Of a stretch of 64,000 nucleotides of DNA, positions 1 through 64,000 are shown one piece after another. Each line of letters begins with the position of its first letter. Position 1 is the first letter of the stretch. Location of the stretch: the NCBI RefSeq assembly GCF_900110125.1, contig NZ_FOCN01000001.1:62001-126000 (forward strand). The letters run 5' to 3'. A program made the position numbers and the translations under genes. The notes beneath the pieces were generated by a model. That model searched no databases and was not told the DNA's origin. It saw only the letters and a list, made by a program, of their open reading frames with translations. Source of the DNA: Cryobacterium luteum. GTDB taxonomy: Bacteria; Actinomycetota; Actinomycetes; Actinomycetales; Microbacteriaceae.

Positions 1-150
1 CTGGTGACCGTGGCGCTGACCCCGCCGCCGCACACCAGGGCCCGACTGCGACGGGTGGGCAACGGCATCGAGATGCTCGCTGTCGTCTCGCTGCTGCCCG
101 TACTGCTGGGCATTTTCGGCATCTACCCCGACCTGCTGGGAACGTTCTAA
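1..150 (+). CDS. eccD: EccD C-terminal fragment, type VII secretion membrane protein
   Basis: These are the last 49 codons of a gene that begins outside the window. The visible end has a basic loop (RARLRRV) and one strongly hydrophobic helix, and stops at TAA 148-150. This fits the last membrane segment of EccD, the polytopic channel subunit of ESX-like secretion systems. The call rests mainly on position: a MinD-like gene starts at the very next base and a full-length EccC follows, the usual company of EccD in actinobacteria. Another membrane protein cannot be excluded from 49 residues. Confidence 0.55.
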   Translation: MVTVALTPPPHTRARLRRVGNGIEMLAVVSLLPVLLGIFGIYPDLLGTF

Positions 151-1026
151 GTGTCACGCATCGCGTCGGCGCTGCGCTCGCTTCCGCTGGCCGTGCTGGG
201 CAGCGCGAGCGCCCGCCTGCACGACCTCACCCAAGCGGATGCGCGCATTCGCATGCCACTCACCCTCAACCGGCGCATCGGGGTGGTGCAGGTGGCCGGC
301 GGCGTCGGGGCATCCGTTGTGGCGGCGAGCATCGCCAGCATCTTCGCGCACCGCCGCACCGGTCTGGTACTCGGCGTGAACGCCTCGGCCGGTTCGCACA
401 ATATGCTCTGGCACGCCGGAGTCGGCAGCGGTGACGCCGTCGCGGGCCAGGCCGCGCCGGCGACGCCGAGTGAGACCCGGCACGCCACCGCGGGGTTGGG
501 CGTGGCACCGTCGGGCCTGATCGGGCTGGAACTGCGCGACCCGTCGCAACCGACCACTCCGGCCGCGAGCCGCACCTGGTTCGACCTGATCAACCCGCGC
601 TCGCGCTTCTTCGACCTCGTCATCACCGACTGGGGAGTACGCGGCTGGCAGATCGACCTGTCCCAGGTGGCCGTGGCCAGCCACGTCATCTGCGTCGTCA
701 CCCGGTCGGAACGCCACGCCATCGAAGAAGCGGCCGCGATCGTTCCGGCCTTGCTCGGCCGGGCCGATGCCCCCCGCATCGTGTTCGTGATCGTCGATGT
801 CGGTGGCGGGGCACGACTGACGCCCCGCCTGGGCATACTGCCGCACCTCGGCGTGCCGATCGTGCACGTGCCGTACGATGCGGCGGCCGGCGGCGCCACC
901 CCCGTGGCCAGCGAAGACCTGAGCACGGCAGCCCGCATCGCCCACGCCATCCTGGCGGGCACCATCCTGGCCGAGGCGCAGCTGACGCTGCTGCCGGGCC
1001 CCGCCCGAATCGAGGCCCGGCGATGA
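151..1026 (+). CDS. MinD-like protein of the type VII secretion locus with degenerate P-loop
   Basis: A 291-residue soluble protein. Its GTG start abuts the EccD stop, and its TGA overlaps the EccC start (ATGA), so translation is probably coupled. Residues about 46-58 (VQVAGGVGASVVA) sit where MinD/ParA ATPases have KGGVGKTT, but both lysines are absent. FDLVITDWG at about 152 resembles the following MinD strand with its Asp. MinD-like proteins (EspI type) are known in ESX loci. I infer a regulatory or scaffolding partner of EccC with weak or no ATPase activity. The family is inferred from the fold pattern only. Confidence 0.6.
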   Translation: MSRIASALRSLPLAVLGSASARLHDLTQADARIRMPLTLNRRIGVVQVAGGVGASVVAASIASIFAHRRTGLVLGVNASAGSHNMLWHAGVGSGDAVAGQAAPATPSETRHATAGLGVAPSGLIGLELRDPSQPTTPAASRTWFDLINPRSRFFDLVITDWGVRGWQIDLSQVAVASHVICVVTRSERHAIEEAAAIVPALLGRADAPRIVFVIVDVGGGARLTPRLGILPHLGVPIVHVPYDAAAGGATPVASEDLSTAARIAHAILAGTILAEAQLTLLPGPARIEARR

Positions 1027-4000
1027 CCCTGAAACTCATCCACCGTCCCACCCGGGTCACCCGGCCGTTGCGACGCCCGGAACCCGAGATCATCTCCCCG
1101 CCGCCGGCCATGCAGGACGGAGCCCAGGGTGGGCTGCCCATCCAGGCGCTCATCCCGGTGCTCGGCGCGGCGACCAGCGTGGTCATGATGGTGACGCTGC
1201 GCGGCAACGCCCTGTTCATGGTGATCGGCGCTCTCATTCTCATCGTCGCGATCGTCGGCGGCCTGGCCATGGCCCTCACCCAGCGCGGCAACGCCGCCCG
1301 CACCCGCCGCGTGCAGCGCGAACGTTACCTCGACTACCTCGAACGGCTCCGCTCCCGTATGCGCGGCCGCGGCAAGGATGTACGCGCGCTGGCATCACTG
1401 CTGAGCCCCGAACCGGCCGCCCTGATCGAGCTCGTCCGCGATCCCGGCCGCCTGTGGGAGCGCCGCCGCCAGCACGCCGATTTTCTGCGTCCCCGGCTCG
1501 GTCTGGGCGATCAGACCTGGTTCGACCTGATCATTCCGGCTGAACAGAACCCGGTGCAGCCCTTCGACCCGATTCTTGCGGGCGAAGCCGGCCAGGTCGC
1601 CCTGCACTACTCCACCCTGCGCGGTATGCCGATCGAGCTGCGGCTCGACGGGGCCGGCACCGTCGCCATCATCGGCGACCGCTCCGACACCGTGCAGGTC
1701 GCGCGTGCGCTCATGCTGCAGCTGGCGGCCCTGCACGCCCCTGACGATGTGCACCTCGCCATCGCCTACCCACCCGGCGCGGCCGGCGACTGGGCCGGCG
1801 TCGACCTGCTCCCGCACTTCGTCGACGAATCCACCTTCGACGGACCGGTTCCGGCTCGCCGTGTCGCGCCCGATATCACGGCCCTGCGCAAGGTGCTCGG
1901 CCAGGAACTCGGAGATCGGGCGCGGCTCGCCGCGACATCCAAGCGCAGCGGCAGCAACGCCGTGGTCGCCGAGAACTCCCGGCTCATCGTTTTTGTCGAC
2001 GACTACGGCCACGTGGCATCCGCCCTGCCGGTGCCCGATGCCGACCTGTCGCCGTCCGACCTGCGCATCACCATGGTGCACCTGCTCAGCGATCGGCTGC
2101 ACGAGCCGTCGGACGTGACCATCCGGGTGACGGTCGCCGACGGAAACGCCGAAATAACGGATGCCCGCGACGACGCCGACGGTCAGGTCGCGGTGCAGCG
2201 GGCCGTGCTCGACCGCATTTCCGGGGCGCTGTTCGAGACGGTCGCCCGCATGCTCACGCCGCTGCGGCTGAATCTCACCCGTCAGGACGAGGTGGAATCA
2301 GCGCGAGCCGTGGATATCGCCGAGCTACTGGAGATCGACGACATTGCCAACTTCGACACGGCATCCGCTTGGGAACAGCGTTCACCGCGTGACTTTCTGC
2401 GCGTGCCGATCGGGCTCGATGATTTCGGCGAACCGGTGCTGCTCGACCTGAAGGAATCCGCCCAGCTCGGCATGGGACCGCACGGCCTGTGCATCGGGGC
2501 GACCGGTTCGGGCAAGAGCGAACTGCTGCGCACCCTGATTCTGGCGCTCGCCCTCTCGCACGGACCCAAGGACGTGAGCATGGTGCTCGTGGACTACAAG
2601 GGCGGCGCGGCCTTCGCCCCGTTCGCCGGTCTGCCGCACGTGGCCGGCATCATCGACAACCTCGCCGATGACCCGCAGCTCACCCAGCGGGCCCGCGTGA
2701 GCATCGCCGGGGAGGTGGTGCGGCGCCAGCAGTTGCTCAAGGACGCCGACAACTCCCCCTCGATCACCCACTACCGCGAGCTGCAGGCCACCCGGCCCGA
2801 CCTGCCGGCACTGCCGCACCTGCTCATCGTGATCGACGAGTTCGGCGAGCTGCTCGCCGCCGAACCTGACTTCGTCGACCTGCTGCTGACCATTGGCCGC
2901 ATCGGGCGCTCGATCGGGGTACACCTGTTGCTCTCCAGCCAGCGCATCGAAGCCGGAAAACTGCGCGGCCTCGAAACGTACCTCTCCTATCGCGTGGGGC
3001 TGCGCACGTTCTCGGCCTCGGAAAGCTCGATCGTGCTCGACACGCCCGATGCCTTTCACCTGCCGGCCATTCCCGGCTTCGCCTATCTCAAGGTCGACAC
3101 CTCCGTGTACCGCCGGTTCCGCTCCGGCTACGTCTCCGGCGCCCTCGCCCTGGCTGAGCTGACGCCGAGCGACCTCGGCGGCGACCGGCTCGAAGCCCGC
3201 CGGCTGCCGCTGTACAACGGGCTCGGCCAGCGTGACGACTCCGAGACCGCCGAAGAGGCCCTCGCCCGACCGACGACCGGGCGCATCCTCGTTGACGCCG
3301 CCGTCGACGAACTGCGCCACGCCGACCAGGCCGTGCCGCCGATCTGGCTGTCGCCACTGCCAGAGCGGATGGCGCTCTCCCGCATCATCGCGGACGCGCC
3401 AGCGGCGAATCTGCAGGTGGCGATGGGCCTGCTCGACGAGCCCGAGAAGCAACGACAGGACCCGTGGCTGGTCGACCTCACCCGTAGCGGCGGCCACCTG
3501 GCCATCTTCGGGGCCCCGCAGACCGGGCGCAGCACCTTTCTGCGCACCATGGCCGTATCGCTGTCGCTGACCCACACGCCGCGGCAGGTCAGCGTGTACG
3601 CGATGGACTTCACCGGTTCCGGACTCACCCGGATCGACGGTTTTCCGCACGTGGGCGGCGTCGCGACCCGGTCGAATCCGGACCGGTTGCGGCGTCTACT
3701 GGAGGAACTCGCCGCCATGCTGAACGTGCGAGAACGCCTGTTCGCCGAACGCGGCATCGACTCGCTCGCCACCCTGCGCAGCCAGCACGCCGCCGGACGC
3801 ATTCCCGAGCTCGTGGCCGCCGACATCGTGTTGCTGGTCGACGGGCTCGGGGCGCTGCGCGCCGACTTCGAAGGCCTCGAACCGGCGCTCTACGACCTGC
3901 TGGCACGCGGGTCGAGCTTCGGCATGCACGTGGTCATGTCGATGACCCGCTGGAACGAGCTGCGCATGGCGCAGCAACCCCTCATCGGCACCCGCATCGA

Positions 4001-4955
4001 ACTGCGCCTGAACGACGCCATGGATTCGCAGATGGGCCGCAAACTGTCCGCCACGCTGCGGGTCGACCAGCCGGGGCGAGCGCTCACCGACTCCGGCCTG
4101 TTCGCGCAGATCGCGCTGCCGGTACTCGAAGACACCGCCGACGAGCTCATCGGTGACGAACTCGCAGCGCTCGCCGCCCGCTCGGCGCGCAGCTGGGAGG
4201 GCCCGGCGGCGGCACCGATTCGACTGCTGCCGGAGAGTTTCTCGGCCGACGAACTGCCCGACGCGATCGACTCCCCCGACGCGGTGCCGTTCGGGTTGCG
4301 CCAGGACACCATGGAACCCGCTTACCTCGACCTGGCCGCGACCGACCAGCACCTGCTGGTATTCGGTGACCACGCTTCGGGCAAGTCCACCCTGCTGCAG
4401 GGCCTGATCCAGGGCCTGACCGATCGGTACACACCCGACGAGCTCGTCATCGCGATCATGGACGTGCGGGGGGAAATCTCGGTGGCCTGCCCCGACGACT
4501 ACCTGGGCGGAGTCGCCGCATCGAGCGGCGAGGCCCGTACGCTCGCCACGGCGATCGCTGGGGAACTGACGGCGCGGCAGGCATCCGCTGACCGCACCGT
4601 GGGGCCGCGCATCGTCGTCATCGCCGACGACCTCGATATTCTCGCCTCCGGCGGCACCGAACCGCTGAACCCGCTGCTGCCGTTTTTGCCGAGCGCCCGC
4701 GAGCTGCGACTGAACGTCATCGTGACGCGTCCGGTCGCCGGCGCGACGCGGGCACTCTACGACGTCGTGCTGCAGTCGCTGCGTGACACCGGGGCCACGA
4801 GCCTGATCCTCAACGGCGAACGCTCCGAAGGGCAGATCTCACCCGGTGTGTATGCCGAGCAGCTCCCGCCAGGGCGCGGGCGTCTGGTGCGACGCGGTGA
4901 CCGGCCGCGCATCGTGCAGATCGCCCAGGCGCGCGTGCCGGTGGTGGTCTCGTGA
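1023..4955 (+). CDS. eccC: EccC, FtsK/SpoIIIE-type ATPase of type VII secretion
   Basis: A 1310-residue motor ATPase that recruits substrates and drives export through the ESX membrane complex. Two N-terminal membrane helices lie at about 41-58 and 63-85. Three P-loop ATPase domains follow: D1 with Walker A GATGSGKSE at 492-500 and Walker B LLIVIDEFGE; D2 with GAPQTGRST at 830-838, where Arg replaces the Walker lysine; D3 with GDHASGKST at 1115-1123 and VVIADDLDIL. This is the single-chain EccC form (about 1300 residues) rather than split EccCa/EccCb. The D2 change fits the known degeneracy of downstream EccC domains. Both ends overlap neighbouring genes by 4 bases. Confidence 0.95.
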   Translation: MTLKLIHRPTRVTRPLRRPEPEIISPPPAMQDGAQGGLPIQALIPVLGAATSVVMMVTLRGNALFMVIGALILIVAIVGGLAMALTQRGNAARTRRVQRERYLDYLERLRSRMRGRGKDVRALASLLSPEPAALIELVRDPGRLWERRRQHADFLRPRLGLGDQTWFDLIIPAEQNPVQPFDPILAGEAGQVALHYSTLRGMPIELRLDGAGTVAIIGDRSDTVQVARALMLQLAALHAPDDVHLAIAYPPGAAGDWAGVDLLPHFVDESTFDGPVPARRVAPDITALRKVLGQELGDRARLAATSKRSGSNAVVAENSRLIVFVDDYGHVASALPVPDADLSPSDLRITMVHLLSDRLHEPSDVTIRVTVADGNAEITDARDDADGQVAVQRAVLDRISGALFETVARMLTPLRLNLTRQDEVESARAVDIAELLEIDDIANFDTASAWEQRSPRDFLRVPIGLDDFGEPVLLDLKESAQLGMGPHGLCIGATGSGKSELLRTLILALALSHGPKDVSMVLVDYKGGAAFAPFAGLPHVAGIIDNLADDPQLTQRARVSIAGEVVRRQQLLKDADNSPSITHYRELQATRPDLPALPHLLIVIDEFGELLAAEPDFVDLLLTIGRIGRSIGVHLLLSSQRIEAGKLRGLETYLSYRVGLRTFSASESSIVLDTPDAFHLPAIPGFAYLKVDTSVYRRFRSGYVSGALALAELTPSDLGGDRLEARRLPLYNGLGQRDDSETAEEALARPTTGRILVDAAVDELRHADQAVPPIWLSPLPERMALSRIIADAPAANLQVAMGLLDEPEKQRQDPWLVDLTRSGGHLAIFGAPQTGRSTFLRTMAVSLSLTHTPRQVSVYAMDFTGSGLTRIDGFPHVGGVATRSNPDRLRRLLEELAAMLNVRERLFAERGIDSLATLRSQHAAGRIPELVAADIVLLVDGLGALRADFEGLEPALYDLLARGSSFGMHVVMSMTRWNELRMAQQPLIGTRIELRLNDAMDSQMGRKLSATLRVDQPGRALTDSGLFAQIALPVLEDTADELIGDELAALAARSARSWEGPAAAPIRLLPESFSADELPDAIDSPDAVPFGLRQDTMEPAYLDLAATDQHLLVFGDHASGKSTLLQGLIQGLTDRYTPDELVIAIMDVRGEISVACPDDYLGGVAASSGEARTLATAIAGELTARQASADRTVGPRIVVIADDLDILASGGTEPLNPLLPFLPSARELRLNVIVTRPVAGATRALYDVVLQSLRDTGATSLILNGERSEGQISPGVYAEQLPPGRGRLVRRGDRPRIVQIAQARVPVVVS

Positions 4956-5521
4956 CCGTGCGCATCGTGCTCGCCGGCACAGCCGGCGGTGTGGGTACAA
5001 CCACCCTCACGGCACTCTTGTTCGATCGCGTCTCCACCTCGGGCGGCGTCGCCACCCTGGCCGACCACACCTCGGGCGACCTCGGCGCGCGGCTGGCCAG
5101 GGGCGACGGCTCCGCCCTGGTCGACCCCACGGTCCTGCTGCATGACCTGGGCGCGCACGCCGAGGGTGAAGGACTCGACCTGCTCGAATCACCGAGCGGT
5201 CTCGGCATCGTGGTGACGGCGAACACTCCGATCGGGCTCGCGGCCGCGCATCGTGTGCTGCAGGCAGTGCGGGCGAGGTACAGCGAGGCGGGGCTGGCGC
5301 GCACAACCGTTGTGGCCATCTCCAACGGTCGGCGCCCGGGCACTGCCGGGCTGCTCGACGCCCTCTGGTCGGAGTTTGGGCGCGAGATTCTCGTGGTGCT
5401 CGGTCACGACCCGGCCCTCGCCGGCGGCGGCCCCATCGCCGCCCACCGGCTGGACTGGCGCACTGTGACGGTGCGCGACCAGATCGTTCGCCGGCTCCGG
5501 ACCCTACCGGGCGGACTGTAG
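4952..5521 (+). CDS. Second MinD/ParA-like protein, degenerate P-loop
   Basis: A 189-residue protein whose GTG start overlaps the EccC stop (GTGA). Residues 9-17 read GTAGGVGTT, the MinD/ParA deviant Walker A layout, but both the signature lysine and the P-loop lysine are replaced (A and T). VVTANTPIGLAAAHRVL at about 87 matches the MinD segment that follows the switch. It closes the type VII operon; no WXG100 substrate gene follows before the strand switch. With the protein at 151-1026 it brackets EccC between two MinD-like proteins lacking catalytic lysines. The role is unknown; accessory to secretion is inferred. Confidence 0.65.
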   Translation: MTVRIVLAGTAGGVGTTTLTALLFDRVSTSGGVATLADHTSGDLGARLARGDGSALVDPTVLLHDLGAHAEGEGLDLLESPSGLGIVVTANTPIGLAAAHRVLQAVRARYSEAGLARTTVVAISNGRRPGTAGLLDALWSEFGREILVVLGHDPALAGGGPIAAHRLDWRTVTVRDQIVRRLRTLPGGL

Positions 5522-5622
5522 GCGGCTAGTTCGCTCGGGGCAGGCCGACTGCGGAGGTCGACCCTGTGCCGGGGTGAACTCACCGCACGCTGGATACTGT
5601 TCTGTACGGGAGTAAACCGGGG

Positions 5623-6135
5623 TCAGACGCCGGCGCGGTCGGCGAGGCCGCGCACGAAGGCGGCCTGGCCGGCGTGCTGCAGGTCGTCGGAGAGCACGCT
5701 CGCCAGACGCACGCCGACGGTGACGGCGGGGGTCCAGGACTCGTCGACGATCCGGTCGAGGTCGGCGGCGGCCAGGCTGCCCAGGTAGGCGACGGTTGCG
5801 GTGTGCACGGCGTCGTAGTAGCCGCCGAGCAGCTCGGCGTCGGCTTGCACTGCGGCGACATCGGCGGAGGTGTGTCCGTAACCGGTGGCCGTCGGCCCGA
5901 ACGGCAGGGCGAAACGGTCAGCCCAGCCCTGGTCGGCATACACCTGGGCGGTGCCGGCAAGGTCGGCGAGGTGGTCGTCCTGCACGCGGGACAGGTGCCA
6001 GGTGAGCCAGGCGATGGTGTTGGCGTCGGCATCCGCTCGAAAGGTGAGGGTGGCCACGGTGGCATCCTTCAAGGCGCGATGCAGGGTGCCCTGAATGCGG
6101 GAGAACTCTTCGATGAGCAGTTCGGACGGGGTCAT
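5623..6135 (-). CDS. DinB-family protein
   Basis: A 170-residue four-helix-bundle protein of the DinB/DUF664 type. Putative metal ligands of this fold are visible: H in TWHLSRVQDDHLADL (about 48-62) and H in DDLQHAGQAAFVRGL near the C-terminus. Members include thiol S-transferases dependent on mycothiol or bacillithiol; the substrate cannot be read here. I chose the ATG at 6135 because AAGGAGA lies just upstream and the homologous part begins there. A longer reading frame would extend into the GGGCCC palindromes. It stands alone between the secretion and molybdate operons. Confidence 0.8.
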   Translation of the reverse strand: MTPSELLIEEFSRIQGTLHRALKDATVATLTFRADADANTIAWLTWHLSRVQDDHLADLAGTAQVYADQGWADRFALPFGPTATGYGHTSADVAAVQADAELLGGYYDAVHTATVAYLGSLAAADLDRIVDESWTPAVTVGVRLASVLSDDLQHAGQAAFVRGLADRAGV

Positions 6136-6174
6136 GGGTCTCCTTGGTTGTTCCTTCACCGTACTCCCGCTTGC

Positions 6175-6244
6175 GGACGGGGCCCGGGCCCCGTCCACCG
6201 GCCCAGTCTAAAAACTTGGCCCAGGAACGGGGCCCGGGCCCCGT
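6175..6244. repeat. GGGCCC palindromic element, copy 1
   Basis: Two perfect palindromes with the same core (ACGGGGCCCGGGCCCCGT): one of 22 bp at 6175-6196 and one of 18 bp at 6227-6244. They flank a degenerate inverted repeat at about 6198-6224. The same order, palindrome plus a GGCCCAGT...ACTTGGCCCA-type repeat, recurs in better preserved form at 35978-36028. The element lies between the end of modC and the start of the DinB gene, both on the minus strand, so it may form a transcript hairpin or a DNA cruciform. Confidence 0.85.
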
Positions 6245-6333
6245 CCCTGAAAAGCTCCGAGGGGGCACCGTGCGGGGGCCCGAAGTTTCGCAAATCTCCG
6301 CGGTCGTGAACGAGACCGGCCAGTATGACGACA

Positions 6334-7563
6334 TCAGCGGTGGTACGCGCTCACCTCGGTGGCCTTGACCGAGAGCCAGACCGTTGAGCCCAGCTGCAGG
6401 CCGAGATCGGCGACCGCGGCGGGGGTGAGCTCCGCGATGATCTCGGGGTCGCCGCTCGTGCGCAGGCGCACCCCGCTGCTGCCCGGCTCGATGCCGGTCA
6501 CCCGGGCCGACCAGACGTTGCGCGGGCTCGCGTGACGCGGCTGTTCCGTCTGCACCACAACGGATGCCGGGCGAAAGACAGCTGCGGCCGACGCGTTCCC
6601 CGACCCGGGCGCGAGCGGGATTCGCGGGCTCTCGGCGGGGTCATCGAGGGCTTCGAGGGCTTCGGCGATTCCGGCGGCTTCGGGGTCATCGGAGGCTATG
6701 GCTTCAGCGGCGGGTCCGGCGGAGGCGAGGGCTGCGGCATCCGCTGGACGCACCGCGAAGGTGCGGCCGTCGGGGGCCACGATGGCTCCGTTTTGCACGG
6801 TTCCGACCACGAGGTTGACCCCGGCGAGGGCCGCGACGAACGGGTTGCGGGGGGCGGCGAGCACGGCAGCGGTCGTGCCCTCGTCGATGAGGGTGCCGTC
6901 GTGCAGCACGGCGACGCGATCCGCGAGTACGACCGCGTCGACGATGTCGTGGGTGACGATGATGGCGCTCGTTCCGGTTTCGGCGAGCTGTTCGCGAATG
7001 AGTTGGCGCATGAGCGGCGCCGTTTCGGCGTCGAGGCCGGCCATCGGTTCGTCGAGCAGCAGCACGCGCGGGCCGGCGGCGAGGGCACGGGCGAGGGCTA
7101 CGCGCTGCTGTTGTCCGCCGGAGAGCGCCCCGGGCACGCTGTCGCCGAGGCCGGTCAGGCCGACGCGGTCCAGCCAGCGGTCGGCCTGCTGTCGGGCCTG
7201 GGCAGCGTTCAGGCGGGCTTCGCCGACGCGCAGCGCGAAGGCCACGTTGGCGCGGGCGCTGAGGTGCGGAAAAAGCAGGGGCTCCTGCCCAAGCAGACCG
7301 ATGGCCCTGTTTTCGGGCGCCACGACACGCCCCGGCGCGGTGAGAACGGTGCCGTCGAGGGCGACGCTTCCGCTGGACGGGGTGGCCAGGCCGGCGAGCA
7401 GCTCGAGCACGGTCGATTTGCCGGAGCCGTTCGGGCCGAGGAGTGCGAGCACTTCGCCGGGAGCGAGCGTGAGCCGCAGATCGAGGGAGAACGAGCCGCG
7501 GGTGAGCTGCAGATTGGCCGTGAGCAGTGCGTTGGCGGCGGATTTCCAGAGGGCGGGGGTCAT
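6334..7563 (-). CDS. modC: ModC, molybdate ABC transporter ATP-binding protein
   Basis: A 409-residue ATPase that energises molybdate import. Walker A GPNGSGKST is at 43-51, signature LSGGQQQRV at 147-155, Walker B LLLDEP at 168-173 and the switch His in IIVTHD at about 205. Residues about 340-409 form a TOBE/Mop-like domain (VRLRTSGDPEIIAELT), the molybdate-sensing tail of ModC. A proline/alanine-rich linker of about 60 residues before it is longer than usual. Its ATG overlaps the stop of a repeat-containing reading frame (7560-7823) that separates it from modB. The order modA-modB-modC is standard. Confidence 0.93.
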   Translation of the reverse strand: MTPALWKSAANALLTANLQLTRGSFSLDLRLTLAPGEVLALLGPNGSGKSTVLELLAGLATPSSGSVALDGTVLTAPGRVVAPENRAIGLLGQEPLLFPHLSARANVAFALRVGEARLNAAQARQQADRWLDRVGLTGLGDSVPGALSGGQQQRVALARALAAGPRVLLLDEPMAGLDAETAPLMRQLIREQLAETGTSAIIVTHDIVDAVVLADRVAVLHDGTLIDEGTTAAVLAAPRNPFVAALAGVNLVVGTVQNGAIVAPDGRTFAVRPADAAALASAGPAAEAIASDDPEAAGIAEALEALDDPAESPRIPLAPGSGNASAAAVFRPASVVVQTEQPRHASPRNVWSARVTGIEPGSSGVRLRTSGDPEIIAELTPAAVADLGLQLGSTVWLSVKATEVSAYHR

Positions 7564-7823
7564 GAATCGCTCCGATTCCGGCCAGCGGGGCGAGCAGGAA
7601 TTAGGGTCGGTCGCGGGGTTGCGGCTCGCGTCGGTGCGGTTCTGGCCTGATGCGGACTCGCGGACCGGGCGCGGCCGGCGGCATCCGTGGCCGCCCGGGC
7701 GCGCGGGCAGAACGCGGGTCGAAGGTCGGCGCGACCGGCGGCATCCACTGCCATTCGTGTGCGCTGGCAGAACGCAGGTCGAAGGTCGGCGGGACCGGCG
7801 GCATCCACGGTGACCGGCGTCAC
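7560..7823 (-). repeat. 60-bp tandem repeat between modB and modC, open in one frame
   Basis: Two full 60-bp units lie at 7681-7740 and 7741-7800 (about 82% identical by eye), with partial units on both sides. On the minus strand the block is an open frame of 87 codons with a VDAAGRADLRPAFC-like repeat every 20 residues. Its GTG overlaps the modB stop (GTGA) and its TGA overlaps the modC ATG (ATGA). The product would be Arg/Ala/Pro-rich and resembles no family I know. It may be a translated spacer that keeps modC coupled to modB, or a repeat that grew in multiples of three. I do not call it a functional gene. Confidence 0.6.
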
Positions 7824-8674
7824 GAGAGCACGCTCGCTCGGCGGGTTCCGACCAGCACGAGGATGATCACGGCGACCGCGATCAGCAGCAGCGACAGGGC
7901 GACGGCCTGGTCGGTCGTCACACCCGAGCCGTTGAAGGCGGTGTAGATGGCGAGGGGCATGGTGCGGGTGACTCCGGTCTGGTTGCCGGCGAACAGGGCT
8001 GTTGCGCCAAATTCGCCCAGGGCGCGAGCGAAGCTCAGCACCGTTCCGGCGAGCAGCCCCGGGCCGACGAGCGGCAGGGTGATGCGGGCGAAAACGGTGC
8101 CGCGACCGGCGCCGAGGGTCGCGGCGACCCGTTCGTAGCGCACGCCCGCGGTGCGCAGGGCGCCCTCGACCGCGATCACGAGGAACGGCAGGGCCACGAA
8201 GGTCTGCGCGATGACGACGGCGGCGGTCGTGAAGGGAATGCGCAGCCCGGCCAGTTCGAGGGTGCTGCCGAGCACACCGCCGCGTCCGAGCAGGGAGAGC
8301 AGCGCGATGCCGCCGACGAGGGGCGGCAATACGAGCGGCACGGTCACGAGGGTGCGCAGCAGGCCGGCCACGCGCGGCGTCGACCGGGCGATGACGACGG
8401 CCAGCGGCACGCCGAGCAGCAGGCAGAGCACGGTTGAAACGGATGCCGTCGCGAGCGACAGTCCCAGCGGCTGCAGGGCTTCCGCCGAGAGGAGCAGGGC
8501 GGGCAGGGCGGGCCAGTCAACCTTGAGCAGGAGTCCGGCGAGCGGCAACACCAGCAGGGCCAGGCCGATGCTCGCGGGCAGGTAGAGCAGGCGCGGGATC
8601 ATGCGCGGCCGTCCGGGTTCGGGCGCTGTCCTCGCACCTTTTCTTCCCGGGCCCGGGAAGGCAGTCCAGGTCAC
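7820..8674 (-). CDS. modB: ModB, molybdate ABC transporter permease
   Basis: Inner-membrane permease with several hydrophobic helices and the ABC coupling motif near VRYERVAATLGAGRGTVFARITLP. It partners ModA and ModC. Two starts are possible. GTG at 8674 overlaps the modA stop (GTGA) and adds 24 residues encoded partly by a palindrome (8643-8660). ATG at 8602 gives MIPRLLYLP, the usual ModB beginning. I give the coupled GTG start, but the shorter form is as likely. Length is 284 or 260 residues, normal for the family. Confidence 0.92.
   Translation of the reverse strand: MTWTAFPGPGRKGARTAPEPGRPRMIPRLLYLPASIGLALLVLPLAGLLLKVDWPALPALLLSAEALQPLGLSLATASVSTVLCLLLGVPLAVVIARSTPRVAGLLRTLVTVPLVLPPLVGGIALLSLLGRGGVLGSTLELAGLRIPFTTAAVVIAQTFVALPFLVIAVEGALRTAGVRYERVAATLGAGRGTVFARITLPLVGPGLLAGTVLSFARALGEFGATALFAGNQTGVTRTMPLAIYTAFNGSGVTTDQAVALSLLLIAVAVIILVLVGTRRASVLS
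8643..8660. repeat. GGGCCC palindrome at the modA/modB junction
   Basis: A perfect 18-bp palindrome (CTTCCCGGGCCCGGGAAG) with the same CCCGGGCCCGGG core as the longer intergenic elements near 6200, 35980 and 60340. It lies between the modA stop and the conventional modB start and is read as FPGPGRK if modB starts at the coupled GTG. Confidence 0.8.
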
Positions 8675-9447
8675 GGGGCGAGAAATCCGTGGGCGGCGAG
8701 CACGGCCTGACCGGCGGGCGACAGCACGAGATCGACGAAAGCCTGGGCGGCCGCAGCGTGCGCGCTGCCCTGCACGACCGCGATCGGATAGTGCCCGACG
8801 ACCGCGTCCGCTCCGGCCGGAGTGACGCCCTCGACGCGGCCCGGGTTGGCGGCGACGTCCGTCGTGTAGACGAGGCCGGCATCCGCTTCGCCGCCGGCGA
8901 TCTTGGTGACGACGGCCGTCACATTCTGCTCCTCACTCGCCGGCGTGAGGGTGACGCCCGCGTTGGCGAGCAGGGTAGCGGATGCCGCCCCGCACGGAAC
9001 CTGGGCCGCACACAACACGGTGATCACGCCGGGGCGGGCGAGATCTTCGAGATTTTCGATCTTCAGCGGGTTGCCCGGGGCGACCGCGATACGCAGGGTG
9101 TTCCCGGCGAACAGGGTGGCCGGGCCGGTGTACCCGGCGGAGGCGAGCGGCTGCAGGTTGATCTGGTCGGCGCTCGCGAACACGTCGGCGGGGGCACCGG
9201 CTCTGATCTGGGTGGCGAGGGTGGCGGATCCGTCGTAGGTGACCTGCACGTCGATGCCCGGATTCTCGTCTTCGAGAAGCACAGCGAGCGCGTCGAAAGC
9301 CCCGGTGAGGGACGCAGCGGCGTAGACGCTGAGGGTCTGCGGCTCGAGCTCGGTGGCCGGCGAGCCGGCGTCCGTGGCGGTCGATGGCGCACAGCCGGTC
9401 AGGGTCAGGGCGAGCACGGCCAGGGTTGCCAGGGCTAGGCGGGTCAT
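8671..9447 (-). CDS. modA: ModA, molybdate-binding lipoprotein
   Basis: A 258-residue periplasmic-type binding protein for molybdate/tungstate. The signal sequence ends in lipobox LTGC (Cys19), so it is a lipid-anchored receptor. Family segments are visible: SVYAAASLTGAFDAL after the linker, FASADQINLQPL, and CAAQVPCGAASATLLANAGV. The ATG at 9447 overlaps the stop of the upstream HTH-Mop gene (ATGA), which fixes the start. First structural gene of modABC. Confidence 0.95.
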   Translation of the reverse strand: MTRLALATLAVLALTLTGCAPSTATDAGSPATELEPQTLSVYAAASLTGAFDALAVLLEDENPGIDVQVTYDGSATLATQIRAGAPADVFASADQINLQPLASAGYTGPATLFAGNTLRIAVAPGNPLKIENLEDLARPGVITVLCAAQVPCGAASATLLANAGVTLTPASEEQNVTAVVTKIAGGEADAGLVYTTDVAANPGRVEGVTPAGADAVVGHYPIAVVQGSAHAAAAQAFVDLVLSPAGQAVLAAHGFLAP

Positions 9448-9857
9448 GACATCCGTCCCGGGGTTTCGACGATCACGTTGGTGGCCTTGATCACGGCAAC
9501 GCTGAGCGAGCCAATCTCGAGGCCAAGTTCGCGCACGGCCTCGCTCGACATGAGCGAGACGATGCGGTGCGGGCCACATTGCAGTTCGACCTGGGCCATG
9601 ACCGTGTCCATCGTGATAGCCGTGACAATGCCGACGAACCGGTTGCGGGCGCTGCGGCCCACACTCGAGGGGTCTGCCGGGGCGCTCGCCTGGTCGACGG
9701 CGAACGCGGCGAGCGCTGCGCCGTCTACCGCACGGCGACCGGATGCGTCGGCATCCGCTGCGAGACGGCCACCGTCGACCCAGCGTCGCACAGTGTCGTC
9801 ACTGACGCCGAGCAGCTCGGCGGCCTCGCTGATCCGATATTGCGTCATAAATTGCAC
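9444..9857 (-). CDS. HTH-Mop molybdate-responsive DNA-binding protein
   Basis: A 137-residue protein with an excisionase/MerR-type helix-turn-helix at about 5-40 (RISEAAELLGVSDDTVRRW) and one Mop/TOBE molybdate-binding domain at about 70-134 (RNRFVGIVTAITMDTVMAQV). The pair is a compact analogue of ModE, which binds molybdate and represses mod operons. It is the first gene of the operon and is coupled to modA, so autoregulated control of modABC is the natural inference. Start: GTG 9857 or ATG 9848; neither has a convincing ribosome-binding site. Confidence 0.85.
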   Translation of the reverse strand: MQFMTQYRISEAAELLGVSDDTVRRWVDGGRLAADADASGRRAVDGAALAAFAVDQASAPADPSSVGRSARNRFVGIVTAITMDTVMAQVELQCGPHRIVSLMSSEAVRELGLEIGSLSVAVIKATNVIVETPGRMS

Positions 9858-9918
9858 GATAGCACCGCATTTGCGGTTTCAGGCCGCTGGTTGACCCTGG
9901 TTCTTCGCGACAACCCGT

Positions 9919-9999
9919 GGCTAATTCAGGAAGTCGGCGTTCGGATGGCCGAAATACCGTCGTTTCGGGGCGATTGCCGGGTGATTTCCTGAATTAGCC
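9919..9999. repeat. Inverted-repeat element A1
   Basis: Outer arms GGCTAATTCAGGAA (9919-9932) and TTCCTGAATTAGCC (9986-9999) are perfect complements. The loop holds its own small hairpin, CCGAAA 9949-9954 with TTTCGG 9963-9968. Near-identical arms around unrelated loops recur at 26895-26992 and 40957-41054. Total 81 bp. Confidence 0.88.
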
Positions 10000-10018
10000 C
10001 CCGCACCGGCCGACGCAC

Positions 10019-10115
10019 GCGCATAACTCCTGCACATTGGTCGCGACAGCCAGCACAGCCCACGGAAACAGGGCCATCACGCCTCGGGCGGCGGCAGATT
10101 GCAGGAGTTATGCGC
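10019..10115. repeat. Inverted-repeat element B1
   Basis: Outer arms GCGCATAACTCCTGCA (10019-10034) and TGCAGGAGTTATGCGC (10100-10115) are perfect 16-bp complements around a 65-base loop. A second copy with one base changed in each arm (compensated) is at 41060-41155. Both copies lie immediately downstream of an A element. Confidence 0.88.
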
Positions 10116-10236
10116 GGCTACCCGGGGCAGACGAGGGGTCATGGCATCGCACGGGGCGAATGGTCCGGAGGCGAGCACGCGGGACGCTGGCCTGAAATGG
10201 GTGGCCGCGGCGCCGCGCAGCGCCTAGCGTTAAGTC

Positions 10237-11526
10237 ATGGCTATTCCTCCCCTTGTTGAGCCCGTCGACCGGCTCAGCACATCCGAATCCGTGCGCACCG
10301 CTCGCCAGCGTCGCCTCCCCCAGCTCAATGAACTCGGCCAGCGCCGCCTCGCCAACGCCCGGGTGCTCGTGCTCGGCGCCGGCGGACTCGGCTCCCCCGC
10401 CCTGCTCTACCTCGCAGCGGCCGGAGTGGGCACCATCGGCATCGTCGACGGCGACGACGTGGAACCGAGCAATCTGCAGCGCCAGATCATCCACGGCCAA
10501 GCGGATGTCGGCCGCCCGAAGGTAGACAGCGCTGCGGAACGTATCGCCGAGATCGCCCCCGAATCCACCGTGGTGCGGCACACCGAACGCCTAGTCTTGG
10601 CCAACGCGGCCGAGATCATCGGCGGCTACGACGTGGTCATCGACGGCACCGACAATTTTCCGACCCGATTCCTCGTGAACGACACCTGCGCGCGCCTGGG
10701 ACTGCCGCTGGTGTGGGCATCCGTTTTGCGCTTCGACGCGCAACTTTCGGTATTCTGGGCCACCCCGCCCAAGGGCTCGGGCGTGACGGGCGTGCACCTG
10801 CGCGACCTGTTCCCGACGCCGCCGGCCGAGGGAGAGGTGCCCAACTGCGCCGACGCCGGTGTGCTCGGCGCGCTCTGTGGTCAGGTCGGGTCGCTCATGG
10901 CGACCGAGACCATCAAGCTCATCACCGGCATCGGCTCGCCGCTGATCGGCCGAGTGCTCGTGATTGACGCGCTGTCGGGTCGGTTCAGCGAGATCCCCCT
11001 GCTCGGAACCGGCATTGCCGCCGAGCCGACCGCCGCCGAGATTGCCGCCGAGCTCGCGCAGGCTTCCACGGCGAGTATCCCTGAAATTTCGAGTGTTGAA
11101 CTCGTCACTCGCCTCGCCGCCCAGAGCGCTGCCACCGACAATTTTCTCGTCGTGGATGTGCGCGAGCCGAGCGAGTACGCCGAGAGCTCGATTCCGACGG
11201 CTCGGCTGCTGCCCCTCGGCGAGCTGTTGACCGATGGCGTGCTCTCACCGAGCGGCCGCGCCGCCCTGCCCGACGACACCCCGCTGATCGTGCACTGTCA
11301 CGCCGGCGGCCGCGCCGCCCGGGCCGCGAACGCGCTGCGCGAGGCCGGTTTCACCGACGTGTCGGTGCTGACCGGCGGGATCCTCGCCTGGGATGACCTC
11401 GTCACGGCCGGCCGGGCGCCCGGATTCGGCAGCCGCTGGGCTTCACTCGAGACCACCGCGACCGGGCGGCACGCGTCAGCGCGTGATGAGGCCGGCAGCA
11501 CCGGCCGGCCCGACAGCCTGGTCTGA
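10237..11526 (+). CDS. moeB: MoeB/ThiF-type adenylyltransferase fused to rhodanese domain
   Basis: A 429-residue enzyme that adenylates the C-terminal Gly-Gly of MoaD (and possibly other ubiquitin-like carriers) so that sulfur can be loaded for molybdopterin synthesis. The ATP-binding glycine loop GAGGLGSP is at 47-54, the active-site Cys in NCADAGVLG is residue 204, and the C-terminal rhodanese domain (about 290-400) has its Cys in VHCHAGGRAARA at 354. The rhodanese supplies persulfide sulfur in such MoeZ/MOCS3-type fusions. The usual CxxC zinc ligands of MoeB are not visible (VHLRDLFPTPP lies where one pair is expected). First gene of a moeB-moeA-moaC run. Confidence 0.9.
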   Translation: MAIPPLVEPVDRLSTSESVRTARQRRLPQLNELGQRRLANARVLVLGAGGLGSPALLYLAAAGVGTIGIVDGDDVEPSNLQRQIIHGQADVGRPKVDSAAERIAEIAPESTVVRHTERLVLANAAEIIGGYDVVIDGTDNFPTRFLVNDTCARLGLPLVWASVLRFDAQLSVFWATPPKGSGVTGVHLRDLFPTPPAEGEVPNCADAGVLGALCGQVGSLMATETIKLITGIGSPLIGRVLVIDALSGRFSEIPLLGTGIAAEPTAAEIAAELAQASTASIPEISSVELVTRLAAQSAATDNFLVVDVREPSEYAESSIPTARLLPLGELLTDGVLSPSGRAALPDDTPLIVHCHAGGRAARAANALREAGFTDVSVLTGGILAWDDLVTAGRAPGFGSRWASLETTATGRHASARDEAGSTGRPDSLV

Positions 11527-11528
11527 CC

Positions 11529-13157
11529 GTGACCGACACGCACCGACCCGACCTGCCCGCAGGCGCTGCCGCCGGGCTTTTTGCCGAGTCGGGGCTTCCT
11601 GAGAGCGCTGCCCGCGCCGCAGCGACGAGCGACCGCGTGGGCAACTCCCACGACGGGCACCGCCACACGCACACCGACAAAGCGGATGCCTGCGCCCCCG
11701 CCGCGTCCGCCCGCACCGTTTCCGAGCAACTCGCGTTCGTGCTCGGCAGTGTCGCTCCCCTGCCGCCCGTGCGCGTCGAGCTCGACGCAGCCCGCGGGCT
11801 CGTGCTGGCCGAAGACGTGCTCACCGTGACCGACACGCCGCCCTTCCACAACTCCGCGATGGACGGTTACGCCGTCATCCGCGCGGACCTGCTCGGGGCA
11901 TCCGTTCGGAACCCGATCACCCTGACCGTCGTCGCCGACCTCGCCGCCGGCACCGCCGAGAACCCGCGTCTGGTGCCCGGGCAGGTTGCGCGCATCATGA
12001 CCGGCGCGCCGATTCCCGACGGAGCAGATGCCGTCGTGCCGATCGAGGACACCGACCAGGGCACCGAGTTGGTCACGATCGTTGCAGCGCCAGCGGTCGC
12101 GGCTCATGTGCGCCGGGCCGGCGAGGACGCCCACGCCGGCGATCGGGTGCTCGCCGCGGGCAGTGTGCTGTGGCCCGCCCGAGTCGCCGCTGCAGCGAGC
12201 GCCGGAACGAGCACGGTGCTCGTGCACCCCGCACCGCGGGTGGCCGTCATCTCGACCGGAAGCGAACTCGTCACACCGGGCAGCCCGACCCGTCGCGGCC
12301 AGATTCCCGACTCGAACTCCTTTCTGCTCTCGGCGGCCGTCGCCGAGGCCGGCGGCATTCCCGTGCGGATCGGCGCCGTGCCCGACGACGACGATGTGCT
12401 GCGTGCCTTGTTGGCCGAACTGGCCGGCACGGTCGACGTGATCGTGCTCTCCGGCGGTGTGAGCGTCGGAGCGTACGACGTGGTCAAAGCCGTGCTGAAA
12501 CCGCTCGGCACCGTCGACTTCGGACCGGTCAAGATGCAACCCGGCAAGCCGCAGGGATTCGGACACTGGCCCGCCGACGACAACGTGCCCGGACCACTCA
12601 TCTTCGCCCTGCCCGGCAACCCGGTTAGCGCCTACGTGTCGTTCGAGGTGTTCGTGCGTCCCGCGCTGCGGCGGCTGCTCGGGCACGGCACCGCCCAGCC
12701 CCCCGACCCGACGCTGGAGCCGACCGGCGCGGCGATCGACGAGCCCGCGTTGACGGACAGCGACACGGGTGCCGCCAGCACAAGAACCAGAACCAGCACC
12801 AGCACCAGCCACGCCGCAACAGACCAGCACACACCGGACCACCCGGCCCTGCACCGACGCACCGTCACTGCCACCGTGACCGACGGCTGGAACTCTCCGC
12901 CCGGACGCGCCCAATACATGCCTGTGATCGTGACCGACCACACCGTGATCGAGCACGATCCCGCCCTCATGACGGCCGAGGGCAGCACGAGTGCCAGCGC
13001 CGGCAGCATCCGCTTGGAAGTGCGCCCGGCCTCCCGCGGAGGGTCGGGTTCGCACCTGGTCGCCGGACTGGCCCAGGCCAAAGGACTCGCCATCGTGCCC
13101 GAAGACACGATTCACATTCGCGGCGGCGACCGCATCACTGTCATGCTGACATCATGA
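11529..13157 (+). CDS. moeA: MoeA, molybdopterin molybdenumtransferase
   Basis: A 542-residue enzyme that inserts molybdate into adenylated molybdopterin. Family motifs include [55 protein letters not shown] and [15 protein letters not shown]. It is about 130 residues longer than typical: a histidine-containing N-terminal extension of about 60 residues ([14 protein letters not shown]) and a Thr/Ser-rich insert at about 415-445 ([15 protein letters not shown]). The GTG start lies 2 bases after the moeB stop; the stop overlaps the moaC ATG (ATGA). Confidence 0.94.
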
Positions 13158-13663
13158 CGCACACCACCGACACGACCGGCGCGCCCGTGCCCGCTCAGCC
13201 GTTCACCCACCTCGACTCGACCGGACAGGCCCGCATGGTCGACGTGACCAACAAGGTTCCCACCGTGCGCAGCGCCACCGCCGCCGGCTTCGTGCGCTGC
13301 GGCCCGAGAGTGATCGCGGCCCTCCGCGACGGCACCGCACCCAAGGGCGACGTGCTCGCCGTGGCCCGCATCGCCGGAATCCAGGGTGCCAAGAAGACCG
13401 CCGATCTGCTGCCCCTGGCCCACGTGATCGGGGTACACGGCGCCGTCGTCGACCTGATCGTTGAAGATGACCGCGTCAGCATCACCGCCACCGTGCGCAC
13501 CGCCGACCGCACCGGCGTCGAAATGGAGGCATTCACCGCCGTCTCGGTCGCCGCCCTCGCCGTCGTGGACATGGTCAAGGGCCTCGACAAGTCCGTCACG
13601 ATCGAGAACGTGCGCCTGCTCGCCAAGAGCGGCGGCAAGAGCGGCGACTGGCTGCGCGCGTGA
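13154..13663 (+). CDS. moaC: MoaC, cyclic pyranopterin monophosphate synthase
   Basis: A 169-residue protein for the second half of the first step of molybdenum cofactor synthesis (with MoaA). Visible motifs: [49 protein letters not shown] and [22 protein letters not shown], with the catalytic lysine region in the last part. No moaA is present in the window. The start overlaps moeA (ATGA); a compact hairpin follows about 105 bases downstream. Confidence 0.95.
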
Positions 13664-13768
13664 CCTGGCCGTCTGCCGCGCACACTGTTCGCTCAAACGG
13701 ATGCCCCCACCCGGCGCGCACCCGCCGCGCACCCGCCGCACCCCGCCAACCATGAGCGCGCCCGAAAC

Positions 13769-13804
13769 GGGTAGCCGCTACGCCGATTACCGTAGCGGCT
13801 ACCC
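13769..13804. terminator. Compact hairpin between moaC and mobA
   Basis: A perfect 14-bp stem (GGGTAGCCGCTACG, 13769-13782, with CGTAGCGGCTACCC, 13791-13804) and an 8-base loop. No T-run follows, so simple intrinsic termination is uncertain. It sits 34 bases before mobA and could separate expression of the two gene groups. Confidence 0.55.
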
Positions 13805-13837
13805 AAACCGGGCGCGGTCACGGCCTGGGAACCCCTC

Positions 13838-14575
13838 ATGAGCCCACATCCCACCACCATCGACCTCATCGTGCTCGCCGGTGGACGCGGCAGCCGTCTC
13901 GGCGGCGCACTCAAGCCCGCTGTCGAAGTGGCGGGGCGCACCCTGCTCTCCCGCGTGCTCGACGCCCGCCCGGTCGCCCGGCACGCGGTCGTGGTCGGTC
14001 CGCCCGCTGCTCGGCCCGCTGCCGGCGACCATGCGGGTGCTGCCTTGAACTGGGCCCTCGAAGATCCACCGTTTGGCGGCCCGGTGGCCGGCATCGCGGC
14101 CGGCCTGACGACCCTCGCGGCGAACGCCGATGAGCCCGCCGACTGGTTGCTCGTGCTCGCCTGCGATCTGCCCTGGGGAGCGGATGCCGCGCGCCTGCTG
14201 GTCGCGGCAGCATCCGCTCTTGATACGGCGAGCCTCACGGCACCGCTCGACCCGGCACCGCTCGACCCGGCACCGCCGGCGCCTGCTCTCGACCGGCCGG
14301 AACACGATACCGTTCCGAGCGTCGACGGGGTGCACCTGTTCGACGCCAGCGGCCATGCGCAGTGGCTCGCCGCAATCTACCGGGCCCCCGCCCTGCGAGC
14401 CGCCGTCAGTCGCCTGGGCGATCGCGTCAACGGTGCCAGCATGCGCGAGCTGCTCGCGGGGCTGAACCTCGACGGGCTGCCAGACGAATCCGAAACCGGC
14501 ACCGACGTCGACACGTGGCAGGATGTTGAGAGCAGTTCCAACCGTTTGACCCACGCAAACCCGACCGAGGAGTGA
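13838..14575 (+). CDS. mobA: MobA-like molybdenum cofactor nucleotidyltransferase
   Basis: A 245-residue nucleotidyltransferase with LAGGRGSRLGG at 13-23 (the GTP-binding loop of MobA/NTP_transf_3) and LACDLPWGADAARLL further on (the metal-binding Asp region). MobA attaches GMP to molybdopterin to make the guanine dinucleotide cofactor required by NarG-type enzymes, which fits the nitrate reductase genes downstream. A Leu/Asp/Pro/Ala repeat (LDPAPLDPAPPAPAL, about 148-162) interrupts the domain. It is followed after 6 bases by the DUF6457 gene. Confidence 0.88.
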   Translation: MSPHPTTIDLIVLAGGRGSRLGGALKPAVEVAGRTLLSRVLDARPVARHAVVVGPPAARPAAGDHAGAALNWALEDPPFGGPVAGIAAGLTTLAANADEPADWLLVLACDLPWGADAARLLVAAASALDTASLTAPLDPAPLDPAPPAPALDRPEHDTVPSVDGVHLFDASGHAQWLAAIYRAPALRAAVSRLGDRVNGASMRELLAGLNLDGLPDESETGTDVDTWQDVESSSNRLTHANPTEE

Positions 14576-14581
14576 CCCCGA

Positions 14582-14854
14582 ATGAGCTCTGCACCGCTGC
14601 CTCCCGAGGCGCTCGACGAGTGGCTCACGGCCCTCGCCGATCGGCTCCAGCTCGATCCGGCCGACGTGCCGGTGGGTGACCTGCTCGATGTGGCCCGCGA
14701 CGTCGCCCATAACGTGGCCCGACCGGCCGCGCCGCTCAGCACCTTTCTGATCGGCCTGGCCGCCGCGAAGAACGGCGGAACCGGCGCCGACATCGAAGCC
14801 GCCTGCACCGCCGCGAGCGAACTCGCCCGCGACTGGGCGCCCGAGAAACTCTGA
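14582..14854 (+). CDS. DUF6457 small protein
   Basis: A 90-residue, mostly helical protein (EALDEWLTALADRLQLD ... DVARDVAHNVARPAAPLSTF ... GLAAAK). It matches the pattern of DUF6457, a small domain found beside or fused to MobA in actinobacterial molybdenum cofactor loci; its function is unknown. It lies between mobA (6-base gap) and moaD (TGATG overlap), so a role in cofactor maturation is likely by context only. Confidence 0.75.
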   Translation: MSSAPLPPEALDEWLTALADRLQLDPADVPVGDLLDVARDVAHNVARPAAPLSTFLIGLAAAKNGGTGADIEAACTAASELARDWAPEKL

Positions 14855-15093
14855 TGGCAACCCTGCGATTTTTCGCCGGCGCCGCCGAAGCCGCGCAGAC
14901 CGAGACGGCCACGCTCGACGCCGGCACGATCGGCGAACTGCGCACCCAGCTCGGCGAGCACTACGGCAGCAAGTTCGTGCGCGTGCTCGGCCTCTGCTCA
15001 CTCCTCGTGAACGGCGCCCGCGCGAGCGATGACGCGGTCACGCTCGCGCCCACCGACACGGTCGACGTACTTCCACCCTTCGCCGGCGGCTGA
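14854..15093 (+). CDS. moaD: MoaD, molybdopterin synthase sulfur carrier
   Basis: A 79-residue ubiquitin-fold protein ending in the required Gly-Gly (PPFAGG). Its C-terminal glycine is thiocarboxylated (after adenylation by the MoeB-type enzyme at 10237-11526) and donates sulfur within the MoaD-MoaE synthase. The start overlaps the preceding stop (TGATG). moaE lies convergently 107 bases downstream. Confidence 0.92.
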   Translation: MATLRFFAGAAEAAQTETATLDAGTIGELRTQLGEHYGSKFVRVLGLCSLLVNGARASDDAVTLAPTDTVDVLPPFAGG

Positions 15094-15096
15094 CCC

Positions 15097-15184
15097 CGTT
15101 CATATCTGCGGAGATTTTTAGCTGAACGCCCCGGCCCGGCGGCGAAACAGGCGTTTTCGCGCCGATCTCCGCAGTTCTGAACGG
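15097..15184. repeat. Inverted-repeat element D between moaD and moaE
   Basis: Outer arms CCGTTCATATCTGCGGAGAT (15097-15116) and ATCTCCGCAGTTCTGAACGG (15165-15184) pair except for three central bases. Inside is a small hairpin GCGAAA 15142-15147 / TTTCGC 15155-15160. The long-arms-plus-inner-hairpin design is the same as in the A elements, with different sequence. It lies between convergent genes and could terminate both transcripts. Confidence 0.75.
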
Positions 15185-15200
15185 CCACCCCGGTAGTACG

Positions 15201-15623
15201 TCACAAACCGACCCAGGAATTCGTTCCGTCGACCTCGTATTGCTTCTTCCAGATCGGAACCTCGGCCTTCACGGTTTCCACGAGCGATTCGCAGGCCGCG
15301 AATGCATCACCGCGGTGCGCGCTCGCGACCGCCGCGACGAGGGCAAGGTCGCCCACGTCGAGATGTCCGATGCGGTGACTGACCGCCAACACCACGAGCG
15401 GATGCTGCCCCCGCACCCGGTCGGCGATCTCACTGATACGGCGCCCCGCGTCGGGATGCGCACTGTAGTCGAGACCCGTGACGCGGCCCGTGGCATCGGG
15501 ATCGTGGTCGCGCACCTGCCCGATGAACGTCACCACGGCGCCGTGCGTCGCATCGGACACGGCCGAAATGTGCTCGCCGACGTCGAGCGGCGACTGTGTG
15601 ACCCGGGCGAAGCCGGCAGCCAT
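15201..15623 (-). CDS. moaE: MoaE, molybdopterin synthase catalytic subunit
   Basis: A 140-residue catalytic subunit that transfers two sulfurs from MoaD to precursor Z, giving molybdopterin. Conserved features include GAVVTFIGQVRDHD, GLDYSAHPDAG, VVLAVSHRIGHLDVGD, AVASAHRGDAF and VKAEVPIWKKQ, with the active-site lysine in the last motif. The start overlaps the mog/moaB stop (TGATG), so the pair is co-translated, convergent to moaD. Confidence 0.94.
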   Translation of the reverse strand: MAAGFARVTQSPLDVGEHISAVSDATHGAVVTFIGQVRDHDPDATGRVTGLDYSAHPDAGRRISEIADRVRGQHPLVVLAVSHRIGHLDVGDLALVAAVASAHRGDAFAACESLVETVKAEVPIWKKQYEVDGTNSWVGL

Positions 15624-16138
15624 CAGTGGTCGCCGCCGTCGAGCTGATCGATGACGTGCCGTACGAGCGGCGCGAGGATGGCCACACCGTCGCGCACCGC
15701 GCCGACCGAGCCGGGCAGGTTCACCACCAGCGCACCGTTGTTGCCGACCGAATCGGCGATGCCGGCGATACCGCGGGAGAGCACCGCGGTGGGGATCGTC
15801 GCGACGCTGACGGCGCGCATCCGCTCGGAGATGCCCGGCAGAATCGTGTTCAGCAGCGTGGCCGTGCCCTCGGGCGTGAGGTCGCGGGCCGAGACCCCGG
15901 TGCCGCCGGTCGTCACGACGAGGCGGGCGCCGTCGCCGAGCGCCGCCGAAATGGCCCCGGCCACACTCTCGATTCCGTCAGGCACCACGCGCGGCGCACC
16001 AGCCGGAATGCCGACCTCCAAGAGCGCATCGACCGCGGCCGGCCCCGACCGATCCTCGCGTTCGCCGCGCGAACAGCGATCAGACACGGTGATCACGACG
16101 GCCCCGAGTTCGGCCCCAAGCTTGAGCTGAGTTTTCAC
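15623..16138 (-). CDS. mog: MogA/MoaB-type molybdopterin adenylyltransferase
   Basis: A 171-residue protein that adenylates molybdopterin before molybdate insertion by MoeA. Motifs: VVITVSDRCSRGEREDRSGP, VVTTGGTGVSARDLTPE (substrate loop), NNGALVVNLPGS. The GTG at 16138 (reading VKTQLKLGAELG) is chosen because homology begins there; the Shine-Dalgarno is poor and a much longer upstream frame lacks domain character. Bacterial MogA and MoaB are hard to separate by sequence alone. Confidence 0.9.
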   Translation of the reverse strand: MKTQLKLGAELGAVVITVSDRCSRGEREDRSGPAAVDALLEVGIPAGAPRVVPDGIESVAGAISAALGDGARLVVTTGGTGVSARDLTPEGTATLLNTILPGISERMRAVSVATIPTAVLSRGIAGIADSVGNNGALVVNLPGSVGAVRDGVAILAPLVRHVIDQLDGGDH

Positions 16139-16360
16139 CGTTCCACAGTACCCCGACGCAGGCAGAGCGCTCCGACCCAAGCGGATGCCCGCCCGTGCTC
16201 GCGGCAGGCGGTCGAGCTCCCGGCACGGGTTGGAACACGTGCCAACCGGGCGTACGCGTGCCACGAGCGACCGGAGGAGGCAGCGGGCCGGCCACCGGCA
16301 TCCGCTTTGGCGGGATTCATTTGTCACGGTGTTTGCCCGATGCACCCCGATCGGCAAGCG

Positions 16361-16370
16361 AACAAGCTTG
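16361..16370. promoter_or_regulatory. AACAAGCTT motif upstream of narK
   Basis: AACAAGCTTG ends 46 bases before the narK ATG. The same 9-mer AACAAGCTT occurs 49 bases before the chosen narG start (26770-26778). It is one half plus centre of a possible AACAAGCTTGTT palindrome. I infer a shared operator or promoter element of the nitrate genes. Confidence 0.4.
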
Positions 16371-16415
16371 CTAGTACAACGGGCCGCATGCCCGACCGAA
16401 CAACCGAGGAAGCCC

Positions 16416-17741
16416 ATGTCAACCGTCTCACCCCCACGTGTCACGTCCACGCTGAAGCCGGACCTCTCCAACTGGGATCCGGAACACGACGAAACCTGGG
16501 ATTCACGCCTCGCCTGGCGCACGCTGTGGATCACGACCTTCAGCATGACCCTCGGTTTCGCCGCCTGGTACCTGGTCAGCGCGATCGCGCCCAGGCTCAA
16601 TGACATTGGCTTCGACCTCAGCACCAGCCAGCTGTATTGGCTCGTCGCGCTGCCCGGCTTGGCCGCCGGACTGCTGCGCCTCGTGTTCATGTTCCTGCCG
16701 CCGATTCTCGGCACCCGCATTCTCGTCGCCCTCTCCAGCGCCCTGCTGCTGCTGCCGATGATCGGCTGGACCCTCGTCGCTCGCGACGTGTCCACCCCAT
16801 ACTGGGTGCTGCTCGCGCTCTCGTTCGCGGCCGGTATCGGCGGCGGCAGCTTCTCTGGTTTCATGGCCTCGACCAGCTACTTCTTTCCCAAGCGCCTCGC
16901 CGGAACCGCACTCGGCCTGCAGGCGGGCCTCGGCAACTTCGGCATCGGCCTCATCCAGCTGCTCACCCCCTGGGTCGTCGGTTTCGGCCTGCTCGGCACG
17001 GCCGCCCTCACCCCGGAGAGCGACTCGAACGGTGAACTGGTCTGGCTGCACAACGGCGGACTCGTGCTCATCCCCTGGGTCATCCTCGCTGTCATCCTCG
17101 CTCTGCTCTTTCTCAAGCGAGTGCCGATCAAGGCCAACTTTCGGCAGCAGCTCGACATCTTCAAGGTCAAGCACACCTGGATCATGACCGCCATCTACCT
17201 GATGAGTTTCGGCGCCTTCAGCGGCCTGGCCGCGCAGATGGGCCTGATCATTCTCAACGTCTACGGCGACTTTCCCGACGCTCCCAACCCGCTCGCCTTC
17301 GCTTTCATCGGCCCCGTCGTCGGCGCCCTGGTGCGCGCGGCCTCCGGCCCGCTCTGCGACCGGTTCGGCGGCGCCATCTTCACCTTCATCGGCGGCGCGG
17401 GCATGGCTGTCGGTACCCTGGTCACAGTGTTCTTCCTCACCCCGACGAGCGTCAACGAGTTCTCCGGCTTTCTCACCGGCATGATCATCATCTTCTTCTT
17501 CTCCGGCCTGGCCAACGCCGGAACGTTCAAGCAGATGCCGATGATCTTCCCCAAGCGGCAGGCCGGCGGCGCGATCGGCTGGACCGCCGCGATCGCCGCC
17601 TTCGGACCGTTCATCGTAGGTATGGCCCTCACCGCCATGAGCCCGACGGCGTTCTTCATCGGCTGCTCGGTGTTCTGCGTGATCTGCACCGGCCTCGCCT
17701 GGTTCTACTACGCCCGGCCCGGCGCGCCCAACCCGAGCTGA
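16416..17741 (+). CDS. narK: NarK-type nitrate/nitrite transporter
   Basis: A 441-residue major facilitator with about 12 hydrophobic helices. The nitrate signature is visible in both halves: FAAGIGGGSFSGFMASTSYF and FFFSGLANAGTFKQMPMIF, and the FPKR loop occurs twice (FFPKRLAGTALG, IFPKRQAGGAIG), as in NarK proteins. It imports nitrate and/or exports nitrite for the narGHJI enzyme encoded nearby. The ATG at 16416 follows GAGGA; upstream in-frame starts lack membrane-protein character. A good terminator follows. Confidence 0.95.
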   Translation: MSTVSPPRVTSTLKPDLSNWDPEHDETWDSRLAWRTLWITTFSMTLGFAAWYLVSAIAPRLNDIGFDLSTSQLYWLVALPGLAAGLLRLVFMFLPPILGTRILVALSSALLLLPMIGWTLVARDVSTPYWVLLALSFAAGIGGGSFSGFMASTSYFFPKRLAGTALGLQAGLGNFGIGLIQLLTPWVVGFGLLGTAALTPESDSNGELVWLHNGGLVLIPWVILAVILALLFLKRVPIKANFRQQLDIFKVKHTWIMTAIYLMSFGAFSGLAAQMGLIILNVYGDFPDAPNPLAFAFIGPVVGALVRAASGPLCDRFGGAIFTFIGGAGMAVGTLVTVFFLTPTSVNEFSGFLTGMIIIFFFSGLANAGTFKQMPMIFPKRQAGGAIGWTAAIAAFGPFIVGMALTAMSPTAFFIGCSVFCVICTGLAWFYYARPGAPNPS

Positions 17742-17755
17742 CGCTCCCTCCTCCC

Positions 17756-17799
17756 ACCCGAGGCCCCCTCTCCTCCAGCGGGGGTCCTCGGGTCTTTTT
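17756..17799 (+). terminator. Rho-independent terminator after narK
   Basis: The stem ACCCGAGG-CCCCC pairs with GGGGG-T-CCTCGGGT and is followed directly by CTTTTTC. It begins 14 bases after the narK stop. This is the clearest intrinsic terminator in the window. Confidence 0.85.
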
Positions 17800-17824
17800 C
17801 TGCCCGGGGGGCCATACTGGAACG

Positions 17825-17950
17825 ATGGAACCCATCGGCGGCGACCCGGTCTGCTGGCTCGAACAGGTCTGCCCGGAGTGCGGCGCCTACGTCTCCGGCG
17901 AGCTGCCCGCCCCCTGCTGGCGCTGCAATACGGTGGTCTCGCCGAGCTGA
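17825..17950 (+). CDS. 41-residue zinc-ribbon-like protein
   Basis: A very short frame, ATG 17825 to TGA 17950. It reads as a small protein with two cysteine pairs: VCPECGAYVSGELPAP then CWRCNTVV, plus an earlier Cys-Trp-Leu-Glu. The CPxC...CxRC spacing (about 15 residues apart) is a zinc-knuckle pattern, and very small proteins of this kind occur in other actinobacteria. The weak upstream sequence (ATACTGGAACG) gives no strong ribosome-binding site. It lies between the narK terminator and the FAD reductase. Function unknown. Confidence 0.55.
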   Translation: MEPIGGDPVCWLEQVCPECGAYVSGELPAPCWRCNTVVSPS

Positions 17951-17971
17951 GCCTGCCCGCGGGGGCCGCGC

Positions 17972-18009
17972 GCGGCATCCGTCACCCGCCCGCGCCCAGC
18001 GGATGCCGC
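17972..18009. repeat. Short inverted repeat built from two GCATCCG motifs
   Basis: GCGGCATCCG (17972-17981) and CGGATGCCGC (18000-18009) form a 10-bp stem with an 18-base loop. It is made of the over-represented window motif in opposite orientation and lies between the zinc-ribbon gene and the FAD reductase. Confidence 0.55.
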
Positions 18010-18091
18010 CTCGCCGCCCGCAAACCGCCCCCTCGCCCAAACGGGCAAACCCTCATACAGTCAGAGCACGCTTTCGAGGGAGGACCACGCA

Positions 18092-19321
18092 ATGGCCGAC
18101 CAACAGACTTTCGTGATTGTGGGGGCGTCGCTCGCGGGGGCGAGCGCGGCCCGCACCCTGCGCGATGAGGGCTTTCGCGGGGAGGTCCACCTCATCGGCG
18201 CCGAAGAACACCTTCCCTATATTCGCCCGCCGCTGTCGAAGGACTATCTCGCCGGCAGCGCCGACCGGGCATCGGTCTTCGTGGAAAGCAAGTCCTGGTA
18301 CTCCGACTGCGACGTGCAGTTTCACCCCGGCACGCGCGCGGTCAGCCTCGACCTCGAGGATCGCCGGGTCGGCACGGATGATGGCGGATCACGCCGGTAC
18401 GACCGTCTGCTGTTGACCACGGGTTCCCGGCCTCGCCGCCTGACCGTGCCGGGGGCCACCCTGGCCGGCGTGCATTACCTGCGCACCCTCGACGACTCCG
18501 ACCTGTTGCACTCGCTGCTCGCCGACGGCGGCAAACGGCTCGTCGTCGTGGGTTCGGGCTGGATCGGCCTGGAAGTAGCCGCGACGGCCCGAACCCTCGG
18601 CAACGACATCACCGTTCTCGAACGCGGCGCCGTACCGCTCGCTGCGGCGCTCGGCAGTGAACTCGGCGCCCTGTTCGCAACCCTGCACGAGGAGCACGGG
18701 GTGACCGTGCGCCGATCCGTGGTGGTCGAGGGCCTGGTCGGTGTCGGCGGCCAGGTGACCGGGGTGCTGCTGGCCGGCGGCGAAATCGTACCCGCCGACC
18801 TCGTACTGGTGGGCATCGGCGTTGTCCCGAACGTGGAACTCGCCCAGAAGGCCGGGCTGGCCGTCGACAATGGAATCCTGGTCGACGCCAACCTGGAGAC
18901 GAGCGACCCGCACGTGTTCGCGGCGGGCGATGTGGCCAACGCGCAGCATCCGCTCGTGAATCTGCGCCTGCGCAGTGAACACTGGGCGAACGCCCTGAAC
19001 GGCGGCCCGGTCGCAGCCAGGGCGATGCTCGGCCAGGATGTCTCTTTCGACGCCATCCCGTACTTCTACACCGACCAGTTCGACCTCGGCATGGAGTATT
19101 CCGGCTTTGGACCGCTCACGCGCGGCGCCGAGCTGGTCTACCGCGGCGACCGAGCCAGCCGGGAGTTCGTGGTGTTCTGGCTGAACGCCGGCCGGGTGGT
19201 CGCCGGCATGAACGTGAACGTCTGGAACGTCAACGACGCCGTGCAGGCCCTCATTCGCCGCGGTGACCCGGTCGATCCTGCCCGCCTGGCCGACGAGTCC
19301 ATCTCCCTCGAGCGGGTCTAG
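18092..19321 (+). CDS. FAD/NAD-dependent ferredoxin-reductase-like oxidoreductase
   Basis: A 409-residue flavoprotein of the rubredoxin/ferredoxin reductase (BphA4/AIF-like) group. The FAD-binding loop FVIVGASLAGASAARTL is near the N-terminus, the NAD loop VVVGSGWIGLEVAATA near 150, and the FAD ribityl motif VFAAGDVAN near 270. GAGGGAGGA precedes the ATG. Such enzymes pass electrons from NAD(P)H to a ferredoxin or Rieske partner; none is encoded nearby. A nitrite-reductase NirB-like role was considered but no siroheme/Fe-S domains are present. Confidence 0.85.
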   Translation: MADQQTFVIVGASLAGASAARTLRDEGFRGEVHLIGAEEHLPYIRPPLSKDYLAGSADRASVFVESKSWYSDCDVQFHPGTRAVSLDLEDRRVGTDDGGSRRYDRLLLTTGSRPRRLTVPGATLAGVHYLRTLDDSDLLHSLLADGGKRLVVVGSGWIGLEVAATARTLGNDITVLERGAVPLAAALGSELGALFATLHEEHGVTVRRSVVVEGLVGVGGQVTGVLLAGGEIVPADLVLVGIGVVPNVELAQKAGLAVDNGILVDANLETSDPHVFAAGDVANAQHPLVNLRLRSEHWANALNGGPVAARAMLGQDVSFDAIPYFYTDQFDLGMEYSGFGPLTRGAELVYRGDRASREFVVFWLNAGRVVAGMNVNVWNVNDAVQALIRRGDPVDPARLADESISLERV

Positions 19322-19331
19322 CGCCCCGACA

Positions 19332-19369
19332 CACGACCGGTGCAAGCGGATGCCGCCGCACCGGTCGTG
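19332..19369. terminator. Hairpin between convergent FAD reductase and DUF488 genes
   Basis: A perfect 12-bp stem CACGACCGGTGC (19332-19343) / GCACCGGTCGTG (19358-19369) with a 14-base loop that contains the AAGCGGATGCC motif. It starts 11 bases after the reductase stop; no T-run. Probably a shared bidirectional transcript end. Confidence 0.6.
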
Positions 19370-19416
19370 CCGCGAGCTGCTGCCGCACATCCGGACTGAG
19401 GGGGCGAGCTGCGCGG

Positions 19417-19767
19417 CTACTCCTCGAGGTACTCCGCGAGCAACCGGGCATGGTTGACGTGCGGGTCCTTGGCCCCGTAGATCAGGGTGGTGACCCCCTG
19501 GGCGGCGAGCGCGCGCAGCTGCACGACGGCCGCTTTCGTCTCGGGCTGAGAGTCGAGCTCGGCGCGGTAGCGTAGCGCGAACTCGTCCAGGCGCTCGGGG
19601 TCGTGGTTCCACCAGGTGCGCAATGCGGGCGAGGGGGCAACCTCCTTCAACCACTCGGTGAGATCGGCGCGCTCCTTGGAGACACCGCGCGGCCAGAGTC
19701 GATCGACCAGCACCCGACATCCATCGGCAGTGGATGCCTCCTCATAAGCCCTCTTGATACGCACCAT
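19417..19767 (-). CDS. DUF488-family protein
   Basis: A 116-residue protein with the DUF488 hallmarks RVLVDRLWPRGVSKERADLTEWLKE, LRTWWNHDPERLDEFALRYRAEL and TTLIYGAKDPHVNHA. The family is widespread and lacks an established reaction; the conserved Arg/Asp/Trp patches suggest a small enzyme or nucleic acid-related protein. It sits just downstream of narI (9-base gap) and may be read through from the nar operon. Confidence 0.88.
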   Translation of the reverse strand: MVRIKRAYEEASTADGCRVLVDRLWPRGVSKERADLTEWLKEVAPSPALRTWWNHDPERLDEFALRYRAELDSQPETKAAVVQLRALAAQGVTTLIYGAKDPHVNHARLLAEYLEE

Positions 19768-19776
19768 AAAAAAAGA

Positions 19777-20535
19777 CTACTTGCGTGAACGTTCCAGCGG
19801 GCGTTCGCTCTTCTCCCAACCGCGGCGCGGGGCGCGCGATCCGGCGCCGCGGGGGTTGTCCCGTGAGCGGTAGACCACGTAGGGGCGCACGAGGTAGCCG
19901 AGCGGCGCCGAGAACACGTGCACCAGACGGGTGAACGGCCAGAGCAGGAACAGCGTCGTGGCGGTGAGCACGTGCAGCTGAAAGAAGAACGGCACATCGC
20001 TCATGAGCGAGGGGTCGGGCTGCAGGCTGTACAGCGAGCGGATCCACGGCGAGATCGACCCGCGGTAGTCGTAGCCGCCGCCGAAGATCTGGTACAGCAC
20101 GGTGGCGGTCGTGCCGAAGGCGATGGTTCCGGCCAGGAACACATACATGACCTTGTCCATCACCGTCGTGACGAGCAGCACCCGCTTGGTCAGGCGGCGC
20201 CGGTAGATCAAAATGGCGAGCCCGGCCACGGTGAGCACGGCCGCGAAACTGCCGAGCCAGGTGGCCCCGAGGTGGTACATGTGCTCGGTCACGCCGAAGA
20301 ATTCCAGCCACGGCTTGGGAATGAACAGGCCAACGACATGCCCGCCGATCACCATCAGAATGCCGTAATGGAACATGGGCGATCCCCAGCGCAGCAGCCG
20401 GTTCTCGTAGGTCTGGCTCGAGCGCGACGTCCAGCCGAACTGGTCGTAGCGGTAGCGCAGCAGGTGGCCGACCACGAACACCCCGGAGGCGGCGTAGGGA
20501 AAGGCGACCCAGAGCAGGTAATCCCAGGCGGTCAT
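19777..20535 (-). CDS. narI: NarI, respiratory nitrate reductase gamma subunit (cytochrome b)
   Basis: A 252-residue diheme membrane subunit that oxidises menaquinol and passes electrons to NarH. About five hydrophobic helices are visible with His candidates for heme b (VVGHLLRYRYDQFGW, MFHYGILMVIGGHVVGL, FFFQLHVLTATTLFLLWPFTRLVHVF). It has a basic cytoplasmic tail of about 30 residues. The ATG overlaps the narJ stop (ATGA). Confidence 0.95.
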   Translation of the reverse strand: MTAWDYLLWVAFPYAASGVFVVGHLLRYRYDQFGWTSRSSQTYENRLLRWGSPMFHYGILMVIGGHVVGLFIPKPWLEFFGVTEHMYHLGATWLGSFAAVLTVAGLAILIYRRRLTKRVLLVTTVMDKVMYVFLAGTIAFGTTATVLYQIFGGGYDYRGSISPWIRSLYSLQPDPSLMSDVPFFFQLHVLTATTLFLLWPFTRLVHVFSAPLGYLVRPYVVYRSRDNPRGAGSRAPRRGWEKSERPLERSRK

Positions 20536-21257
20536 ACTCTCACATCTTCGTTCGTGTGCGCGGAAAACGGCTTCAAATTGCCGAGGTAGGTCATACCGAC
20601 CGTCTCGGTCGGCGGTCCCTCATTGACCAGGTTGAGGTAACGTTCGCGGGTCTCGTCGTCGATCACCGGCAGCGAGAGGCACACCGCCTCGACGAGGTGC
20701 GCGTATGGGCTCTCGAACTTCTCGAGCGCCGCACGCAGCACCTCGATGCCGTCGCGGTGCGCGGAGAGCAGCTCCTGCGCGATCGGGGAGTCCGACAGCG
20801 CCGAGAATTCGAGCACCATCGGCAGGTAGTCGGGCAATTCGTCGGCGTCTACCTGCCAGCCGGCCGCCCGGTAGGCCTCGACGAACCGTACCAACGCCAT
20901 GCCGCGACGACGGGTGTCGCCGGCCGCATAGTAGGTGAGGTACGGGCAGCACTTGCGTTTCAGGTCGAAGGTTGCGGTGAAGTGGGTCTCGAGCTGCTGC
21001 TGGCTGAGCGGGTTGACCGCGGTGAAAAACGCCGCGAAGCTGCGGTGCAGCTCACCCGGCAGATCTGCAACGGATGCCTCCACCAGCGCGAACTGCGCCC
21101 GCCTTGCCGGCGTGGGGTAGTCCAACAGGATGGACGCCGCCATGTGCGCGAGGACCCCCTGCTCAGGCGTCAGCGGAACGGCCGCGAACGACCTGGGGGC
21201 GACCTTGGGCGCGCGAAAACCGAAGTTCATGCGGCGCGCGAGCGTGGCGGTGTTCAT
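20532..21257 (-). CDS. narJ: NarJ, nitrate reductase assembly chaperone
   Basis: A 241-residue chaperone of the TorD/NarJ family that holds apo-NarGH until cofactor insertion. Typical segments: MAASILLDYPTP near the start, LETHFTATFDLKRKCCPYLTYYAAGDTRRRG (divided here for reading as LETHFTATFDLKRKC and CPYLTYYAAGDTRRRG), and a C-terminal PVIDDETRERYLNLVNEGPP. The ATG at 21257 overlaps the narH stop (ATGA) and is preferred over a longer frame that runs into narH. Confidence 0.93.
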   Translation of the reverse strand: MNTATLARRMNFGFRAPKVAPRSFAAVPLTPEQGVLAHMAASILLDYPTPARRAQFALVEASVADLPGELHRSFAAFFTAVNPLSQQQLETHFTATFDLKRKCCPYLTYYAAGDTRRRGMALVRFVEAYRAAGWQVDADELPDYLPMVLEFSALSDSPIAQELLSAHRDGIEVLRAALEKFESPYAHLVEAVCLSLPVIDDETRERYLNLVNEGPPTETVGMTYLGNLKPFSAHTNEDVRV

Positions 21258-22954
21258 GCCGGGCTCCCGGCATCCGCTACCGGCGGGAACATGCCCTTGG
21301 GCACGCCGCCACCGTTCCAATTGAGCAGGTTGATGCGGCCGGGGGTCGCCGGGCGGGTCTTGATGATCGGGGAGTCCCCGACCATCTGGTTGTAGTTGTC
21401 GACCGTCGCGTTCAGCGGCATGCCGGGGGTGTTGCCATAGGGGCCCGAGGGACCGGGGTCGCCGGCGTTGTGGGGGCCGGCGTGCGACGTGGGGCCGCCC
21501 ATGCCGGGACCGCCGTCGTTGTCGAGCGAGCAGCCGAGCTCGTCGAGCTCCCGCGCGGTCTCTACGTGTGCCTTGGGAATGACGTAGCGATCCTCGTACT
21601 TGGCGATCGCGAGCAGCCGGTACATGGCGGTGATGGTCTCACCGGTCATGCCGACCGCGTTGGGAATGCGCTCATCGGGCTCGTTGCCGAGGAAGATGCC
21701 GCGCATGTAGGCGCGCATCGCGGCGAGCTTGCGGAGCGACAGTTCCACCGGCACGACGTCGCCAGCCGAGAACAGCCCGGCGAGGTATTCCACCGGAATG
21801 CGCAGCTTGTCGATGGCGGCGAACAGGGTGCGTGCGTCTTCGCCGTCGCTGCCGGAGTTGCTCACGACGTCGACGACGGGCGAGAGCGGGGGGATGTACC
21901 AGACCATGGGCATGGTGCGGTATTCCGGGTGCAGCGGCAGGGCCACCTCGAACTCGGAGATGAGCTTGTAAATAGGGCTGTTCTGGGCGGCTTCGATCCA
22001 ATCGTCAGCCATGCCCTCCGCCTTGGCGGCGGCGATGACCTCGGGGTCGAAGGGGTCGAGAAAACAGGCGCGCTGGGCATTGAGCAGGTCCTGATCGTTC
22101 TCGATCGAGGCTGCGGCGAGCACGGCATCGGCGTCGTACAGCATGAGGCCAAGGTAACGCAGACGTCCGACACAGGTTTCGGAGCAGATGGTGGGCTTGC
22201 CCTGCTCGATCAACGGGTAGCAGAGCGTGCACTTCTCGGCCTTGCCCGTTTTGTGGTTGAAGTAGACCTTCTTGTATGGGCAGGCGGAGACGCACATGCG
22301 CCAGCCACGGCAGGCGTCTTCGTCGACGAGCACGATGCCGTCTTCTTCACGCTTGTACATGGCGCCGGACGGGCAGGCCGCAACGCAGGCGGGGTTCAGG
22401 CAGTGCTCGCAGATGCGCGGCAGGTAGAACATGAAGGTCTCTTCGAACTCCATCTTCACCTTCTCGCTCATGGTCGCGAGGATCGGGTCTTGCGCAGCCG
22501 TCTCCTGCGAGCCGCCGAGGTCGTCGTCCCAGTTGCCCGACCATTTGATGTCGATGTCCTGGCCGGTCAGCAGCGACTTGGGGCGCGCGACCGGGCTCTG
22601 CGTGCCCGCCGGGGCGGTGGTGAGCATGTCGTAGTCGTAGGTCCACGGCTCGTAGTAGTCGTCGATCTGCGGCAGGTTGGGGTTGTTGAAGATCTGGGAG
22701 AGCTTCTTCAGCCGCCCGCCGGCCTTGAGCTGCAGGCGGCCGCGCTTATTGCGCACCCAGCCGCCCTTCCACTTCTCCTGGTCTTCGTATTCGCGCGGGT
22801 AGCCGAGGCCTGGCCGGGTTTCCACGTTGTTGAACCAGGCGTATTCCACGCCGGTGCGGTTGGTCCACACCTGCTTGCAGGTGACCGAGCAGGTGTGACA
22901 CCCGATGCACTTGTCGAGGTTCATGATCATCGACATCTGGGCCATGACACGCAT
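21254..22954 (-). CDS. narH: NarH, respiratory nitrate reductase beta subunit
   Basis: A 566-residue iron-sulfur subunit carrying electrons from NarI to NarG. Four cysteine groups are visible: CIGCHTCSVTCKQVW at about 18-32; CEHCLNPACVAACPSG; CRGWRMCVSACPYKK, where Trp replaces a Cys as expected for the [3Fe-4S] centre; and CTLCYPLIEQGKPTICSETC. The start MRVMAQMSMIMN overlaps the narG stop (TAATG). A glycine/proline-rich C-terminal tail of about 70 residues is longer than in enterobacterial NarH. Confidence 0.96.
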   Translation of the reverse strand: MRVMAQMSMIMNLDKCIGCHTCSVTCKQVWTNRTGVEYAWFNNVETRPGLGYPREYEDQEKWKGGWVRNKRGRLQLKAGGRLKKLSQIFNNPNLPQIDDYYEPWTYDYDMLTTAPAGTQSPVARPKSLLTGQDIDIKWSGNWDDDLGGSQETAAQDPILATMSEKVKMEFEETFMFYLPRICEHCLNPACVAACPSGAMYKREEDGIVLVDEDACRGWRMCVSACPYKKVYFNHKTGKAEKCTLCYPLIEQGKPTICSETCVGRLRYLGLMLYDADAVLAAASIENDQDLLNAQRACFLDPFDPEVIAAAKAEGMADDWIEAAQNSPIYKLISEFEVALPLHPEYRTMPMVWYIPPLSPVVDVVSNSGSDGEDARTLFAAIDKLRIPVEYLAGLFSAGDVVPVELSLRKLAAMRAYMRGIFLGNEPDERIPNAVGMTGETITAMYRLLAIAKYEDRYVIPKAHVETARELDELGCSLDNDGGPGMGGPTSHAGPHNAGDPGPSGPYGNTPGMPLNATVDNYNQMVGDSPIIKTRPATPGRINLLNWNGGGVPKGMFPPVADAGSPA

Positions 22955-25900
22955 TAGTAATCCACTTTCTGGCTGCGACGACGAATCACGGTGACCTCGT
23001 CGCGTTGGTTCCCGGTCGGGCCGAGGTAGTTGAAGGCGAACGACAGCTGGGCGTAGCCGCCGATCAGGTGAGAAGGTTTCAAGAGGATGCGGGTGAGCGA
23101 GTTGTTGGTACCGCCGCGCATGCCGCTGGTTTCAGCGACCGGCACGTTGATGGTGCGGTCCTTCGCGTGGTACATGTACACCGTGCCCTCCGGCATGCGG
23201 TGCGACACGACCGCCCGCGCGACGACGACGCCGTTGCGGTTATAGGACTCGATCCACTCGTTGTCGCGCACGCCGATCTTGTCGGCGTCCTGCGGGCTCA
23301 TCCAGATGGTGGGCCCGCCCCGCGACAGCGAGAGCATGAGCAGGTTGTCCTGGTACTCGGAGTGGATCGACCACTTCGAGTGCGGGGTGAGATAACGCAC
23401 GGCGACCTCGGCGTGACCTTTGGCGCCGGGCGCCCCGGTCGAGGTGGTTGCGCCGACGATGGAGTCGTCGAACAGGCGGTGCATGTCAAGCGGCGGCCGA
23501 AAGATGGGCAGTTGCTCGCCGAGTTCGATCATCCAGTCGTGGTCGAGGTAGAAGTGCTGGCGGCCGGTGAGGGTGTGCCAGGGCTTCAGGTGTTCAACGT
23601 TGATGGTGAAGGCGCTGTAGCGGCGACCGCCGTGCTCGGAGCCCGACCATTCCGGGGAGGTGAGCACCGGAACCGGCGCACCCTGAACATCCGGGTAGGA
23701 GAAGCGTCGGCCCTCGTTGTCGCTGGCCAGCTGGGCGAGCTTCACGCCGGTGCGTTCCTCGAGCTGCCGAAAACCCTGCGTGCCGAGGCGGCCGTTGGTG
23801 GTGCCCGAGAGGGCGAGCACCATTTCGCAGGCGTGGATCGCAGTCGAGAGTCGGGGCCGTCCGGCGGCGGGCCCGCTGGGCACCAGTCCGTTCTTCTTGC
23901 CGAGGTAGGCCACCTCCACGTCGGGGTTGAACTTCACGCCCTTGGTGACCATGCCGAGCTTCTCGGTGAGCGGGCCGAGCGCGCCGAGCTTTGCGGCGAA
24001 GGCCGGGTAGTCGCGTTCCACGACGACGAGTTTGGGCATGGTGACCCCGGGAATGAGCGGCTGGTCGTTCAGCACGGTGCCGTGCGGGGTGGCCATGCCG
24101 TCGGGGGTGTCATGCTGCAGGGGCGCCGCGACCAGGTCCTTGCGCACCCCGAGGTGCGTCACCGACATCTCGGAGATCTTCGCGGCGAGCACGTGAAAGA
24201 TGTCGAAGTCGGTCTTGGCCTGCCACGGCGGGGCGATCGCCGGGTTGAACGAGTGAATGAACGGATGCATGTCCGTCGTCGACAGGTCGTTCTTCTCGTA
24301 CCAGGTGGCCGGCGGCAGCACGACGTCGCTGTAGATGGTCGTCGACGTCATGCGGAAATCGCTCGTGACGAGCAGGTCGAGCTTGCCTTCCGGGGCGCTT
24401 TCGTGCCATTTCATGGTCTGCGGGCGGCGAGCCGGCATGGATTCGACGGCGCGCACGGCGGAAGGCGCTCCGAGCAGGTGCTTGAGAAAATACTCGTTGC
24501 CCTTACCCGAGGAGCCGAGCACGTTGGCGCGCCACACCACGAGCACCCGCGGAAAGTTCTCGGGCGCGTCGGGGTCTTCGCAGGAGAACTCGAGCGAGCC
24601 GTCTTTCAGCGAATCGACGACGTATTCGGCCGGTTCCTGCCCCGCGGCAACCGCGTCGTCGACGAGGTCGAGCGAGTTGCGGTTGAAGGTGGGGTAGCTC
24701 GGCATCCAGCCGCGCTTGGCCGATTCGACCATGGTGTCCGCGGTGGTGCGGCCCTTGAAGATGCCGGCGCCGAGCGGGCTGGAGAGGGTGTCGGCGGAGA
24801 GGCCGTCGTAGCGCCACTGGTCGGTGGCGAGGTAGAAGAAGCCGGTGCCGATCATCTGGCGCGGCGGCCTCACCCAGTCCAGGCCGAAGGCGTACTGGCC
24901 GTAGCCGGTGAGCGGTCGCACCTTTTCCTGGCCGACATAGTGGGCCCAGCCGCCGCCGTTGACGCCCTGGCAGCCGGTCATGGTGGTCAGGGCGAGAAAG
25001 GCGCGGTAGATGGTGTCGGAGTGGAACCAGTGGTTGGTGCCGGCTCCCATCAGAATCATCGAGCGCCCCTCGGAGTCCTCGGCGTTCTGGGCGAACTCCC
25101 GGCCGATGCGGGCGGCGGCCTGCCACGGCACGGAGGTGATCTCCTCCTGCCAGGCGGGGGTGCCCGGGGTGGAGGCGTCGTCGTAGCCGGTGGGCCATTC
25201 GCCCGGCAGGCCGGGCCGGCCGACGCCGTACTGGGCGAGCAGCAGGTCGAACACGGTCGTCACGAGCACACCGGCGACCTCCCGCACGGGCACGCCGCGG
25301 CGCACGATGCCGGCGGCGCCGGCGTGCTGTTCGCCGACGCTGTCAGCGCCCGGCGTTTCGTCGAAGCGGGGCAGGTCGATCGCGACGGTGGCACCGTCGT
25401 AGTCGGGGGCATCCGCTATAGAGAGGAGCGGGTCGCGGCCCTCGAGGTCGAGGTTCCACTTGCCCTTGTCGGCCTCGCTGAACCGGTGGCCGATCGAACC
25501 GTTCGGCACGAAGGCCTCACCGTTCTCGTCGAGCATGACGGTTTTGAAGGCGGCACTCGAAACGGATGCGTCGGTGCCGGGCAGCGCGTCGGCCGTCAGG
25601 AATTTGCCGGGAACCCAGGCGTCCTGGCGCGGGGTGAGCGCGATCAGGTAGGCCGAGTCGCTGAACTTCTTCATGTACTCGACGAAGCGCGGCGTGCGGC
25701 GGTCAACCAGGAATTCTTTCAGAATGACGTGGCCCATGGCGAGGGCGAGGGCGCCGTCGGTGCCGGGGTGCACGGCGAGCCACTCGTCGGCGAACTTGGA
25801 GTTGTCGGCGTAGTCGGGCGAGACGGTGATGACCTTCTGGCCGCGATAGCGGGCCTCGACCATAAAGTGGGCGTCGGGGGTGCGGGTGACGGGCACGTTG

Positions 25901-26721
25901 GAGCCCCACATGATGAGGTAGCTGGAGTTCCACCAGTCGGCCGATTCGGGCACGTCGGTCTGGTCGCCGAACACCTGCGGGCTCGCCACGGGCAGGTCGG
26001 CGTACCAGTCGTAGAACGAGAGCATGGTGCCGCCGAGCAGCGAGATGAAACGGTTGCCGACGCCCTGCGACACGATCGACATGGCCGGAATCGGGCTGAA
26101 GCCGACGACCCGGTCTGGGCCGAACTTCTTGATGGTGTGCACGTGGGCGGCGGCGACGATCTCGGCGGCTTCATCCCAGCTGGCACGCACCAGGCCGCCC
26201 TGGCCGCGGGCGCTCTTGTACTGGCGGGCGGTCTCGGGGTTGCCGGTGATCTCGGCCCAGGCCAGCACGGGGTCGCCGAGGCGGGCCTTGGCTTCGCGGT
26301 AGAGGTTGAGCAGCACGCCGCGCACGTAGGGGTAACGCACCCGGGTGGGCGAGTAGGTGTACCAGCTGAAGGCGGCGCCGCGGGGGCAGCCCCGCGGCTC
26401 GTACTCGGGGCTGTCCGGGCCGACACTGGGGTAGTCGGTCTGCTGGGTTTCCCAGGTGATGATGCCGTCCTTGACGTACACCTTCCAGGAGCAGCTGCCG
26501 GTGCAGTTCACGCCGTGGGTGCTGCGCACCTCTTTGTCGTGGGTCCAGCGGTCACGGTAGAACGTGTCGGCGCTGCGGCCGCCGTTCTTGAACACCGTGC
26601 GCAGGTCTTCGCTGGTCTCGCCCCGGCGCAGAAAGCGACCGAGCTTGATCAGCGAGTCGGCGACGGGGCCGTCGGTGCCGGGCTTGGTCGTGCCGGCGGA
26701 GGTACTGATGCGCTTGTTCAC
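22954..26721 (-). CDS. narG: NarG, respiratory nitrate reductase alpha subunit
   Basis: A 1255-residue catalytic subunit with the bis-MGD molybdenum cofactor; reduces nitrate to nitrite on the cytoplasmic face. The N-terminal FS0 cluster motif is visible as STHGVNCTGSCSWKVYV then EPRGCPRGAAFSW, with His as first ligand. Other family segments: YWNSSYLIMWGSN-like WWNSSYLIMWGSNVPVTR, and NHWFHSDTIYRAFL. I chose GTG at 26721 (VNKRISTSAG) because AGGGA lies 5 bases upstream; an ATG at 26763 would add 14 residues. First gene of narGHJI, all coupled by 4-base overlaps. Confidence 0.96.
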   Translation of the reverse strand: MNKRISTSAGTTKPGTDGPVADSLIKLGRFLRRGETSEDLRTVFKNGGRSADTFYRDRWTHDKEVRSTHGVNCTGSCSWKVYVKDGIITWETQQTDYPSVGPDSPEYEPRGCPRGAAFSWYTYSPTRVRYPYVRGVLLNLYREAKARLGDPVLAWAEITGNPETARQYKSARGQGGLVRASWDEAAEIVAAAHVHTIKKFGPDRVVGFSPIPAMSIVSQGVGNRFISLLGGTMLSFYDWYADLPVASPQVFGDQTDVPESADWWNSSYLIMWGSNVPVTRTPDAHFMVEARYRGQKVITVSPDYADNSKFADEWLAVHPGTDGALALAMGHVILKEFLVDRRTPRFVEYMKKFSDSAYLIALTPRQDAWVPGKFLTADALPGTDASVSSAAFKTVMLDENGEAFVPNGSIGHRFSEADKGKWNLDLEGRDPLLSIADAPDYDGATVAIDLPRFDETPGADSVGEQHAGAAGIVRRGVPVREVAGVLVTTVFDLLLAQYGVGRPGLPGEWPTGYDDASTPGTPAWQEEITSVPWQAAARIGREFAQNAEDSEGRSMILMGAGTNHWFHSDTIYRAFLALTTMTGCQGVNGGGWAHYVGQEKVRPLTGYGQYAFGLDWVRPPRQMIGTGFFYLATDQWRYDGLSADTLSSPLGAGIFKGRTTADTMVESAKRGWMPSYPTFNRNSLDLVDDAVAAGQEPAEYVVDSLKDGSLEFSCEDPDAPENFPRVLVVWRANVLGSSGKGNEYFLKHLLGAPSAVRAVESMPARRPQTMKWHESAPEGKLDLLVTSDFRMTSTTIYSDVVLPPATWYEKNDLSTTDMHPFIHSFNPAIAPPWQAKTDFDIFHVLAAKISEMSVTHLGVRKDLVAAPLQHDTPDGMATPHGTVLNDQPLIPGVTMPKLVVVERDYPAFAAKLGALGPLTEKLGMVTKGVKFNPDVEVAYLGKKNGLVPSGPAAGRPRLSTAIHACEMVLALSGTTNGRLGTQGFRQLEERTGVKLAQLASDNEGRRFSYPDVQGAPVPVLTSPEWSGSEHGGRRYSAFTINVEHLKPWHTLTGRQHFYLDHDWMIELGEQLPIFRPPLDMHRLFDDSIVGATTSTGAPGAKGHAEVAVRYLTPHSKWSIHSEYQDNLLMLSLSRGGPTIWMSPQDADKIGVRDNEWIESYNRNGVVVARAVVSHRMPEGTVYMYHAKDRTINVPVAETSGMRGGTNNSLTRILLKPSHLIGGYAQLSFAFNYLGPTGNQRDEVTVIRRRSQKVDY

Positions 26722-26768
26722 GGCTGTCCCTTGCTTATGCGGGCAGTGCCGAAGCGGCATCAACCCTC

Positions 26769-26778
26769 AAACAAGCTT
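26769..26778. promoter_or_regulatory. AAACAAGCTT motif upstream of narG
   Basis: The 9-mer AACAAGCTT (26770-26778) matches the one before narK (16361-16369) and lies 49 bases upstream of the chosen narG GTG. In the gene direction it reads AAGCTTGTT. Equal spacing at two nitrate promoters suggests a common regulator site; this is inference. Confidence 0.4.
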
Positions 26779-26894
26779 CGCCGCACCTTAAATTCGCAAC
26801 AACGGCAAACCACCGTGAATAATGTTTTGACCCGGCGCATAACAAACACGAAAGGGCGGGGAAAGCGGTGGTCGGGGGTGGTGGACCCGGTTTT

Positions 26895-26992
26895 GGTGGC
26901 TAAATCAGGAAAACCGGGCTTCGGCGTGCGGTGCGCCCCTGATTCAGTGCCCAGGGCGCGAGGCGCCGGGTAGATTTCCTGAATTAGCCACC
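26895..26992. repeat. Inverted-repeat element A2, overlapping the 3' end of the regulator gene
   Basis: Outer arms GGTGGCTAAATCAGGAA (26895-26911) and TTCCTGAATTAGCCACC (26976-26992) pair with one mismatch. The loop has an inner GCGCCC 26933-26938 / GGGCGC 26954-26959 hairpin. The right arm lies inside the coding frame of the regulator (26944-27663), giving its last residues. Same family as A1 and A3. Confidence 0.85.
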
Positions 26993-27663
26993 GCTCGCGG
27001 TGCAGCAGGAGTGCTTGGGGCGGGCTCGTCGTCGCGGGCCACCGGAATGGCGACGACATCGATCACGCAGAGGTGGGGCGCATCGACGAGGTTCAGGCCC
27101 ACCGCACGTAGTGGGCCGTCAGCCTGCTCCAGCACACCCTGAATCAGGCGGTAGTGCACTCCGCAGACCTCGGGGTGGTCTTTGACCATTTCCGAGTACG
27201 GGCAGTCGCGCAGGTGGAGCTGTTCGCGGTTCGCGGCGATACTCGCGTCAAAGCCGGCCTGGTCGAGGTGGTCGTCGAGCGCGTCGAGCTGGCGTTGCGC
27301 GGCCGGACCGGCGCAACCGGCCACGGCGGCCTGGCCGGCGGGCAGCATGCGTCGCAGCTGATCGGCACGCTCCTGCGCGGCCTCGATCTTGCGGCTGCGA
27401 ATCGAGCCCAGCTCGGTGCTGACCCCGCCCGCAGCGCTGTAGAGCATCTTGGGCCGGCCCTTGCTGTCACGCGGCTGGGGCGCACAGGTGACGAAACCCT
27501 CGCTGATCAGACGGTCGAGGTGTTCGCGGGCGGTGTTGTGGTGCAGGCCGGCCGCTTCGGCGAGGTCGTTCACGGTCATCGTTCCGCGGCTCTGCAGCTG
27601 GTAGAGCAAATTCATGCGGCTCAGACTGGCGAGCGTCTTGTAACTCGGGGGTTGGGCGGCCAT
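26944..27663 (-). CDS. SufR-like winged-helix regulator with cysteine cluster, next to narGHJI
   Basis: A 239-residue protein. Residues about 8-75 are an ArsR/DeoR-type winged helix (LQSRGTMTVNDLAEAAGLHH ... RLISEGFVTC). The C-terminal half has CPYSEMVKDHPEVCGVHYR, a CX12C pair, and PHLCVIDV later. This layout matches SufR-type repressors that bind a [4Fe-4S] or [2Fe-2S] cluster and sense oxygen or iron state. It lies between narGHJI (same strand, downstream) and the dehydrogenase genes (divergent), so it probably regulates one or both. About 16 C-terminal residues come from repeat A2. Start ATG 27663 (MAAQPPSYK), with GGGGAGA upstream. Confidence 0.75.
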   Translation of the reverse strand: MAAQPPSYKTLASLSRMNLLYQLQSRGTMTVNDLAEAAGLHHNTAREHLDRLISEGFVTCAPQPRDSKGRPKMLYSAAGGVSTELGSIRSRKIEAAQERADQLRRMLPAGQAAVAGCAGPAAQRQLDALDDHLDQAGFDASIAANREQLHLRDCPYSEMVKDHPEVCGVHYRLIQGVLEQADGPLRAVGLNLVDAPHLCVIDVVAIPVARDDEPAPSTPAAPRAVANSGNLPGASRPGH

Positions 27664-27805
27664 GGTCCCATTATGTCTCCCCAAAATAGGTGGCACCCGA
27701 GTTCGAGATATTTTGTACCCATTTACCCAGCACCGGTTTTACAGGAAAACTTTAGAAACAAAGCCTTAGGGTTGAAGAACGTAATCAGCAGGAAAGTGGG
27801 ACCGA

Positions 27806-28882
27806 ATGGCGGCCAAAGCGCGCACGCGATCGACAGCAGAAGTCAAGACTGCCGGTGGTGAACCCGCCGACAGCCTGCGTGGCTTCTACGAACAGATGTC
27901 GCTCGTGCGCGCGTTCGAGCTGCGCTCCAGCGAGATGTACGCCCGGGCCAAGATCGGCGGCTACTGCCATTTGAACCTCGGCGAAGAAGCCACCGTGGTC
28001 GGCCTGATGGCGGCCATCGAGGCCCGGGACTACCTGTTCACCGGCTACCGTGACCACGGCTACGCCTTGCTGCGCGGCCTGTCGCCCGAGCGGGTGATGG
28101 CTGAACTGTTCGGCAAGGTCACCGGCGTCTCCGGCGGACGCGGCGGCTCCATGCACCTCTTCGACCAGGAAACGCGCCTGTTCGGCGGCTACGGCATCGT
28201 CGGCGGGCAGATTCCCCCGGCCACCGGCGCCGCACTCGCCCTGAAGTACCAGGAGTCGGCCGGCCCCGACGCTGCCGCCGTGATGTGCCTGCTCGGCGAC
28301 GGCACCACCAATATCGGTGCGTTCCACGAATCGCTCAACCTCGCCGGGCTGTGGAAGCTGCCGATCGTCTACGTGATCGTCAACAATGGGCTCGGCATGG
28401 GAACAACGGTGGAGAAGGCATCCGCTGAACCGGAATTGTACAAGCGGGCCGCCTCGTACCGCATGCCCGGCGTGCGGGTCGACGGCGACGATGTGCTCGC
28501 CGTGCGCGATGCCGCCCGCGACGCCCTGAAGCAAGCCCGCGAGACGCGCCAACCGGTGCTGCTCGAGGTCATGTGCTACCGGCTGCGCGGCCACTCCGTG
28601 GTCGACCCGGCCCGGTACCGCTCGAGCGAAGACACCACGATCGCCCAGCAGTCCGACCCGGTGCCGAGCTTTCGCACCGAGCTGATCACCGCCGGCGTGC
28701 TCAGCGAAGCGGATGCCGCCGCCATCGACGAGGCCGCCGATGCGCGGGTCACCGAGGCGGTCACCTTCGCCGAGGAAAGCCCGGAGCCCGACCCCAAGGA
28801 CCTGTTCGCGTACGTGTACGCGACCGCGGTGGCGAACGCGCCATCCGCTCTGCCCGGAGAACCCGTTATGGACGCACTGTGA
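27806..28882 (+). CDS. pdhA: 2-oxoacid (pyruvate) dehydrogenase E1 alpha subunit
   Basis: A 358-residue thiamine diphosphate-dependent subunit that decarboxylates pyruvate with the beta subunit. The TPP motif runs from GDGTTNIGAFHESLNLAGLW to VNNGLGMGT, and the phosphorylation-loop region reads RLRGHSVVDPARYRSSED. Acetoin or branched-chain dehydrogenase E1 alpha are alternatives; the sequence alone does not decide. AGGAAAG lies upstream of the ATG. The stop overlaps the start of the beta gene (GTGA). Divergent from the SufR-like regulator. Confidence 0.88.
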   Translation: MAAKARTRSTAEVKTAGGEPADSLRGFYEQMSLVRAFELRSSEMYARAKIGGYCHLNLGEEATVVGLMAAIEARDYLFTGYRDHGYALLRGLSPERVMAELFGKVTGVSGGRGGSMHLFDQETRLFGGYGIVGGQIPPATGAALALKYQESAGPDAAAVMCLLGDGTTNIGAFHESLNLAGLWKLPIVYVIVNNGLGMGTTVEKASAEPELYKRAASYRMPGVRVDGDDVLAVRDAARDALKQARETRQPVLLEVMCYRLRGHSVVDPARYRSSEDTTIAQQSDPVPSFRTELITAGVLSEADAAAIDEAADARVTEAVTFAEESPEPDPKDLFAYVYATAVANAPSALPGEPVMDAL

Positions 28883-29901
28883 CTGACAAAGTAGCACCCG
28901 CCACCCGCACGATCACCTACCGCCAGGCGCTCAACGAAACCCTGCGCGCCGAGCTCGAACACGACGACAAGGTCTTTCTCATCGGCGAAGAGATCGGCGT
29001 GTTTGAGGGGTCCTACAAGATCACCGCCGGCCTGCTCGAAGACTTCGGACCCGAGCGGGTGCTCGACGCGCCGATCGCCGAAGAAGGTTTCGTGGGCGCC
29101 GCCCTCGGCGCCGCCATGCTCGGCATGCGGCCCGTGGTCGAGATCATGACCATCAACTTCAGCCTCATCGCGATCGATCAGATCGTGAACCACGCCGCCA
29201 AGATGCGATCGATGTTCGCCGGGCAGGTCTCCATTCCGCTGGTCATTCGTATGCCCGGCGGCGGCGGCCAGCAGCTCGCCGCCACCCACTCGCAAAACCT
29301 CGAGGTCTGGTACGCGCACATTCCCGGGCTCAAGGTCGTGGCCCCGTCGACCCCGGCCGACGCCAAGGCGCTGCTCACCGCGGCCATTCGTGATGACGAC
29401 CCGGTGATCTTTCTGGAGAACCTCTCGCTCTACAGCACCAAGGGCGAAGTGCCCGATGGCGAGCAGGTCGCCGAGATCGGCAAGGCCGCCGTCGTCAAGA
29501 CCGGCACCGACCTCACCATTGTGAGCTATTCACGCGGTACAACGACCGCCCTCGAGGTGGCCCACCAGCTCGAAGCCGAGGGCCTCTCAATCGAGGTCGT
29601 CGACCTGCGCAGCCTCCGTCCGCTCGACCGCGACACCATCTGCGGCTCGGTTCGCAAGACCGGCCACGCCGTCGTCTTCGAAGACGACTGGCTCAGCTAC
29701 GGCATCGGCGCCGAGATCTCGGCGACCATCGGCGAGGGCGTCTTCGACTTTCTCGACGCCCCGGTGCGCCGCGTCGCCGCCGCCGAGGTGCCGCTGCCCT
29801 ACGCCAAATCGCTCGAGCGAACCGCGCTGCCCAGCGCCGCCGACCTCGCCCGCGTTGTGCGCGACGTGCTCAATATTTCCTCCACCCCGAACGACAAGTA
29901 G
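28879..29901 (+). CDS. pdhB: 2-oxoacid (pyruvate) dehydrogenase E1 beta subunit
   Basis: A 340-residue transketolase-like subunit. Visible motifs: KVFLIGEEIGVFEGSYKIT, DAPIAEEGFVGAALGAAMLG, QLAATHSQNLEVWYAHIPG and VVDLRSLRPLDRDTI. The GTG at 28879 overlaps the pdhA stop and matches the conserved N-terminus (VTDKVAPATRTITYRQALNE). With pdhA it forms the heterotetrameric E1, unlike the single-chain AceE usual in actinobacteria, so this is probably a second, specialised complex. Confidence 0.92.
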   Translation: MTDKVAPATRTITYRQALNETLRAELEHDDKVFLIGEEIGVFEGSYKITAGLLEDFGPERVLDAPIAEEGFVGAALGAAMLGMRPVVEIMTINFSLIAIDQIVNHAAKMRSMFAGQVSIPLVIRMPGGGGQQLAATHSQNLEVWYAHIPGLKVVAPSTPADAKALLTAAIRDDDPVIFLENLSLYSTKGEVPDGEQVAEIGKAAVVKTGTDLTIVSYSRGTTTALEVAHQLEAEGLSIEVVDLRSLRPLDRDTICGSVRKTGHAVVFEDDWLSYGIGAEISATIGEGVFDFLDAPVRRVAAAEVPLPYAKSLERTALPSAADLARVVRDVLNISSTPNDK

Positions 29902-29910
29902 GAGCCGGCC

Positions 29911-31266
29911 ATGCCCGACGTCATCATGCCCCGCCTCTCCGACACCATGGAGGAGGGCGAACTCAGCCGTTGGATGAAGCAGGTCGGCGACGAGATCCAC
30001 AAGGGCGATGTGCTCGCCGAGATCGAGACCGACAAGGCCACGATGGATCTCGAAGCCTTCGACAACGGCATCCTCGAGCAACACCTCGTGGCCGCCGGCG
30101 CCCTCGTGCCCATCGGTGAGCCGGTGGCCCGCATCGGCGACGGCAGCAATATCGTCACGGGTGACGCGGCGCCCGCAGCGCCGGCTGTCGCAGCGCCGGC
30201 TGTCGTCGTGGCTCCCCCAGCGGATGCCCCCGCTCCCGTCGTGGCTGCAGCCGCGGCTGCCGCAGCCCCCGCCACGCCAACCCCCACCGGCGAGCTGCGT
30301 ACCTCGCCCGCACCCACCGGCGAGCTGCGTACCTCGCCCGCACCCACCGGCGAGCTGCGTACCTCGCCCGCACCCACGGGCGAGCTGCGTACCTCGCCGC
30401 TGGCCCGCAAGATCGGCCGCGAGCACGGCATCGACCTGCACACCCTGACCGGCACCGGCCCGCAGGGCCGGATCACGCGCACCGACGTGGATTCGGCCAT
30501 CGCGAAGCAGCAGACGGCTCCGGCGAAGGCCGCCGCTCCGGCACCCGTCGTCGCCACATCCGCCGCGGCATCCGGTGCGAACGAGTCCGTCGACGTGCCG
30601 GTCAGCCGCATTCGTGCCGTCACGGCCCGCCGACTCACCGAGAGCCAGGCCGTGCCGCACTTCTTCCTCACCAGCGTCGTCAACGTGGAACGCCTCGTCG
30701 CCTTCCGCGCCGACGTCAACGAGTCGCTCGCCGCGCTCGGCACCAAGGTGAGCCTGAACGACCTGTTCGTGCGGGCCAGCGCGGTCGCACTGCGCGCGCA
30801 CCCCGAAGTCAACGCGTCCTGGGGCGACGGTGTCATCCGGCGCCACCAGCACGTCAACGTGGGCGTGGCCGTCGCGACCGACGACGGGCTGCTCGTTCCC
30901 GTCGTCGCCGATGCCGACCAGAAGCCGCTCGGCGCCATCGCCGTGGAGACCCGCGCACTGGCCGGCCTGGCCCGCAGCGGCGGCCTGTCCCTGGGGCAGA
31001 TGACCGGCGGAACCTTCACCATCAGCAACCTCGGCATGTTCGGCATCGACTCCTTCACGGCCGTGTTGAACCCGCCGGAAGCCGGAATCCTGGCGATCGG
31101 CGCGGCAACCGACGTGCCCGCCGTGCGGGACGGCATTCTGGTGACCGTTCCCACGGTCAAGATCACCCTCACCGTCGATCATCGGGTGCTCGACGGGGCC
31201 GTCGCGGCCGCGTTCCTGCGCGACCTCGTCGCCCTGCTCGAGGAGCCGCTGCGCATCGTTCTGTGA
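29911..31266 (+). CDS. pdhC: 2-oxoacid dehydrogenase E2, dihydrolipoyl acyltransferase
   Basis: A 451-residue core subunit. The lipoyl domain is at about 1-78 with the lipoylated Lys42 in EIETDKATMDLEAF. An Ala/Pro linker follows, then a peripheral-subunit-binding domain (SPLARKIGREHGIDLHTLTG) and the catalytic domain with His424 in VDHRVLDGA. The linker contains four 30-bp units (30283-30402). GGAGCC precedes the ATG, 9 bases after the pdhB stop. No E3 (lipoamide dehydrogenase) gene is present, so E3 must be shared from elsewhere. Confidence 0.93.
   Translation: MPDVIMPRLSDTMEEGELSRWMKQVGDEIHKGDVLAEIETDKATMDLEAFDNGILEQHLVAAGALVPIGEPVARIGDGSNIVTGDAAPAAPAVAAPAVVVAPPADAPAPVVAAAAAAAAPATPTPTGELRTSPAPTGELRTSPAPTGELRTSPAPTGELRTSPLARKIGREHGIDLHTLTGTGPQGRITRTDVDSAIAKQQTAPAKAAAPAPVVATSAAASGANESVDVPVSRIRAVTARRLTESQAVPHFFLTSVVNVERLVAFRADVNESLAALGTKVSLNDLFVRASAVALRAHPEVNASWGDGVIRRHQHVNVGVAVATDDGLLVPVVADADQKPLGAIAVETRALAGLARSGGLSLGQMTGGTFTISNLGMFGIDSFTAVLNPPEAGILAIGAATDVPAVRDGILVTVPTVKITLTVDHRVLDGAVAAAFLRDLVALLEEPLRIVL
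30283..30402 (+). repeat. Four in-frame 30-bp repeats in the E2 linker
   Basis: Units at 30283-30312, 30313-30342, 30343-30372 and 30373-30402 encode PTGELRTSPA repeated; the first three are identical and the last runs into the subunit-binding domain (TSPLARKIG). The repeat duplicates the segment just before that domain and lengthens the flexible swinging-arm linker. Confidence 0.92.
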
Positions 31267-31270
31267 GTCC

Positions 31271-31310
31271 AGCCTGATTAAGAGCACACTACTACTCGCA
31301 AATCAGGGCT
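31271..31310. promoter_or_regulatory. Inverted repeat upstream of second SufR-like regulator
   Basis: AGCCTGATT (31271-31279) and AATCAGGGCT (31301-31310) are complementary apart from one inserted G and are separated by 21 bases. The right arm ends 12 bases before the GTG of the regulator. Position and size suit an autoregulatory operator; a terminator for pdhC is the alternative. Confidence 0.4.
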
Positions 31311-31321
31311 ACTGTTGAAGC

Positions 31322-32038
31322 GTGGACTCCGAAGAACGCACTCCCGCCTGGCATGCCGCGCTCGCGTCGCCGATCCGGCGCAGCGTGCTCGACTTTCTGG
31401 TTGCCTCCGGCGTGCCGCAGAGCGCAGCGGATGTCGCCGCCCAAATGAACCTGCACGTCACCACCGCCCGGTTCCACCTCGACCAGCTGCTGGCCGCCCG
31501 GCTGATTGAACGCGAGCCCGACCGGTCCGGCCAGCGCGGGCGGCCGCGCATCCGCTTCACCGCCGTGGTCGCCGCCCAGGGCAACCCGCAAAACCAGCTC
31601 AGCCATGCCCTCGCCAGCGTGCTCGCCGAGGATGACGACGGCGGCCGGGCCCGGGCCATTCGGGCGGGCGAGAAATGGTCGGAGGCCTTCGCCGGCGGCC
31701 TTGCCACCTCAAGCGGCACGGGCGCCGCACCGCTGGTCGACCTGCTCGAGCGGCTCGAATTCGCTCCGCAACTCAATGAGGAACAGCAATCGATCGCACT
31801 CACGACCTGCCCGTTTCGCGAGGCGGCCCGTGAGAACCCCACCGTGGTCTGCTCCGTGCACCTCGGGCTCATTCAACGGGCGGCCCGCACGCTCGGCCAG
31901 GACGACACGGCGGTTACGCTGCGCCCCTTCGTGGGCCCGCACCTCTGCGTCGTCAACCTCGGCAGCGACTGGACCGCGCAGCCCAGCCCCGCGGCCCTCG
32001 ACGACGAGGTCAGCACCAACAACGCCCCGGAAGCTTAA
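31322..32038 (+). CDS. SufR-like winged-helix regulator with cysteine cluster, downstream of pdhABC
   Basis: A 238-residue paralogue of the protein at 26944-27663. Residues about 10-80 are a winged helix (SPIRRSVLDFLVASGV ... LHVTTARFHLDQLLAARLI). The C-terminal part has CPFREAARENPTVVCSVHLG, then LIQ and PHLCVVNL, the same cysteine/histidine frame, but with CX13C in place of CX12C. The CPFREAA segment is close to that of SufR-type Fe-S repressors. GTG start at 31322. Its stop overlaps the convergent SH3-domain gene by 4 bases. Likely an Fe-S sensor acting on the pdh genes or itself. Confidence 0.75.
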   Translation: MDSEERTPAWHAALASPIRRSVLDFLVASGVPQSAADVAAQMNLHVTTARFHLDQLLAARLIEREPDRSGQRGRPRIRFTAVVAAQGNPQNQLSHALASVLAEDDDGGRARAIRAGEKWSEAFAGGLATSSGTGAAPLVDLLERLEFAPQLNEEQQSIALTTCPFREAARENPTVVCSVHLGLIQRAARTLGQDDTAVTLRPFVGPHLCVVNLGSDWTAQPSPAALDDEVSTNNAPEA

Positions 32039-32262
32039 CCCCGTCGTAGCCGCGGCGGCGGCGCGGGCGGCACGAGCTTGGCAGCCACCACGTCCTGCAT
32101 CGCGAGCGTGACCAGGCCGCGTTTGGTCTCCACCGAAACGGATGCCGCGCTCCGCTCCCGCAGAAACCCGAGCGCGTCGGTGTAGCCACCCGGGATGCGG
32201 GTGCGCACGACGACGCGGGTGCCGAGCGGGGCATCCGCTAGAAAAGTGAAGGGATCGCTCAC
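32035..32262 (-). CDS. SH3-like orphan domain related to Rv0428c-type acetyltransferase N-terminus
   Basis: A 75-residue protein (LGTRVVVRTRIPGGYTDALG ... VSVETKRGLVTLAMQDVVAA, ending in a Pro/Arg tail). The strand pattern resembles the SH3-like domain that precedes the GNAT domain in a group of actinobacterial acetyltransferases (Rv0428c-like). Here it stands alone, with no acetyltransferase attached. Its GTG overlaps the ktrA stop (GTGA), so it is translated with the potassium system. Confidence 0.6.
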   Translation of the reverse strand: MSDPFTFLADAPLGTRVVVRTRIPGGYTDALGFLRERSAASVSVETKRGLVTLAMQDVVAAKLVPPAPPPRLRRG

Positions 32263-32957
32263 CGCATCAGGCTGTACTCTTCGACCCGCGCGGACTCCCC
32301 GGCGATGAGAATGATGTCGCCGTCCTCGATCACGGTGTCGAGTGAGGTGTAGCTCCAGCCTCGGCCCGGCCGGTGGAACGCGGTCACGGTGACACCGTAG
32401 CGGGCACGCACCTTGGCCTCGCCGAGCGGCATACCGATCAGGGAGCGCGGCGGAGCCGTCTTGACCAGGGCGAAGTTCTCGCCGATCTCGATGTAGTCCT
32501 GCATGGCACCGCGCACCAGGTGGGCAACCCGCTGCCCCATGTCCTTCTCCGGCGAGATGACGTGGTGCACTCCCAGCTGGGTGAGAATTTCACCGTGCGG
32601 ATCGCTGACCGCCTTGGCCCAGATATTGGGAATGCCGAGCTTGAGCAGCAGCGACGCGGTGAGGATATTCGCCTGAATATCACCGCCGATGGCCACGACC
32701 ACGCTGGAGAAGTCAGGCACCGAGAGTTCCCGCAGGGTCGCCTCTTTGGTGGAGTCGGCGCGCACCACGTGGGTGAGCAGCCGGTTGTGCAGCTGTACGA
32801 CCTCCTCGTCGCCATCGATACCGAGCACCTCGGTACCGCTCTTCATGAGCTCGAGGGCGAGAGCACTGCCGAACCGTCCCAGGCCAATCACGACAACCGA
32901 TTCCGCTTCGGCGAGGCGGGCGGGGTCGCGATGCCCGAACAGCGAATATTTAGCCAA
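32259..32957 (-). CDS. ktrA: KtrA, regulatory subunit of Trk/Ktr potassium uptake
   Basis: A 232-residue cytoplasmic RCK protein. The Rossmann loop VVVIGLGRFGSALALELM is near residue 22, and NRLLTHVVRADST plus FSSVVVAIGGDIQANI follow; an RCK_C domain fills the last 80 residues. One RCK unit of this length is KtrA-like, while TrkA has two. The start is TTG at 32957 (LAKYSLFGHRD), preceded by AAGGAAAGG and overlapping the ktrB stop by 8 bases; upstream in-frame starts lie inside ktrB. It gates the KtrB channel in response to nucleotides. Confidence 0.88.
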   Translation of the reverse strand: MAKYSLFGHRDPARLAEAESVVVIGLGRFGSALALELMKSGTEVLGIDGDEEVVQLHNRLLTHVVRADSTKEATLRELSVPDFSSVVVAIGGDIQANILTASLLLKLGIPNIWAKAVSDPHGEILTQLGVHHVISPEKDMGQRVAHLVRGAMQDYIEIGENFALVKTAPPRSLIGMPLGEAKVRARYGVTVTAFHRPGRGWSYTSLDTVIEDGDIILIAGESARVEEYSLMR

Positions 32958-34335
32958 TGATCGGCCTTTCCTTGGGGAGTTCGTAGGTGGTGTGCCGTTC
33001 GCGCAGGGCAATGGCCGAGGCGAACGTGATGGGTCCGAGCCGGCCGATGAACATGAGCAGGATCAGGATGACCTGCCCTTCCCACGGTAATCCCGCTGTG
33101 ATTCCGGTCGATAGCCCCACAGTGGCGAAGGCACTGATCGCTTCGAACAGCAGGGCATCGAGCGAGATGTCCGTCATGAGCATGAGGGCCGCCGTCGCGG
33201 CGATGATCACCCCGACGGCGAGCAGGGCGATCGTGATGGCTTCCCGGTGCACCGCCCGGGAGAGCCGCTTGCCGAAGACGTTGACAGCGACCTGGCCGCG
33301 CACCTCGGTGTAGAGAATGAAGAACAGCACGGCGAAGGTCGTGATCTTGATCCCGCCGGCGGTACCGGCCGGGCCACCACCGATCAGCATCAGAACGTCC
33401 ATACCGAGCAGGGTGGCCGAGTCGAGGTCGGCGATATCGACGCTGTTGAAACCGGCGGTGCGCGTCTGCACGGACTGGAAGAATCCGACCAGCAGCTTGC
33501 CGGGCCAGTCCAGGGCGCCGAGCGTATTCGGATTCGACCATTCCACGGCGGTGATATATGCCGTTCCAAGAATGAGCAGCACGAGGGTGCCGGTGATGAC
33601 GATGCGGGTGTTCATGGTCCAGGTGCGAATCGACCAGCTGAACGGGCGCGCGCGCAGGTGCCGCCGTAGCTGCACGATCACGGGGAAGCCCAGCCCACCC
33701 AAAATGATCGCGGCGCAGATGGGCAGGCAGATCCAGGCATCCGTCGCGTAGCCCATGAGGTTGTCGCTGAACAGGGCGAAGCCCGCGTTGTTGAAACTGG
33801 ATACGGAATGGAAGATTCCCAGCCAGATGGCGCGGCCGACCGGTTCGCCGTAGCCGAGCATGAAGCGCAGTGCGAGCAGCACCGCCACTGTGGCCTCGAT
33901 GGCGAGCGAGATGCGCACGACACCGAACACGAGCCCCTTCACGTCTTCGAGTCCGACGCTTTTGGTTTCGGCTGCGGCCGTGATGCGGGAGCGAAGGGAC
34001 AGCTTGCGGGCGATCGCGAGGCCCACGACGGAGGCGAAGGACATGATGCCGAAGCCGCCGATCTGAATGAGCAGCAGGATCACCACCTGACCGAACGACG
34101 TCCAAAAAACCGCCGTGTCGACGACCGTCAGCCCGGTGACGCACACGGCGCTGGTCGCGGTGAACAGCGCCTCCAGGAACGAGGCTCCGCCGGGTCCTAC
34201 CCGGGCGGTCGGCAGCATGAGCAGCGCGGTGCCGACCAGAATGGTGAGGGCAAAGCCGGTGACGACGACCTGCGCCGGATGGAGGCGGTACCGCTTTGCT
34301 GTGTTGCCGCGTACGCGGACGGCCCGGGAATGCAC
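32950..34335 (-). CDS. ktrB: KtrB/TrkH-type potassium channel subunit
   Basis: A 461-residue membrane protein with four pore repeats. Selectivity-filter-like glycine segments are visible: ATSAVCVTGLTVVDT, HSVSSFNNAGFALFS, QTRTAGFNSVDI and SAFATVGLSTGIT. It forms the K+ (Na+-coupled) translocation dimer regulated by the KtrA ring. Hydrophobic helices run through the whole length. Confidence 0.93.
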   Translation of the reverse strand: MHSRAVRVRGNTAKRYRLHPAQVVVTGFALTILVGTALLMLPTARVGPGGASFLEALFTATSAVCVTGLTVVDTAVFWTSFGQVVILLLIQIGGFGIMSFASVVGLAIARKLSLRSRITAAAETKSVGLEDVKGLVFGVVRISLAIEATVAVLLALRFMLGYGEPVGRAIWLGIFHSVSSFNNAGFALFSDNLMGYATDAWICLPICAAIILGGLGFPVIVQLRRHLRARPFSWSIRTWTMNTRIVITGTLVLLILGTAYITAVEWSNPNTLGALDWPGKLLVGFFQSVQTRTAGFNSVDIADLDSATLLGMDVLMLIGGGPAGTAGGIKITTFAVLFFILYTEVRGQVAVNVFGKRLSRAVHREAITIALLAVGVIIAATAALMLMTDISLDALLFEAISAFATVGLSTGITAGLPWEGQVILILLMFIGRLGPITFASAIALRERHTTYELPKERPIIG

Positions 34336-34488
34336 GGAGCTAACTCTACGCCGGGCCGACCATCGGTTCTCGTGATTTCCGGGCGTCGGCTACTACTCGA
34401 TCTAGACGGATTCGTCTACCCCCGCGGCGGAGTACAGAAATACCGCCCCAAGTGCGCGATACTCAAACCCTGGGGGAATACGAAATAC

Positions 34489-35049
34489 ATGGTGCGCGAG
34501 GGGCTTGAACCGGCAGATCTGCACGTTCTGCGACCCAGAAAGCAGCTGGTAGCCCGGGCGCTGATTGCCGCGTTGTCCTTGCTGCTCCCCCTGCTGCTCG
34601 TGCTGTACTGGCTCACCATCCCCCGAAACACCTGGATGTTCGTGGCCACCGTTCAGCTCGGGCTGACCATTCTGGCCGTCGTGGCCGTGTGCGGGGTGCG
34701 CAGGATGACCGTCACCGTCACCGCCGCGCGGGTGGAGAGCCGCAACCTGCTGGGTCGGGTGACCGCGTTCGATACCAGCGCGATCGCCAGTGTCGTACTC
34801 GTCAACCTGTACCAGAGCGGAACGCTCGACACGCTTACCCACCTGTATCTGCTCGACTCCGCCGGCGAGGTGCTGTTGCGCCTGCGCGGCCAGGTCTGGC
34901 CTCGATCAGGCCTGGAAGAGCTCGTCGACACGCTCGGGGTCGCGGTCCTGCGCCCCCCAGACCCGCTCACCATGGCCGATCTCGGCCGCCTCCGACCCCA
35001 GCTGGTGCGCCGGCGCGCGCGACGGGCAGCCCGCCAGGGCGTCTCGTGA
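34489..35049 (+). CDS. Membrane protein of unknown function with PH-like C-terminal half
   Basis: A 186-residue protein. Two adjacent hydrophobic helices lie at about 22-45 and 50-70 (ALIAALSLLLPLLLVLYWL, VATVQLGLTILAVVAVCGV). A beta-rich cytoplasmic region follows (VTVTAARVESRNLLGRVTAF ... IASVVLVNLYQ) resembling bacterial PH-like domains, with a basic tail (RRRARRAARQ). The ATG at 34489 is preferred to a much longer frame from the opposite-strand ktrB region. Monocistronic; no function assigned. Confidence 0.65.
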   Translation: MVREGLEPADLHVLRPRKQLVARALIAALSLLLPLLLVLYWLTIPRNTWMFVATVQLGLTILAVVAVCGVRRMTVTVTAARVESRNLLGRVTAFDTSAIASVVLVNLYQSGTLDTLTHLYLLDSAGEVLLRLRGQVWPRSGLEELVDTLGVAVLRPPDPLTMADLGRLRPQLVRRRARRAARQGVS

Positions 35050-35124
35050 CCGCGGCCCGACCTCGTCACGCGGTCGCCCGGCGCTGATTCTCGACACGTC
35101 TGCGGGCGGCGCTCGGCGCATCCG

Positions 35125-35829
35125 TCAGGCTGTGGTCTCTTTGTGACGTAGTCGCTCGAGCCGGCGCCGAGCGGCAAGTTCACGTTCACCGTCGAGCTTG
35201 GCGGCGACCGGAGCCCACAACACGATGGCAACCCCGGCGCCGAGCAGCAACCCGCCGATGGTGTCGGTGAGCCAGTGCGCGCCCAAATAGGTGCGGCTGA
35301 GCAGCATCACGATCGTGTAGGCGGCGCCGGTGAGTGCCACCCACAGCCGCGGAAAGATGATTAAGAGGCAGACCGCCATGGTCGCCGCGTTCGCGACATG
35401 ACCGGAGGGAAACGACCCGAAATCAGAGGTGACCAGCATATCCTCGGGGCGCGCGCGCCCGAACACCTGCTTGAGCAGCTGCACACCGCCCGCACTCAGC
35501 ACTGTTGCCACGACGTAGTACCCGGCCGCCCAGGGCCGTTTGATGAGCACGACGATGAGGGTGACGGCGAGCGGTACGACGAGCACACCGAACAGACCAC
35601 CGCCCAGGGCGTTCATGAACAGCGAGGGAATCTCCCAGATCGGCGAGCGGTGCTCGATGATCTCGTCCATCCACTCGGTGTCCACCTCGAGGGCGATTCC
35701 GTTGGCGCGCACGACCACGACGAGGCCGAGCAGGGCAGCGAGTGCCACGGCGGAAAACCCGCTGATGAGGGGCCAGCGACGGGAGATGCGGCGGGCAGCG
35801 GGGTCTGCGGCGCGTTCCGGTTTACTCAT
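35125..35829 (-). CDS. PAP2-family membrane phosphatase
   Basis: A 234-residue lipid phosphatase-type protein with about six helices. The three catalytic motifs are present: KQVFGRARP (KX6RP), FPSGH (PSGH) and SRTYLGAHWLTD (SRX5HX3D). Likely substrates are undecaprenyl diphosphate or phosphatidic acid. ATG 35829 (MSKPERAA) is chosen; the longer frame would be encoded by the GGGCCC repeats. It ends convergently, 75 bases from the membrane protein gene. Confidence 0.9.
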   Translation of the reverse strand: MSKPERAADPAARRISRRWPLISGFSAVALAALLGLVVVVRANGIALEVDTEWMDEIIEHRSPIWEIPSLFMNALGGGLFGVLVVPLAVTLIVVLIKRPWAAGYYVVATVLSAGGVQLLKQVFGRARPEDMLVTSDFGSFPSGHVANAATMAVCLLIIFPRLWVALTGAAYTIVMLLSRTYLGAHWLTDTIGGLLLGAGVAIVLWAPVAAKLDGERELAARRRLERLRHKETTA

Positions 35830-35901
35830 CCCGCCATAGTAGAGGAGCCGGCCACAATCGGGCCCGCAACCGGCCGTGCCACCATCCGCTCCCCCTCTTA
35901 T

Positions 35902-36050
35902 TTTCCGGGCCCGGGCCCGGAAAGCGGGACCACGATAGAACATGGGCCCGGTTGCACAACATGGGCCCGGCCACAGCCTGGGACGGGGCCCGGGCCCCGT
36001 CCCAGGGCCCAGTTTATAAACTGGGCCCAGGGCCGCAACATGGGCCCGGG
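35902..36050. repeat. GGGCCC palindromic element, copy 2 (most complete)
   Basis: Successive perfect palindromes: 22 bp at 35902-35923 (TTTCCGGGCCCGGGCCCGGAAA begins it), 28 bp at 35978-36005 (core GGGGCCCGGGCCCC, arms CTGGGAC/GTCCCAG), and 24 bp at 36005-36028 (GGGCCCAGTTT/AAACTGGGCCC). Between and after them ACATGGGCCCGG recurs at about 35940, 35960 and 36038. The last two palindromes match in order the pair at 6175-6224. The element lies between the MFS exporter and the PAP2 gene, both minus strand. Confidence 0.9.
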
Positions 36051-36074
36051 CGGCGAACGACGCGGCGGGCCGAC

Positions 36075-37352
36075 TCAGCGGGCGAGTGCCGGAACGCGGC
36101 TCGGGCGCACAATGAGCCAGAGTGAGAGAATCGAGATCACCGCGGTGACGCCCATAACGGATGCCATCGGTATCGACGTTCCCACCCCGAGTACGCCCAC
36201 GATCGGCGAGATCAGACCAGCCACCCCGAAGTTGGCCGCGCCGAGCAGCGACGCCGCCGTGCCGGCCTCATGACCATGGGCGTTGAGGGCGATGACCTGC
36301 ACGCTGGGCAGCGTGAAGCCGCAGGCCGCGATGAAGAACCAGAGCGGCACGAGGGTGCCCCACAGGCCCATTCCGGCCACATCGAGCAGCACGATCGCCC
36401 CGGCGGTGATGGCCAGTACGACCGTGGAGACCGAGAGGATCCACTGCGGCCCAATATTGAACCGGTGCATCAGCCGCGAGCTCAGCTGCACCCCGGTGAC
36501 CACGCCGAGGGAGTTGACGGCGAACAGCAGACCGTACTCCTGCGGGCTGAACGCGTACACATCCTGAAACAGAAACGGTGACGCCGATAGGTACGAGAAC
36601 AGTCCGGTGAAGGTCATCGCGCCGATAATGGCCACACCGACGAAGGTGCGGTCGCTCAGCACCGCCTTGTAGCGCTGGCCCAGGGTGTTGTGCCCCTTGG
36701 CATGCCGTTCGCTCTCGGGCAGGGTCTCCACAATCCAGAAGGCGACCGCCAGAATCACGATGACGCCGTAGGCGGCGAGCACCCAGAAGATGCCGCGCCA
36801 GTTCATGACGAGCAGCAGCTGCGACCCGATCACCGGAGCCAGCACCGGCGCGAGTCCACTGACCAGCGCGAGGCGGGAGAGCATGCGCACGAGTGGCTTG
36901 CCACCGAACAGGTCGCGCACCATCGCCATCGCCACGACAGCGCCGGCCGCGGCTCCAAACCCCTGCAGCACCCGGAACACCGCGAGCATGACGATCTCGT
37001 TCGAGAGAGCAGCACCGACACAGGCGAGAATGTGCACGCCGGTCGCCAGCATGAGCGGCAGCCGGCGACCGACCTTGTCGCTCCACGGCCCCACGACCAG
37101 CTGCCCGAAGCCGAAACCGATCATGGTTCCGGTCAGGGTGAGCTGAATGACCGAGGGCAGCACACCGAATTCGCTTTCCAGGGTGGGGAACGCCGGCAGG
37201 TACAGGTCGATGGTGAACGGGCCGAGCGCGGTGAGCGCGCCGAGAATGAGAATGTAGACGATGCGCTGGCGGCGAGTCAGTTTGTCCCCGGGGTGCGCGG
37301 CGGTGGAGGTGAGTTGCGCGGCGCTAACCACGGGGATACTGGCAGTAATCAC
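36075..37352 (-). CDS. MFS drug-resistance exporter, Bcr/CflA type
   Basis: A 425-residue, 12-helix major facilitator. Signature segments: ALTALGPFTIDLYLPAFP in helix 1, GQLVVGPWSDKVGRRLPL in loop 2-3, and FRVLQGFGAAAGAVVAMAMV in helix 4-5, all typical of Bcr/CflA multidrug exporters. Substrate not predictable. The GTG at 37352 overlaps the stop of the upstream ROK gene (GTGA), so the two are one operon. Confidence 0.88.
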   Translation of the reverse strand: MITASIPVVSAAQLTSTAAHPGDKLTRRQRIVYILILGALTALGPFTIDLYLPAFPTLESEFGVLPSVIQLTLTGTMIGFGFGQLVVGPWSDKVGRRLPLMLATGVHILACVGAALSNEIVMLAVFRVLQGFGAAAGAVVAMAMVRDLFGGKPLVRMLSRLALVSGLAPVLAPVIGSQLLLVMNWRGIFWVLAAYGVIVILAVAFWIVETLPESERHAKGHNTLGQRYKAVLSDRTFVGVAIIGAMTFTGLFSYLSASPFLFQDVYAFSPQEYGLLFAVNSLGVVTGVQLSSRLMHRFNIGPQWILSVSTVVLAITAGAIVLLDVAGMGLWGTLVPLWFFIAACGFTLPSVQVIALNAHGHEAGTAASLLGAANFGVAGLISPIVGVLGVGTSIPMASVMGVTAVISILSLWLIVRPSRVPALAR

Positions 37353-38674
37353 GAAAGCGGATGTCCTTGGCTGGTCTGCGGGCTGGTCTGCGGGCTGGTC
37401 TGCGGGCTGAATCGGGGAGCCGGGTCGGGCCCGGCAGGAGCGGGGGTGACGGTGTCGGTAACGGTGTCGGCCACCCTAGGACCAAGCGCACGCAGACCCG
37501 CAGTATTCCCGCGCTCTCGCTTCGGGTTCAGCAACAACGCCTCAAAAGCGAGTTCAGCCGCCCCGATCATGAGCAGGTTCGAGCCGAGCACGGTCGGCCT
37601 GATGGTCAGGTCAGCGAATGCCGCCGGCAGGGTCAACGCGGCGACGGCGACGTTCAGCCGGTCAGGGTCGACCGCCTGCAACGCCGCGAGAAAGCCGCCG
37701 AGCACGATCAGCTGCGGGTTGAGCACGTTGACCGCGCCGGCCAGGGCCACGGCCAGACAATCGAGCTGCCGGTTGACCAGGGCGCGCACGGCGGGCCGGT
37801 CGGAGGCGAGCAGCGCGCGTTCGAGGGCGTCAGCATCCGTTTCTGAAGCCGACAAGCCGAGCGCCGCGAGCAGGGCTCCGCGGGTGACTTCGGCTTCGAG
37901 GGTGCCGGCGAGGCCGGCCGAATCGGTGTCGGTCCCCGCGCTCACCCGGGTGTGGCCGAACTCCCCCGCGTAGCCGGCCCGTCCCGTGGCGGCGACTCCC
38001 CCGACGACGAGTCCGCCGCCGATGCCGCTCGACCCGCCGTTGAGATAGATCAGGTCGGTCAGGCCCCGGCCGGCACCGAAGTAGTGCTCGGCCGTGACGC
38101 CGAGGCTCGCATCGTTGGCCGCCACGACCGGCAGGCCCGTCGCCCGGGCCAGCAGGTCGCCGAGAGGCTCGTCGACCCAGCCGAGGTGCGGGGCATGGCG
38201 CACGAGGCCGTCGCTCGCCCGCACGAGGCCGGGCACCGCCACTCCTATTCCGATTATGGAATATTCGGCGGGGCTCGCGCGCAGCTCGGCGACGATGTTC
38301 GCGGTGATGCGCACGGCCTCGGCAACACTCGGCGACGACGACGTGGCCCAGCGGATGCGCCGGTGCACGACGCCGCTCAGGGCGACGACTCCCACGGTGA
38401 TCGCGTCAACCTCCGGATTCACCGCAATGGCCACCACGCGATCGCTCGCGGCGACGATCGGACTGGGCCGGCCGGCCAGCCGGGTTGGATCGGGAGCACG
38501 CTCCTCGACCAGGTCGCGGGATGCCAGTTCAGAAACGAGGTCACCAACGGTCGACCGGTTGAGGCCGGTCACCCGGGTCAGTTCGGCGCGCGACGCAGCA
38601 CCGTTGCGGTGCACCAGGCGCAGGATGATCGACAGATTGTGGCGACGGAGATCGTCGTGGTTGGTGCCCTGCAC
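37349..38674 (-). CDS. ROK-family transcriptional regulator
   Basis: A 441-residue protein: MarR-like winged helix at about 10-75 (NGAASRAELTRVTGLNRSTV) followed by a ROK sugar-kinase-like domain (IIGIGVAVPGLV, GEFGHTRVSAG). The ROK zinc motif CxCGxxGC is missing; the corresponding stretch reads AGTDTDSAGLAGTLEAEV. The C-terminus carries in-frame SPQT repeats. It is divergent from the epimerase gene (107-base gap) and upstream of the exporter, so it may control both. Confidence 0.85.
   Translation of the reverse strand: MQGTNHDDLRRHNLSIILRLVHRNGAASRAELTRVTGLNRSTVGDLVSELASRDLVEERAPDPTRLAGRPSPIVAASDRVVAIAVNPEVDAITVGVVALSGVVHRRIRWATSSSPSVAEAVRITANIVAELRASPAEYSIIGIGVAVPGLVRASDGLVRHAPHLGWVDEPLGDLLARATGLPVVAANDASLGVTAEHYFGAGRGLTDLIYLNGGSSGIGGGLVVGGVAATGRAGYAGEFGHTRVSAGTDTDSAGLAGTLEAEVTRGALLAALGLSASETDADALERALLASDRPAVRALVNRQLDCLAVALAGAVNVLNPQLIVLGGFLAALQAVDPDRLNVAVAALTLPAAFADLTIRPTVLGSNLLMIGAAELAFEALLLNPKRERGNTAGLRALGPRVADTVTDTVTPAPAGPDPAPRFSPQTSPQTSPQTSQGHPLS
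37369..37408 (-). repeat. 12-bp tandem repeats at the 3' end of the ROK gene
   Basis: GGCTGGTCTGCG is repeated three to four times in frame, encoding SPQTSPQTSPQTSQ near the C-terminus. It lies just before the coupled start of the exporter gene. Confidence 0.85.
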
Positions 38675-38781
38675 AGGATTCCTCTGTTCGTGTCGGGTCT
38701 CACGGGCCGTTCAAACGGACCGCAGACCATCGTGATACGTTGCCCCAGCCTACAAACCCGTCGAGCCCCCAGGAGTATCGC

Positions 38782-39627
38782 ATGAGAATCATCGTCACCG
38801 GAGGAAGCGGAAAACTCGGCCGCAGCGTCGTCGCACGACTTGCCGGGGAGGGCCACGAAGTACTCAACCTGGATCAGGCCGGTACTCGCGGGCCTGGTTT
38901 TCTCAGCATCGACCTCACCAACTACGGCGAGGTTCTCGATGCGTTCCACGGTGTTGACGACACCGCGACCGGTTTCGACGCTCTCGTTCATCTGGCGGCC
39001 GTACCGGCCCCGGGCATCCGCTCTGATGTGGCGACGTTCCACAACAATATGCTCACGAGCTACAACGTGTTCCAGGCGGCTCGCCGCACCGGCATTCCGC
39101 GCATCGTGTACGCCTCGAGCGAGACGGTGCTCGGCCTGCCGTTCAACCTCGACCCGCCCTACCTGCCGGTCGACGAGGAGTATGCGGCCCGGCCGGAAAG
39201 CACCTATTCCCTGGTCAAACACCTCGAGGAACAATTGGCCATCCAGCTGGTGCGCTGGGACCCAACGCTGAGCGTGACCGCCCTGCGCTTCTCCAACGTG
39301 ATGGACCCGGAGGACTACGCCGCCTTCGCCGGCTACGACGAGGACCCCCGCACCCGCAAATGGAACCTGTGGGGCTACATTGACGGGCGGGACGGCGCCC
39401 AGGCCGTTTCGCGCGCGCTGGCCACCGCCGGTGCGGGGTTCGAGACCTTCATCATTGCCGCGGCCGATACGGTGTCAAACCGATCAAGCTCCGACCTGGC
39501 CGCCCAGGTCTTTCCGCGGGTCGGGTTCACCCGCCCGGTGACCGAACACGAGACCCTGCTCGGCATCGACAAGGCTCGCCGCCTGCTCGGTTATTCTCCG
39601 GAGCACAGCTGGCGCGACCACGCGTAG
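38782..39627 (+). CDS. NAD-dependent epimerase/dehydratase
   Basis: A 281-residue short-chain dehydrogenase-type protein. The Rossmann motif GGSGKLGRS is at 7-15, [13 protein letters not shown] near 75, YASSETVLG near 112, and the catalytic YxxxK appears as [12 protein letters not shown]. The substrate is probably a sugar or sugar acid (uronate dehydrogenase-like proteins share this size). AGGAG lies 7 bases before ATG 38782. It is placed between a ROK regulator and xylose isomerase, which suggests carbohydrate use. Confidence 0.85.
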
Positions 39628-39667
39628 CATCCGCTCAAAAAAATCGTCGCCGCACCCAAAAATGCGA

Positions 39668-39690
39668 TATGTTGTACAAACCAACAAATC
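39668..39690. promoter_or_regulatory. Candidate XylR/ROK operator upstream of xylA
   Basis: On the minus strand this reads GATTTGTTGGTTTGTACAAC, an imperfect dyad of TTTGTTgg / ACAACA type. It resembles the xylO operators bound by ROK-type XylR repressors (TTTGTTTGG...CAACAAAC). It ends 28 bases before the xylA ATG. Function inferred from resemblance and position. Confidence 0.45.
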
Positions 39691-39718
39691 ATCACTGCAG
39701 CTGATTGGACGTACCGAT

Positions 39719-40924
39719 ATGACCTTGAGCAACCTGAGCCTGACCCCCACCCGTGACGACAAATTCTCCTTCGGGCTGTGGACCGTCGGCTACGACGGCA
39801 GCGACCCGTTCGGTGGACCCACCCGGCCGAAACTCGACGTCGTCGACGCGGTGACCAATCTGGCCGAGCTCGGCGCCTACGGACTCACCTTTCATGACGA
39901 CGACCTGTTCGATTTCGGTTCAACGGATGCCGCGCGCCAGTCGCAGATCGAGCGCCTCAAGCAGGCGCTCGCCGACACCGGCCTCGTCATTCCGATGGTC
40001 ACCACCAACCTGTTCAGCGCGCCGGTCTTCAAGGACGGCGGCTTCACCTCCAACGACCGGGCCGTGCGCCGCTTCGCACTGCGCAAGGTGCTGCGCAATA
40101 TCGACCTGGCCGCCGAGCTCGGCGCGAAGACGTTCGTCATGTGGGGCGGCCGGGAGGGCGCCGAGTATGACGCGGCCAAGGACATCCGTTCGGCGCTCGA
40201 ACGGTATCGCGAGGCCGTCAACCTGCTCGGAGACTATGTCACCGATAAGGGTTACGACATCCGTTTCGCCATTGAGCCCAAACCCAACGAACCACGCGGC
40301 GATATTCTGCTGCCGACCGTCGGCCATGCGATGGCCTTCATCGAGACCCTCGAGCGCCCCGACATGGTCGGCGTGAACCCCGAGGTCGGGCACGAGCAGA
40401 TGGCCGGACTCAACTTTGCCGCCGGCATCGCCCAGGCGCTGTACCAGGGCAAGCTGTTCCACATCGACCTGAACGGCCAGCGCGGCATCAAGTACGACCA
40501 GGACCTCGTGTTCGGCCACGGCGACCTGCAGAACGCGTTCGCGCTCGTGGACCTGCTCGAAAACGGCGGCCCAGACGGAGGCCAGACCTACACCGGGCCG
40601 CGTCACTTCGACTACAAGCCCAGCCGCACCGAAGACGTCGCCGGGGTCTGGACCTCGGCCGCCGCCAACATGCGCACCTATCTGCTGCTCAAGCAGCGTG
40701 CCGCGTCGTTCCGCGCCGACCCCGAGGTGCAGGCAGCCCTCGCCGCGTCGCGGGTGCCGGAGCTGGCCAACACCACCCTCGGCGCCGGGGAAAGCTACGA
40801 CGACCTGCTCGCCGACCGCAGCGCGTATGAAGACTTCGAGACCGAGGCATACTTCGGCGGCCGGGGCTTCGGCTTCGTACACCTGCAGCAGCTGGCCCTC
40901 GAGCACCTGCTCGGCGCGCGGTAG
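39719..40924 (+). CDS. xylA: Xylose isomerase
   Basis: A 401-residue class I (actinobacterial-size) xylose isomerase, converting D-xylose to D-xylulose with two divalent metals. The proton-relay pair is visible in [10 protein letters not shown] (His59, Asp62), the metal ligands in [12 protein letters not shown] (Glu186, Lys188), and later [13 protein letters not shown] and [20 protein letters not shown] 39719 is used; the Shine-Dalgarno is poor. The adjacent xylulokinase is only a scar, so the product xylulose would need another kinase. Confidence 0.96.
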
Positions 40925-40956
40925 CTCCCTGCCGTCGGCCCGCACCGGATGCCTCG

Positions 40957-41054
40957 GGGGCTAATTCAGGAAATCCGCCCGCGTTCGCCCCCGCGCGCCC
41001 CGTAACATCGGGGCCGAGCAAGAGCTCCCGCCCCCGATTTCCTGAATTAGCCCC
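40957..41054. repeat. Inverted-repeat element A3
   Basis: Outer arms GGGGCTAATTCAGGAAATC (40957-40975) and GATTTCCTGAATTAGCCCC (41036-41054) are perfect 19-bp complements, the best copy of family A. The inner hairpin is CCCCG 40998-41002 / CGGGG 41009-41013. Element B2 begins 5 bases downstream. Confidence 0.9.
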
Positions 41055-41059
41055 ACCTC

Positions 41060-41155
41060 GCGCATGACTCCTGCAAATTCCGGCCGGCGACTTTGGCACC
41101 CGCGTGTTTACGCCGAAGTCGGCGGGCGGCCGCGCAGATTGCAGGAGTCATGCGC
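41060..41155. repeat. Inverted-repeat element B2
   Basis: Outer arms GCGCATGACTCCTGCA (41060-41075) and TGCAGGAGTCATGCGC (41140-41155) are perfect 16-bp complements. Compared with B1 one A-T pair has become G-C in both arms. An inner stem CCGGCGACTT / AAGTCGGCGG is also visible. It abuts the xylulokinase scar. Confidence 0.88.
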
Positions 41156-41177
41156 CCTGAAGCTCAGAACGGAGAAA

Positions 41178-41456
41178 GTCACGTCGCTGGTTGCCGGGGT
41201 CGATTCGTCGACACGGAGTTGCACGGTGGTCATTCGGGAGGCCGACCCGGCCGTGCGCGCCAGTGCGGCGCAGGTGTTCGCCGCCCCGGTCGTGGTACGG
41301 GCACCCGGCGAAGATGTCGCTGACGGCGCCGCCGTGCAGGCGGCCTGGGCCCTCAGCGGCACCCGACCGGCCTGGGCGGCGACCAGCGCGGCCGAGCCGA
41401 CGCCCGACTTTCGCCCGATCATCCGCGCCCGGTACGCGGCGCACGCGCTCGCCTGA
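41178..41456 (+). pseudogene. xylB: xylB remnant: xylulokinase with large internal deletion
   Basis: About 92 codons open to TGA 41456. The beginning, LVAGVDSSTRSCTVVIREAD, is the xylulokinase N-terminus with its phosphate-1 loop (DSST). The rest, PAVRASAAQVFAAPVVVRAP and GAAVQAAWALSGTRPAW, is the C-terminal end of the same family. The central 350 or so residues, including the catalytic Asp, are missing, with the two ends joined in frame near READ|PAVR. The expected start codon reads GTC after GGAGAAA. It cannot be an active kinase. It lies directly after xylA, where xylB normally is. Confidence 0.82.
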
Positions 41457-41466
41457 TCCCGGGCCT

Positions 41467-41535
41467 TCCGGCGAACAGAACGGATCAGCCGGCGAACAGA
41501 ACGGGTCAGCCGGCGGCCATGGAACGGGTCAGCCG
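41467..41535. repeat. 21-bp tandem repeats between the xylB scar and ROK gene
   Basis: Units of CCGGCGAACAGAACGGATCAG type occur three times (the third with a small change, CCGGCGGCCATGGAACGGGTCAG) and a fourth begins at the ROK stop codon region. They probably arose by duplication of the 3' end of the ROK gene. Confidence 0.75.
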
Positions 41536-42725
41536 GCGAGCGACGCCACCATGGCCTCGATGCGGTCCGGGGACAGCGCGTGGTGGATGGCGAGCATGCT
41601 CGCGCCCAGAATGGCCGCATTGGGCCCGGCGCTGGACTGGGTGATCTGCAGATGCTGGGTGGCGAGCGGGTTGGAGCGTGAATAGACGATTTCCCGCACC
41701 CCCGCGATCAGATGCTCCCCGGCCTGGGCCATCGACCCGCCGAGCACGATGACCGAGGGATTGATCAGGTTGACGCACATGGTGAGCACCTCCCCCATGT
41801 CCCGCCCGGCCTGACGCACGGCCCGGATCGCCTCGAGGTTGCCCTGTTTCACGAGGTCGACCACGTGCTGGCTCGTGGTCACCGGCAGGCCCTCGGCGGC
41901 GAGCAGGCGGGTCAGCGCCGCCCCGGAGGCGACGGCTTCGAGGCAGCCATCGTTGCCGCAGCGGCAGGGCACGCCGGCACCACGGGCGATCTGAACGTGC
42001 CCGAGGTCACCGGCGATACCCTGCGCCCCGCGTTGCAGGTAGCCGCCGGAGATGACGCCGGCGCCGATGCCGGTGGCAACCTTCATGAAGATGAGGTGGT
42101 CGGTGCCCGACCAGGCGAATTCCCGTTCGCCGAGCGCCATGAGGTTCACGTCGTTGTCGACAAGCACGGGAACCCGAAAGCGCTGTTGAAGCCAGCCGGG
42201 CACGTCGAAGCGGTCCCAGCCCGGCATGATCGGCGGGTTGATCGGGCGCCCGCTTCGGTGCTCGACCGGGCCGGGCAGGCCCACGCCGATCGCGAGCAGG
42301 TCAGCCGTGGATCGTTTGCTGTCGCTGAACAACCGCGCGCCGGCGTCGATCACCCAGTTCAGCACGACCTCAGGGCCCTCCGAGATTTCGAGAGAGGTGG
42401 AGTCCTGCACGAGGGTGCTTCCGCCGAGGTCACTCAGCGCGATCCGAATGTGGCTCGCACCGATATCTACCGCCAGCACGAACTTGTTGCCGGACTGCAG
42501 GGCGAATTGCGACGACGGTCGTCCCCCGGTCGACGTGGCGTTTCCGGCCGGGCCGACCAGGCCGAGGCGGGTAAGGGCGTCGACGCGCAGGGCAACGGTG
42601 GATCGGGCCAGGCCCGACAGGTCGGCGAGTTCCGTGCGGGTACGCGGTTGTCCGTCGCGCAACACCTGAAAAAGGTCACTCGCTCCGGCCGAACCAAGGG
42701 CGTTGACGTGACTTATGTCGACCAT
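41529..42725 (-). CDS. ROK-family transcriptional regulator, XylR-like
   Basis: A 398-residue repressor-type protein. Winged helix at about 10-70 (GQPRTRTELADLSGLARSTV), then the ROK fold with AVDIGASHIRIALSD, the sugar-binding VDNDVNLMALGE, ATGIGAGVISGG, and an intact zinc motif CRCGNDGCLEA. The start ATG 42725 (MVDISHVNALG) is chosen over an upstream in-frame one. It lies convergent to xylA and the xylB scar and is the best candidate to bind the site upstream of xylA. Confidence 0.85.
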   Translation of the reverse strand: MVDISHVNALGSAGASDLFQVLRDGQPRTRTELADLSGLARSTVALRVDALTRLGLVGPAGNATSTGGRPSSQFALQSGNKFVLAVDIGASHIRIALSDLGGSTLVQDSTSLEISEGPEVVLNWVIDAGARLFSDSKRSTADLLAIGVGLPGPVEHRSGRPINPPIMPGWDRFDVPGWLQQRFRVPVLVDNDVNLMALGEREFAWSGTDHLIFMKVATGIGAGVISGGYLQRGAQGIAGDLGHVQIARGAGVPCRCGNDGCLEAVASGAALTRLLAAEGLPVTTSQHVVDLVKQGNLEAIRAVRQAGRDMGEVLTMCVNLINPSVIVLGGSMAQAGEHLIAGVREIVYSRSNPLATQHLQITQSSAGPNAAILGASMLAIHHALSPDRIEAMVASLAG

Positions 42726-42812
42726 CAGGCAATTCAACCACACGAATCATTCGAACTCCGGTACTTTCCAAGCGGATGCCGCGGCACCGGCCGCCCACAT
42801 CGCCCGCGTCGG

Positions 42813-43823
42813 TCAGCGCCACGGCAGCAACGGCGACCCCGCCTGGGTCGCCGCCTCGGCCGGCGGGACCACCCCAGCCGCCACGGCGCCGGGCCGGGTG
42901 CGCCCCGTTTTCAATAGCGATTGGTAGGTGACGGGCTGCCCGGCCACGGCGTAGCCCAGCAGCGCGTAGAACAGCTGACCGCGACTGACCGAATGCCGCC
43001 GGTTGAACCGAAACACCCATTCGTCAACATAGGCGGGCAGGTGCTCAGCGCTGACCGCGCCCTGGCGCGGTCCCATCAGCCAGTGGTTCGCCTGGAACAC
43101 CACGCGACGCACGGCCGGAAGCACCTGGCGGGTGGGGGCACCGGGCGTCAGGGTCGGTCGGGCCACGTGGGCGTACCGGTCCCGGATGCCGGCGGGGTAC
43201 GCCGACCAGTCGTGGGTCACGACCCGGCTGCCCGGCTCGACCGAATCCAGCAGGAACGCGGCCAGCTGCGCGGTGCCGGCGGCGGGGATCACCGCGACGC
43301 GCGCGCGGCCGAGACCGTCGGCATCCACTTCGACCGCCACCGCAAACAGAACCCGGCTCAGCGCACCCCGCCCGGGAACCGAGCCGCCGAGATACGACAC
43401 GTCCACCTCCACATTGCCGCGCAGGCGGTCCCGGCCCGGTTGCACCATGACGGAGCGGTAGCGGTGCAGCATCGCCCAGGCAGTCTGCAGCGAGCCAAGC
43501 TCGGTCTCCCGGTGCAGTTGGCTGGCCGACAGCCCGGTTTTGCTGTTCACGAGCAGCCAGGCGGCGCTGAACCAGACGAAGAGCGAGGTGCGGGTGCCGT
43601 GAAAGATGGTGCCGGCGAGGGCGGAGACCCGTTTGCCGCACCCGGCGCAGCGCCAACGCGCATCCGGCGCCCGCCAGCCGTGGGCGTGCGCACACGCCGG
43701 GCACCGAAAACCATTTGGCCAGCGCAGCCAGTCGAGGTAATCCAGGCACTTCCACTCTTCGTCGAACCACAGGCGCAGGTCGGCATACGAGTTCGGGTAG
43801 GCGGGTCGTGCCGGCACTGGCAT
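42813..43823 (-). mobile_element. IS1595-family transposase (ISXO2-like), apparently full length
   Basis: A 336-residue transposase. The N-terminal zinc ribbon CPACAHAHGWRAPDARWRCAG continues to CGKR (two CxxC pairs). The ISXO2-like catalytic domain has Asp in VEVDVSYLGG, Asp in VVTHDWSAYP, an Asn-His in FQANHWLMG, and Glu in AYVDEWVFRFNRRHS. No frameshift is visible. I found no convincing terminal inverted repeats or target duplication; a GAAACCCC / GGGGTTTC hairpin upstream (43850-43882) has no partner at the other end. So the boundaries are unknown and the element may be immobile. Confidence 0.85.
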
Positions 43824-44072
43824 ACCCCCCAGACTAGGGCATCGAACACGAAACCCCGGGAGACCAAAAATAAGGGGGTTTCCACTTCGCTGCCCTCAAG
43901 CGGATGCCCCGGCGGCGCATTCCGAGGCGGGACCGGTGCCCGGTCGGGGCACCGAACGGCAAATACGTCGAGGTCCTTCCGGTTATTCAGACACCGAAGT
44001 GTGCACTTACCGTGGCGACAGCGGCCCGCTCACCTGCGAGTTGGGCCGTGATCTCAACGAGGAGAAGCAGAT

Positions 44073-46235
44073 ATGCGCACGAAGCACGGACTTCGACTGC
44101 CCGTGGGGGTAGTGATGGCCACCCTGATGGTCGCCGCCCTCACCGCGACACCGGCCGCAGCCGCCCCCGGTGACACAGCACCCCCGGGCAAGCCCGGCAA
44201 ACCCAGCCCGACGGCCCCCACCGACTCGAGCTTTCAGAAAGTCACCCTCGACGCCACCCCGGGCGAGCCGCTCGACCTGGCCGTGCTGCCCAACAACGAC
44301 GTGTTGCACACCACCCGGGCCGGTGACATCTGGCTCAACGACGCAACGACGGGGCTCAACACGCTCGCCGCGACGATCGACGTGTACCAGCACGACGAGG
44401 AGGGCCTGCAGAGCATCGCCCTCGACCCGAAGTTCGGCACACCGGGCAACAACTGGATCTACCTGTATTACTCCGCTCCGCAGAACACGCCGCTCGACGA
44501 CCCCGCCACCGTAGGCGTGAACGAAGGCGACGCGCCGACCACCGGAACGGCGGCGGACTTCGCCCCGTTCGAGGGTTCGATCACGCTGTCCCGATTCCAG
44601 TTCGACGGCGCCGTGTTCGACCTCGCGAGCGAGCAGAACATCATGGAGGTCGACGTGGATCGCGGCATCTGCTGCCACGTCGGCGGAGACATCGTCTTCG
44701 ATGCGGCCGGCAACCTCTACCTCTCCACCGGCGACGATTCGAACCCGTTCTCGTCCGACGGTTTCACGCCCATCGACGAGCGGCTCGAGAGCAACCCGGC
44801 CTTCGACGCGCAGCGCAGTTCGGGCAACACCAATGACCTGCGCGGCAAGATTTTGCGTATCACTCCCGGCGTCGATGGCGGCTATACCATTCCGGAGGGC
44901 AATCTGTTCGCCCCGGGAACCGATCTCACTCGGCCGGAAATCTACGTGATGGGCATGCGCAATCCGTTCCGCATCGAGCTCAACCAGAAAACCGGTGAGC
45001 TCTACGTGGCCGATTACTCGCCCGACGCCCGCACCGCCGACCCCCTGCGGGGACCGGCCGGAACCGGCAAGTGGACGAGCATCACCGCGGCGTCGAACTA
45101 CGGCTGGCCGTACTGCGCCACCGCGGAGCTGCCCTATGTGGACTTCGACTTCGCCACCGGCATCTCGGGAGCGCCCTTCGACTGCGCCGCTCCCGTGAAC
45201 GACTCGCCCCGCAACACCGGCCTGCGCGAGCTGCCCCCCGTGGTGCAGCCCGACGTCTGGTACGGCTACGGCGAGTCCGCCGAGTTCCCGCAGCTGGAAA
45301 CCGGGGGCATCGGCCCGATGGCCGGCCCCGCGTATGTCTTCGACAAGAAGGCGTCAAAGGGAAAGGCATCCGTTGCCTGGCCCGAGTATTACGACGGCGT
45401 GTCCATGATGTACGAGTGGACCCGTGACTATATCAAGGGCATGACGCTCACCGACGGCGAGCTGGCCAAGATCGAGGCCGTGGTCGATTCGATCGTCGTC
45501 GACAACCCCATCGATATGGAGTTCGGCCCGAACGGCGCACTCTACGTACTCGAGTACGGCGACGGCTACTTCGCGCAGAACCCCGACGCGCAGCTCTCGC
45601 GCATCGACTTCGTGGGCGACCAGGGCAACCGTTCGCCCCTCCCGATGGCCGCCGGCACGCCCACCGCGGGCGCGTCACCGCTCACCGTGGAGTTCTCCAG
45701 CGAGGGAACCACCGACCCGGAGGGCGACAAGCTCAGCTACGCCTGGGACTTCGAGTCCGACGGAATCGTCGACTCGCGCGAACAGAATCCCACCCACACC
45801 TATGAGACCGACGGCGCGTTCACCGCCTCGCTGCAGGTGACGGATGCCGGCGGCAAGGACCGCGGTCGGTTCACCTCGGCCGAGGTCGAGATCGAGGTCG
45901 GCAACCAGGCACCGGTCGTGACCTTCATCACCCCGGTCGTCGGCCAGGACTTCGAGTTCGGCGACACGGTGGCCTACGAGATTCTCGTGACCGACGACCA
46001 GGCGGTCGACTGCTCGCTCGTGTCCGTGACCTACATTCTGGGTCACGACTCGCACGGCCACCCGATCACCACCTCCGGCGGCTGCACCGGAACCATCACC
46101 ACCACGGTTCCTTCCGGCCACAACCCGGAGACCGACGATCTGTCGGGCGTCTTCAACGCCTCCTACACGGATGCCGGCGGCGACTCCTCGGGACCGCTCA
46201 CCGGCAGTGCCGAAGTTGTTCTGCGCTCCAACTGA
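44073..46235 (+). CDS. Secreted PQQ-dependent-type sugar dehydrogenase (GSDH) with PKD domain
   Basis: A 720-residue exported protein. A Sec signal peptide ends near ATPAAAA (residue 31). Residues about 55-510 are a glucose/sorbosone dehydrogenase-like beta-propeller (LDLAVLPNNDVLHTTRAGDI, EEGLQSIALDPKFG, GDIVFDAAGNLYLSTGDD, MGMRNPFRIELNQKTGELY). A PKD domain follows at about 520-605 (YAWDFESDGIVDSREQNPTH), then a further beta-rich tail. It probably oxidises extracellular sugars or polyols. AACGAGGAGAAG precedes the ATG. It pairs with the TIM-barrel gene 38 bases downstream. Confidence 0.88.
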   Translation: MRTKHGLRLPVGVVMATLMVAALTATPAAAAPGDTAPPGKPGKPSPTAPTDSSFQKVTLDATPGEPLDLAVLPNNDVLHTTRAGDIWLNDATTGLNTLAATIDVYQHDEEGLQSIALDPKFGTPGNNWIYLYYSAPQNTPLDDPATVGVNEGDAPTTGTAADFAPFEGSITLSRFQFDGAVFDLASEQNIMEVDVDRGICCHVGGDIVFDAAGNLYLSTGDDSNPFSSDGFTPIDERLESNPAFDAQRSSGNTNDLRGKILRITPGVDGGYTIPEGNLFAPGTDLTRPEIYVMGMRNPFRIELNQKTGELYVADYSPDARTADPLRGPAGTGKWTSITAASNYGWPYCATAELPYVDFDFATGISGAPFDCAAPVNDSPRNTGLRELPPVVQPDVWYGYGESAEFPQLETGGIGPMAGPAYVFDKKASKGKASVAWPEYYDGVSMMYEWTRDYIKGMTLTDGELAKIEAVVDSIVVDNPIDMEFGPNGALYVLEYGDGYFAQNPDAQLSRIDFVGDQGNRSPLPMAAGTPTAGASPLTVEFSSEGTTDPEGDKLSYAWDFESDGIVDSREQNPTHTYETDGAFTASLQVTDAGGKDRGRFTSAEVEIEVGNQAPVVTFITPVVGQDFEFGDTVAYEILVTDDQAVDCSLVSVTYILGHDSHGHPITTSGGCTGTITTTVPSGHNPETDDLSGVFNASYTDAGGDSSGPLTGSAEVVLRSN

Positions 46236-46273
46236 TCTCTGCCTCGCACTCACTACCCAGGAAAGGTATTCCC

Positions 46274-47245
46274 ATGTGTTTCGGATTTGACGGAGCGAGT
46301 GAACTGAACAAGTCGCTCGAAGGCAAGAAGAACCTCAACCGCCGCAATTTTCTGCGCGGCGCACTCGCGGCCGGTGCCGGTGCCGGCCTCGCCGTGGCCG
46401 GCGCAAGCTCGGCCATGGCGGCGCCGGGCGGCCACCCGGGCCACGGTTTGGGAGGCAAGCCCGGCAAGGGCCGCAAGGTGCCGCCGGGACTGATCAGCAT
46501 CCAGCTGTACACGCTGCGCTCGATCATGAGCGGCGACGGCGTCGACGCCACGTTCGAGGCCCTCGCCGACTACGGCTATACCAAGGTGGAACTGGCCGGG
46601 CTCTACGGCCGTACCCCCGAGGCCATGCGGGCGTACCTCGACGAGCTCGGCATCACACCGAGCTCGAGCCACGACGGCATCAGCAATTCGCCCGCTGCGT
46701 TGCAGGCGAAGATCGCCGGCGCGGTGACCCTCGGCCAGACGTACATGAACGTGCCCTATCTGGCTTCGAGTGTGGCCGACGACTGGCGCCGGTGGGCTGA
46801 CCAGATGAACGCCGAGGCAGCCGTTGCGCAGAAAGCCGGGATCAAGTACGGCTACCACAACCACGCACACGAGTTCACGACCGACCTCGGTGGCGGGCTC
46901 ACCCCGTGGGAGGTCTTCACGTCCCGGCTCGACCCGAAGCTCGTGCACCTCGAGGTGGACCTGTACTGGGCTGTGACCGGCGGTGTGGGGGTCGGCGCGG
47001 CCGACCCGGTGCAGTTCGCGATCGACGTGATCACGGATGCGCCGCAGAAAGTGCTCGAGTACCACGTGAAGGACCGCGACGCGGCCGGCGGATTCGCCGA
47101 CCTCGGCACCGGCACGATCGACTTCGCGCGCATCTTCGACGCCCACCCGGTGAAGCTGTACGCAGTCGAGAACGACCAGCCCGACGTGACCGCGTTGCAG
47201 ACCGCGGAGGTGGGCTACAACTACCTGCGCGAACTGCGCTTCTAG
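46274..47245 (+). CDS. Tat-exported sugar phosphate isomerase/epimerase-like TIM-barrel protein
   Basis: A 323-residue protein. A twin-arginine signal is clear: NRRNFLRGALAAGAGAGLAV after a 20-residue N-terminal segment, ending near SAMAAPGG. The mature part is an AP-endonuclease-2/xylose-isomerase-like barrel (ISIQLYTLRSIM, KVELAGLYGRTPEAMRAYL, KYGYHNHAHEF, VHLEVDLYWAVTGG, VLEYHVKDRD), with His/Glu/Asp metal ligands in these strands. It is co-oriented with the sugar dehydrogenase; together they suggest periplasmic or cell-wall-side modification of a sugar or polyol. Confidence 0.88.
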   Translation: MCFGFDGASELNKSLEGKKNLNRRNFLRGALAAGAGAGLAVAGASSAMAAPGGHPGHGLGGKPGKGRKVPPGLISIQLYTLRSIMSGDGVDATFEALADYGYTKVELAGLYGRTPEAMRAYLDELGITPSSSHDGISNSPAALQAKIAGAVTLGQTYMNVPYLASSVADDWRRWADQMNAEAAVAQKAGIKYGYHNHAHEFTTDLGGGLTPWEVFTSRLDPKLVHLEVDLYWAVTGGVGVGAADPVQFAIDVITDAPQKVLEYHVKDRDAAGGFADLGTGTIDFARIFDAHPVKLYAVENDQPDVTALQTAEVGYNYLRELRF

Positions 47246-47260
47246 CGCTCGCTGGCACGA

Positions 47261-47289
47261 CAACGGCGCCCCCGTGAGGGGCGCCGTTG
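47261..47289 (+). terminator. Hairpin after the Tat-exported TIM-barrel gene
   Basis: A perfect 12-bp stem CAACGGCGCCCC (47261-47272) / GGGGCGCCGTTG (47278-47289) with a 5-base loop, 15 bases after the stop. No T-run follows, but stability and position suit a terminator. Confidence 0.65.
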
Positions 47290-47305
47290 CTGTGCCACCC
47301 GAACC

Positions 47306-47375
47306 CTCGCGGCACGTGTTCGCCTGCGTGGCACTCGTTGGAACGAGTGCCACGTTCTCAAACGAGTGCCGCGAG
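47306..47375. repeat. Nested inverted-repeat element F between convergent genes
   Basis: Outer arms CTCGCGGCAC (47306-47315) and GTGCCGCGAG (47366-47375) enclose an inner perfect 12-bp hairpin GTGGCACTCGTT / AACGAGTGCCAC (47328-47339 / 47342-47353). The words GGCAC and ACGAGTGCC recur in both stems, so several pairings are possible. It ends 18 bases before the eboF stop. Confidence 0.75.
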
Positions 47376-47393
47376 CGGGTCGGGTGGAGCAGG

Positions 47394-48782
47394 TTAGACG
47401 GGAACGGGCGCCGCGAGGCCGGCGAGCTGCAGGAGCAGGTCGCGCACCTCGGTGGCGGCGATGACCTCCCGGGCGGCAGCCGGGTCGGAGCAGAGCAGCA
47501 CGGGGCCGTCGGCGGCGCTCTCCGGCAGGCGCCCGTGGGAACCACGCACGCAGGAGGGATCGAGCGGCACTACGCGCATGGCGTAGCGCAGCCCCAGCTT
47601 CTTTTTGGCCAGGTTGCGGGCCGCTCGCAGCTTGACGAAGCGGTCGTCGGGGTCGAAGAACAGCTCGGCCGGGTCGTAGCCGGGTTTCTTGTGAATCTCC
47701 ACGCCGCGCGCGAAGTCCGGCGCTTGGGCGTCGTCAAGCCAGTAGTAGTAGGTGAACCATGCCCGCTTCTCGGCCACCACCACGAACTCACCACTCCGCT
47801 CATGGTCGAGGCCGTACCGGGCCTGACCCTCAGCATCGAGCACCTCGGCCACGCCGGGCAGCGCTTCGAGCAGTGCGTGCACGTGGGAAAGATCGGCGGG
47901 ATTCTGCACGTAGACGTGCGCGATCTGGTGGTCGGCGACGGCGAAAGCGCGCGACGTCCAGGGGTCGAGCAGCTCCCCGCTCGCATTCGTCTGAACCTCG
48001 AGCAGCCCCTCGCGGCGCAGCATCCGGTTCACGTCGACGGGCTGGTCGACGTTTGTGATGCCGTATTCGCTGAGCACCACGACGGTCACGCCCAGCCCGG
48101 CCGCATCATCGAGCAGCGGGGCGAGAACCCGGTCGAGCTCACGCGCGGCGTCGAAGGAGCGTGAGTCGTCGGGGCCGAACCGCTGCAGGTCGTAGTCGAG
48201 GTGCGGCACATAGACCAGGGTCAGGTCGTGGCCGGGCAACACGTGCCGGGCCGCGCCCACGATCCACTTCGAGGAGGCCAGGCCCGCGGTCGGACCCCAG
48301 TAGGTGAACAGCGGGAAGGCGCCGAGTTTCGCCACAAGTTCGTCGTGCAGCTCTGGCGGGCGGATGTAGGCATCCGGTGATTTGCGTCCGTCGGCGTGAT
48401 AGACCGGGCGGGGGGTGATCGTGACGTCGGTCGTGGCCCCCATGGCGTACCACCAGCACACGTTCGCCACCCGGTAGCCGGGATTACTGCGGCGAGCGGT
48501 CTCCCAGACCTTCGCTCCGCCGACCAGCCGGTTGTGCTGGCGCCAGAGGTTGACCTCGCCGATATCGCGCAGGTACCAGCCGTTGCCGACGATTCCGTGT
48601 TCGGCCGGCGTGAGTCCGGTGAGAAAGGTGGACTGCGCCGAGCAGGTCACGGCGGGCAGCACGGTGCCGAGCTCGGCCGAAAAGCCGCGGGCCGCGACGC
48701 CCTGCAGGTGCGGCATCACGGCGAGCAGCCGCGGGGTCAGCCCGGCGACATCGATCACGAGCAGCGGCGTGGGGCCGGTCAT
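47394..48782 (-). CDS. eboF: EboF-like alkaline phosphatase superfamily (nucleotide pyrophosphatase/phosphodiesterase) protein
   Basis: A 462-residue enzyme of the alkaline phosphatase superfamily. Metal and nucleophile motifs are visible: LLVIDVAGLTPRLL (first Asp), AVTCSAQSTFLTGLTPAEHG (Thr/Ser nucleophile region), VYVPHLDYDLQRFGPD (Asp/His) and VVVLSEYGITNVDQPVD (Glu/Tyr, a position often Asp-His). It hydrolyses a phosphodiester or pyrophosphate; the substrate is unknown. Its ATG overlaps the eboB stop (ATGA). It is the last gene of the ABC-monooxygenase-ebo operon. The ebo assignment comes from family plus gene company. Confidence 0.82.
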   Translation of the reverse strand: MTGPTPLLVIDVAGLTPRLLAVMPHLQGVAARGFSAELGTVLPAVTCSAQSTFLTGLTPAEHGIVGNGWYLRDIGEVNLWRQHNRLVGGAKVWETARRSNPGYRVANVCWWYAMGATTDVTITPRPVYHADGRKSPDAYIRPPELHDELVAKLGAFPLFTYWGPTAGLASSKWIVGAARHVLPGHDLTLVYVPHLDYDLQRFGPDDSRSFDAARELDRVLAPLLDDAAGLGVTVVVLSEYGITNVDQPVDVNRMLRREGLLEVQTNASGELLDPWTSRAFAVADHQIAHVYVQNPADLSHVHALLEALPGVAEVLDAEGQARYGLDHERSGEFVVVAEKRAWFTYYYWLDDAQAPDFARGVEIHKKPGYDPAELFFDPDDRFVKLRAARNLAKKKLGLRYAMRVVPLDPSCVRGSHGRLPESAADGPVLLCSDPAAAREVIAATEVRDLLLQLAGLAAPVPV

Positions 48783-49645
48783 GCGCGGGCACCGCGCATG
48801 ATGGAATTACCGGCGAATTCGGCGGGCGCGGCGGCATCCGCTTGCCTGGTCGGGTCGAGGTCGAGGCGGCCGCTCTGGCCGTAGAATTCCATCGGGTTGC
48901 GCCAGAGGATGCGGTCGACCGCGTCGTCGTCGAAGCCGGCGGCGAGCATGGCCTCGCCGGTGCGGCGCGTGGTGAGGGGGTCGCTGCGGCCCCAGTCGGC
49001 GGCCGAGTTGACGAGCACCCGGTCGAGCCCGATGTCGCGAAGCACCGCGACCATGCGGGTGGGGTCCATTTTGGTGTCGGGGTAGATGCTGAAGCCCATC
49101 CAGCAGCCGGAATCGACGACCTCGGGCACGGTGACCTCGTTGAGGTGGTCCACGACGACCATGCCGGGCGCGATGCCGCTCTCCCGCACCACGTCGAGGG
49201 TGCGGCGGGTGCCGGCGAGCTTATCCCGGTGCGGGGTGTGCACGAGTGCGGGCAGCTCGTGCGCCACGGCGAGCGCGAGCTGCGCGGCGAAGGCGTGGTC
49301 TTCCTGCGGGGTCATCGAGTCGTAGCCGAGTTCGCCGACCGCCACGACGCCGTCCTTTTCCAGGTAGCGCGGCATGATGTCGAGCACCCCGGTCAGGCGC
49401 GGGTCGCCGGCCTCCTTAGGGTTGAGGCCGATCGTGCAGAAGTGCCGGATGCCGAACTGGCTGGCCCGAAACGGCTCCCAGCCCACGAGGGCGTCGAAGT
49501 AGTCGATGAACGAGTCGACGCTCGTGCGCGGCTGACCGAGCCAGAAGGCCGGCTCCACGACCGCGCGCACCCCGGCGCCGTACATGGCCTCATAGTCGGC
49601 GGTCGTGCGGGAACTCATGTGAATGTGCGGGTCCAGGATGCGCAT
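48779..49645 (-). CDS. eboB: EboB-like TatD-family metal-dependent hydrolase
   Basis: A 288-residue TIM-barrel hydrolase. The first metal pair is DPHIHMSSRTT at 5-15. Others: HFCTIGLNPKEAG, VAVGELGYDSM (Glu ligand), ALVHTPHRDKLAGT (His), VVDHLNEVTVPEV (His) and VNSAADWGRSDPL (Asp). A strong AAGGAG lies 11 bases before ATG 49645, inside the end of eboA, which overlaps by 31 bases. TatD-like EboB is a standard member of ebo clusters; the reaction is not known. Confidence 0.86.
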   Translation of the reverse strand: MRILDPHIHMSSRTTADYEAMYGAGVRAVVEPAFWLGQPRTSVDSFIDYFDALVGWEPFRASQFGIRHFCTIGLNPKEAGDPRLTGVLDIMPRYLEKDGVVAVGELGYDSMTPQEDHAFAAQLALAVAHELPALVHTPHRDKLAGTRRTLDVVRESGIAPGMVVVDHLNEVTVPEVVDSGCWMGFSIYPDTKMDPTRMVAVLRDIGLDRVLVNSAADWGRSDPLTTRRTGEAMLAAGFDDDAVDRILWRNPMEFYGQSGRLDLDPTRQADAAAPAEFAGNSIMRGARA

Positions 49646-50367
49646 GTGTCGTTACTCCTTATATATATGTGAGGCTGCAGTTCAGCGAGCAGGGCCCCCG
49701 GAAGGTCCGGGCGGTGCAGGCACTCGGGGAAGGCGGCGACCACGGCGGCAATATCGTCGGGAATATCCCGGCCGGCGGCGCTGCGTTCGTGGGCGAGATC
49801 GACGAGCATGCGGGCGAGTTCGATGGTCTGCCGCTCGGCGAGATTCGCTATGACATTCAGTGGCACGCCGGTGAAGACGCACTTGACCACTGCCTGGCGG
49901 TACGCGTCGGGGCCGAGGTAGTATGCGCCATACGGTTGCAGGGCCGCTGCCACCAGGCGCACGTCATTGGTGCGCAGGGCGTCGTCGATGAGCGGGAGCA
50001 GGGCCGGGCCGATCGGTTGCTCCGCGGTGTCGAGCCGGTGCAGCCCGCGCAGCACGCCACGCTTCTCGCCGGCATCGCCGTGCTGGTACAGATCGTCGAG
50101 CAGCTCGACGAGCGCCGGGCCGATGGGGGTGAGAGCGCCCAGCAGCACGCCGCGCGCCGCGTCGTCGATCGTGCCGTGGCGCAGTCCCCGCACATCGTCA
50201 GCCCAGAGCGGCACCCGCCCGCAGCGCCGGGACACGGCGGGAAAGTACCGGGTGATGGCTGACGGATGCTGCTGCACATCGATGCAGGCGGCCGCCAGCC
50301 AGGTCGCTGCGTCGCCGGTGAGGTGGTGCGCGAGCGTGATCGCCGCGCCGGAGCCCGCGCCGGTCAT
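49615..50367 (-). CDS. eboA: EboA-domain protein
   Basis: A 250-residue helical protein matching the EboA family: LWADDVRGLRHGTIDDAARG, DAGEKRGVLRGLHRL, DDALRTNDVRLVAAALQPYG, YRQAVVKCVFTGVPLNVIA and LARMLVDLAHERSAAGRDIP. EboA defines the ebo gene clusters, first described in algae, their endosymbionts and diverse bacteria and needed for scytonemin pathway function in cyanobacteria; its reaction is unknown. The ATG overlaps the eboC stop (ATGA). The last residues (about HIYIRSNDT onward) are read through the ribosome-binding site and start of eboB, so the C-terminus is probably a late extension. Confidence 0.88.
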   Translation of the reverse strand: MTGAGSGAAITLAHHLTGDAATWLAAACIDVQQHPSAITRYFPAVSRRCGRVPLWADDVRGLRHGTIDDAARGVLLGALTPIGPALVELLDDLYQHGDAGEKRGVLRGLHRLDTAEQPIGPALLPLIDDALRTNDVRLVAAALQPYGAYYLGPDAYRQAVVKCVFTGVPLNVIANLAERQTIELARMLVDLAHERSAAGRDIPDDIAAVVAAFPECLHRPDLPGALLAELQPHIYIRSNDTCASWTRTFT

Positions 50368-51236
50368 GTGGCTGATACCCGTCGGGTGAGGCGCCGGCCG
50401 AGCGGGAGCAGGGTGGCGACGGCGAGGCCGGTTTTAACGGAACCGGAGCGTGCGATGAGCGCCGCCTGCAGGCCGATCGTTCCGATCACCGAAGCTCCGA
50501 CCGCCCGGCGCACGTCCGCGGCCGCGCGGGTGTTGCGGGCCCGCAGCTGGGCGGGGGCCACCGCGCCGAGGTAGGCGATGGCGAAGTAGGCCCCGACGAC
50601 CCGGGGCAGCCATCCGTTTGCGGGCCGCCGTGCCGGGCCGGCGGCAGCGGCCACGGCAGCGCAGGCCGTGGCCGCGACGGCCAGGGTGCCCACCACGGGG
50701 CTCGTCGAGCCGTGAACTTCGTCGCGGCTGAGGGTGGTAGTGCCGAGGGTGTGGGTAAACACGGTGAGCGCGGCGGGCAGGGCGGCCGGCACCGAGGCGG
50801 CGCCGAGCAGCACGTCGAGCAGTCGCGTGCCGGCCATTGCGACCGGGCCGAGCGAGGTGGATTTGAATACGAGGTCATAGGCCCAGACGCTCGCGGCGAG
50901 CGGGAGTGCGACGGCGAGGGCCTGCCGCCCGCCGGCCAGCGCTGCGATGCCGACGCCGCACGCGGTGAGCACGATGGCCACCGTGAGGGCCTCGGCTGGT
51001 GTCACGTCGCCGGCCGGAATCGGCCGTTCCGGGCGCTCCACCGCGTCGAGTGCCCGGTCGGCGTAGTCGTTCAGGGCCATGCCCGCCCAGTAGATGAGGG
51101 TGGAGCAGAGTGGAAGCAGCACGGTGTGCGGTCCGAGGGAACGCCCGGAGGCTGCGGCTCCGGCGAGGGTGTCGCCGGGCGCGGTGAGCGCGGCCGGGAG
51201 TCGCACGAGACGGGCGAAAGCGGCGGGGGTCATCAT
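50364..51236 (-). CDS. eboC: EboC-like UbiA-family prenyltransferase
   Basis: A 290-residue membrane enzyme of the UbiA fold with about eight helices. The first Asp-rich prenyl-diphosphate site is visible as MALNDYADRALDAVERPERP (NDxxDxxxD). The second is weaker (WAYDLVFKSTSLGP). It transfers a prenyl or related group to an unknown acceptor. The ATG overlaps the monooxygenase stop (ATGA) and its stop overlaps the eboA start. The family is also annotated in other actinobacteria beside EboA and TatD genes. Confidence 0.86.
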   Translation of the reverse strand: MMTPAAFARLVRLPAALTAPGDTLAGAAASGRSLGPHTVLLPLCSTLIYWAGMALNDYADRALDAVERPERPIPAGDVTPAEALTVAIVLTACGVGIAALAGGRQALAVALPLAASVWAYDLVFKSTSLGPVAMAGTRLLDVLLGAASVPAALPAALTVFTHTLGTTTLSRDEVHGSTSPVVGTLAVAATACAAVAAAAGPARRPANGWLPRVVGAYFAIAYLGAVAPAQLRARNTRAAADVRRAVGASVIGTIGLQAALIARSGSVKTGLAVATLLPLGRRLTRRVSAT

Positions 51237-53185
51237 GAGCGGCGCCCACTGGCTGCCACGCCGACCGGCGCATCAGCCAGGTTGTTCAGCACATTGTCGG
51301 GCCGGCGGTCCGGCCGGCTGTCCGCGCGACTGTCCGCCCGGCTGTCCGCCCGGCTGTCCGCCCGGCTGTCCGCCCGACCGAGCAGCGCGGTCATCGCGTC
51401 GAACAGGACGGCTTCGGGGTCGTCGGCGAGCCGGTGCGACCGCCAGCCGATGTGCTTGTCGGGCCGTACGAGCAGGGCGCCATCCTCGGCGACTTCGCGC
51501 AGTCGTGCCCAGTCGAAGTACAGGTCGGTCACCGGCTGCCCGGGTCCGATGATCACGGTCTCGAGCCGCACGCCGAGCCGCGCGCCCACTCGGGCCGCGG
51601 CATCCGCCCAGGCTGAGCCGGTGATTCCGGTGATCACTGTGAACTGCGTGAACGGTGCGAGGTCGTGGGTCGAGATCTTGTGCGCGCTGTCGCCCACCCA
51701 GGCGTGCGGCAGGCGGGAGCCCGGCACGGTCGAAGCCTGGTAATACAGTTCCGGGTCGCGTCGTGGCACGGGGCGAGCCGAACCGTCGGCGATGATGGCG
51801 GTCGATTCGTAGAACTGTCCGATCTCGACGCCGTGCGCGTTGAACTCGTAGTTCTTCACCTCCATCGCGTTCTGGATAGCCTGGCGTTTGGCTGCGCCAG
51901 CGGGGGTGTTCGCCTTTCGTTCCTCGATCATCTGGATCATCTCCGATTCGGTGCGGGCGTCGGTGACGCCGAGGGCGTCGAACAGCTGGCCGAACTCGCC
52001 AGCCGATTTGTTGGCCCGCAACACGATCTGCCGCGCTACCGGTGCCCGCTCCTCGGAGTAGGTGTCCAGCAGCTCGGGGCCGGCTGTGCCGGTCAGCACG
52101 GCGGCGAGCTTCCAGGCGAGGTTGTAGGAGTCCTGGATGGACGTGTTCGATCCCAGCCCGTTGCTCGGCGGATGCTTGTGCACCGCGTCGCCCACGCAGA
52201 ACACCCGCCCGCGCTGCAGCCGGGTGGCGTACTGGGCGTTGTTTCCCCAGAGCGACGTCCCGGTGATCGCCACCTCGAGCTCGGGCAGGCCGAGCAGATT
52301 GCGCACGATCTGCGTCGCCGCGGCCGTATCGATCACCGGCGCCGGTTGCGTGATGTCGTAGCCCCAGACGACGAGCCACTGGTTCCACGGCCGGATCATG
52401 CGCACCAGGCCCGTTCCGATACCGCCGATGTTCGACCCGGGCTGCACCACCCAGTACAGCACCGAGGGGCGATGCCCCACGAAGGGCGTGATATCTGCGG
52501 TGAAGGTGATGTTCATCGAGCCGGCGATATCCATCTCCCCTTCCATCGGCAGGTCGAGGTCGGCGGCGACCTGGGAGCGTGCTCCGTCGGCGCCGATCAA
52601 ATACTTCGCACGGATGCTGAACTCGAGACCCGTAAGCCGGTCCAGTACGTGCACGCTCACCCCCTCCGCGTCTTGCACGTGGGAGAGGTACTCCGTCGAG
52701 AACCTGGTCAGCGTTCCCCGTGTGGTGGCGTTCTTCACCAGGATGGGCTCGAGGTAGGTCTGTGGAATGTCGCACATGCTGGCGGCCGAGGCCAGTTCGT
52801 AGTCGGCGTGCCGGCCCGGATGCGTGCCGAAGGTGAGAATGCGCCCAAGTTCCTCGCCGGCGATCGAGGTGCAGAACACCGTGTCACCCATCATCTCGTT
52901 CGGCGTCGACTCGGCCCGCACCGCCGTTTCAATGCCGACGTCGCGAAAAATCTCCATCGTGCGCTGATTGGTGATGTGGGCGCGCGGCGTGTTGGCGGTC
53001 CACCGGTATTTGGTGATCATCAGGTTGGCGACGCCGAGGGTGGACAAAAACAGGGCTGCGGCGGATCCGGCCGGGCCGGATCCGACGATCAGTACCTCCG
53101 TCTGCACCTCGGTACCGTGCGGCAGGGCGGTCTCGCAGATCCCGTCGTCGAAGATCACCGGCACCCCGCTGCCCAGCACGGTCAC
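51233..53185 (-). CDS. TfdB-like FAD-dependent aromatic monooxygenase
   Basis: A 650-residue group A flavoprotein monooxygenase. FAD loop VLIVGSGPAGSAAALFL near 32; YLIGADGARSQVA; and GDAVHKHPPSNGLGSNTSIQ (near 318), which continues DSYNLAWKLA and is almost the 2,4-dichlorophenol/phenol hydroxylase signature. A C-terminal thioredoxin-like domain is expected from the length. It hydroxylates an aromatic or phenolic compound using NAD(P)H and O2. The C-terminus has a RADS repeat (51311-51378). GTG start overlaps the permease stop; its stop overlaps eboC. Confidence 0.88.
   Translation of the reverse strand: MTVLGSGVPVIFDDGICETALPHGTEVQTEVLIVGSGPAGSAAALFLSTLGVANLMITKYRWTANTPRAHITNQRTMEIFRDVGIETAVRAESTPNEMMGDTVFCTSIAGEELGRILTFGTHPGRHADYELASAASMCDIPQTYLEPILVKNATTRGTLTRFSTEYLSHVQDAEGVSVHVLDRLTGLEFSIRAKYLIGADGARSQVAADLDLPMEGEMDIAGSMNITFTADITPFVGHRPSVLYWVVQPGSNIGGIGTGLVRMIRPWNQWLVVWGYDITQPAPVIDTAAATQIVRNLLGLPELEVAITGTSLWGNNAQYATRLQRGRVFCVGDAVHKHPPSNGLGSNTSIQDSYNLAWKLAAVLTGTAGPELLDTYSEERAPVARQIVLRANKSAGEFGQLFDALGVTDARTESEMIQMIEERKANTPAGAAKRQAIQNAMEVKNYEFNAHGVEIGQFYESTAIIADGSARPVPRRDPELYYQASTVPGSRLPHAWVGDSAHKISTHDLAPFTQFTVITGITGSAWADAAARVGARLGVRLETVIIGPGQPVTDLYFDWARLREVAEDGALLVRPDKHIGWRSHRLADDPEAVLFDAMTALLGRADSRADSRADSRADSRADSRPDRRPDNVLNNLADAPVGVAASGRRS
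51311..51378 (-). repeat. 12-bp in-frame repeats at the monooxygenase C-terminus
   Basis: GGCTGTCCGCCC-type units repeat about five times and encode RADSRADSRADSRADSRADS followed by RPDRRPD. The repeat lies in a likely disordered tail beyond the last recognisable domain. Confidence 0.88.
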
Positions 53186-54216
53186 TTGCTGCGGCTGCCG
53201 CGGGAGGCGAAACGCTGTTGCAGCAGCACGGCGGCCACGATGATGACGCCCTTCGCCACGTTCTGCACCGAGGTGGAGAGATTGTTCTGGGTGAAGACGT
53301 TGGTGAGCGTGCTGAAGATGAGTATTCCGAGCACGGATCCCACGATGGTGCCGCGGCCGCCGATGAGCAGGGTGCCGCCCACCACGACGGCCGCAATCAC
53401 GTCGAGCTCAAGGAGCGTGCCGTGCGTCGAGGTACCGACCGTGGTGCGACCGAGGAACATGACCCCGGCGATGCCGGCGGTGAGGCCCGAGAGCATGTAG
53501 ACGTACACCATGTGGCGCTTCACCTTGATGCCGGCGAGGCGGCTCGCCTCGGCATTGCCGCCGACGGCCACGGTGCGGCGGCCAAAGGTGGTGCGGTTGA
53601 GCAGAATCCAGCCGGCCACCGCCACGATTATGAAGATCCAGATCAGAATGGGCACGCCGAGCAGGTCGGCGCGAAAGAAGCCCATAAATTCCTGGTTGTT
53701 CACGATCTGGGTCGACCGGTTCGAGATGAGTTCGGCGAGGCCGCGCGCGCCCACGAGCATGGCGAGCGTCGCCATGAACGCCACGACGCCTCCGTAGGCG
53801 ATCACCACGCCGTTCACGAAGCCGGCCAGGGTGCCGACGAGAAGCGCGACCACGACGATCAGCAGCCAGGACGACTGCGCGGAGGCGAGCTGCACCGCGG
53901 TGAGGCTCGCCACCACGCTCGACAGGCCCACCACGGAACCTACCGACAGGTCGATGCCTCCGGCCGTGATGACGAAGGTCATTCCGACGCAGACCACGCC
54001 GACGATCGAGGCGAAGCGGATGATGGTGACGAAGTTGTCGAAACTGGCGAACCGGTCGCCCGCGGTGAGGATTCCCACCACGATCAACAGCGCGAAGGCG
54101 ATGACCAGCCCGAGGTTGCGGCCGGCCGAGCCGGCGAGCATCCGCTTGACGATGCCGGGTCGGGTGTCGGGCGTAACGGGGGTCGGCGGGGCCGGCTGGG
54201 TGATCTGCTCGCTCAT
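53182..54216 (-). CDS. Sugar-type ABC transporter permease (RbsC-like)
   Basis: A 344-residue permease with about ten helices. Family motifs: FVITAGGIDLSVGSVVGLSS, NGVVIAYGGVVAFMATLAML, VGGNAEASRLAGIKVKRHMV and VVVGGTLLIGGRGTIVGSVLG. It belongs to the ribose/xylose/inositol importer group (BPD_transp_2). The ATG overlaps the ATPase stop (ATGA) and its stop overlaps the monooxygenase GTG, tying import to oxidation in one transcript. Confidence 0.93.
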   Translation of the reverse strand: MSEQITQPAPPTPVTPDTRPGIVKRMLAGSAGRNLGLVIAFALLIVVGILTAGDRFASFDNFVTIIRFASIVGVVCVGMTFVITAGGIDLSVGSVVGLSSVVASLTAVQLASAQSSWLLIVVVALLVGTLAGFVNGVVIAYGGVVAFMATLAMLVGARGLAELISNRSTQIVNNQEFMGFFRADLLGVPILIWIFIIVAVAGWILLNRTTFGRRTVAVGGNAEASRLAGIKVKRHMVYVYMLSGLTAGIAGVMFLGRTTVGTSTHGTLLELDVIAAVVVGGTLLIGGRGTIVGSVLGILIFSTLTNVFTQNNLSTSVQNVAKGVIIVAAVLLQQRFASRGSRSK

Positions 54217-55733
54217 GCGGCACTTCCTCTCATGACCAGGTCGAGAACACCGGGTTCGTCGATGTCGGTGGAATTCGTTGTGGTAAGAACGTCGCCGTCG
54301 CTGATGACCAGCACGCGATCAGCCAGGCCGAGCACCTCGTCGATCTCGCTGGAGACCACGATGATGGCGGTACCGGCCTCGGCGAGGCGGCGAATGAGGG
54401 CGTAGATCTCGGCGCGGGCACCGACATCCACCCCGCGAGTCGGTTCGTCGAGCAAGAGCACCGTGGTGCCGTGCACGAGCCACCGTGCGAGCAAAATCTT
54501 CTGCTGGTTTCCCCCGGACAGGCTGCGGGTCGTCAGGTTGGGATCGGGCGGCCGCAGCTCCAGGGCCTCGATTTGTTGTCGGGCGGCGTCGCGTTCAGCG
54601 CCCTCCCGCAGAAAACCGCCGCGAGCGAACCGGGCGAAGGATGACAGGGTGACGTTCTTGAAGATGGGTTCGTCGAGGATGAGGCCCTGGCTCTTGCGTT
54701 CCTCGGGCGAGAGGCCGATGCCGGCGCTGACCGCCGCGTCGACCGAGCCGGGGCGCAGCACCGTTCCGTTCACGGTGACCGTGCCGCTCGTGCTGCGGCG
54801 GGCACCGTAGATGGCCTCGAGAATTTCGGAGCGGCCGGAGCCGACCAGACCGGCGAGACCGACGATCTCGCCCGCGCGCACCTCGAGGGACACGTTGCGG
54901 AAGACGCCGCGCACGCCGAGCGCGTCGCAGCGCAGCACGATGGGCGCATCCGTCGGCAGCGGAGTGGACTGCGGAAAGACGTTGGCGACCTCACGACCGG
55001 TCATCAAGCGGATCAGGTGTGGCGTGGGAGTATCGGCCACGCTCAGGCCCGAGGCCGTGGTCTTGCCGTCTTTGATCACGGTGATGCGGTCGCCGATGCG
55101 GCGGATCTCCGCGAGCCGATGGGAGATGTAGACCACGGCGATGCCCTGCTCGGTGAGCTCGGCGACGACGCGGAACAGGTTCTCCACTTCCTGGGAGTCG
55201 AGCACCGCGCTGGGTTCGTCCATGATGATCAGCTTGGTGTCGCGGCTCAGCGCCCGAGCCATGCTCACGATCTGCTTGTTCGCGGCCGAAAGCTGGCCCA
55301 CTTCGGTGCGCGGTGAGATCTCGCTGTGGCCGAGCCGCGCGAGGATCTGTTGCGTTCGGGCGTTGGCGGAGGCGACGTGCAGCACGCCGCCGGTGGCCTG
55401 CTCGTGGCCGAGAAAGACGTTCTCCGCGATGGTGAGGCCGTCGACCACGTCGAGTTCCTGGTACATCGTGGCGATGCCGAGTTCGAGGGCGGCCACCGGG
55501 CCACCGATGGTGACCGGCTCGCCCTGCCAGAAGATCTCGCCGGAGTCGGGCTGATAAGCGCCGGAGAGGGTCTTGATGAGGGTGGATTTTCCGGCACCGT
55601 TCTGGCCGAGCACGCAGTGCACCTCGCCGGGCCGCACCACCAGATCGACGCCCTGAAGCGCCTTCACCCCGGCGAAACTCTTTCTTAGCCCGCGAACTTC
55701 GAGTAATGCTGCGGAATGGTCGACAGTGATCAT
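54213..55733 (-). CDS. Sugar-type ABC transporter ATPase with two nucleotide-binding domains (RbsA-like)
   Basis: A 506-residue duplicated ATPase. NBD1: Walker A GQNGAGKST near 43, signature-like QLSAANKQIVSMARAL, Walker B LIIMDEPSAVLD. NBD2: GLVGSGRSEILEAI (degenerate Walker A), LSGGNQQKILLARWL, LLLDEPTRGVDVG. This arrangement is typical of CUT2 importers for ribose, xylose or inositol. First gene of the seven-gene minus-strand operon; a 192-base divergent region separates it from the binding-protein gene. Confidence 0.93.
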   Translation of the reverse strand: MITVDHSAALLEVRGLRKSFAGVKALQGVDLVVRPGEVHCVLGQNGAGKSTLIKTLSGAYQPDSGEIFWQGEPVTIGGPVAALELGIATMYQELDVVDGLTIAENVFLGHEQATGGVLHVASANARTQQILARLGHSEISPRTEVGQLSAANKQIVSMARALSRDTKLIIMDEPSAVLDSQEVENLFRVVAELTEQGIAVVYISHRLAEIRRIGDRITVIKDGKTTASGLSVADTPTPHLIRLMTGREVANVFPQSTPLPTDAPIVLRCDALGVRGVFRNVSLEVRAGEIVGLAGLVGSGRSEILEAIYGARRSTSGTVTVNGTVLRPGSVDAAVSAGIGLSPEERKSQGLILDEPIFKNVTLSSFARFARGGFLREGAERDAARQQIEALELRPPDPNLTTRSLSGGNQQKILLARWLVHGTTVLLLDEPTRGVDVGARAEIYALIRRLAEAGTAIIVVSSEIDEVLGLADRVLVISDGDVLTTTNSTDIDEPGVLDLVMRGSAA

Positions 55734-55925
55734 GCAAAAAACCTAACACAGGGTCGGTACTTACGTCGATGAACATCAATAAGTTGCGCGCAAACTGTCA
55801 CCATCTGCTATCGTTCAACTCGTCAGCGTCGACGCCTTCCCAATTGTTCGACAATTGCCTCGCACGATCGCCGGCAGCACCACACTCCTGCACCTGCAGC
55901 CATTCACCGAGCCAGAGGGAATCAC
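55734..55925. promoter_or_regulatory. Divergent control region of the ABC/ebo and binding-protein operons
   Basis: Two dyads stand out. TTGCGCGCAA at 55784-55793 is a perfect palindrome of the LacI-operator type. CAATTGTTCGACAATTG at 55841-55857 is a perfect 7+3+7 dyad suited to a GntR, LacI or similar dimer. They lie between the ATPase start (55733) and the binding-protein start (55926), so one regulator could control both directions. No regulator gene is adjacent. Confidence 0.5.
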
Positions 55926-56969
55926 ATGCTTGCACCCCGCACTGTCCGTCGCAGACTTCTTTTCGCCGCCGGCACCTCGCTGGCCGTCGTCGGCCTCATC
56001 ACCGGCTGCACGGCCGGTACCGCCACGAACACGCAGCCCACCAACGCCAGCGTCGAGGGCAACGAAGCGCAGGGCGACACCATCGTCATCGGCTATTCAG
56101 GGCCCGCCGCCGACCACGGCTGGCTCGGTGCCATCAACAATGCGGCGATCGCCGAGGCCGACAAGTACGACGACATCGACCTGCGGGTGGCGGAGGGCAC
56201 CAACGACGCCAACCTGCAGATCAGCCAGGTTGAAGGCTTCATCAACGATGGCGTCGATGCCATCGTGCTGCTGCCCACCGACGGCGCCGCGCTGACCCAG
56301 GTAGCCATCCGCGCTATGGAGGCCGGCATCCCGGTGATCAACGTGGACCGCGAGTTCTCCAGCACCTTCGCCGCCCGCGCCACCATCCTCGGTGACAATT
56401 ACGGCATGGGCGTCAGCGCCGGCACCTACATCTGCGAGGAACTCAGCGACAACCCCGACGCCGTGGTCGCCGAGATCGCCGGCATCGACTCGCTCCCCCT
56501 GACCCAGGAGCGCAGCGCCGGCTTCGAGCAGGCACTCGGCGACTGCGGTCTGTCGGTCACCAACCGCGTCTCCGCCGACTTCACCGTGGCGGGCGGCGAG
56601 GCCACCACCTCGCAGCTGCTCGCCGCCGCCCCGCAGATCGACGCCCTCTGGAACCACGATGATGACCAGGGAATCGGCGTACTCGCGGCCATCGACGCCG
56701 CCGGGCGCGACGAGTTCATCATGGTCGGCGGTGCCGGATCCGCCAACGCCATGCGCCTGATCCAGGCCGGTGACAGCGTGATGAAGGCCACCGTGGTGTA
56801 TCCGTCCACCCAGGCGGCCGACGGCATCCGTCTGGCCCGCCTGCTCGTGCAAAACAAGGCCATGAGCGACCTTGTCGAGGTGGAGATCCCCAACCGGATC
56901 GTGCTCAACGCCCCCGTGGTGACCAGCGAGAACGTGGATAAGTATCTGCCGACCGCCTTCGAGTCCTAA
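55926..56969 (+). CDS. Sugar-type ABC transporter substrate-binding lipoprotein (RbsB-like)
   Basis: A 347-residue receptor with a basic N-terminus and lipobox ITGC (Cys28). The periplasmic-binding-protein-like fold is shown by TIVIGYSGPAADHGWLGAIN, INDGVDAIVLLPTDGAALTQ, AGIPVINVDREFSS, and QIDALWNHDDDQGIGVLAAI. Asp/Arg residues in these segments resemble ligand contacts of ribose/inositol receptors. AGAGGGA precedes the ATG. It serves the permease and ATPase encoded divergently. Confidence 0.93.
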   Translation: MLAPRTVRRRLLFAAGTSLAVVGLITGCTAGTATNTQPTNASVEGNEAQGDTIVIGYSGPAADHGWLGAINNAAIAEADKYDDIDLRVAEGTNDANLQISQVEGFINDGVDAIVLLPTDGAALTQVAIRAMEAGIPVINVDREFSSTFAARATILGDNYGMGVSAGTYICEELSDNPDAVVAEIAGIDSLPLTQERSAGFEQALGDCGLSVTNRVSADFTVAGGEATTSQLLAAAPQIDALWNHDDDQGIGVLAAIDAAGRDEFIMVGGAGSANAMRLIQAGDSVMKATVVYPSTQAADGIRLARLLVQNKAMSDLVEVEIPNRIVLNAPVVTSENVDKYLPTAFES

Positions 56970-56985
56970 ACCACCGGCGCGTCGC

Positions 56986-57016
56986 ACGGGGAGCAAGCCG
57001 GTCTTGCTCCCCGTGA
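56986..57016 (+). terminator. Strong hairpin between binding protein and oxidoreductase genes
   Basis: A perfect 13-bp stem CACGGGGAGCAAG (56986-56998) / CTTGCTCCCCGTG (57004-57016) with a 5-base loop. It lies 17 bases after the binding-protein stop and 23 bases before the next ATG, with no T-run. It probably stabilises the 3' end of the highly expressed binding-protein mRNA or partially terminates. Confidence 0.7.
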
Positions 57017-57039
57017 CCATCAACAGGAAGAGTTTTCAC

Positions 57040-58230
57040 ATGAGCGCACCGCTTCGCGTCGCACTGGTCGGCCACGGATTCATGGGTGCCGCGCACTCCC
57101 AGGGCTGGCGCGTCGCCCCTCGCTTCTTCGACCTGGCCGCGCAGCCCGAGATGAGCGTTCTCGTGGGGCGCGACGCCGGGCAAGCGGCGGAGGCCGCCAC
57201 CCGCTGGGGCTGGGCCGAGTCGTCCTCCGACTGGCGGGCGGTGATCGACCGGCCGGATATCGACGTGATCGACATCGTCACCCCCGGCACGTCACACGCC
57301 GAGATCGCGATCGCCGCGCTCGACGCGGGCAAACACGTTTTGTGCGAAAAGCCGCTCGCCAACACGGTCGCCGAGGCCGAGGCGATGGCGGATGCCGCCG
57401 CTCGCGCCTTCGACCGAGGCGTGTACGCCATGGTCGGGTTCACCTATCGGCGAATTCCTGCCGCCACACTCGCCCGCGATTTTGTCGCCGCCGGCAAGAT
57501 CGGCGACATTCGTCAGGTGCGGGTGAACTACCTGCAGGACTGGCTGGTCGACCCGCAATCTCCGCTCACCTGGCGTCTGCAGAAGGAGCTCGCCGGCTCC
57601 GGGGCACTGGGCGATATCGGCGCCCACGCCATCGACCTCGCCCAGTTCATCACCGGGCAACGGCTCGAGAGCGTTTCGGGCATCATCGAGACGATCGTGA
57701 AGGAACGCCCGCTGCTGGGTGCCCGGCAGGGACTCTCCGGCACCGGCACCGCCGAGCGCGGCCTCGTGACCGTGGACGATCTGGCCCTGTTCACCGGCCG
57801 GTTCGAGGGCGGCGCGCTCGGCAGCTTCGAGGCCACACGCTTTTGCACCGGCCGCAAGAATTCCTTCCGCATCGAGGTTTCCGGCTCGACGGGCGCGATC
57901 TCGTTCGACCTGGAAGACCTCAACGATCTGAGCTTCTTCGACGGGAACGCCGCGAGCGGGCAGCAAGGGTTCACCAAGATTCTGGTGACCGAGCCGCAGC
58001 ATCCGTATCTGGCCGCCTGGTGGCCGCCCGGGCATACGCTCGGCTATGAGCACGGTTTCACCCACCAGGCCAGGGACTTTGTCGAGGCCATCTCGGCTGG
58101 CCGGCAGCCGACCCCGTCGTTCGCCGACGGCCTGCAGGTGCAGCAGGTGCTCGCCGCCGTGGAGGCCAGCTCCAACAATGGAAGCGCCTGGACGCCCACC
58201 CTCACCCCTGTGCTCGCCGCACAGAAATAG
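57040..58230 (+). CDS. Gfo/Idh/MocA-family oxidoreductase
   Basis: A 396-residue NAD(P)-dependent dehydrogenase of sugars or inositols. Rossmann motif [17 protein letters not shown] at about 7-23, [20 protein letters not shown] and the conserved EKPLANT (Lys of the catalytic EKP). The catalytic-helix segment reads [16 protein letters not shown], with the expected Asp/His. CAGGAAG precedes ATG 57040. Between the binding protein and the TIM-barrel isomerase, it probably oxidises the imported compound. Confidence 0.92.
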
Positions 58231-58256
58231 CTCGCCGCACACAACTAGGAGAACTC

Positions 58257-59261
58257 ATGGCCCGCCCAATCACCCTGTTCACCGGCCAGTGGGCCGACCT
58301 GCCCTTCGAAGAAGTTGCGCGGCTCGCCGCCGGGTGGGGCTACGACGGGCTGGAGATCGCCTGCTGGGGCGACCATCTCGACCCCAATCGCTGGAACGAC
58401 ACCGACTACGTCGCCGGCAAGCTCGCCGTACTCGAGAAGTACAACCTGAAGGTGTGGGCCATCTCCAACCACCTCAAAGGTCAAGCCGTCTGTGACGACC
58501 CGATCGACTCGCGGCACCGCGACATTCTGCCCGACTCGATCTGGGGCGACGGCGACCCGGAGGGCGTGCGCCAACGCGCCGCCGAGGAGATGAAGAACAC
58601 CGCCCGGCTCGCCGCGAAACTCGGCGTGAAGACGGTCATCGGGTTCACCGGATCGTCGATCTGGAAGTACGTGGCCATGTTCCCGCCCGTTTCGCAGGAG
58701 CTCATCGATGCCGGCTATCAGGACTTCGCCGACCGGTGGAACCCGATCCTCGACGTGTTCGATGAGGTCGGCGTGCGCTTCGCCCACGAGGTGCACCCGA
58801 GTGAGATCGCCTTCGACTATTGGACGACGGAGCGCGCCCTCGAAGCCATCGGGCATCGCCCCGCGTTCGGCCTGAACTGGGACCCGAGCCATTTCATCTG
58901 GCAGGACCTCGACCCGGTCAGCTTTCTCTGGGATTTTCGCGATCGCATCTATCACGTGGATTGCAAAGACACCAAGAAGCGCCTGAACAACGGCCGCAAC
59001 GGCCGACTCGGCTCACTGCTGGCCTGGGCCGACCCGCGCCGCGGCTGGGACTTCATCTCCACCGGCCACGGGGACGTACCCTGGGAGGACAGTTTTCGCA
59101 TGCTCAGCACCATCGGCTATGACGGCCCGCTCTCGGTGGAATGGGAGGACGCCGGAATGGACCGCCTGGTCGGAGCTCCCGAAGCACTCGCCTTCGTGCG
59201 GTTGCTCGCCTTTGACGCACCGACCGCGGCGTTCGATGCGGCGTTCAGCACCCGTCGCTGA
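58257..59261 (+). CDS. Sugar phosphate isomerase/epimerase-family TIM-barrel protein
   Basis: A 334-residue AP-endonuclease-2-like barrel. Metal-ligand strands are visible: [60 protein letters not shown] and [16 protein letters not shown] lies 6 bases before the ATG. Last gene of the binding protein-oxidoreductase-isomerase operon. Members with this company act in polyol, inositol or glycoside catabolism; the substrate is not readable. Confidence 0.9.
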
Positions 59262-59433
59262 CGATTCGCGTGCGCCGCGGCATCCGTTGTTCGCTGCCCC
59301 CCATTCGGGCGGGCCGAGCAGTGCTCCCAGCCAGCTCCCAGCCAGTCTGAACCGGACCGTTAGGCAGGGCCGCTAACGTCGTAGGCAACGGCTGCTTCGG
59401 CGGCGCAGCAACGAACGAACGGTGAACTCCCGC

Positions 59434-60312
59434 ATGAGCACTTCCGGACCGGCCCGCCCACCCAAAAAAGACCGCCGCGAGGAAGCCCGTGAGCACGCCC
59501 GGTTGATGCGGGCCGAGCAGGTCAAACGGGAGTCCCGCCGTCGTCTCTTTCTGCGCGGCGGCATCGGCATCGGGCTGCTCGCCGTGGTCGCCATCGTCAC
59601 CCTCGTCATCGTCAACACCGTGAACGCACCGACCGCGCCGGGACCGGCGAACATGGCCAGCGACGGCATTCTGCTCGGCAGCGACGGCACGACGGTCTCC
59701 GCCGCCTCGACGCCCGCCCTCGAAGCGGATGCCGACCCGACCGCCACGGACCAGACGGCACTCGCCGATACGGCCAACATTGTGATGTACGTCGACTACC
59801 TCTGCCCCATCTGCGGCGATTTCGAAAACACCAACGGCGAGCAGATCACGAGCTGGGTCACCGCCGGCAACGCAACGGTCGAGGTACACCCGATCTCGAT
59901 TCTCGACCGACTGTCGTCGGGCACCAAGTACGCCACCCGAGCTGCCAACGCCGCCGCCTGCGTCGCCAACTACGAACCGAACAAATTTCTCGACTTCAAC
60001 ACCGCGATGTTCGCCCAGCAGCCCGCCGAGAATTCGAGCGGACTGAGCGATGCCGAACTGGCCAGCCTGGTCGAGGCGGCCGGGGTGACCGAGACCGAGG
60101 TTGCGAGCTGCATCACCGACCAGACCTACTCGGGCTGGGTTGACGCGTCGACGCAACGCGCGCTCGACGGGCCCATCCCCAACTCCGACATTAAGCAGGT
60201 CAAGGGAACCCCGACCATTTTGGTCAATGGCGCGAGCTACACCGGCTCCTTCACCGATGCCGCCGCGTTCGAAGCATTCGTCACCGCGCAGATGACCACC
60301 GCCGGCGAGTAG
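59434..60312 (+). CDS. DsbA-like thioredoxin-fold membrane-anchored protein
   Basis: A 292-residue protein: charged cytoplasmic head (PPKKDRREEAREHARLMRAE), one membrane helix at about 44-62, and an extracytoplasmic thioredoxin fold with active site CPIC at 124-127 (YVDYLCPICGDFENTN). A cis-Pro loop follows (VKGTPTILVNGAS). It matches actinobacterial DsbA/mycobacterial-type disulfide proteins that oxidise or isomerise exported proteins. Start ATG 59434; a GTG at 59422 is also possible. It ends convergent to crcB. Confidence 0.88.
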   Translation: MSTSGPARPPKKDRREEAREHARLMRAEQVKRESRRRLFLRGGIGIGLLAVVAIVTLVIVNTVNAPTAPGPANMASDGILLGSDGTTVSAASTPALEADADPTATDQTALADTANIVMYVDYLCPICGDFENTNGEQITSWVTAGNATVEVHPISILDRLSSGTKYATRAANAAACVANYEPNKFLDFNTAMFAQQPAENSSGLSDAELASLVEAAGVTETEVASCITDQTYSGWVDASTQRALDGPIPNSDIKQVKGTPTILVNGASYTGSFTDAAAFEAFVTAQMTTAGE

Positions 60313-60338
60313 TCGCCGTCCACGCCCCATTTTATTGA

Positions 60339-60387
60339 CCGGGCCCGGGCCCGGAAACTGGGACCATGATCAATCATGGTCCCAGTT
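60339..60387. repeat. GGGCCC palindromic element, copy 3
   Basis: CCGGGCCCGGGCCCGG (60339-60354) is followed by an almost perfect inverted repeat AACTGGGACCATGAT (60356-60370) / ATCATGGTCCCAGTT (60373-60387) with a 2-base loop. The first palindrome matches 35905-35920, and the next words (CGGAAACTGGGACCATGAT vs CGGAAAGCGGGACCACGAT) are also alike, so the two loci share more than the core. It lies between convergent DsbA-like and crcB genes. Confidence 0.88.
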
Positions 60388-60505
60388 GCGCAACCTGGGC
60401 CCAGCGCAAGCTGAGCCCGGCGCAACCTGGGCCCGGCGCAACCTGGGCCCAGCGCAACCTGGGCCCAGCGCGACCTGGGCCCAGCGCGACCTGGGCCCAG
60501 CGCGA
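60388..60505. repeat. 16-bp tandem array GCGCAACCTGGGCCCA
   Basis: About seven consecutive 16-bp units (GCGCAACCTGGGCCCA with A/G, C/G and CAAG variants), the last ones reading GCGCGACCTGGGCCCA. Every unit carries GGGCCC or a near match. The array runs directly from the palindromes at 60339-60387 to the crcB stop codon. There are no spacers, so it is not CRISPR. Confidence 0.9.
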
Positions 60506-60886
60506 CTACCCCAGCGCGAGCCCGATCCACAGACCGAGCGCCGCCGCAGCAACGGATGCGACCAGCATGCCGACACCGTTGGCCAGCGCGGTCAGGTAGC
60601 GGTGTGCCTGCGCCAGCCGCACGGTTTCGAAACTGGCCGTGCTGAACGTCGTATACCCGCCGAGCAGGCCGACACCGAGCACGAGGCTCCACTCCGGTGC
60701 AACCAGGTGGTTCAGGGCCAGACCGGTGATGAGTCCGAGCAGCAGCGAGCCGCTCACGTTGATGATCGTGGTGCCGTAGGGGAACGCCCCACCGAGGCGT
60801 GCCCGCACGAAACCGTCTAGAGCAAAGCGGGCAGCCGCGCCCACGCCGCCAGCGGCAGCGACACCCAGGAACAGGAGTGGAGTCAT
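60506..60886 (-). CDS. crcB: CrcB/Fluc fluoride channel, downstream copy
   Basis: A 126-residue four-helix membrane protein that exports fluoride as a dual-topology dimer. Motifs: GGVGAAARFALDGFV, FPYGTTIINVSGSLLLGLITG (with the polar Asn track), and LLGGYTTFSTASFETVRL (the phenylalanine box and Ser/Thr track). ATG 60886 overlaps the upstream crcB stop (ATGA). Two adjacent crcB genes, as here, usually encode partners of a heterodimer. Confidence 0.93.
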   Translation of the reverse strand: MTPLLFLGVAAAGGVGAAARFALDGFVRARLGGAFPYGTTIINVSGSLLLGLITGLALNHLVAPEWSLVLGVGLLGGYTTFSTASFETVRLAQAHRYLTALANGVGMLVASVAAAALGLWIGLALG

Positions 60887-61326
60887 CTGTTCTGCCCCCG
60901 AGCGGATTCCCGGTGCAGCGCCGCCGCCAGCACAACACCCAGCCAGGTGGCGAGGCCGCCGAGCAGAACCGTGCCCAAAGCGTAGGCCACGGCACGCTGA
61001 ATCTCCCCGCCCTGCAGCAGCAGGGCGCTGTCGGAGGCGAGGGCACTGTAGGTCGTGAATCCGCCGAGCAGTCCGGTGCCGAGCAGCAGGCGCAGGCGGC
61101 GGCGACCGGCGGCGTCGGCTCCGCGACGCACGAGGGCCTCGAGCAGCAGCCCGAGCAGCAGGGCGCCGACCAGGTTGATGCCGAGGGTGATCAGCGGCAG
61201 GCCGGTGCCGGCCGGCAGCAGCAGGCCGAGGCCTTCGCGCAGGGCGGTTCCGGCGGTTCCGCCGACAAAGACAAGGCCGAGATAACGCCAGGTGAAGTGC
61301 GCAGGCCGCGGTGTGATCGTGTCGAT
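60883..61326 (-). CDS. crcB: CrcB/Fluc fluoride channel, upstream copy with no canonical start
   Basis: The frame encodes a complete CrcB: TWRYLGLVFVGGTAGTALRE, LITLGINLVGALLLGLLLEA and LLGGFTTYSALASDSALLL. But between the upstream in-frame TGA and the conserved region there is no ATG, GTG, TTG or CTG. The first plausible codon is ATC (61326-61324), 5 bases after an AGGTG. A GTG lies just upstream in another frame (61333), so a one-base insertion in GTGAACAATC would explain it. Either an ATC start, a recent frameshift, or a base error. The given start is provisional. The stop overlaps the downstream crcB. Confidence 0.75.
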   Translation of the reverse strand: MDTITPRPAHFTWRYLGLVFVGGTAGTALREGLGLLLPAGTGLPLITLGINLVGALLLGLLLEALVRRGADAAGRRRLRLLLGTGLLGGFTTYSALASDSALLLQGGEIQRAVAYALGTVLLGGLATWLGVVLAAALHRESARGQNR

Positions 61327-61338
61327 TGTTCACCTACC

Positions 61339-61395
61339 CGCGGAATCACCAGTAGGGACGAAGCGGATGCTCCGGCGGGATCCATCGCCGTGGCC
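61339..61395 (-). ncRNA. Candidate fluoride (crcB) riboswitch
   Basis: Reading the minus strand, GGCGATGGATCCCGCC (GGCG/CGCC stem with a GATGG-containing loop) is followed by ATCCGCTTCG and then CTGGTGATTCCGCGG. The fluoride riboswitch has a GG-G-GATGG...CC-CC hairpin, an AACCGC segment and a CTGATG..CC 3' segment in this order and size. Two positions deviate (ATCCGC, CTGGTG). It lies 13 bases upstream of the crcB frame, exactly where such switches occur. Called from motif resemblance only. Confidence 0.5.
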
Positions 61396-61408
61396 AGAAT
61401 ACACCGCC

Positions 61409-61909
61409 CTATTCCGTCGACTCCCAGGGCAGTTCATCACGGAAGGCCACCGGGGCCAGCGGAATGACCACGACCGGCCGATGCTGCCGGTGCGCGAGGT
61501 GCACCGCAACGGAACCGCCAAGGAATTGCTGCACGGTGGCCCTCACACCCCGCTCGCGGGTGCCGACCACGATCATGGCAGCATCGAGCGTGTCGGCGAG
61601 GTGGGCAAGGGCCCGAGCCGGATCTCCGGCCACGGCGCGGGTGGACCAGGCCAGGGTGCGCCCCACGAGCAGGGTCGTCAGGTGAGCGCGCAGGGAAACC
61701 GGAAAGCCCTCATCATCGAGGTCGAGCAGGTCGGGATCGACCGGCAGCGACAGGATGCTGCCGTCAGCGAACTCGTCGACGACGTAGCGGCCCGGCTCCA
61801 CCGTGGCGCAGACCAATTCGGCGTGAAACCGATCCGCGAAGGCGGCCGCCTCCACGACGACCGCGTCGGGCTGGCCCAGCTTCACTCCGACGATCACGTA
61901 GGTGCTCAC
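61409..61909 (-). CDS. Universal stress protein (UspA-like)
   Basis: A 166-residue single USP domain. The start reads TYVIVGVKLGQPDAVVVEAA, and the ATP-binding signature is visible as VVGTRERGVRATVQQFLGGS followed by HRQHRPVVVIPL (G2xG9xG(S) pattern). GTG 61909 is preceded by AAGGAG. It lies upstream of the crcB pair on the same strand; the candidate riboswitch starts just after its stop. Confidence 0.85.
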   Translation of the reverse strand: MSTYVIVGVKLGQPDAVVVEAAAFADRFHAELVCATVEPGRYVVDEFADGSILSLPVDPDLLDLDDEGFPVSLRAHLTTLLVGRTLAWSTRAVAGDPARALAHLADTLDAAMIVVGTRERGVRATVQQFLGGSVAVHLAHRQHRPVVVIPLAPVAFRDELPWESTE

Positions 61910-61998
61910 GAGGAGCTCCTTTCCGCCTCACGGCTGCGGTATTAGCTTGGCCGCTTTCCTGGCCCACGGCTAGTGCCGCCGCGCGAGTGTCGCCCGGG

Positions 61999-62352
61999 TC
62001 ACACTCCCGCGAGCACCCCGGCGACGGAGCTCAGGGAGCCGGGCACGAGGCTGTAATACGACCAGGTGCCGCGTTTGGCGCGGGTCAGAAACCCGGAGTC
62101 GACGAGTACCTTGAGGTGGTGTGAGATGGTCGGCTGACTCAGGGTGAGCTGATCGGTCAGGTCGCAGACGCAGGCTTCCTGATCGGCGTGGGCGGAGACG
62201 ATCGAGATGATGCGCAACCGGGCCGGGTCGGCGAGGGCTTTGAGTGAGCGGGCGAGGGTGTCGGCGCTCTCCGGGGCAATGGCCGCTCGGGCCAGCGGTG
62301 AGGAGCAAGCATCCGCTGTAATGTCGGTCAGCGGCAGCTGGGTAAACGTCAC
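61999..62352 (-). CDS. arsR: ArsR-family arsenic-responsive repressor
   Basis: A 117-residue winged-helix repressor. The metalloid site is ACVCDL (Cys61, Cys63) at the start of the recognition region, then LTLSQPTISHHLKVLVDSGF (DNA-recognition helix) and RAKRGTWSYYSLVP (wing). Arsenite binding releases DNA. GTG 62352 has AAGGAG upstream. Divergent from acr3-arsC, with the operator between. Confidence 0.93.
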   Translation of the reverse strand: MTFTQLPLTDITADACSSPLARAAIAPESADTLARSLKALADPARLRIISIVSAHADQEACVCDLTDQLTLSQPTISHHLKVLVDSGFLTRAKRGTWSYYSLVPGSLSSVAGVLAGV

Positions 62353-62370
62353 GTGAACACACTCTCCTTA

Positions 62371-62424
62371 GATTGACATTGGTCGATGCAATGATCTACC
62401 GTAGGCATCGACACCGATCAATGT
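62371..62424. promoter_or_regulatory. ArsR operator and acr3 promoter region
   Basis: ATTGACATTGGTCGATGC (62372-62389) and GCATCGACACCGATCAAT (62405-62422) form an imperfect inverted repeat with matching ends. TTGACA at 62373-62378 and TACCGT 18 bases later make a plausible plus-strand promoter for acr3, covered by the dyad. This fits repression by ArsR of both directions. Confidence 0.6.
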
Positions 62425-62459
62425 TACCGCGACTCGCTGTTACAAAACTTTGGAGATTC

Positions 62460-63563
62460 GTGAGCATTACGGCACCCGCCCCCACCCGTCTCAGCGCGCT
62501 GGATCGACTGTTGCCGGTCTGGATCCTCGCCGCCATGGGCCTCGGCCTGCTGCTCGCCGTGTTCGTGCCGGCCGTCGGCGACCTGCTGCACTTGTGGACG
62601 ATCGGGTCGATCAGCGTACCGATCGCCATCGGGCTGCTCGTCATGATGTATCCGGTGCTCGCCAAGGTTCGCTACACGGATGCCCGCGCCGTCGCCTCCG
62701 ACAAGCGCCTGCTGGTCTCCTCCCTGCTGCTGAACTGGCTGGTGGGACCGGCACTTATGTTCACCCTGGCCTGGATCTTTCTGCCCGACCTGCCGGAATA
62801 CCGCACCGGCCTCATCATCGTCGGCCTCGCCCGGTGCATTGCCATGGTGCTGATCTGGAACGACCTGGCCTGCGGCGACCGCGAAGCCGCCGCCTTTCTC
62901 GTGGCCGTGAACTCGGTGTTCCAGGTCGTGGCGTTCGGCGCCCTCGGCTGGTTCTACCTGCAGGTGCTGCCGGCCTGGCTCGGCCTGCCCACCACGAGCG
63001 CCGAGTTCTCGATCTGGGCGATCACCGCGAGCGTTCTGGTGTTCCTGGGTATTCCGCTGCTGGCCGGCTACCTGTCGCGGCGCATCGGCGAGGCTCAGCG
63101 CGGCCGGGAGTGGTACGAGGCGCGTTTTCTGCCCCGAGTCGGCCCGTTCGCGCTCTGGGGTCTGCTGTTCACGATCGTGATGCTCTTCGCACTGCAGGGG
63201 CAGCAGGTCATTGACCACCCCGGTGACGTCGCCCGCATCGCGCTGCCGATGCTGGTCTACTTCGCGGTCATGTTCCTGGTCGGCTTTCTCACCGGGCGCC
63301 TGCTGCGCATGACCTACGAGCGCACCACGACGCTCGCCTTCACCGCAGCCGGCAACAACTTCGAGCTCGCCATCGCCGTCGCGATCGGCACCTTCGGCGC
63401 GCTCAGCGGCCAGGCTCTGGCCGGCATCGTCGGGCCGCTCATCGAGGTTCCCGCCCTGATCGCGCTCGTCTACGTCGCGCTCTGGCTGAAGCCCCGCCTG
63501 TTCCCCGAGCGGATGCCGCCGGCCGACGCGCCGACGCCCGCCGCCGCATCCGCTCTCGTCTAA
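62460..63563 (+). CDS. acr3: ACR3-type arsenite efflux transporter
   Basis: A 367-residue, ten-helix arsenite exporter. The ACR3 signature with its essential Cys is visible: IIVGLARCIAMVLIWNDLACGD, plus LAFTAAGNNFELAIAVAIGTFG and GPLIEVPALIALVYVALWLK. GTG 62460 is preceded by TTTGGAG and fits the family N-terminus (VSITAPAPTRLSALDRLLPV). Followed by arsC after 15 bases; together they confer arsenate and arsenite resistance under ArsR control. Confidence 0.94.
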   Translation: MSITAPAPTRLSALDRLLPVWILAAMGLGLLLAVFVPAVGDLLHLWTIGSISVPIAIGLLVMMYPVLAKVRYTDARAVASDKRLLVSSLLLNWLVGPALMFTLAWIFLPDLPEYRTGLIIVGLARCIAMVLIWNDLACGDREAAAFLVAVNSVFQVVAFGALGWFYLQVLPAWLGLPTTSAEFSIWAITASVLVFLGIPLLAGYLSRRIGEAQRGREWYEARFLPRVGPFALWGLLFTIVMLFALQGQQVIDHPGDVARIALPMLVYFAVMFLVGFLTGRLLRMTYERTTTLAFTAAGNNFELAIAVAIGTFGALSGQALAGIVGPLIEVPALIALVYVALWLKPRLFPERMPPADAPTPAAASALV

Positions 63564-63578
63564 AGAAAGAAGCTCGAC

Positions 63579-63977
63579 ATGAAACCCTCCGTACTGTTCG
63601 TCTGCGTGCACAACGCCGGACGCTCGCAGATGGCCGCCGGCTTTCTGACCGCCCTGTCGCAGGGTCGGGTCGAGGTACTCTCGGCCGGCTCCGAACCGAA
63701 AGATCAGATCAACCCGGTCGCGATCGCTGCGATGGCTGAAGAGGGCATCGACATCGCCGGCAACGTGCCGAAGATCCTCACGACCGAGGCGGTCAAACAG
63801 TCCGACGTCGTGATCACCATGGGCTGCGGCGACGCCTGCCCCATCTTTCCGGGCAAGCGCTACGAGGACTGGAAGCTCGACGACCCGGCCGGTCAGGGCA
63901 TCGAAAGCGTGCGCCCCATTCGCGACGAGATCAAGGCGCGCATCGAAGCGCTCCTCGCCGAGATTCTGCCGGCCTGA
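63579..63977 (+). CDS. arsC: Arsenate reductase, low-molecular-weight phosphatase type
   Basis: A 132-residue reductase. The anion loop CVHNAGRS begins at Cys9, and the second pair lies in MGCGDACP (Cys83, Cys87), matching thioredoxin- or mycothiol-linked ArsC of the LMW-phosphatase family. DDPAGQGIESVRPIRDEI contains the Asp-Pro general acid. AAAGAAAG precedes the ATG. Produces arsenite for export by Acr3. Confidence 0.95.
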   Translation: MKPSVLFVCVHNAGRSQMAAGFLTALSQGRVEVLSAGSEPKDQINPVAIAAMAEEGIDIAGNVPKILTTEAVKQSDVVITMGCGDACPIFPGKRYEDWKLDDPAGQGIESVRPIRDEIKARIEALLAEILPA

Positions 63978-64000
63978 TGCTTCCCGGCCTGAGCTACCCC

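Follow-up and report, generated by a model that had tools for sequence, protein, structure and literature searches.

A derived ebo cluster in Cryobacterium

We describe an ebo cluster of Cryobacterium luteum which, in our preferred reading (held at roughly 45%), would be a derived form that retains the UbiA-EboA-EboB-EboF module but takes a hydroxylated phenol as its ring where a cyclitol was used before. ebo clusters are known from bacteria and archaea as well as from algal plastids; in Nostoc they serve the export of a scytonemin precursor. The stretch analysed here (the window) comprises 64,000 nucleotides, and the cluster belongs to a string of seven ORFs on its minus strand (47394-55733). 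From upstream to downstream, and by family match unless stated, these encode a sugar-type, AraG/RbsA-like ABC ATPase with two ABC domains (54213-55733), a sugar-type, AraH/RbsC-like permease (BPD_transp_2; 53182-54216), an FAD aromatic-ring hydroxylase with FAD_binding_3 and Rng_hyd_C domains (MOX; 51233-53185), directly upstream of an EboC-like UbiA-superfamily prenyltransferase assigned to the SCO3242 family by profile score and motifs (50364-51236), an EboA domain protein with an all-helical model (domain match; 49615-50367), the TatD-like metal hydrolase EboB (TatD_DNase; 48779-49645) and EboF, a type I phosphodiesterase/nucleotide pyrophosphatase (PF01663; 47394-48782).

The ORF coordinates bear out an initial annotation of seven genes in one direction joined by 4-base overlaps, apart from 31 bases at eboA/eboB: successive overlaps measure 4, 4, 4, 4, 31 (EboA/EboB) and 4 nt, and the string is probably transcribed as one unit. 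Translational coupling was rejected as a special feature, since short overlaps are common across actinobacterial ebo loci. A start codon permitting a 4-nt overlap was present at 56/63 MIPS/UbiA, 59/66 UbiA/X, 61/70 EboE/EboF and 42/69 X/EboA junctions, and at just 13/73 EboA/EboB and 9/70 EboB/EboE junctions. The 31-nt overlap is not shared by Cryobacterium sp. PH31-L1, where a 53-nt gap separates EboA from EboB and the C-terminus of EboA differs from that of the window. In a third carrier genome, G1185, UbiA and EboA do not overlap (the nearest start lies 28 nt downstream) and a 222-amino-acid ORF stands between MOX and UbiA. An Rfam search gave no match.

Loss of the cyclase, X and EboE

Outside these three genomes, 63 of 70 actinobacterial ebo loci examined have the order inositol-phosphate-synthase-like (MIPS-like) cyclase, UbiA, TIM isomerase X, EboA, EboB, EboE, EboF; four of the seven others are cut by contig ends. 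The MIPS-type order was also read on Streptomyces plasmids (inositol-3-phosphate synthase, SCO3242 prenyltransferase, isomerase, EboA, TatD, EboE, pyrophosphatase). The sample included 40 of the 41 order-level genomes in which EboA was newly detected (G883 was left out) and 16 of the 52 plasmid records that matched EboB. Within Cryobacterium the EboA search covered 10 genomes, and a core lacking MOX may therefore exist elsewhere in the genus. Locus L071 (G774), with a sub-threshold EboA match and no ebo gene, was dropped before the counts. When 73 ebo loci were scored for gene presence, 63 had the full set of seven, and the UbiA-EboA-EboB-EboF pattern was confined to the three Cryobacterium. 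The cyclase, X (judged at the locus only) and EboE are missing at the locus in C. luteum and its two relatives, and the monooxygenase upstream of UbiA occupies the position that MIPS holds in canonical clusters. Two actinobacterial loci (L033 and L105) lack a neighbouring MIPS, yet have no MOX, a point against the ring switch discussed below. In a tree of UbiA, EboB and EboF, the Cryobacterium trio formed a clade (support 1.0) nested inside the canonical clusters (0.974). Thus the loss of the cyclase, X and EboE is derived, and the three carriers are one clade, that is, one event.

EboA, EboB, EboC and EboF homologs are clustered in the window as expected of an ebo cluster, with no EboE TIM barrel in the cluster or genome and neither an EboD-type nor a MIPS-type sugar-phosphate cyclase in the cluster. 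The eboE model (NF035939) had no match in the 99.9%-complete genome of the window, and EboE is absent from all three carrier genomes. Since it was detected in 70/70 non-Cryobacterium actinobacterial loci (split in L045), the cluster is a variant and not an ordinary ebo member. In two other Cryobacterium genomes, G1183 and G1159, the EboE match stands alone, with no ebo gene near it in the 20 kb read. The initial annotation had singled out the missing eboD and standard eboE. Both are indeed absent, but the loss of eboD was rejected as a novelty because the EboD model had no match in any of the 73 ebo loci examined; its absence is normal in the actinobacterial loci examined, where EboD never occurs (0/70) and a MIPS-type cyclase is there instead (63/70). 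The unusual part is the missing cyclase, X and EboE.

Conservation of the retained proteins

The ebo genes called in the initial annotation are real, and look functional by their conserved residues and dN/dS. UbiA scored 331 bits with the SCO3242 family (cut-off 260) and 144 bits with the EboC model (cut-off 250), and keeps the Asp-rich NDxxD (NDYADRALD) and YxxxxK (YDLVFK) motifs. The EboA domain matched at 147 bits (cut-off 50) with all 20 conserved positions kept, while 110/113 positions of EboB and 149/153 of EboF are kept in all three Cryobacterium. The EboA structure model (mean pLDDT 74.8) had no PDB match at E ≤ 0.001, giving generic helical-repeat matches only; the predicted UbiA structure (52.8) was too poor for use, and canonical UbiA found nothing in the PDB.

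It could be argued that the cluster is decaying, part of its pathway having been lost so that nothing specific is made any more: three of the seven genes are gone, and EboA has the highest rate of evolution among those retained (dN/dS 0.27-0.39, weaker purifying selection than in the other genes). We find this improbable, given that the retained frames are open in three species, that conserved sites are kept and that purifying selection is clear on UbiA, EboB and EboF (0.08-0.19) and on MOX (0.11-0.16).

A UbiA loop motif reads PSGR in 63/63 canonical loci and PAGD in all three variants. In an excess test for uniformly changed conserved UbiA sites, no other of the 40 clades listed had as low a p-value as the trio (0.035, nominal and without correction; the next was 0.050). 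We keep a link between Arg77 of this motif and a phosphorylated acceptor as a weak hint only: the actinobacteria fit (63/63), whereas of four MIPS-type clusters from other groups just one does. The loop is PSGR in Halobaculum but PSGE in Halocatena, PAGE in Natronococcus and PSGA in Gemmatirosa, so that having the cyclase does not in itself go with having Arg77.

The monooxygenase and its relatives

MOX matched 2-hydroxybiphenyl 3-monooxygenase at 610 bits and 2,4-dichlorophenol monooxygenase at 486 bits, and by these matches its earlier description as a TfdB-like aromatic hydroxylase is right in kind. Orthologs 89% and 85% identical occur in two other Cryobacterium genomes of the 41 examined, and the ebo core is present in all three MOX-bearing genomes. 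Relatives elsewhere, 66-78% identical, lie mostly within hydroxyquinol (resorcinol-type) operons. We gathered 80 MOX loci, one of which (L220, without a called MOX gene) was excluded from gene-order counts; MOX, Fe-ADH (maleylacetate-reductase-like) and intradiol dioxygenase follow in direct order in 60 of 78 non-ebo loci, and no ebo genes were found in the 79 other MOX stretches.

An intradiol dioxygenase is the normal consumer of the product of a hydroxyquinol-operon hydroxylase. Our search for such a consumer covered the PF04444 dioxygenases only; PF04444 was absent from the genome of the window and from its two relatives, and present in one of 41 genus genomes. The window has the hydroxylase family of the hydroxyquinol/resorcinol systems and not their ring-cleaving intradiol dioxygenase. 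The likeness extends to the rol operon of Corynebacterium glutamicum, as far as the available part of its description goes (PMC7764795), the hydroxylase family being judged via the operons around the 66-78% identical relatives and not by direct enzyme comparison. Unlike in such operons, the window MOX has no adjacent dioxygenase or maleylacetate reductase and stands next to a prenyltransferase.

The importer and the divergent operon

A divergent promoter region (55734-55925) lies between the ABC ATPase and the receptor, a sugar-type substrate-binding protein by family match (55926-56969, plus strand). On the same strand follow a Gfo/Idh/MocA dehydrogenase, levoglucosan-dehydrogenase-like by profile match (57004-58230), and TIM58, a TIM barrel matching the AP_endonuc_2 family (58257-59261), with 2zds and 8ro4 (2-hydroxy-3-keto-glucal hydratase) as solved relatives. 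Also on the plus strand are a GSDH (glucose/sorbosone-dehydrogenase) protein with a PKD domain and a signal peptide read by eye (44073-46235), and a TIM-barrel protein, probably secreted because of its TAT signal (46274-47245); their homologs occur near ebo in 24/70 and 31/70 other loci, respectively. A ROK regulator is encoded at 41529-42743.

The whole two-operon arrangement, divergent receptor included, is conserved in Cryobacterium sp. PH31-L1, where the promoter region is identical at 172/189 bases and the palindrome CAATTGT-TCG-ACAATTG (55841-55857) is kept; the ABC-monooxygenase-ebo order, which the initial annotation had proposed to look for in other actinobacteria, is thus found again there. 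G1185 keeps monooxygenase-UbiA-EboA-EboB-EboF, and the stretch read has no Rbs-type importer, receptor, Gfo/Idh, TIM barrel or palindrome. The importer, beside ebo in two of three carriers, is therefore not a constant partner. By reading, a MalEFG-type importer lies nearby in G1185. A similar sugar importer is near ebo in 8/70 other actinobacterial loci, and receptor and Gfo/Idh homologs adjoin canonical clusters in other families in 8/70, so the latter two do not explain the missing genes. The importer and the TIM barrels were rejected as substitutes for lost genes, because other loci have TIM58 and the importer alongside MIPS, X and EboE. Of the earlier claim that ebo is locked to uptake and hydroxylation, the hydroxylation part holds in 3/3 carriers and the uptake part in 2/3 only; a complete import-and-modify pathway is not supported in the form first stated, the importer not being fixed and the receptor and Gfo/Idh also adjoining canonical clusters.

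The lost cyclitol synthesis could still be made good by a cyclitol or glycoside that enters ready-made through the ABC importer, MOX then acting on a side branch. In two species the importer genes belong to the same string as MOX and ebo and are accompanied by a divergent receptor, Gfo/Idh and TIM barrel; the promoter region and palindrome are conserved, and the Gfo/Idh protein has relatives among inositol and levoglucosan dehydrogenases. However, G1185 has the same losses and no such importer in the stretch read, and import does not imply cyclase loss, since receptor and Gfo/Idh adjoin canonical clusters (8/70); we regard this explanation as unlikely.

Somewhat unlikely, too, is mere co-regulation of neighbours, in which the importer, Gfo/Idh and TIM58 would serve levoglucosan or glycoside catabolism, MOX would be detoxifying or catabolic, and the ebo remnant would make its usual product with a ring from unlinked enzymes. 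The relative of TIM58 among 3-keto-glucal hydratases fits, as does the Gfo/Idh match to levoglucosan dehydrogenase (LgdA), which at 364 bits falls below the cut-off of 650. Published levoglucosan loci hold Gfo/Idh, PF01261 proteins, ABC transporters and ROK regulators (PMC10066097, in part); like the window, levoglucosan and 3-keto-glycoside loci combine a Gfo/Idh dehydrogenase with a TIM-barrel eliminase/hydratase-like protein, the levoglucosan loci also having an ABC importer (accessible parts of PMC10066097 and PMC10628242), whereas the window's dehydrogenase scores below the cut-off and is joined to ebo. Yet MOX accompanies the ebo core in 3/3 genomes, one without the catabolic unit alongside, and there is no obvious unlinked ring supplier, because MIPS occurs in 0/41 Cryobacterium genomes and the sole PF01761 ORF of the window's genome is most likely the housekeeping AroB: it scored 147 bits with the EboD model, against 553-664 for nine plasmid-borne EboD, seven of which had served to build the model.

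A proposed switch of the ring source

The reading that we prefer, a ring switch, starts from features observed directly: gene content, loss relative to relatives, the position of MOX, conservation, purifying selection and a shared divergent promoter region. Substrate, ring substitution, step order and product are what we infer from them. The ancestor would have had the usual actinobacterial set (MIPS-like sugar-phosphate cyclase, UbiA/EboC, X, EboA, EboB, EboE and EboF). The cyclase, X and EboE, which are presumed to form and modify the cyclitol, would then have disappeared, and the prenyltransferase gene would have acquired a new upstream neighbour, a phenol hydroxylase from the hydroxyquinol (resorcinol-type) pathway. 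EboC-EboA-EboB-EboF would then most likely act on a hydroxylated aromatic ring. MOX may add an extra hydroxyl to a resorcinol-like phenol, EboC a prenyl chain to the hydroxylated ring, and EboB and EboF may carry out the hydrolytic and phosphate-removing steps common to ebo clusters, yielding a prenylated compound for export or for handling at the membrane. Two of the three species may import the phenol, or a glycoside of it, with the ABC importer of the string and release it via the Gfo/Idh and TIM-barrel 3-keto-glycoside route.

Against this stands the EboC-type farnesyltransferase Ubi-297 from an ebo cluster of marine Flavobacteria. In the available text (PMC9235831), this enzyme, of UbiA type like ours, was assayed with farnesyl diphosphate and gave products with 6/14 acceptors, among them 1,3-dihydroxynaphthalene and the preferred quinoline acids, and none with phenols or catechols. 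ebo genes are also reported there in the actinobacterium Saccharomonospora. According to the consulted parts of PMC5133447 and PMC6282210, the eboABCDEF operon is known from cyanobacteria, Bacteroidetes and eustigmatophyte plastids, and a part of ebo in getting a metabolite into the periplasm is known from Nostoc mutants only (PMC6282210). The window shares with this operon adjacent EboA, EboB, UbiA-type EboC and EboF, and differs in lacking EboD and EboE, in having a monooxygenase instead and, in two species, in the sugar importer of the string. It resembles its presumed ancestor, the actinobacterial MIPS-type cluster, with shared genes in the same order and flanking GSDH and TAT-signal TIM-barrel proteins that have homologs in many loci, from which it is set apart by its three losses and the gain of MOX. 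In a literature search whose coverage excluded subscription papers and preprints, we found neither MIPS-type ebo clusters nor the Cryobacterium variant described, nor the word 'inositol' in the main texts of the ebo papers compared.

In the loci seen, the cyclase is of the EboD type in a cyanobacterium, Bacteroidota, Proteobacteria and Deinococcus, and of the MIPS type in actinobacteria, haloarchaea and Gemmatimonadota. The presence of a MIPS-type cyclase in place of EboD in the actinobacterial and haloarchaeal clusters lends independent support to the idea that the normal ebo ring is a cyclitol. ebo neighbours in unrelated phyla include GSDH or ScyD/ScyE proteins, PQQ dehydrogenases, cytochrome c and multicopper oxidases. 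A wider reading, which we offer as doubtful, is that ebo is modular, a constant module (EboC prenyltransferase, EboB and EboF, usually EboA) being served by three ring sources, the third a phenol hydroxylase in Cryobacterium, and that the exported prenylated ring is a lipid-bound cofactor or electron acceptor for secreted oxidoreductases; such a role, if true, would account for these neighbours.

The putative swap of the ring maker in a few Cryobacterium suggests that the ebo machinery may accept different rings. A hydroxylase in place of the supposed ring makers narrows what EboC can use, and with this variant the idea of the ebo core as a carrier of a ring plus a prenyl chain can be put directly to the test. 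It thus offers a handle on what the widespread ebo clusters make.

The ebo cluster of Cryobacterium and its actinobacterial relatives

The seven genes at 47394..55733 (minus strand) of the window, their orientation and their overlaps, as described in the initial annotation, are borne out by the open reading frames, and their family assignments by profile search; the genome that carries them is 3.83 Mb in size and 99.9% complete. EboA extends into eboB at 49615-49645, and its C-terminus is unlike that of EboA in Cryobacterium sp. PH31-L1; this difference would account for the overlap of 31 nt between the two genes.

An EboA-domain search in overlapping genome samples gave matches in 3 of 100 and 16 of 398 genomes of the family (15 of those 16 above the cut-off), 48 of 396 of the order and 18 of 396 of the phylum. 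We profiled 73 ebo stretches, counting the window itself and a third Cryobacterium that came to light later; 70 lie outside the genus. A full set of seven genes, encoding an inositol-phosphate-synthase-like (MIPS-like) cyclase, the EboC-like prenyltransferase UbiA, the TIM isomerase X, EboA, EboB, EboE and EboF, is present in 63 of these 70 loci. Four of the seven exceptions stand at contig ends (L121, L132, L134 and L136); one cluster appears broken (L045), another duplicates a full cluster found elsewhere in its genome (L033), and in the last only the cyclase is absent (L105).

The cyclase of these canonical clusters belongs to PF07994/PF01658, and the one representative compared was closest to an archaeal myo-inositol-1-phosphate synthase (240 bits, versus 28 bits for the mycobacterial enzyme). 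The profile search found EboD in none of the 73 stretches. Among 16 plasmid-borne ebo clusters (L238-L253), nine have EboD, six the MIPS type, one neither within its stretch, and none both. EboD-type and MIPS-type cyclases thus appear to substitute for each other, the actinobacterial loci having the MIPS type only. NCBI annotates the MIPS type as 'inositol-3-phosphate synthase' in Streptomyces and haloarchaea. By annotation, and as an uncontrolled observation, ebo clusters of unrelated phyla are found close to extracytoplasmic-type redox proteins: a ScyD/ScyE family protein and a multicopper oxidase in Streptomyces camelliae, a PQQ dehydrogenase in Salipiger, cytochrome c and a dehydrogenase in Ketogulonicigenium, and ferritin-like proteins in three further clusters (L248 5096-6298 and 15814-17322; L244 7418-9565; L239 14083-16833; L240, L241 and L243).

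The window, PH31-L1 and the third Cryobacterium share the order MOX (an FAD aromatic-ring hydroxylase, 51233..53185 in the window), UbiA, EboA, EboB, EboF, and in all three the profile search found no cyclase, X or EboE in the cluster, X being sought at the locus only. The third genome has an additional 222-amino-acid ORF, hydrophobic-looking on reading, between MOX and UbiA (L232 9513-10181). MOX orthologs occur in 3 of 41 genomes of a genus sample, namely these three, and are 89% and 85% identical to that of the window. MIPS was found in none of the 41 genomes and EboE in two, as lone genes in genomes that do not carry MOX; EboA was present in 2 of 10 Cryobacterium genomes searched. The lone EboE-family genes (L235 9339-10547, and L236) lie outside any ebo cluster, the former in the vicinity of a sugar permease and of ORFs that, with translations read by eye, resemble zinc-type alcohol dehydrogenases.

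In a tree of UbiA, EboB and EboF, the three Cryobacterium loci form a clade (support 1.0) nested within the canonical clusters (0.974), apart from the other clusters of their own family. This placement argues that the variant is a product of gene loss from a canonical cluster, which was probably acquired by horizontal transfer.

Where a position is conserved across 95% or more of the canonical loci, the three variants mostly retain it: 149 of 153 such positions in EboF, 110 of 113 in EboB, 20 of 20 in EboA and 43 of 46 in UbiA. EboA is the least constrained overall (76% and 65% identical, dN/dS 0.27 and 0.39); its predicted model is all-helical (confidence 75), and no clear structural relative was found for it. 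Among the altered UbiA positions are Ser75 (now Ala) and Arg77 (now Asp), both within the loop that follows the first Asp-rich motif; this loop reads PSGR in all 63 canonical loci. These changes would fit an altered acceptor, but the argument is weak, since only one of four MIPS-type clusters outside actinobacteria has PSGR (Halobaculum; PSGE in Halocatena, PAGE in Natronococcus, PSGA in Gemmatirosa).

The aromatic hydroxylase

The closest solved relatives of MOX are 2-hydroxybiphenyl 3-monooxygenase and 2,4-dichlorophenol monooxygenase. A pattern scan across genomes of 84,980 species yielded, as the best 80 of 156, PH31-L1 and 79 other relatives with 66-78% identity; no ebo genes were found in the stretches around those 79 (at most 10 kb per side, some ended by contig ends). 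Among the 78 of these 79 loci with a callable gene, and with families named from one member each, an intradiol dioxygenase lies within 5 kb in 65, an iron alcohol dehydrogenase in 63 and an AraC-type regulator in 56. The direct order MOX, dehydrogenase, dioxygenase, which is the hydroxyquinol-pathway layout, occurs in 60, and 10 have neither enzyme in the stretch. Excerpts of PMC7764795 describe the rol operon of Corynebacterium glutamicum, for resorcinol catabolism via 1,2,4-trihydroxybenzene. No PF04444 dioxygenase was found in the genomes of the three Cryobacterium carriers, and MOX is under purifying selection. We infer that the di- or trihydroxylated ring formed by MOX escapes catabolism and is handed on, the simplest recipient being UbiA next to it. 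At the C-terminus of MOX (about 51296-51376) there is an in-frame 12-bp repeat of ADSR units, with about five copies in the window and about one in PH31-L1.

Importer and flanking genes

The full two-operon layout is common to the window and PH31-L1, and in the divergent region (55734..55925) 172 of 189 aligned bases match. This region contains a perfect palindrome, CAATTGT-TCG-ACAATTG (55841-55857), kept in PH31-L1 (L060/L141) and without a second match in the window even when three mismatches are allowed; it is a possible ROK or LacI operator. Two ROK-type regulators (41529-42743 and 37349-38674) lie beyond GSDH, a glucose/sorbosone-dehydrogenase protein (44073..46235); the first, which has a 97% identical counterpart at the corresponding position in PH31-L1, is a candidate regulator. 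A DsbA-like protein (59422-60312, so labelled on reading, with a CPIC motif) adjoins the TIM-barrel gene TIM58 (58257..59261) and is 84% identical at the same place in L141.

The importer is not a fixed partner of the cluster, as the Rbs-type importer is absent beside ebo in the stretch examined of the third Cryobacterium, and homologs of both the receptor and the Gfo/Idh dehydrogenase occur at 8 of the 70 other ebo loci. The permease recurs at 7 and GSDH at 24, and TIM58, the TAT-signal TIM barrel and the ROK regulators at 10, 31 and 18, the TIM-barrel and ROK profiles having been built from ebo-locus members and hence biased toward matches there. None of these families was found in 79 control stretches, which are MOX neighbourhoods and thus a non-random convenience sample; for the ABC ATPase no enrichment is seen (6 of 70 versus 3 of 79, p 0.31). 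The Gfo/Idh and TIM58 proteins resemble those of levoglucosan and 3-keto-glycoside routes, as excerpted from PMC10066097 and PMC10628242. Given this recurrence and likeness, sugar or glycoside uptake and oxidation recurs alongside ebo and is not what sets this locus apart.

A proposed pathway

Excerpts of PMC5133447 and PMC6282210 propose that EboD forms a cyclitol which EboC prenylates, and the latter assigns the Nostoc ebo genes to precursor transfer to the periplasm. According to an excerpt of PMC9235831, the EboC-type enzyme that was assayed gave no product with simple phenols or catechols, a result that counts against the pathway proposed here. The substrate step of this pathway is our inference, and the scheme as a whole is the most likely one: MOX would hydroxylate a phenol, imported or internal, UbiA would prenylate the hydroxylated ring, and EboB and EboF would process the product, with EboA as a helical-repeat helper, before it is handled at the membrane or exported.
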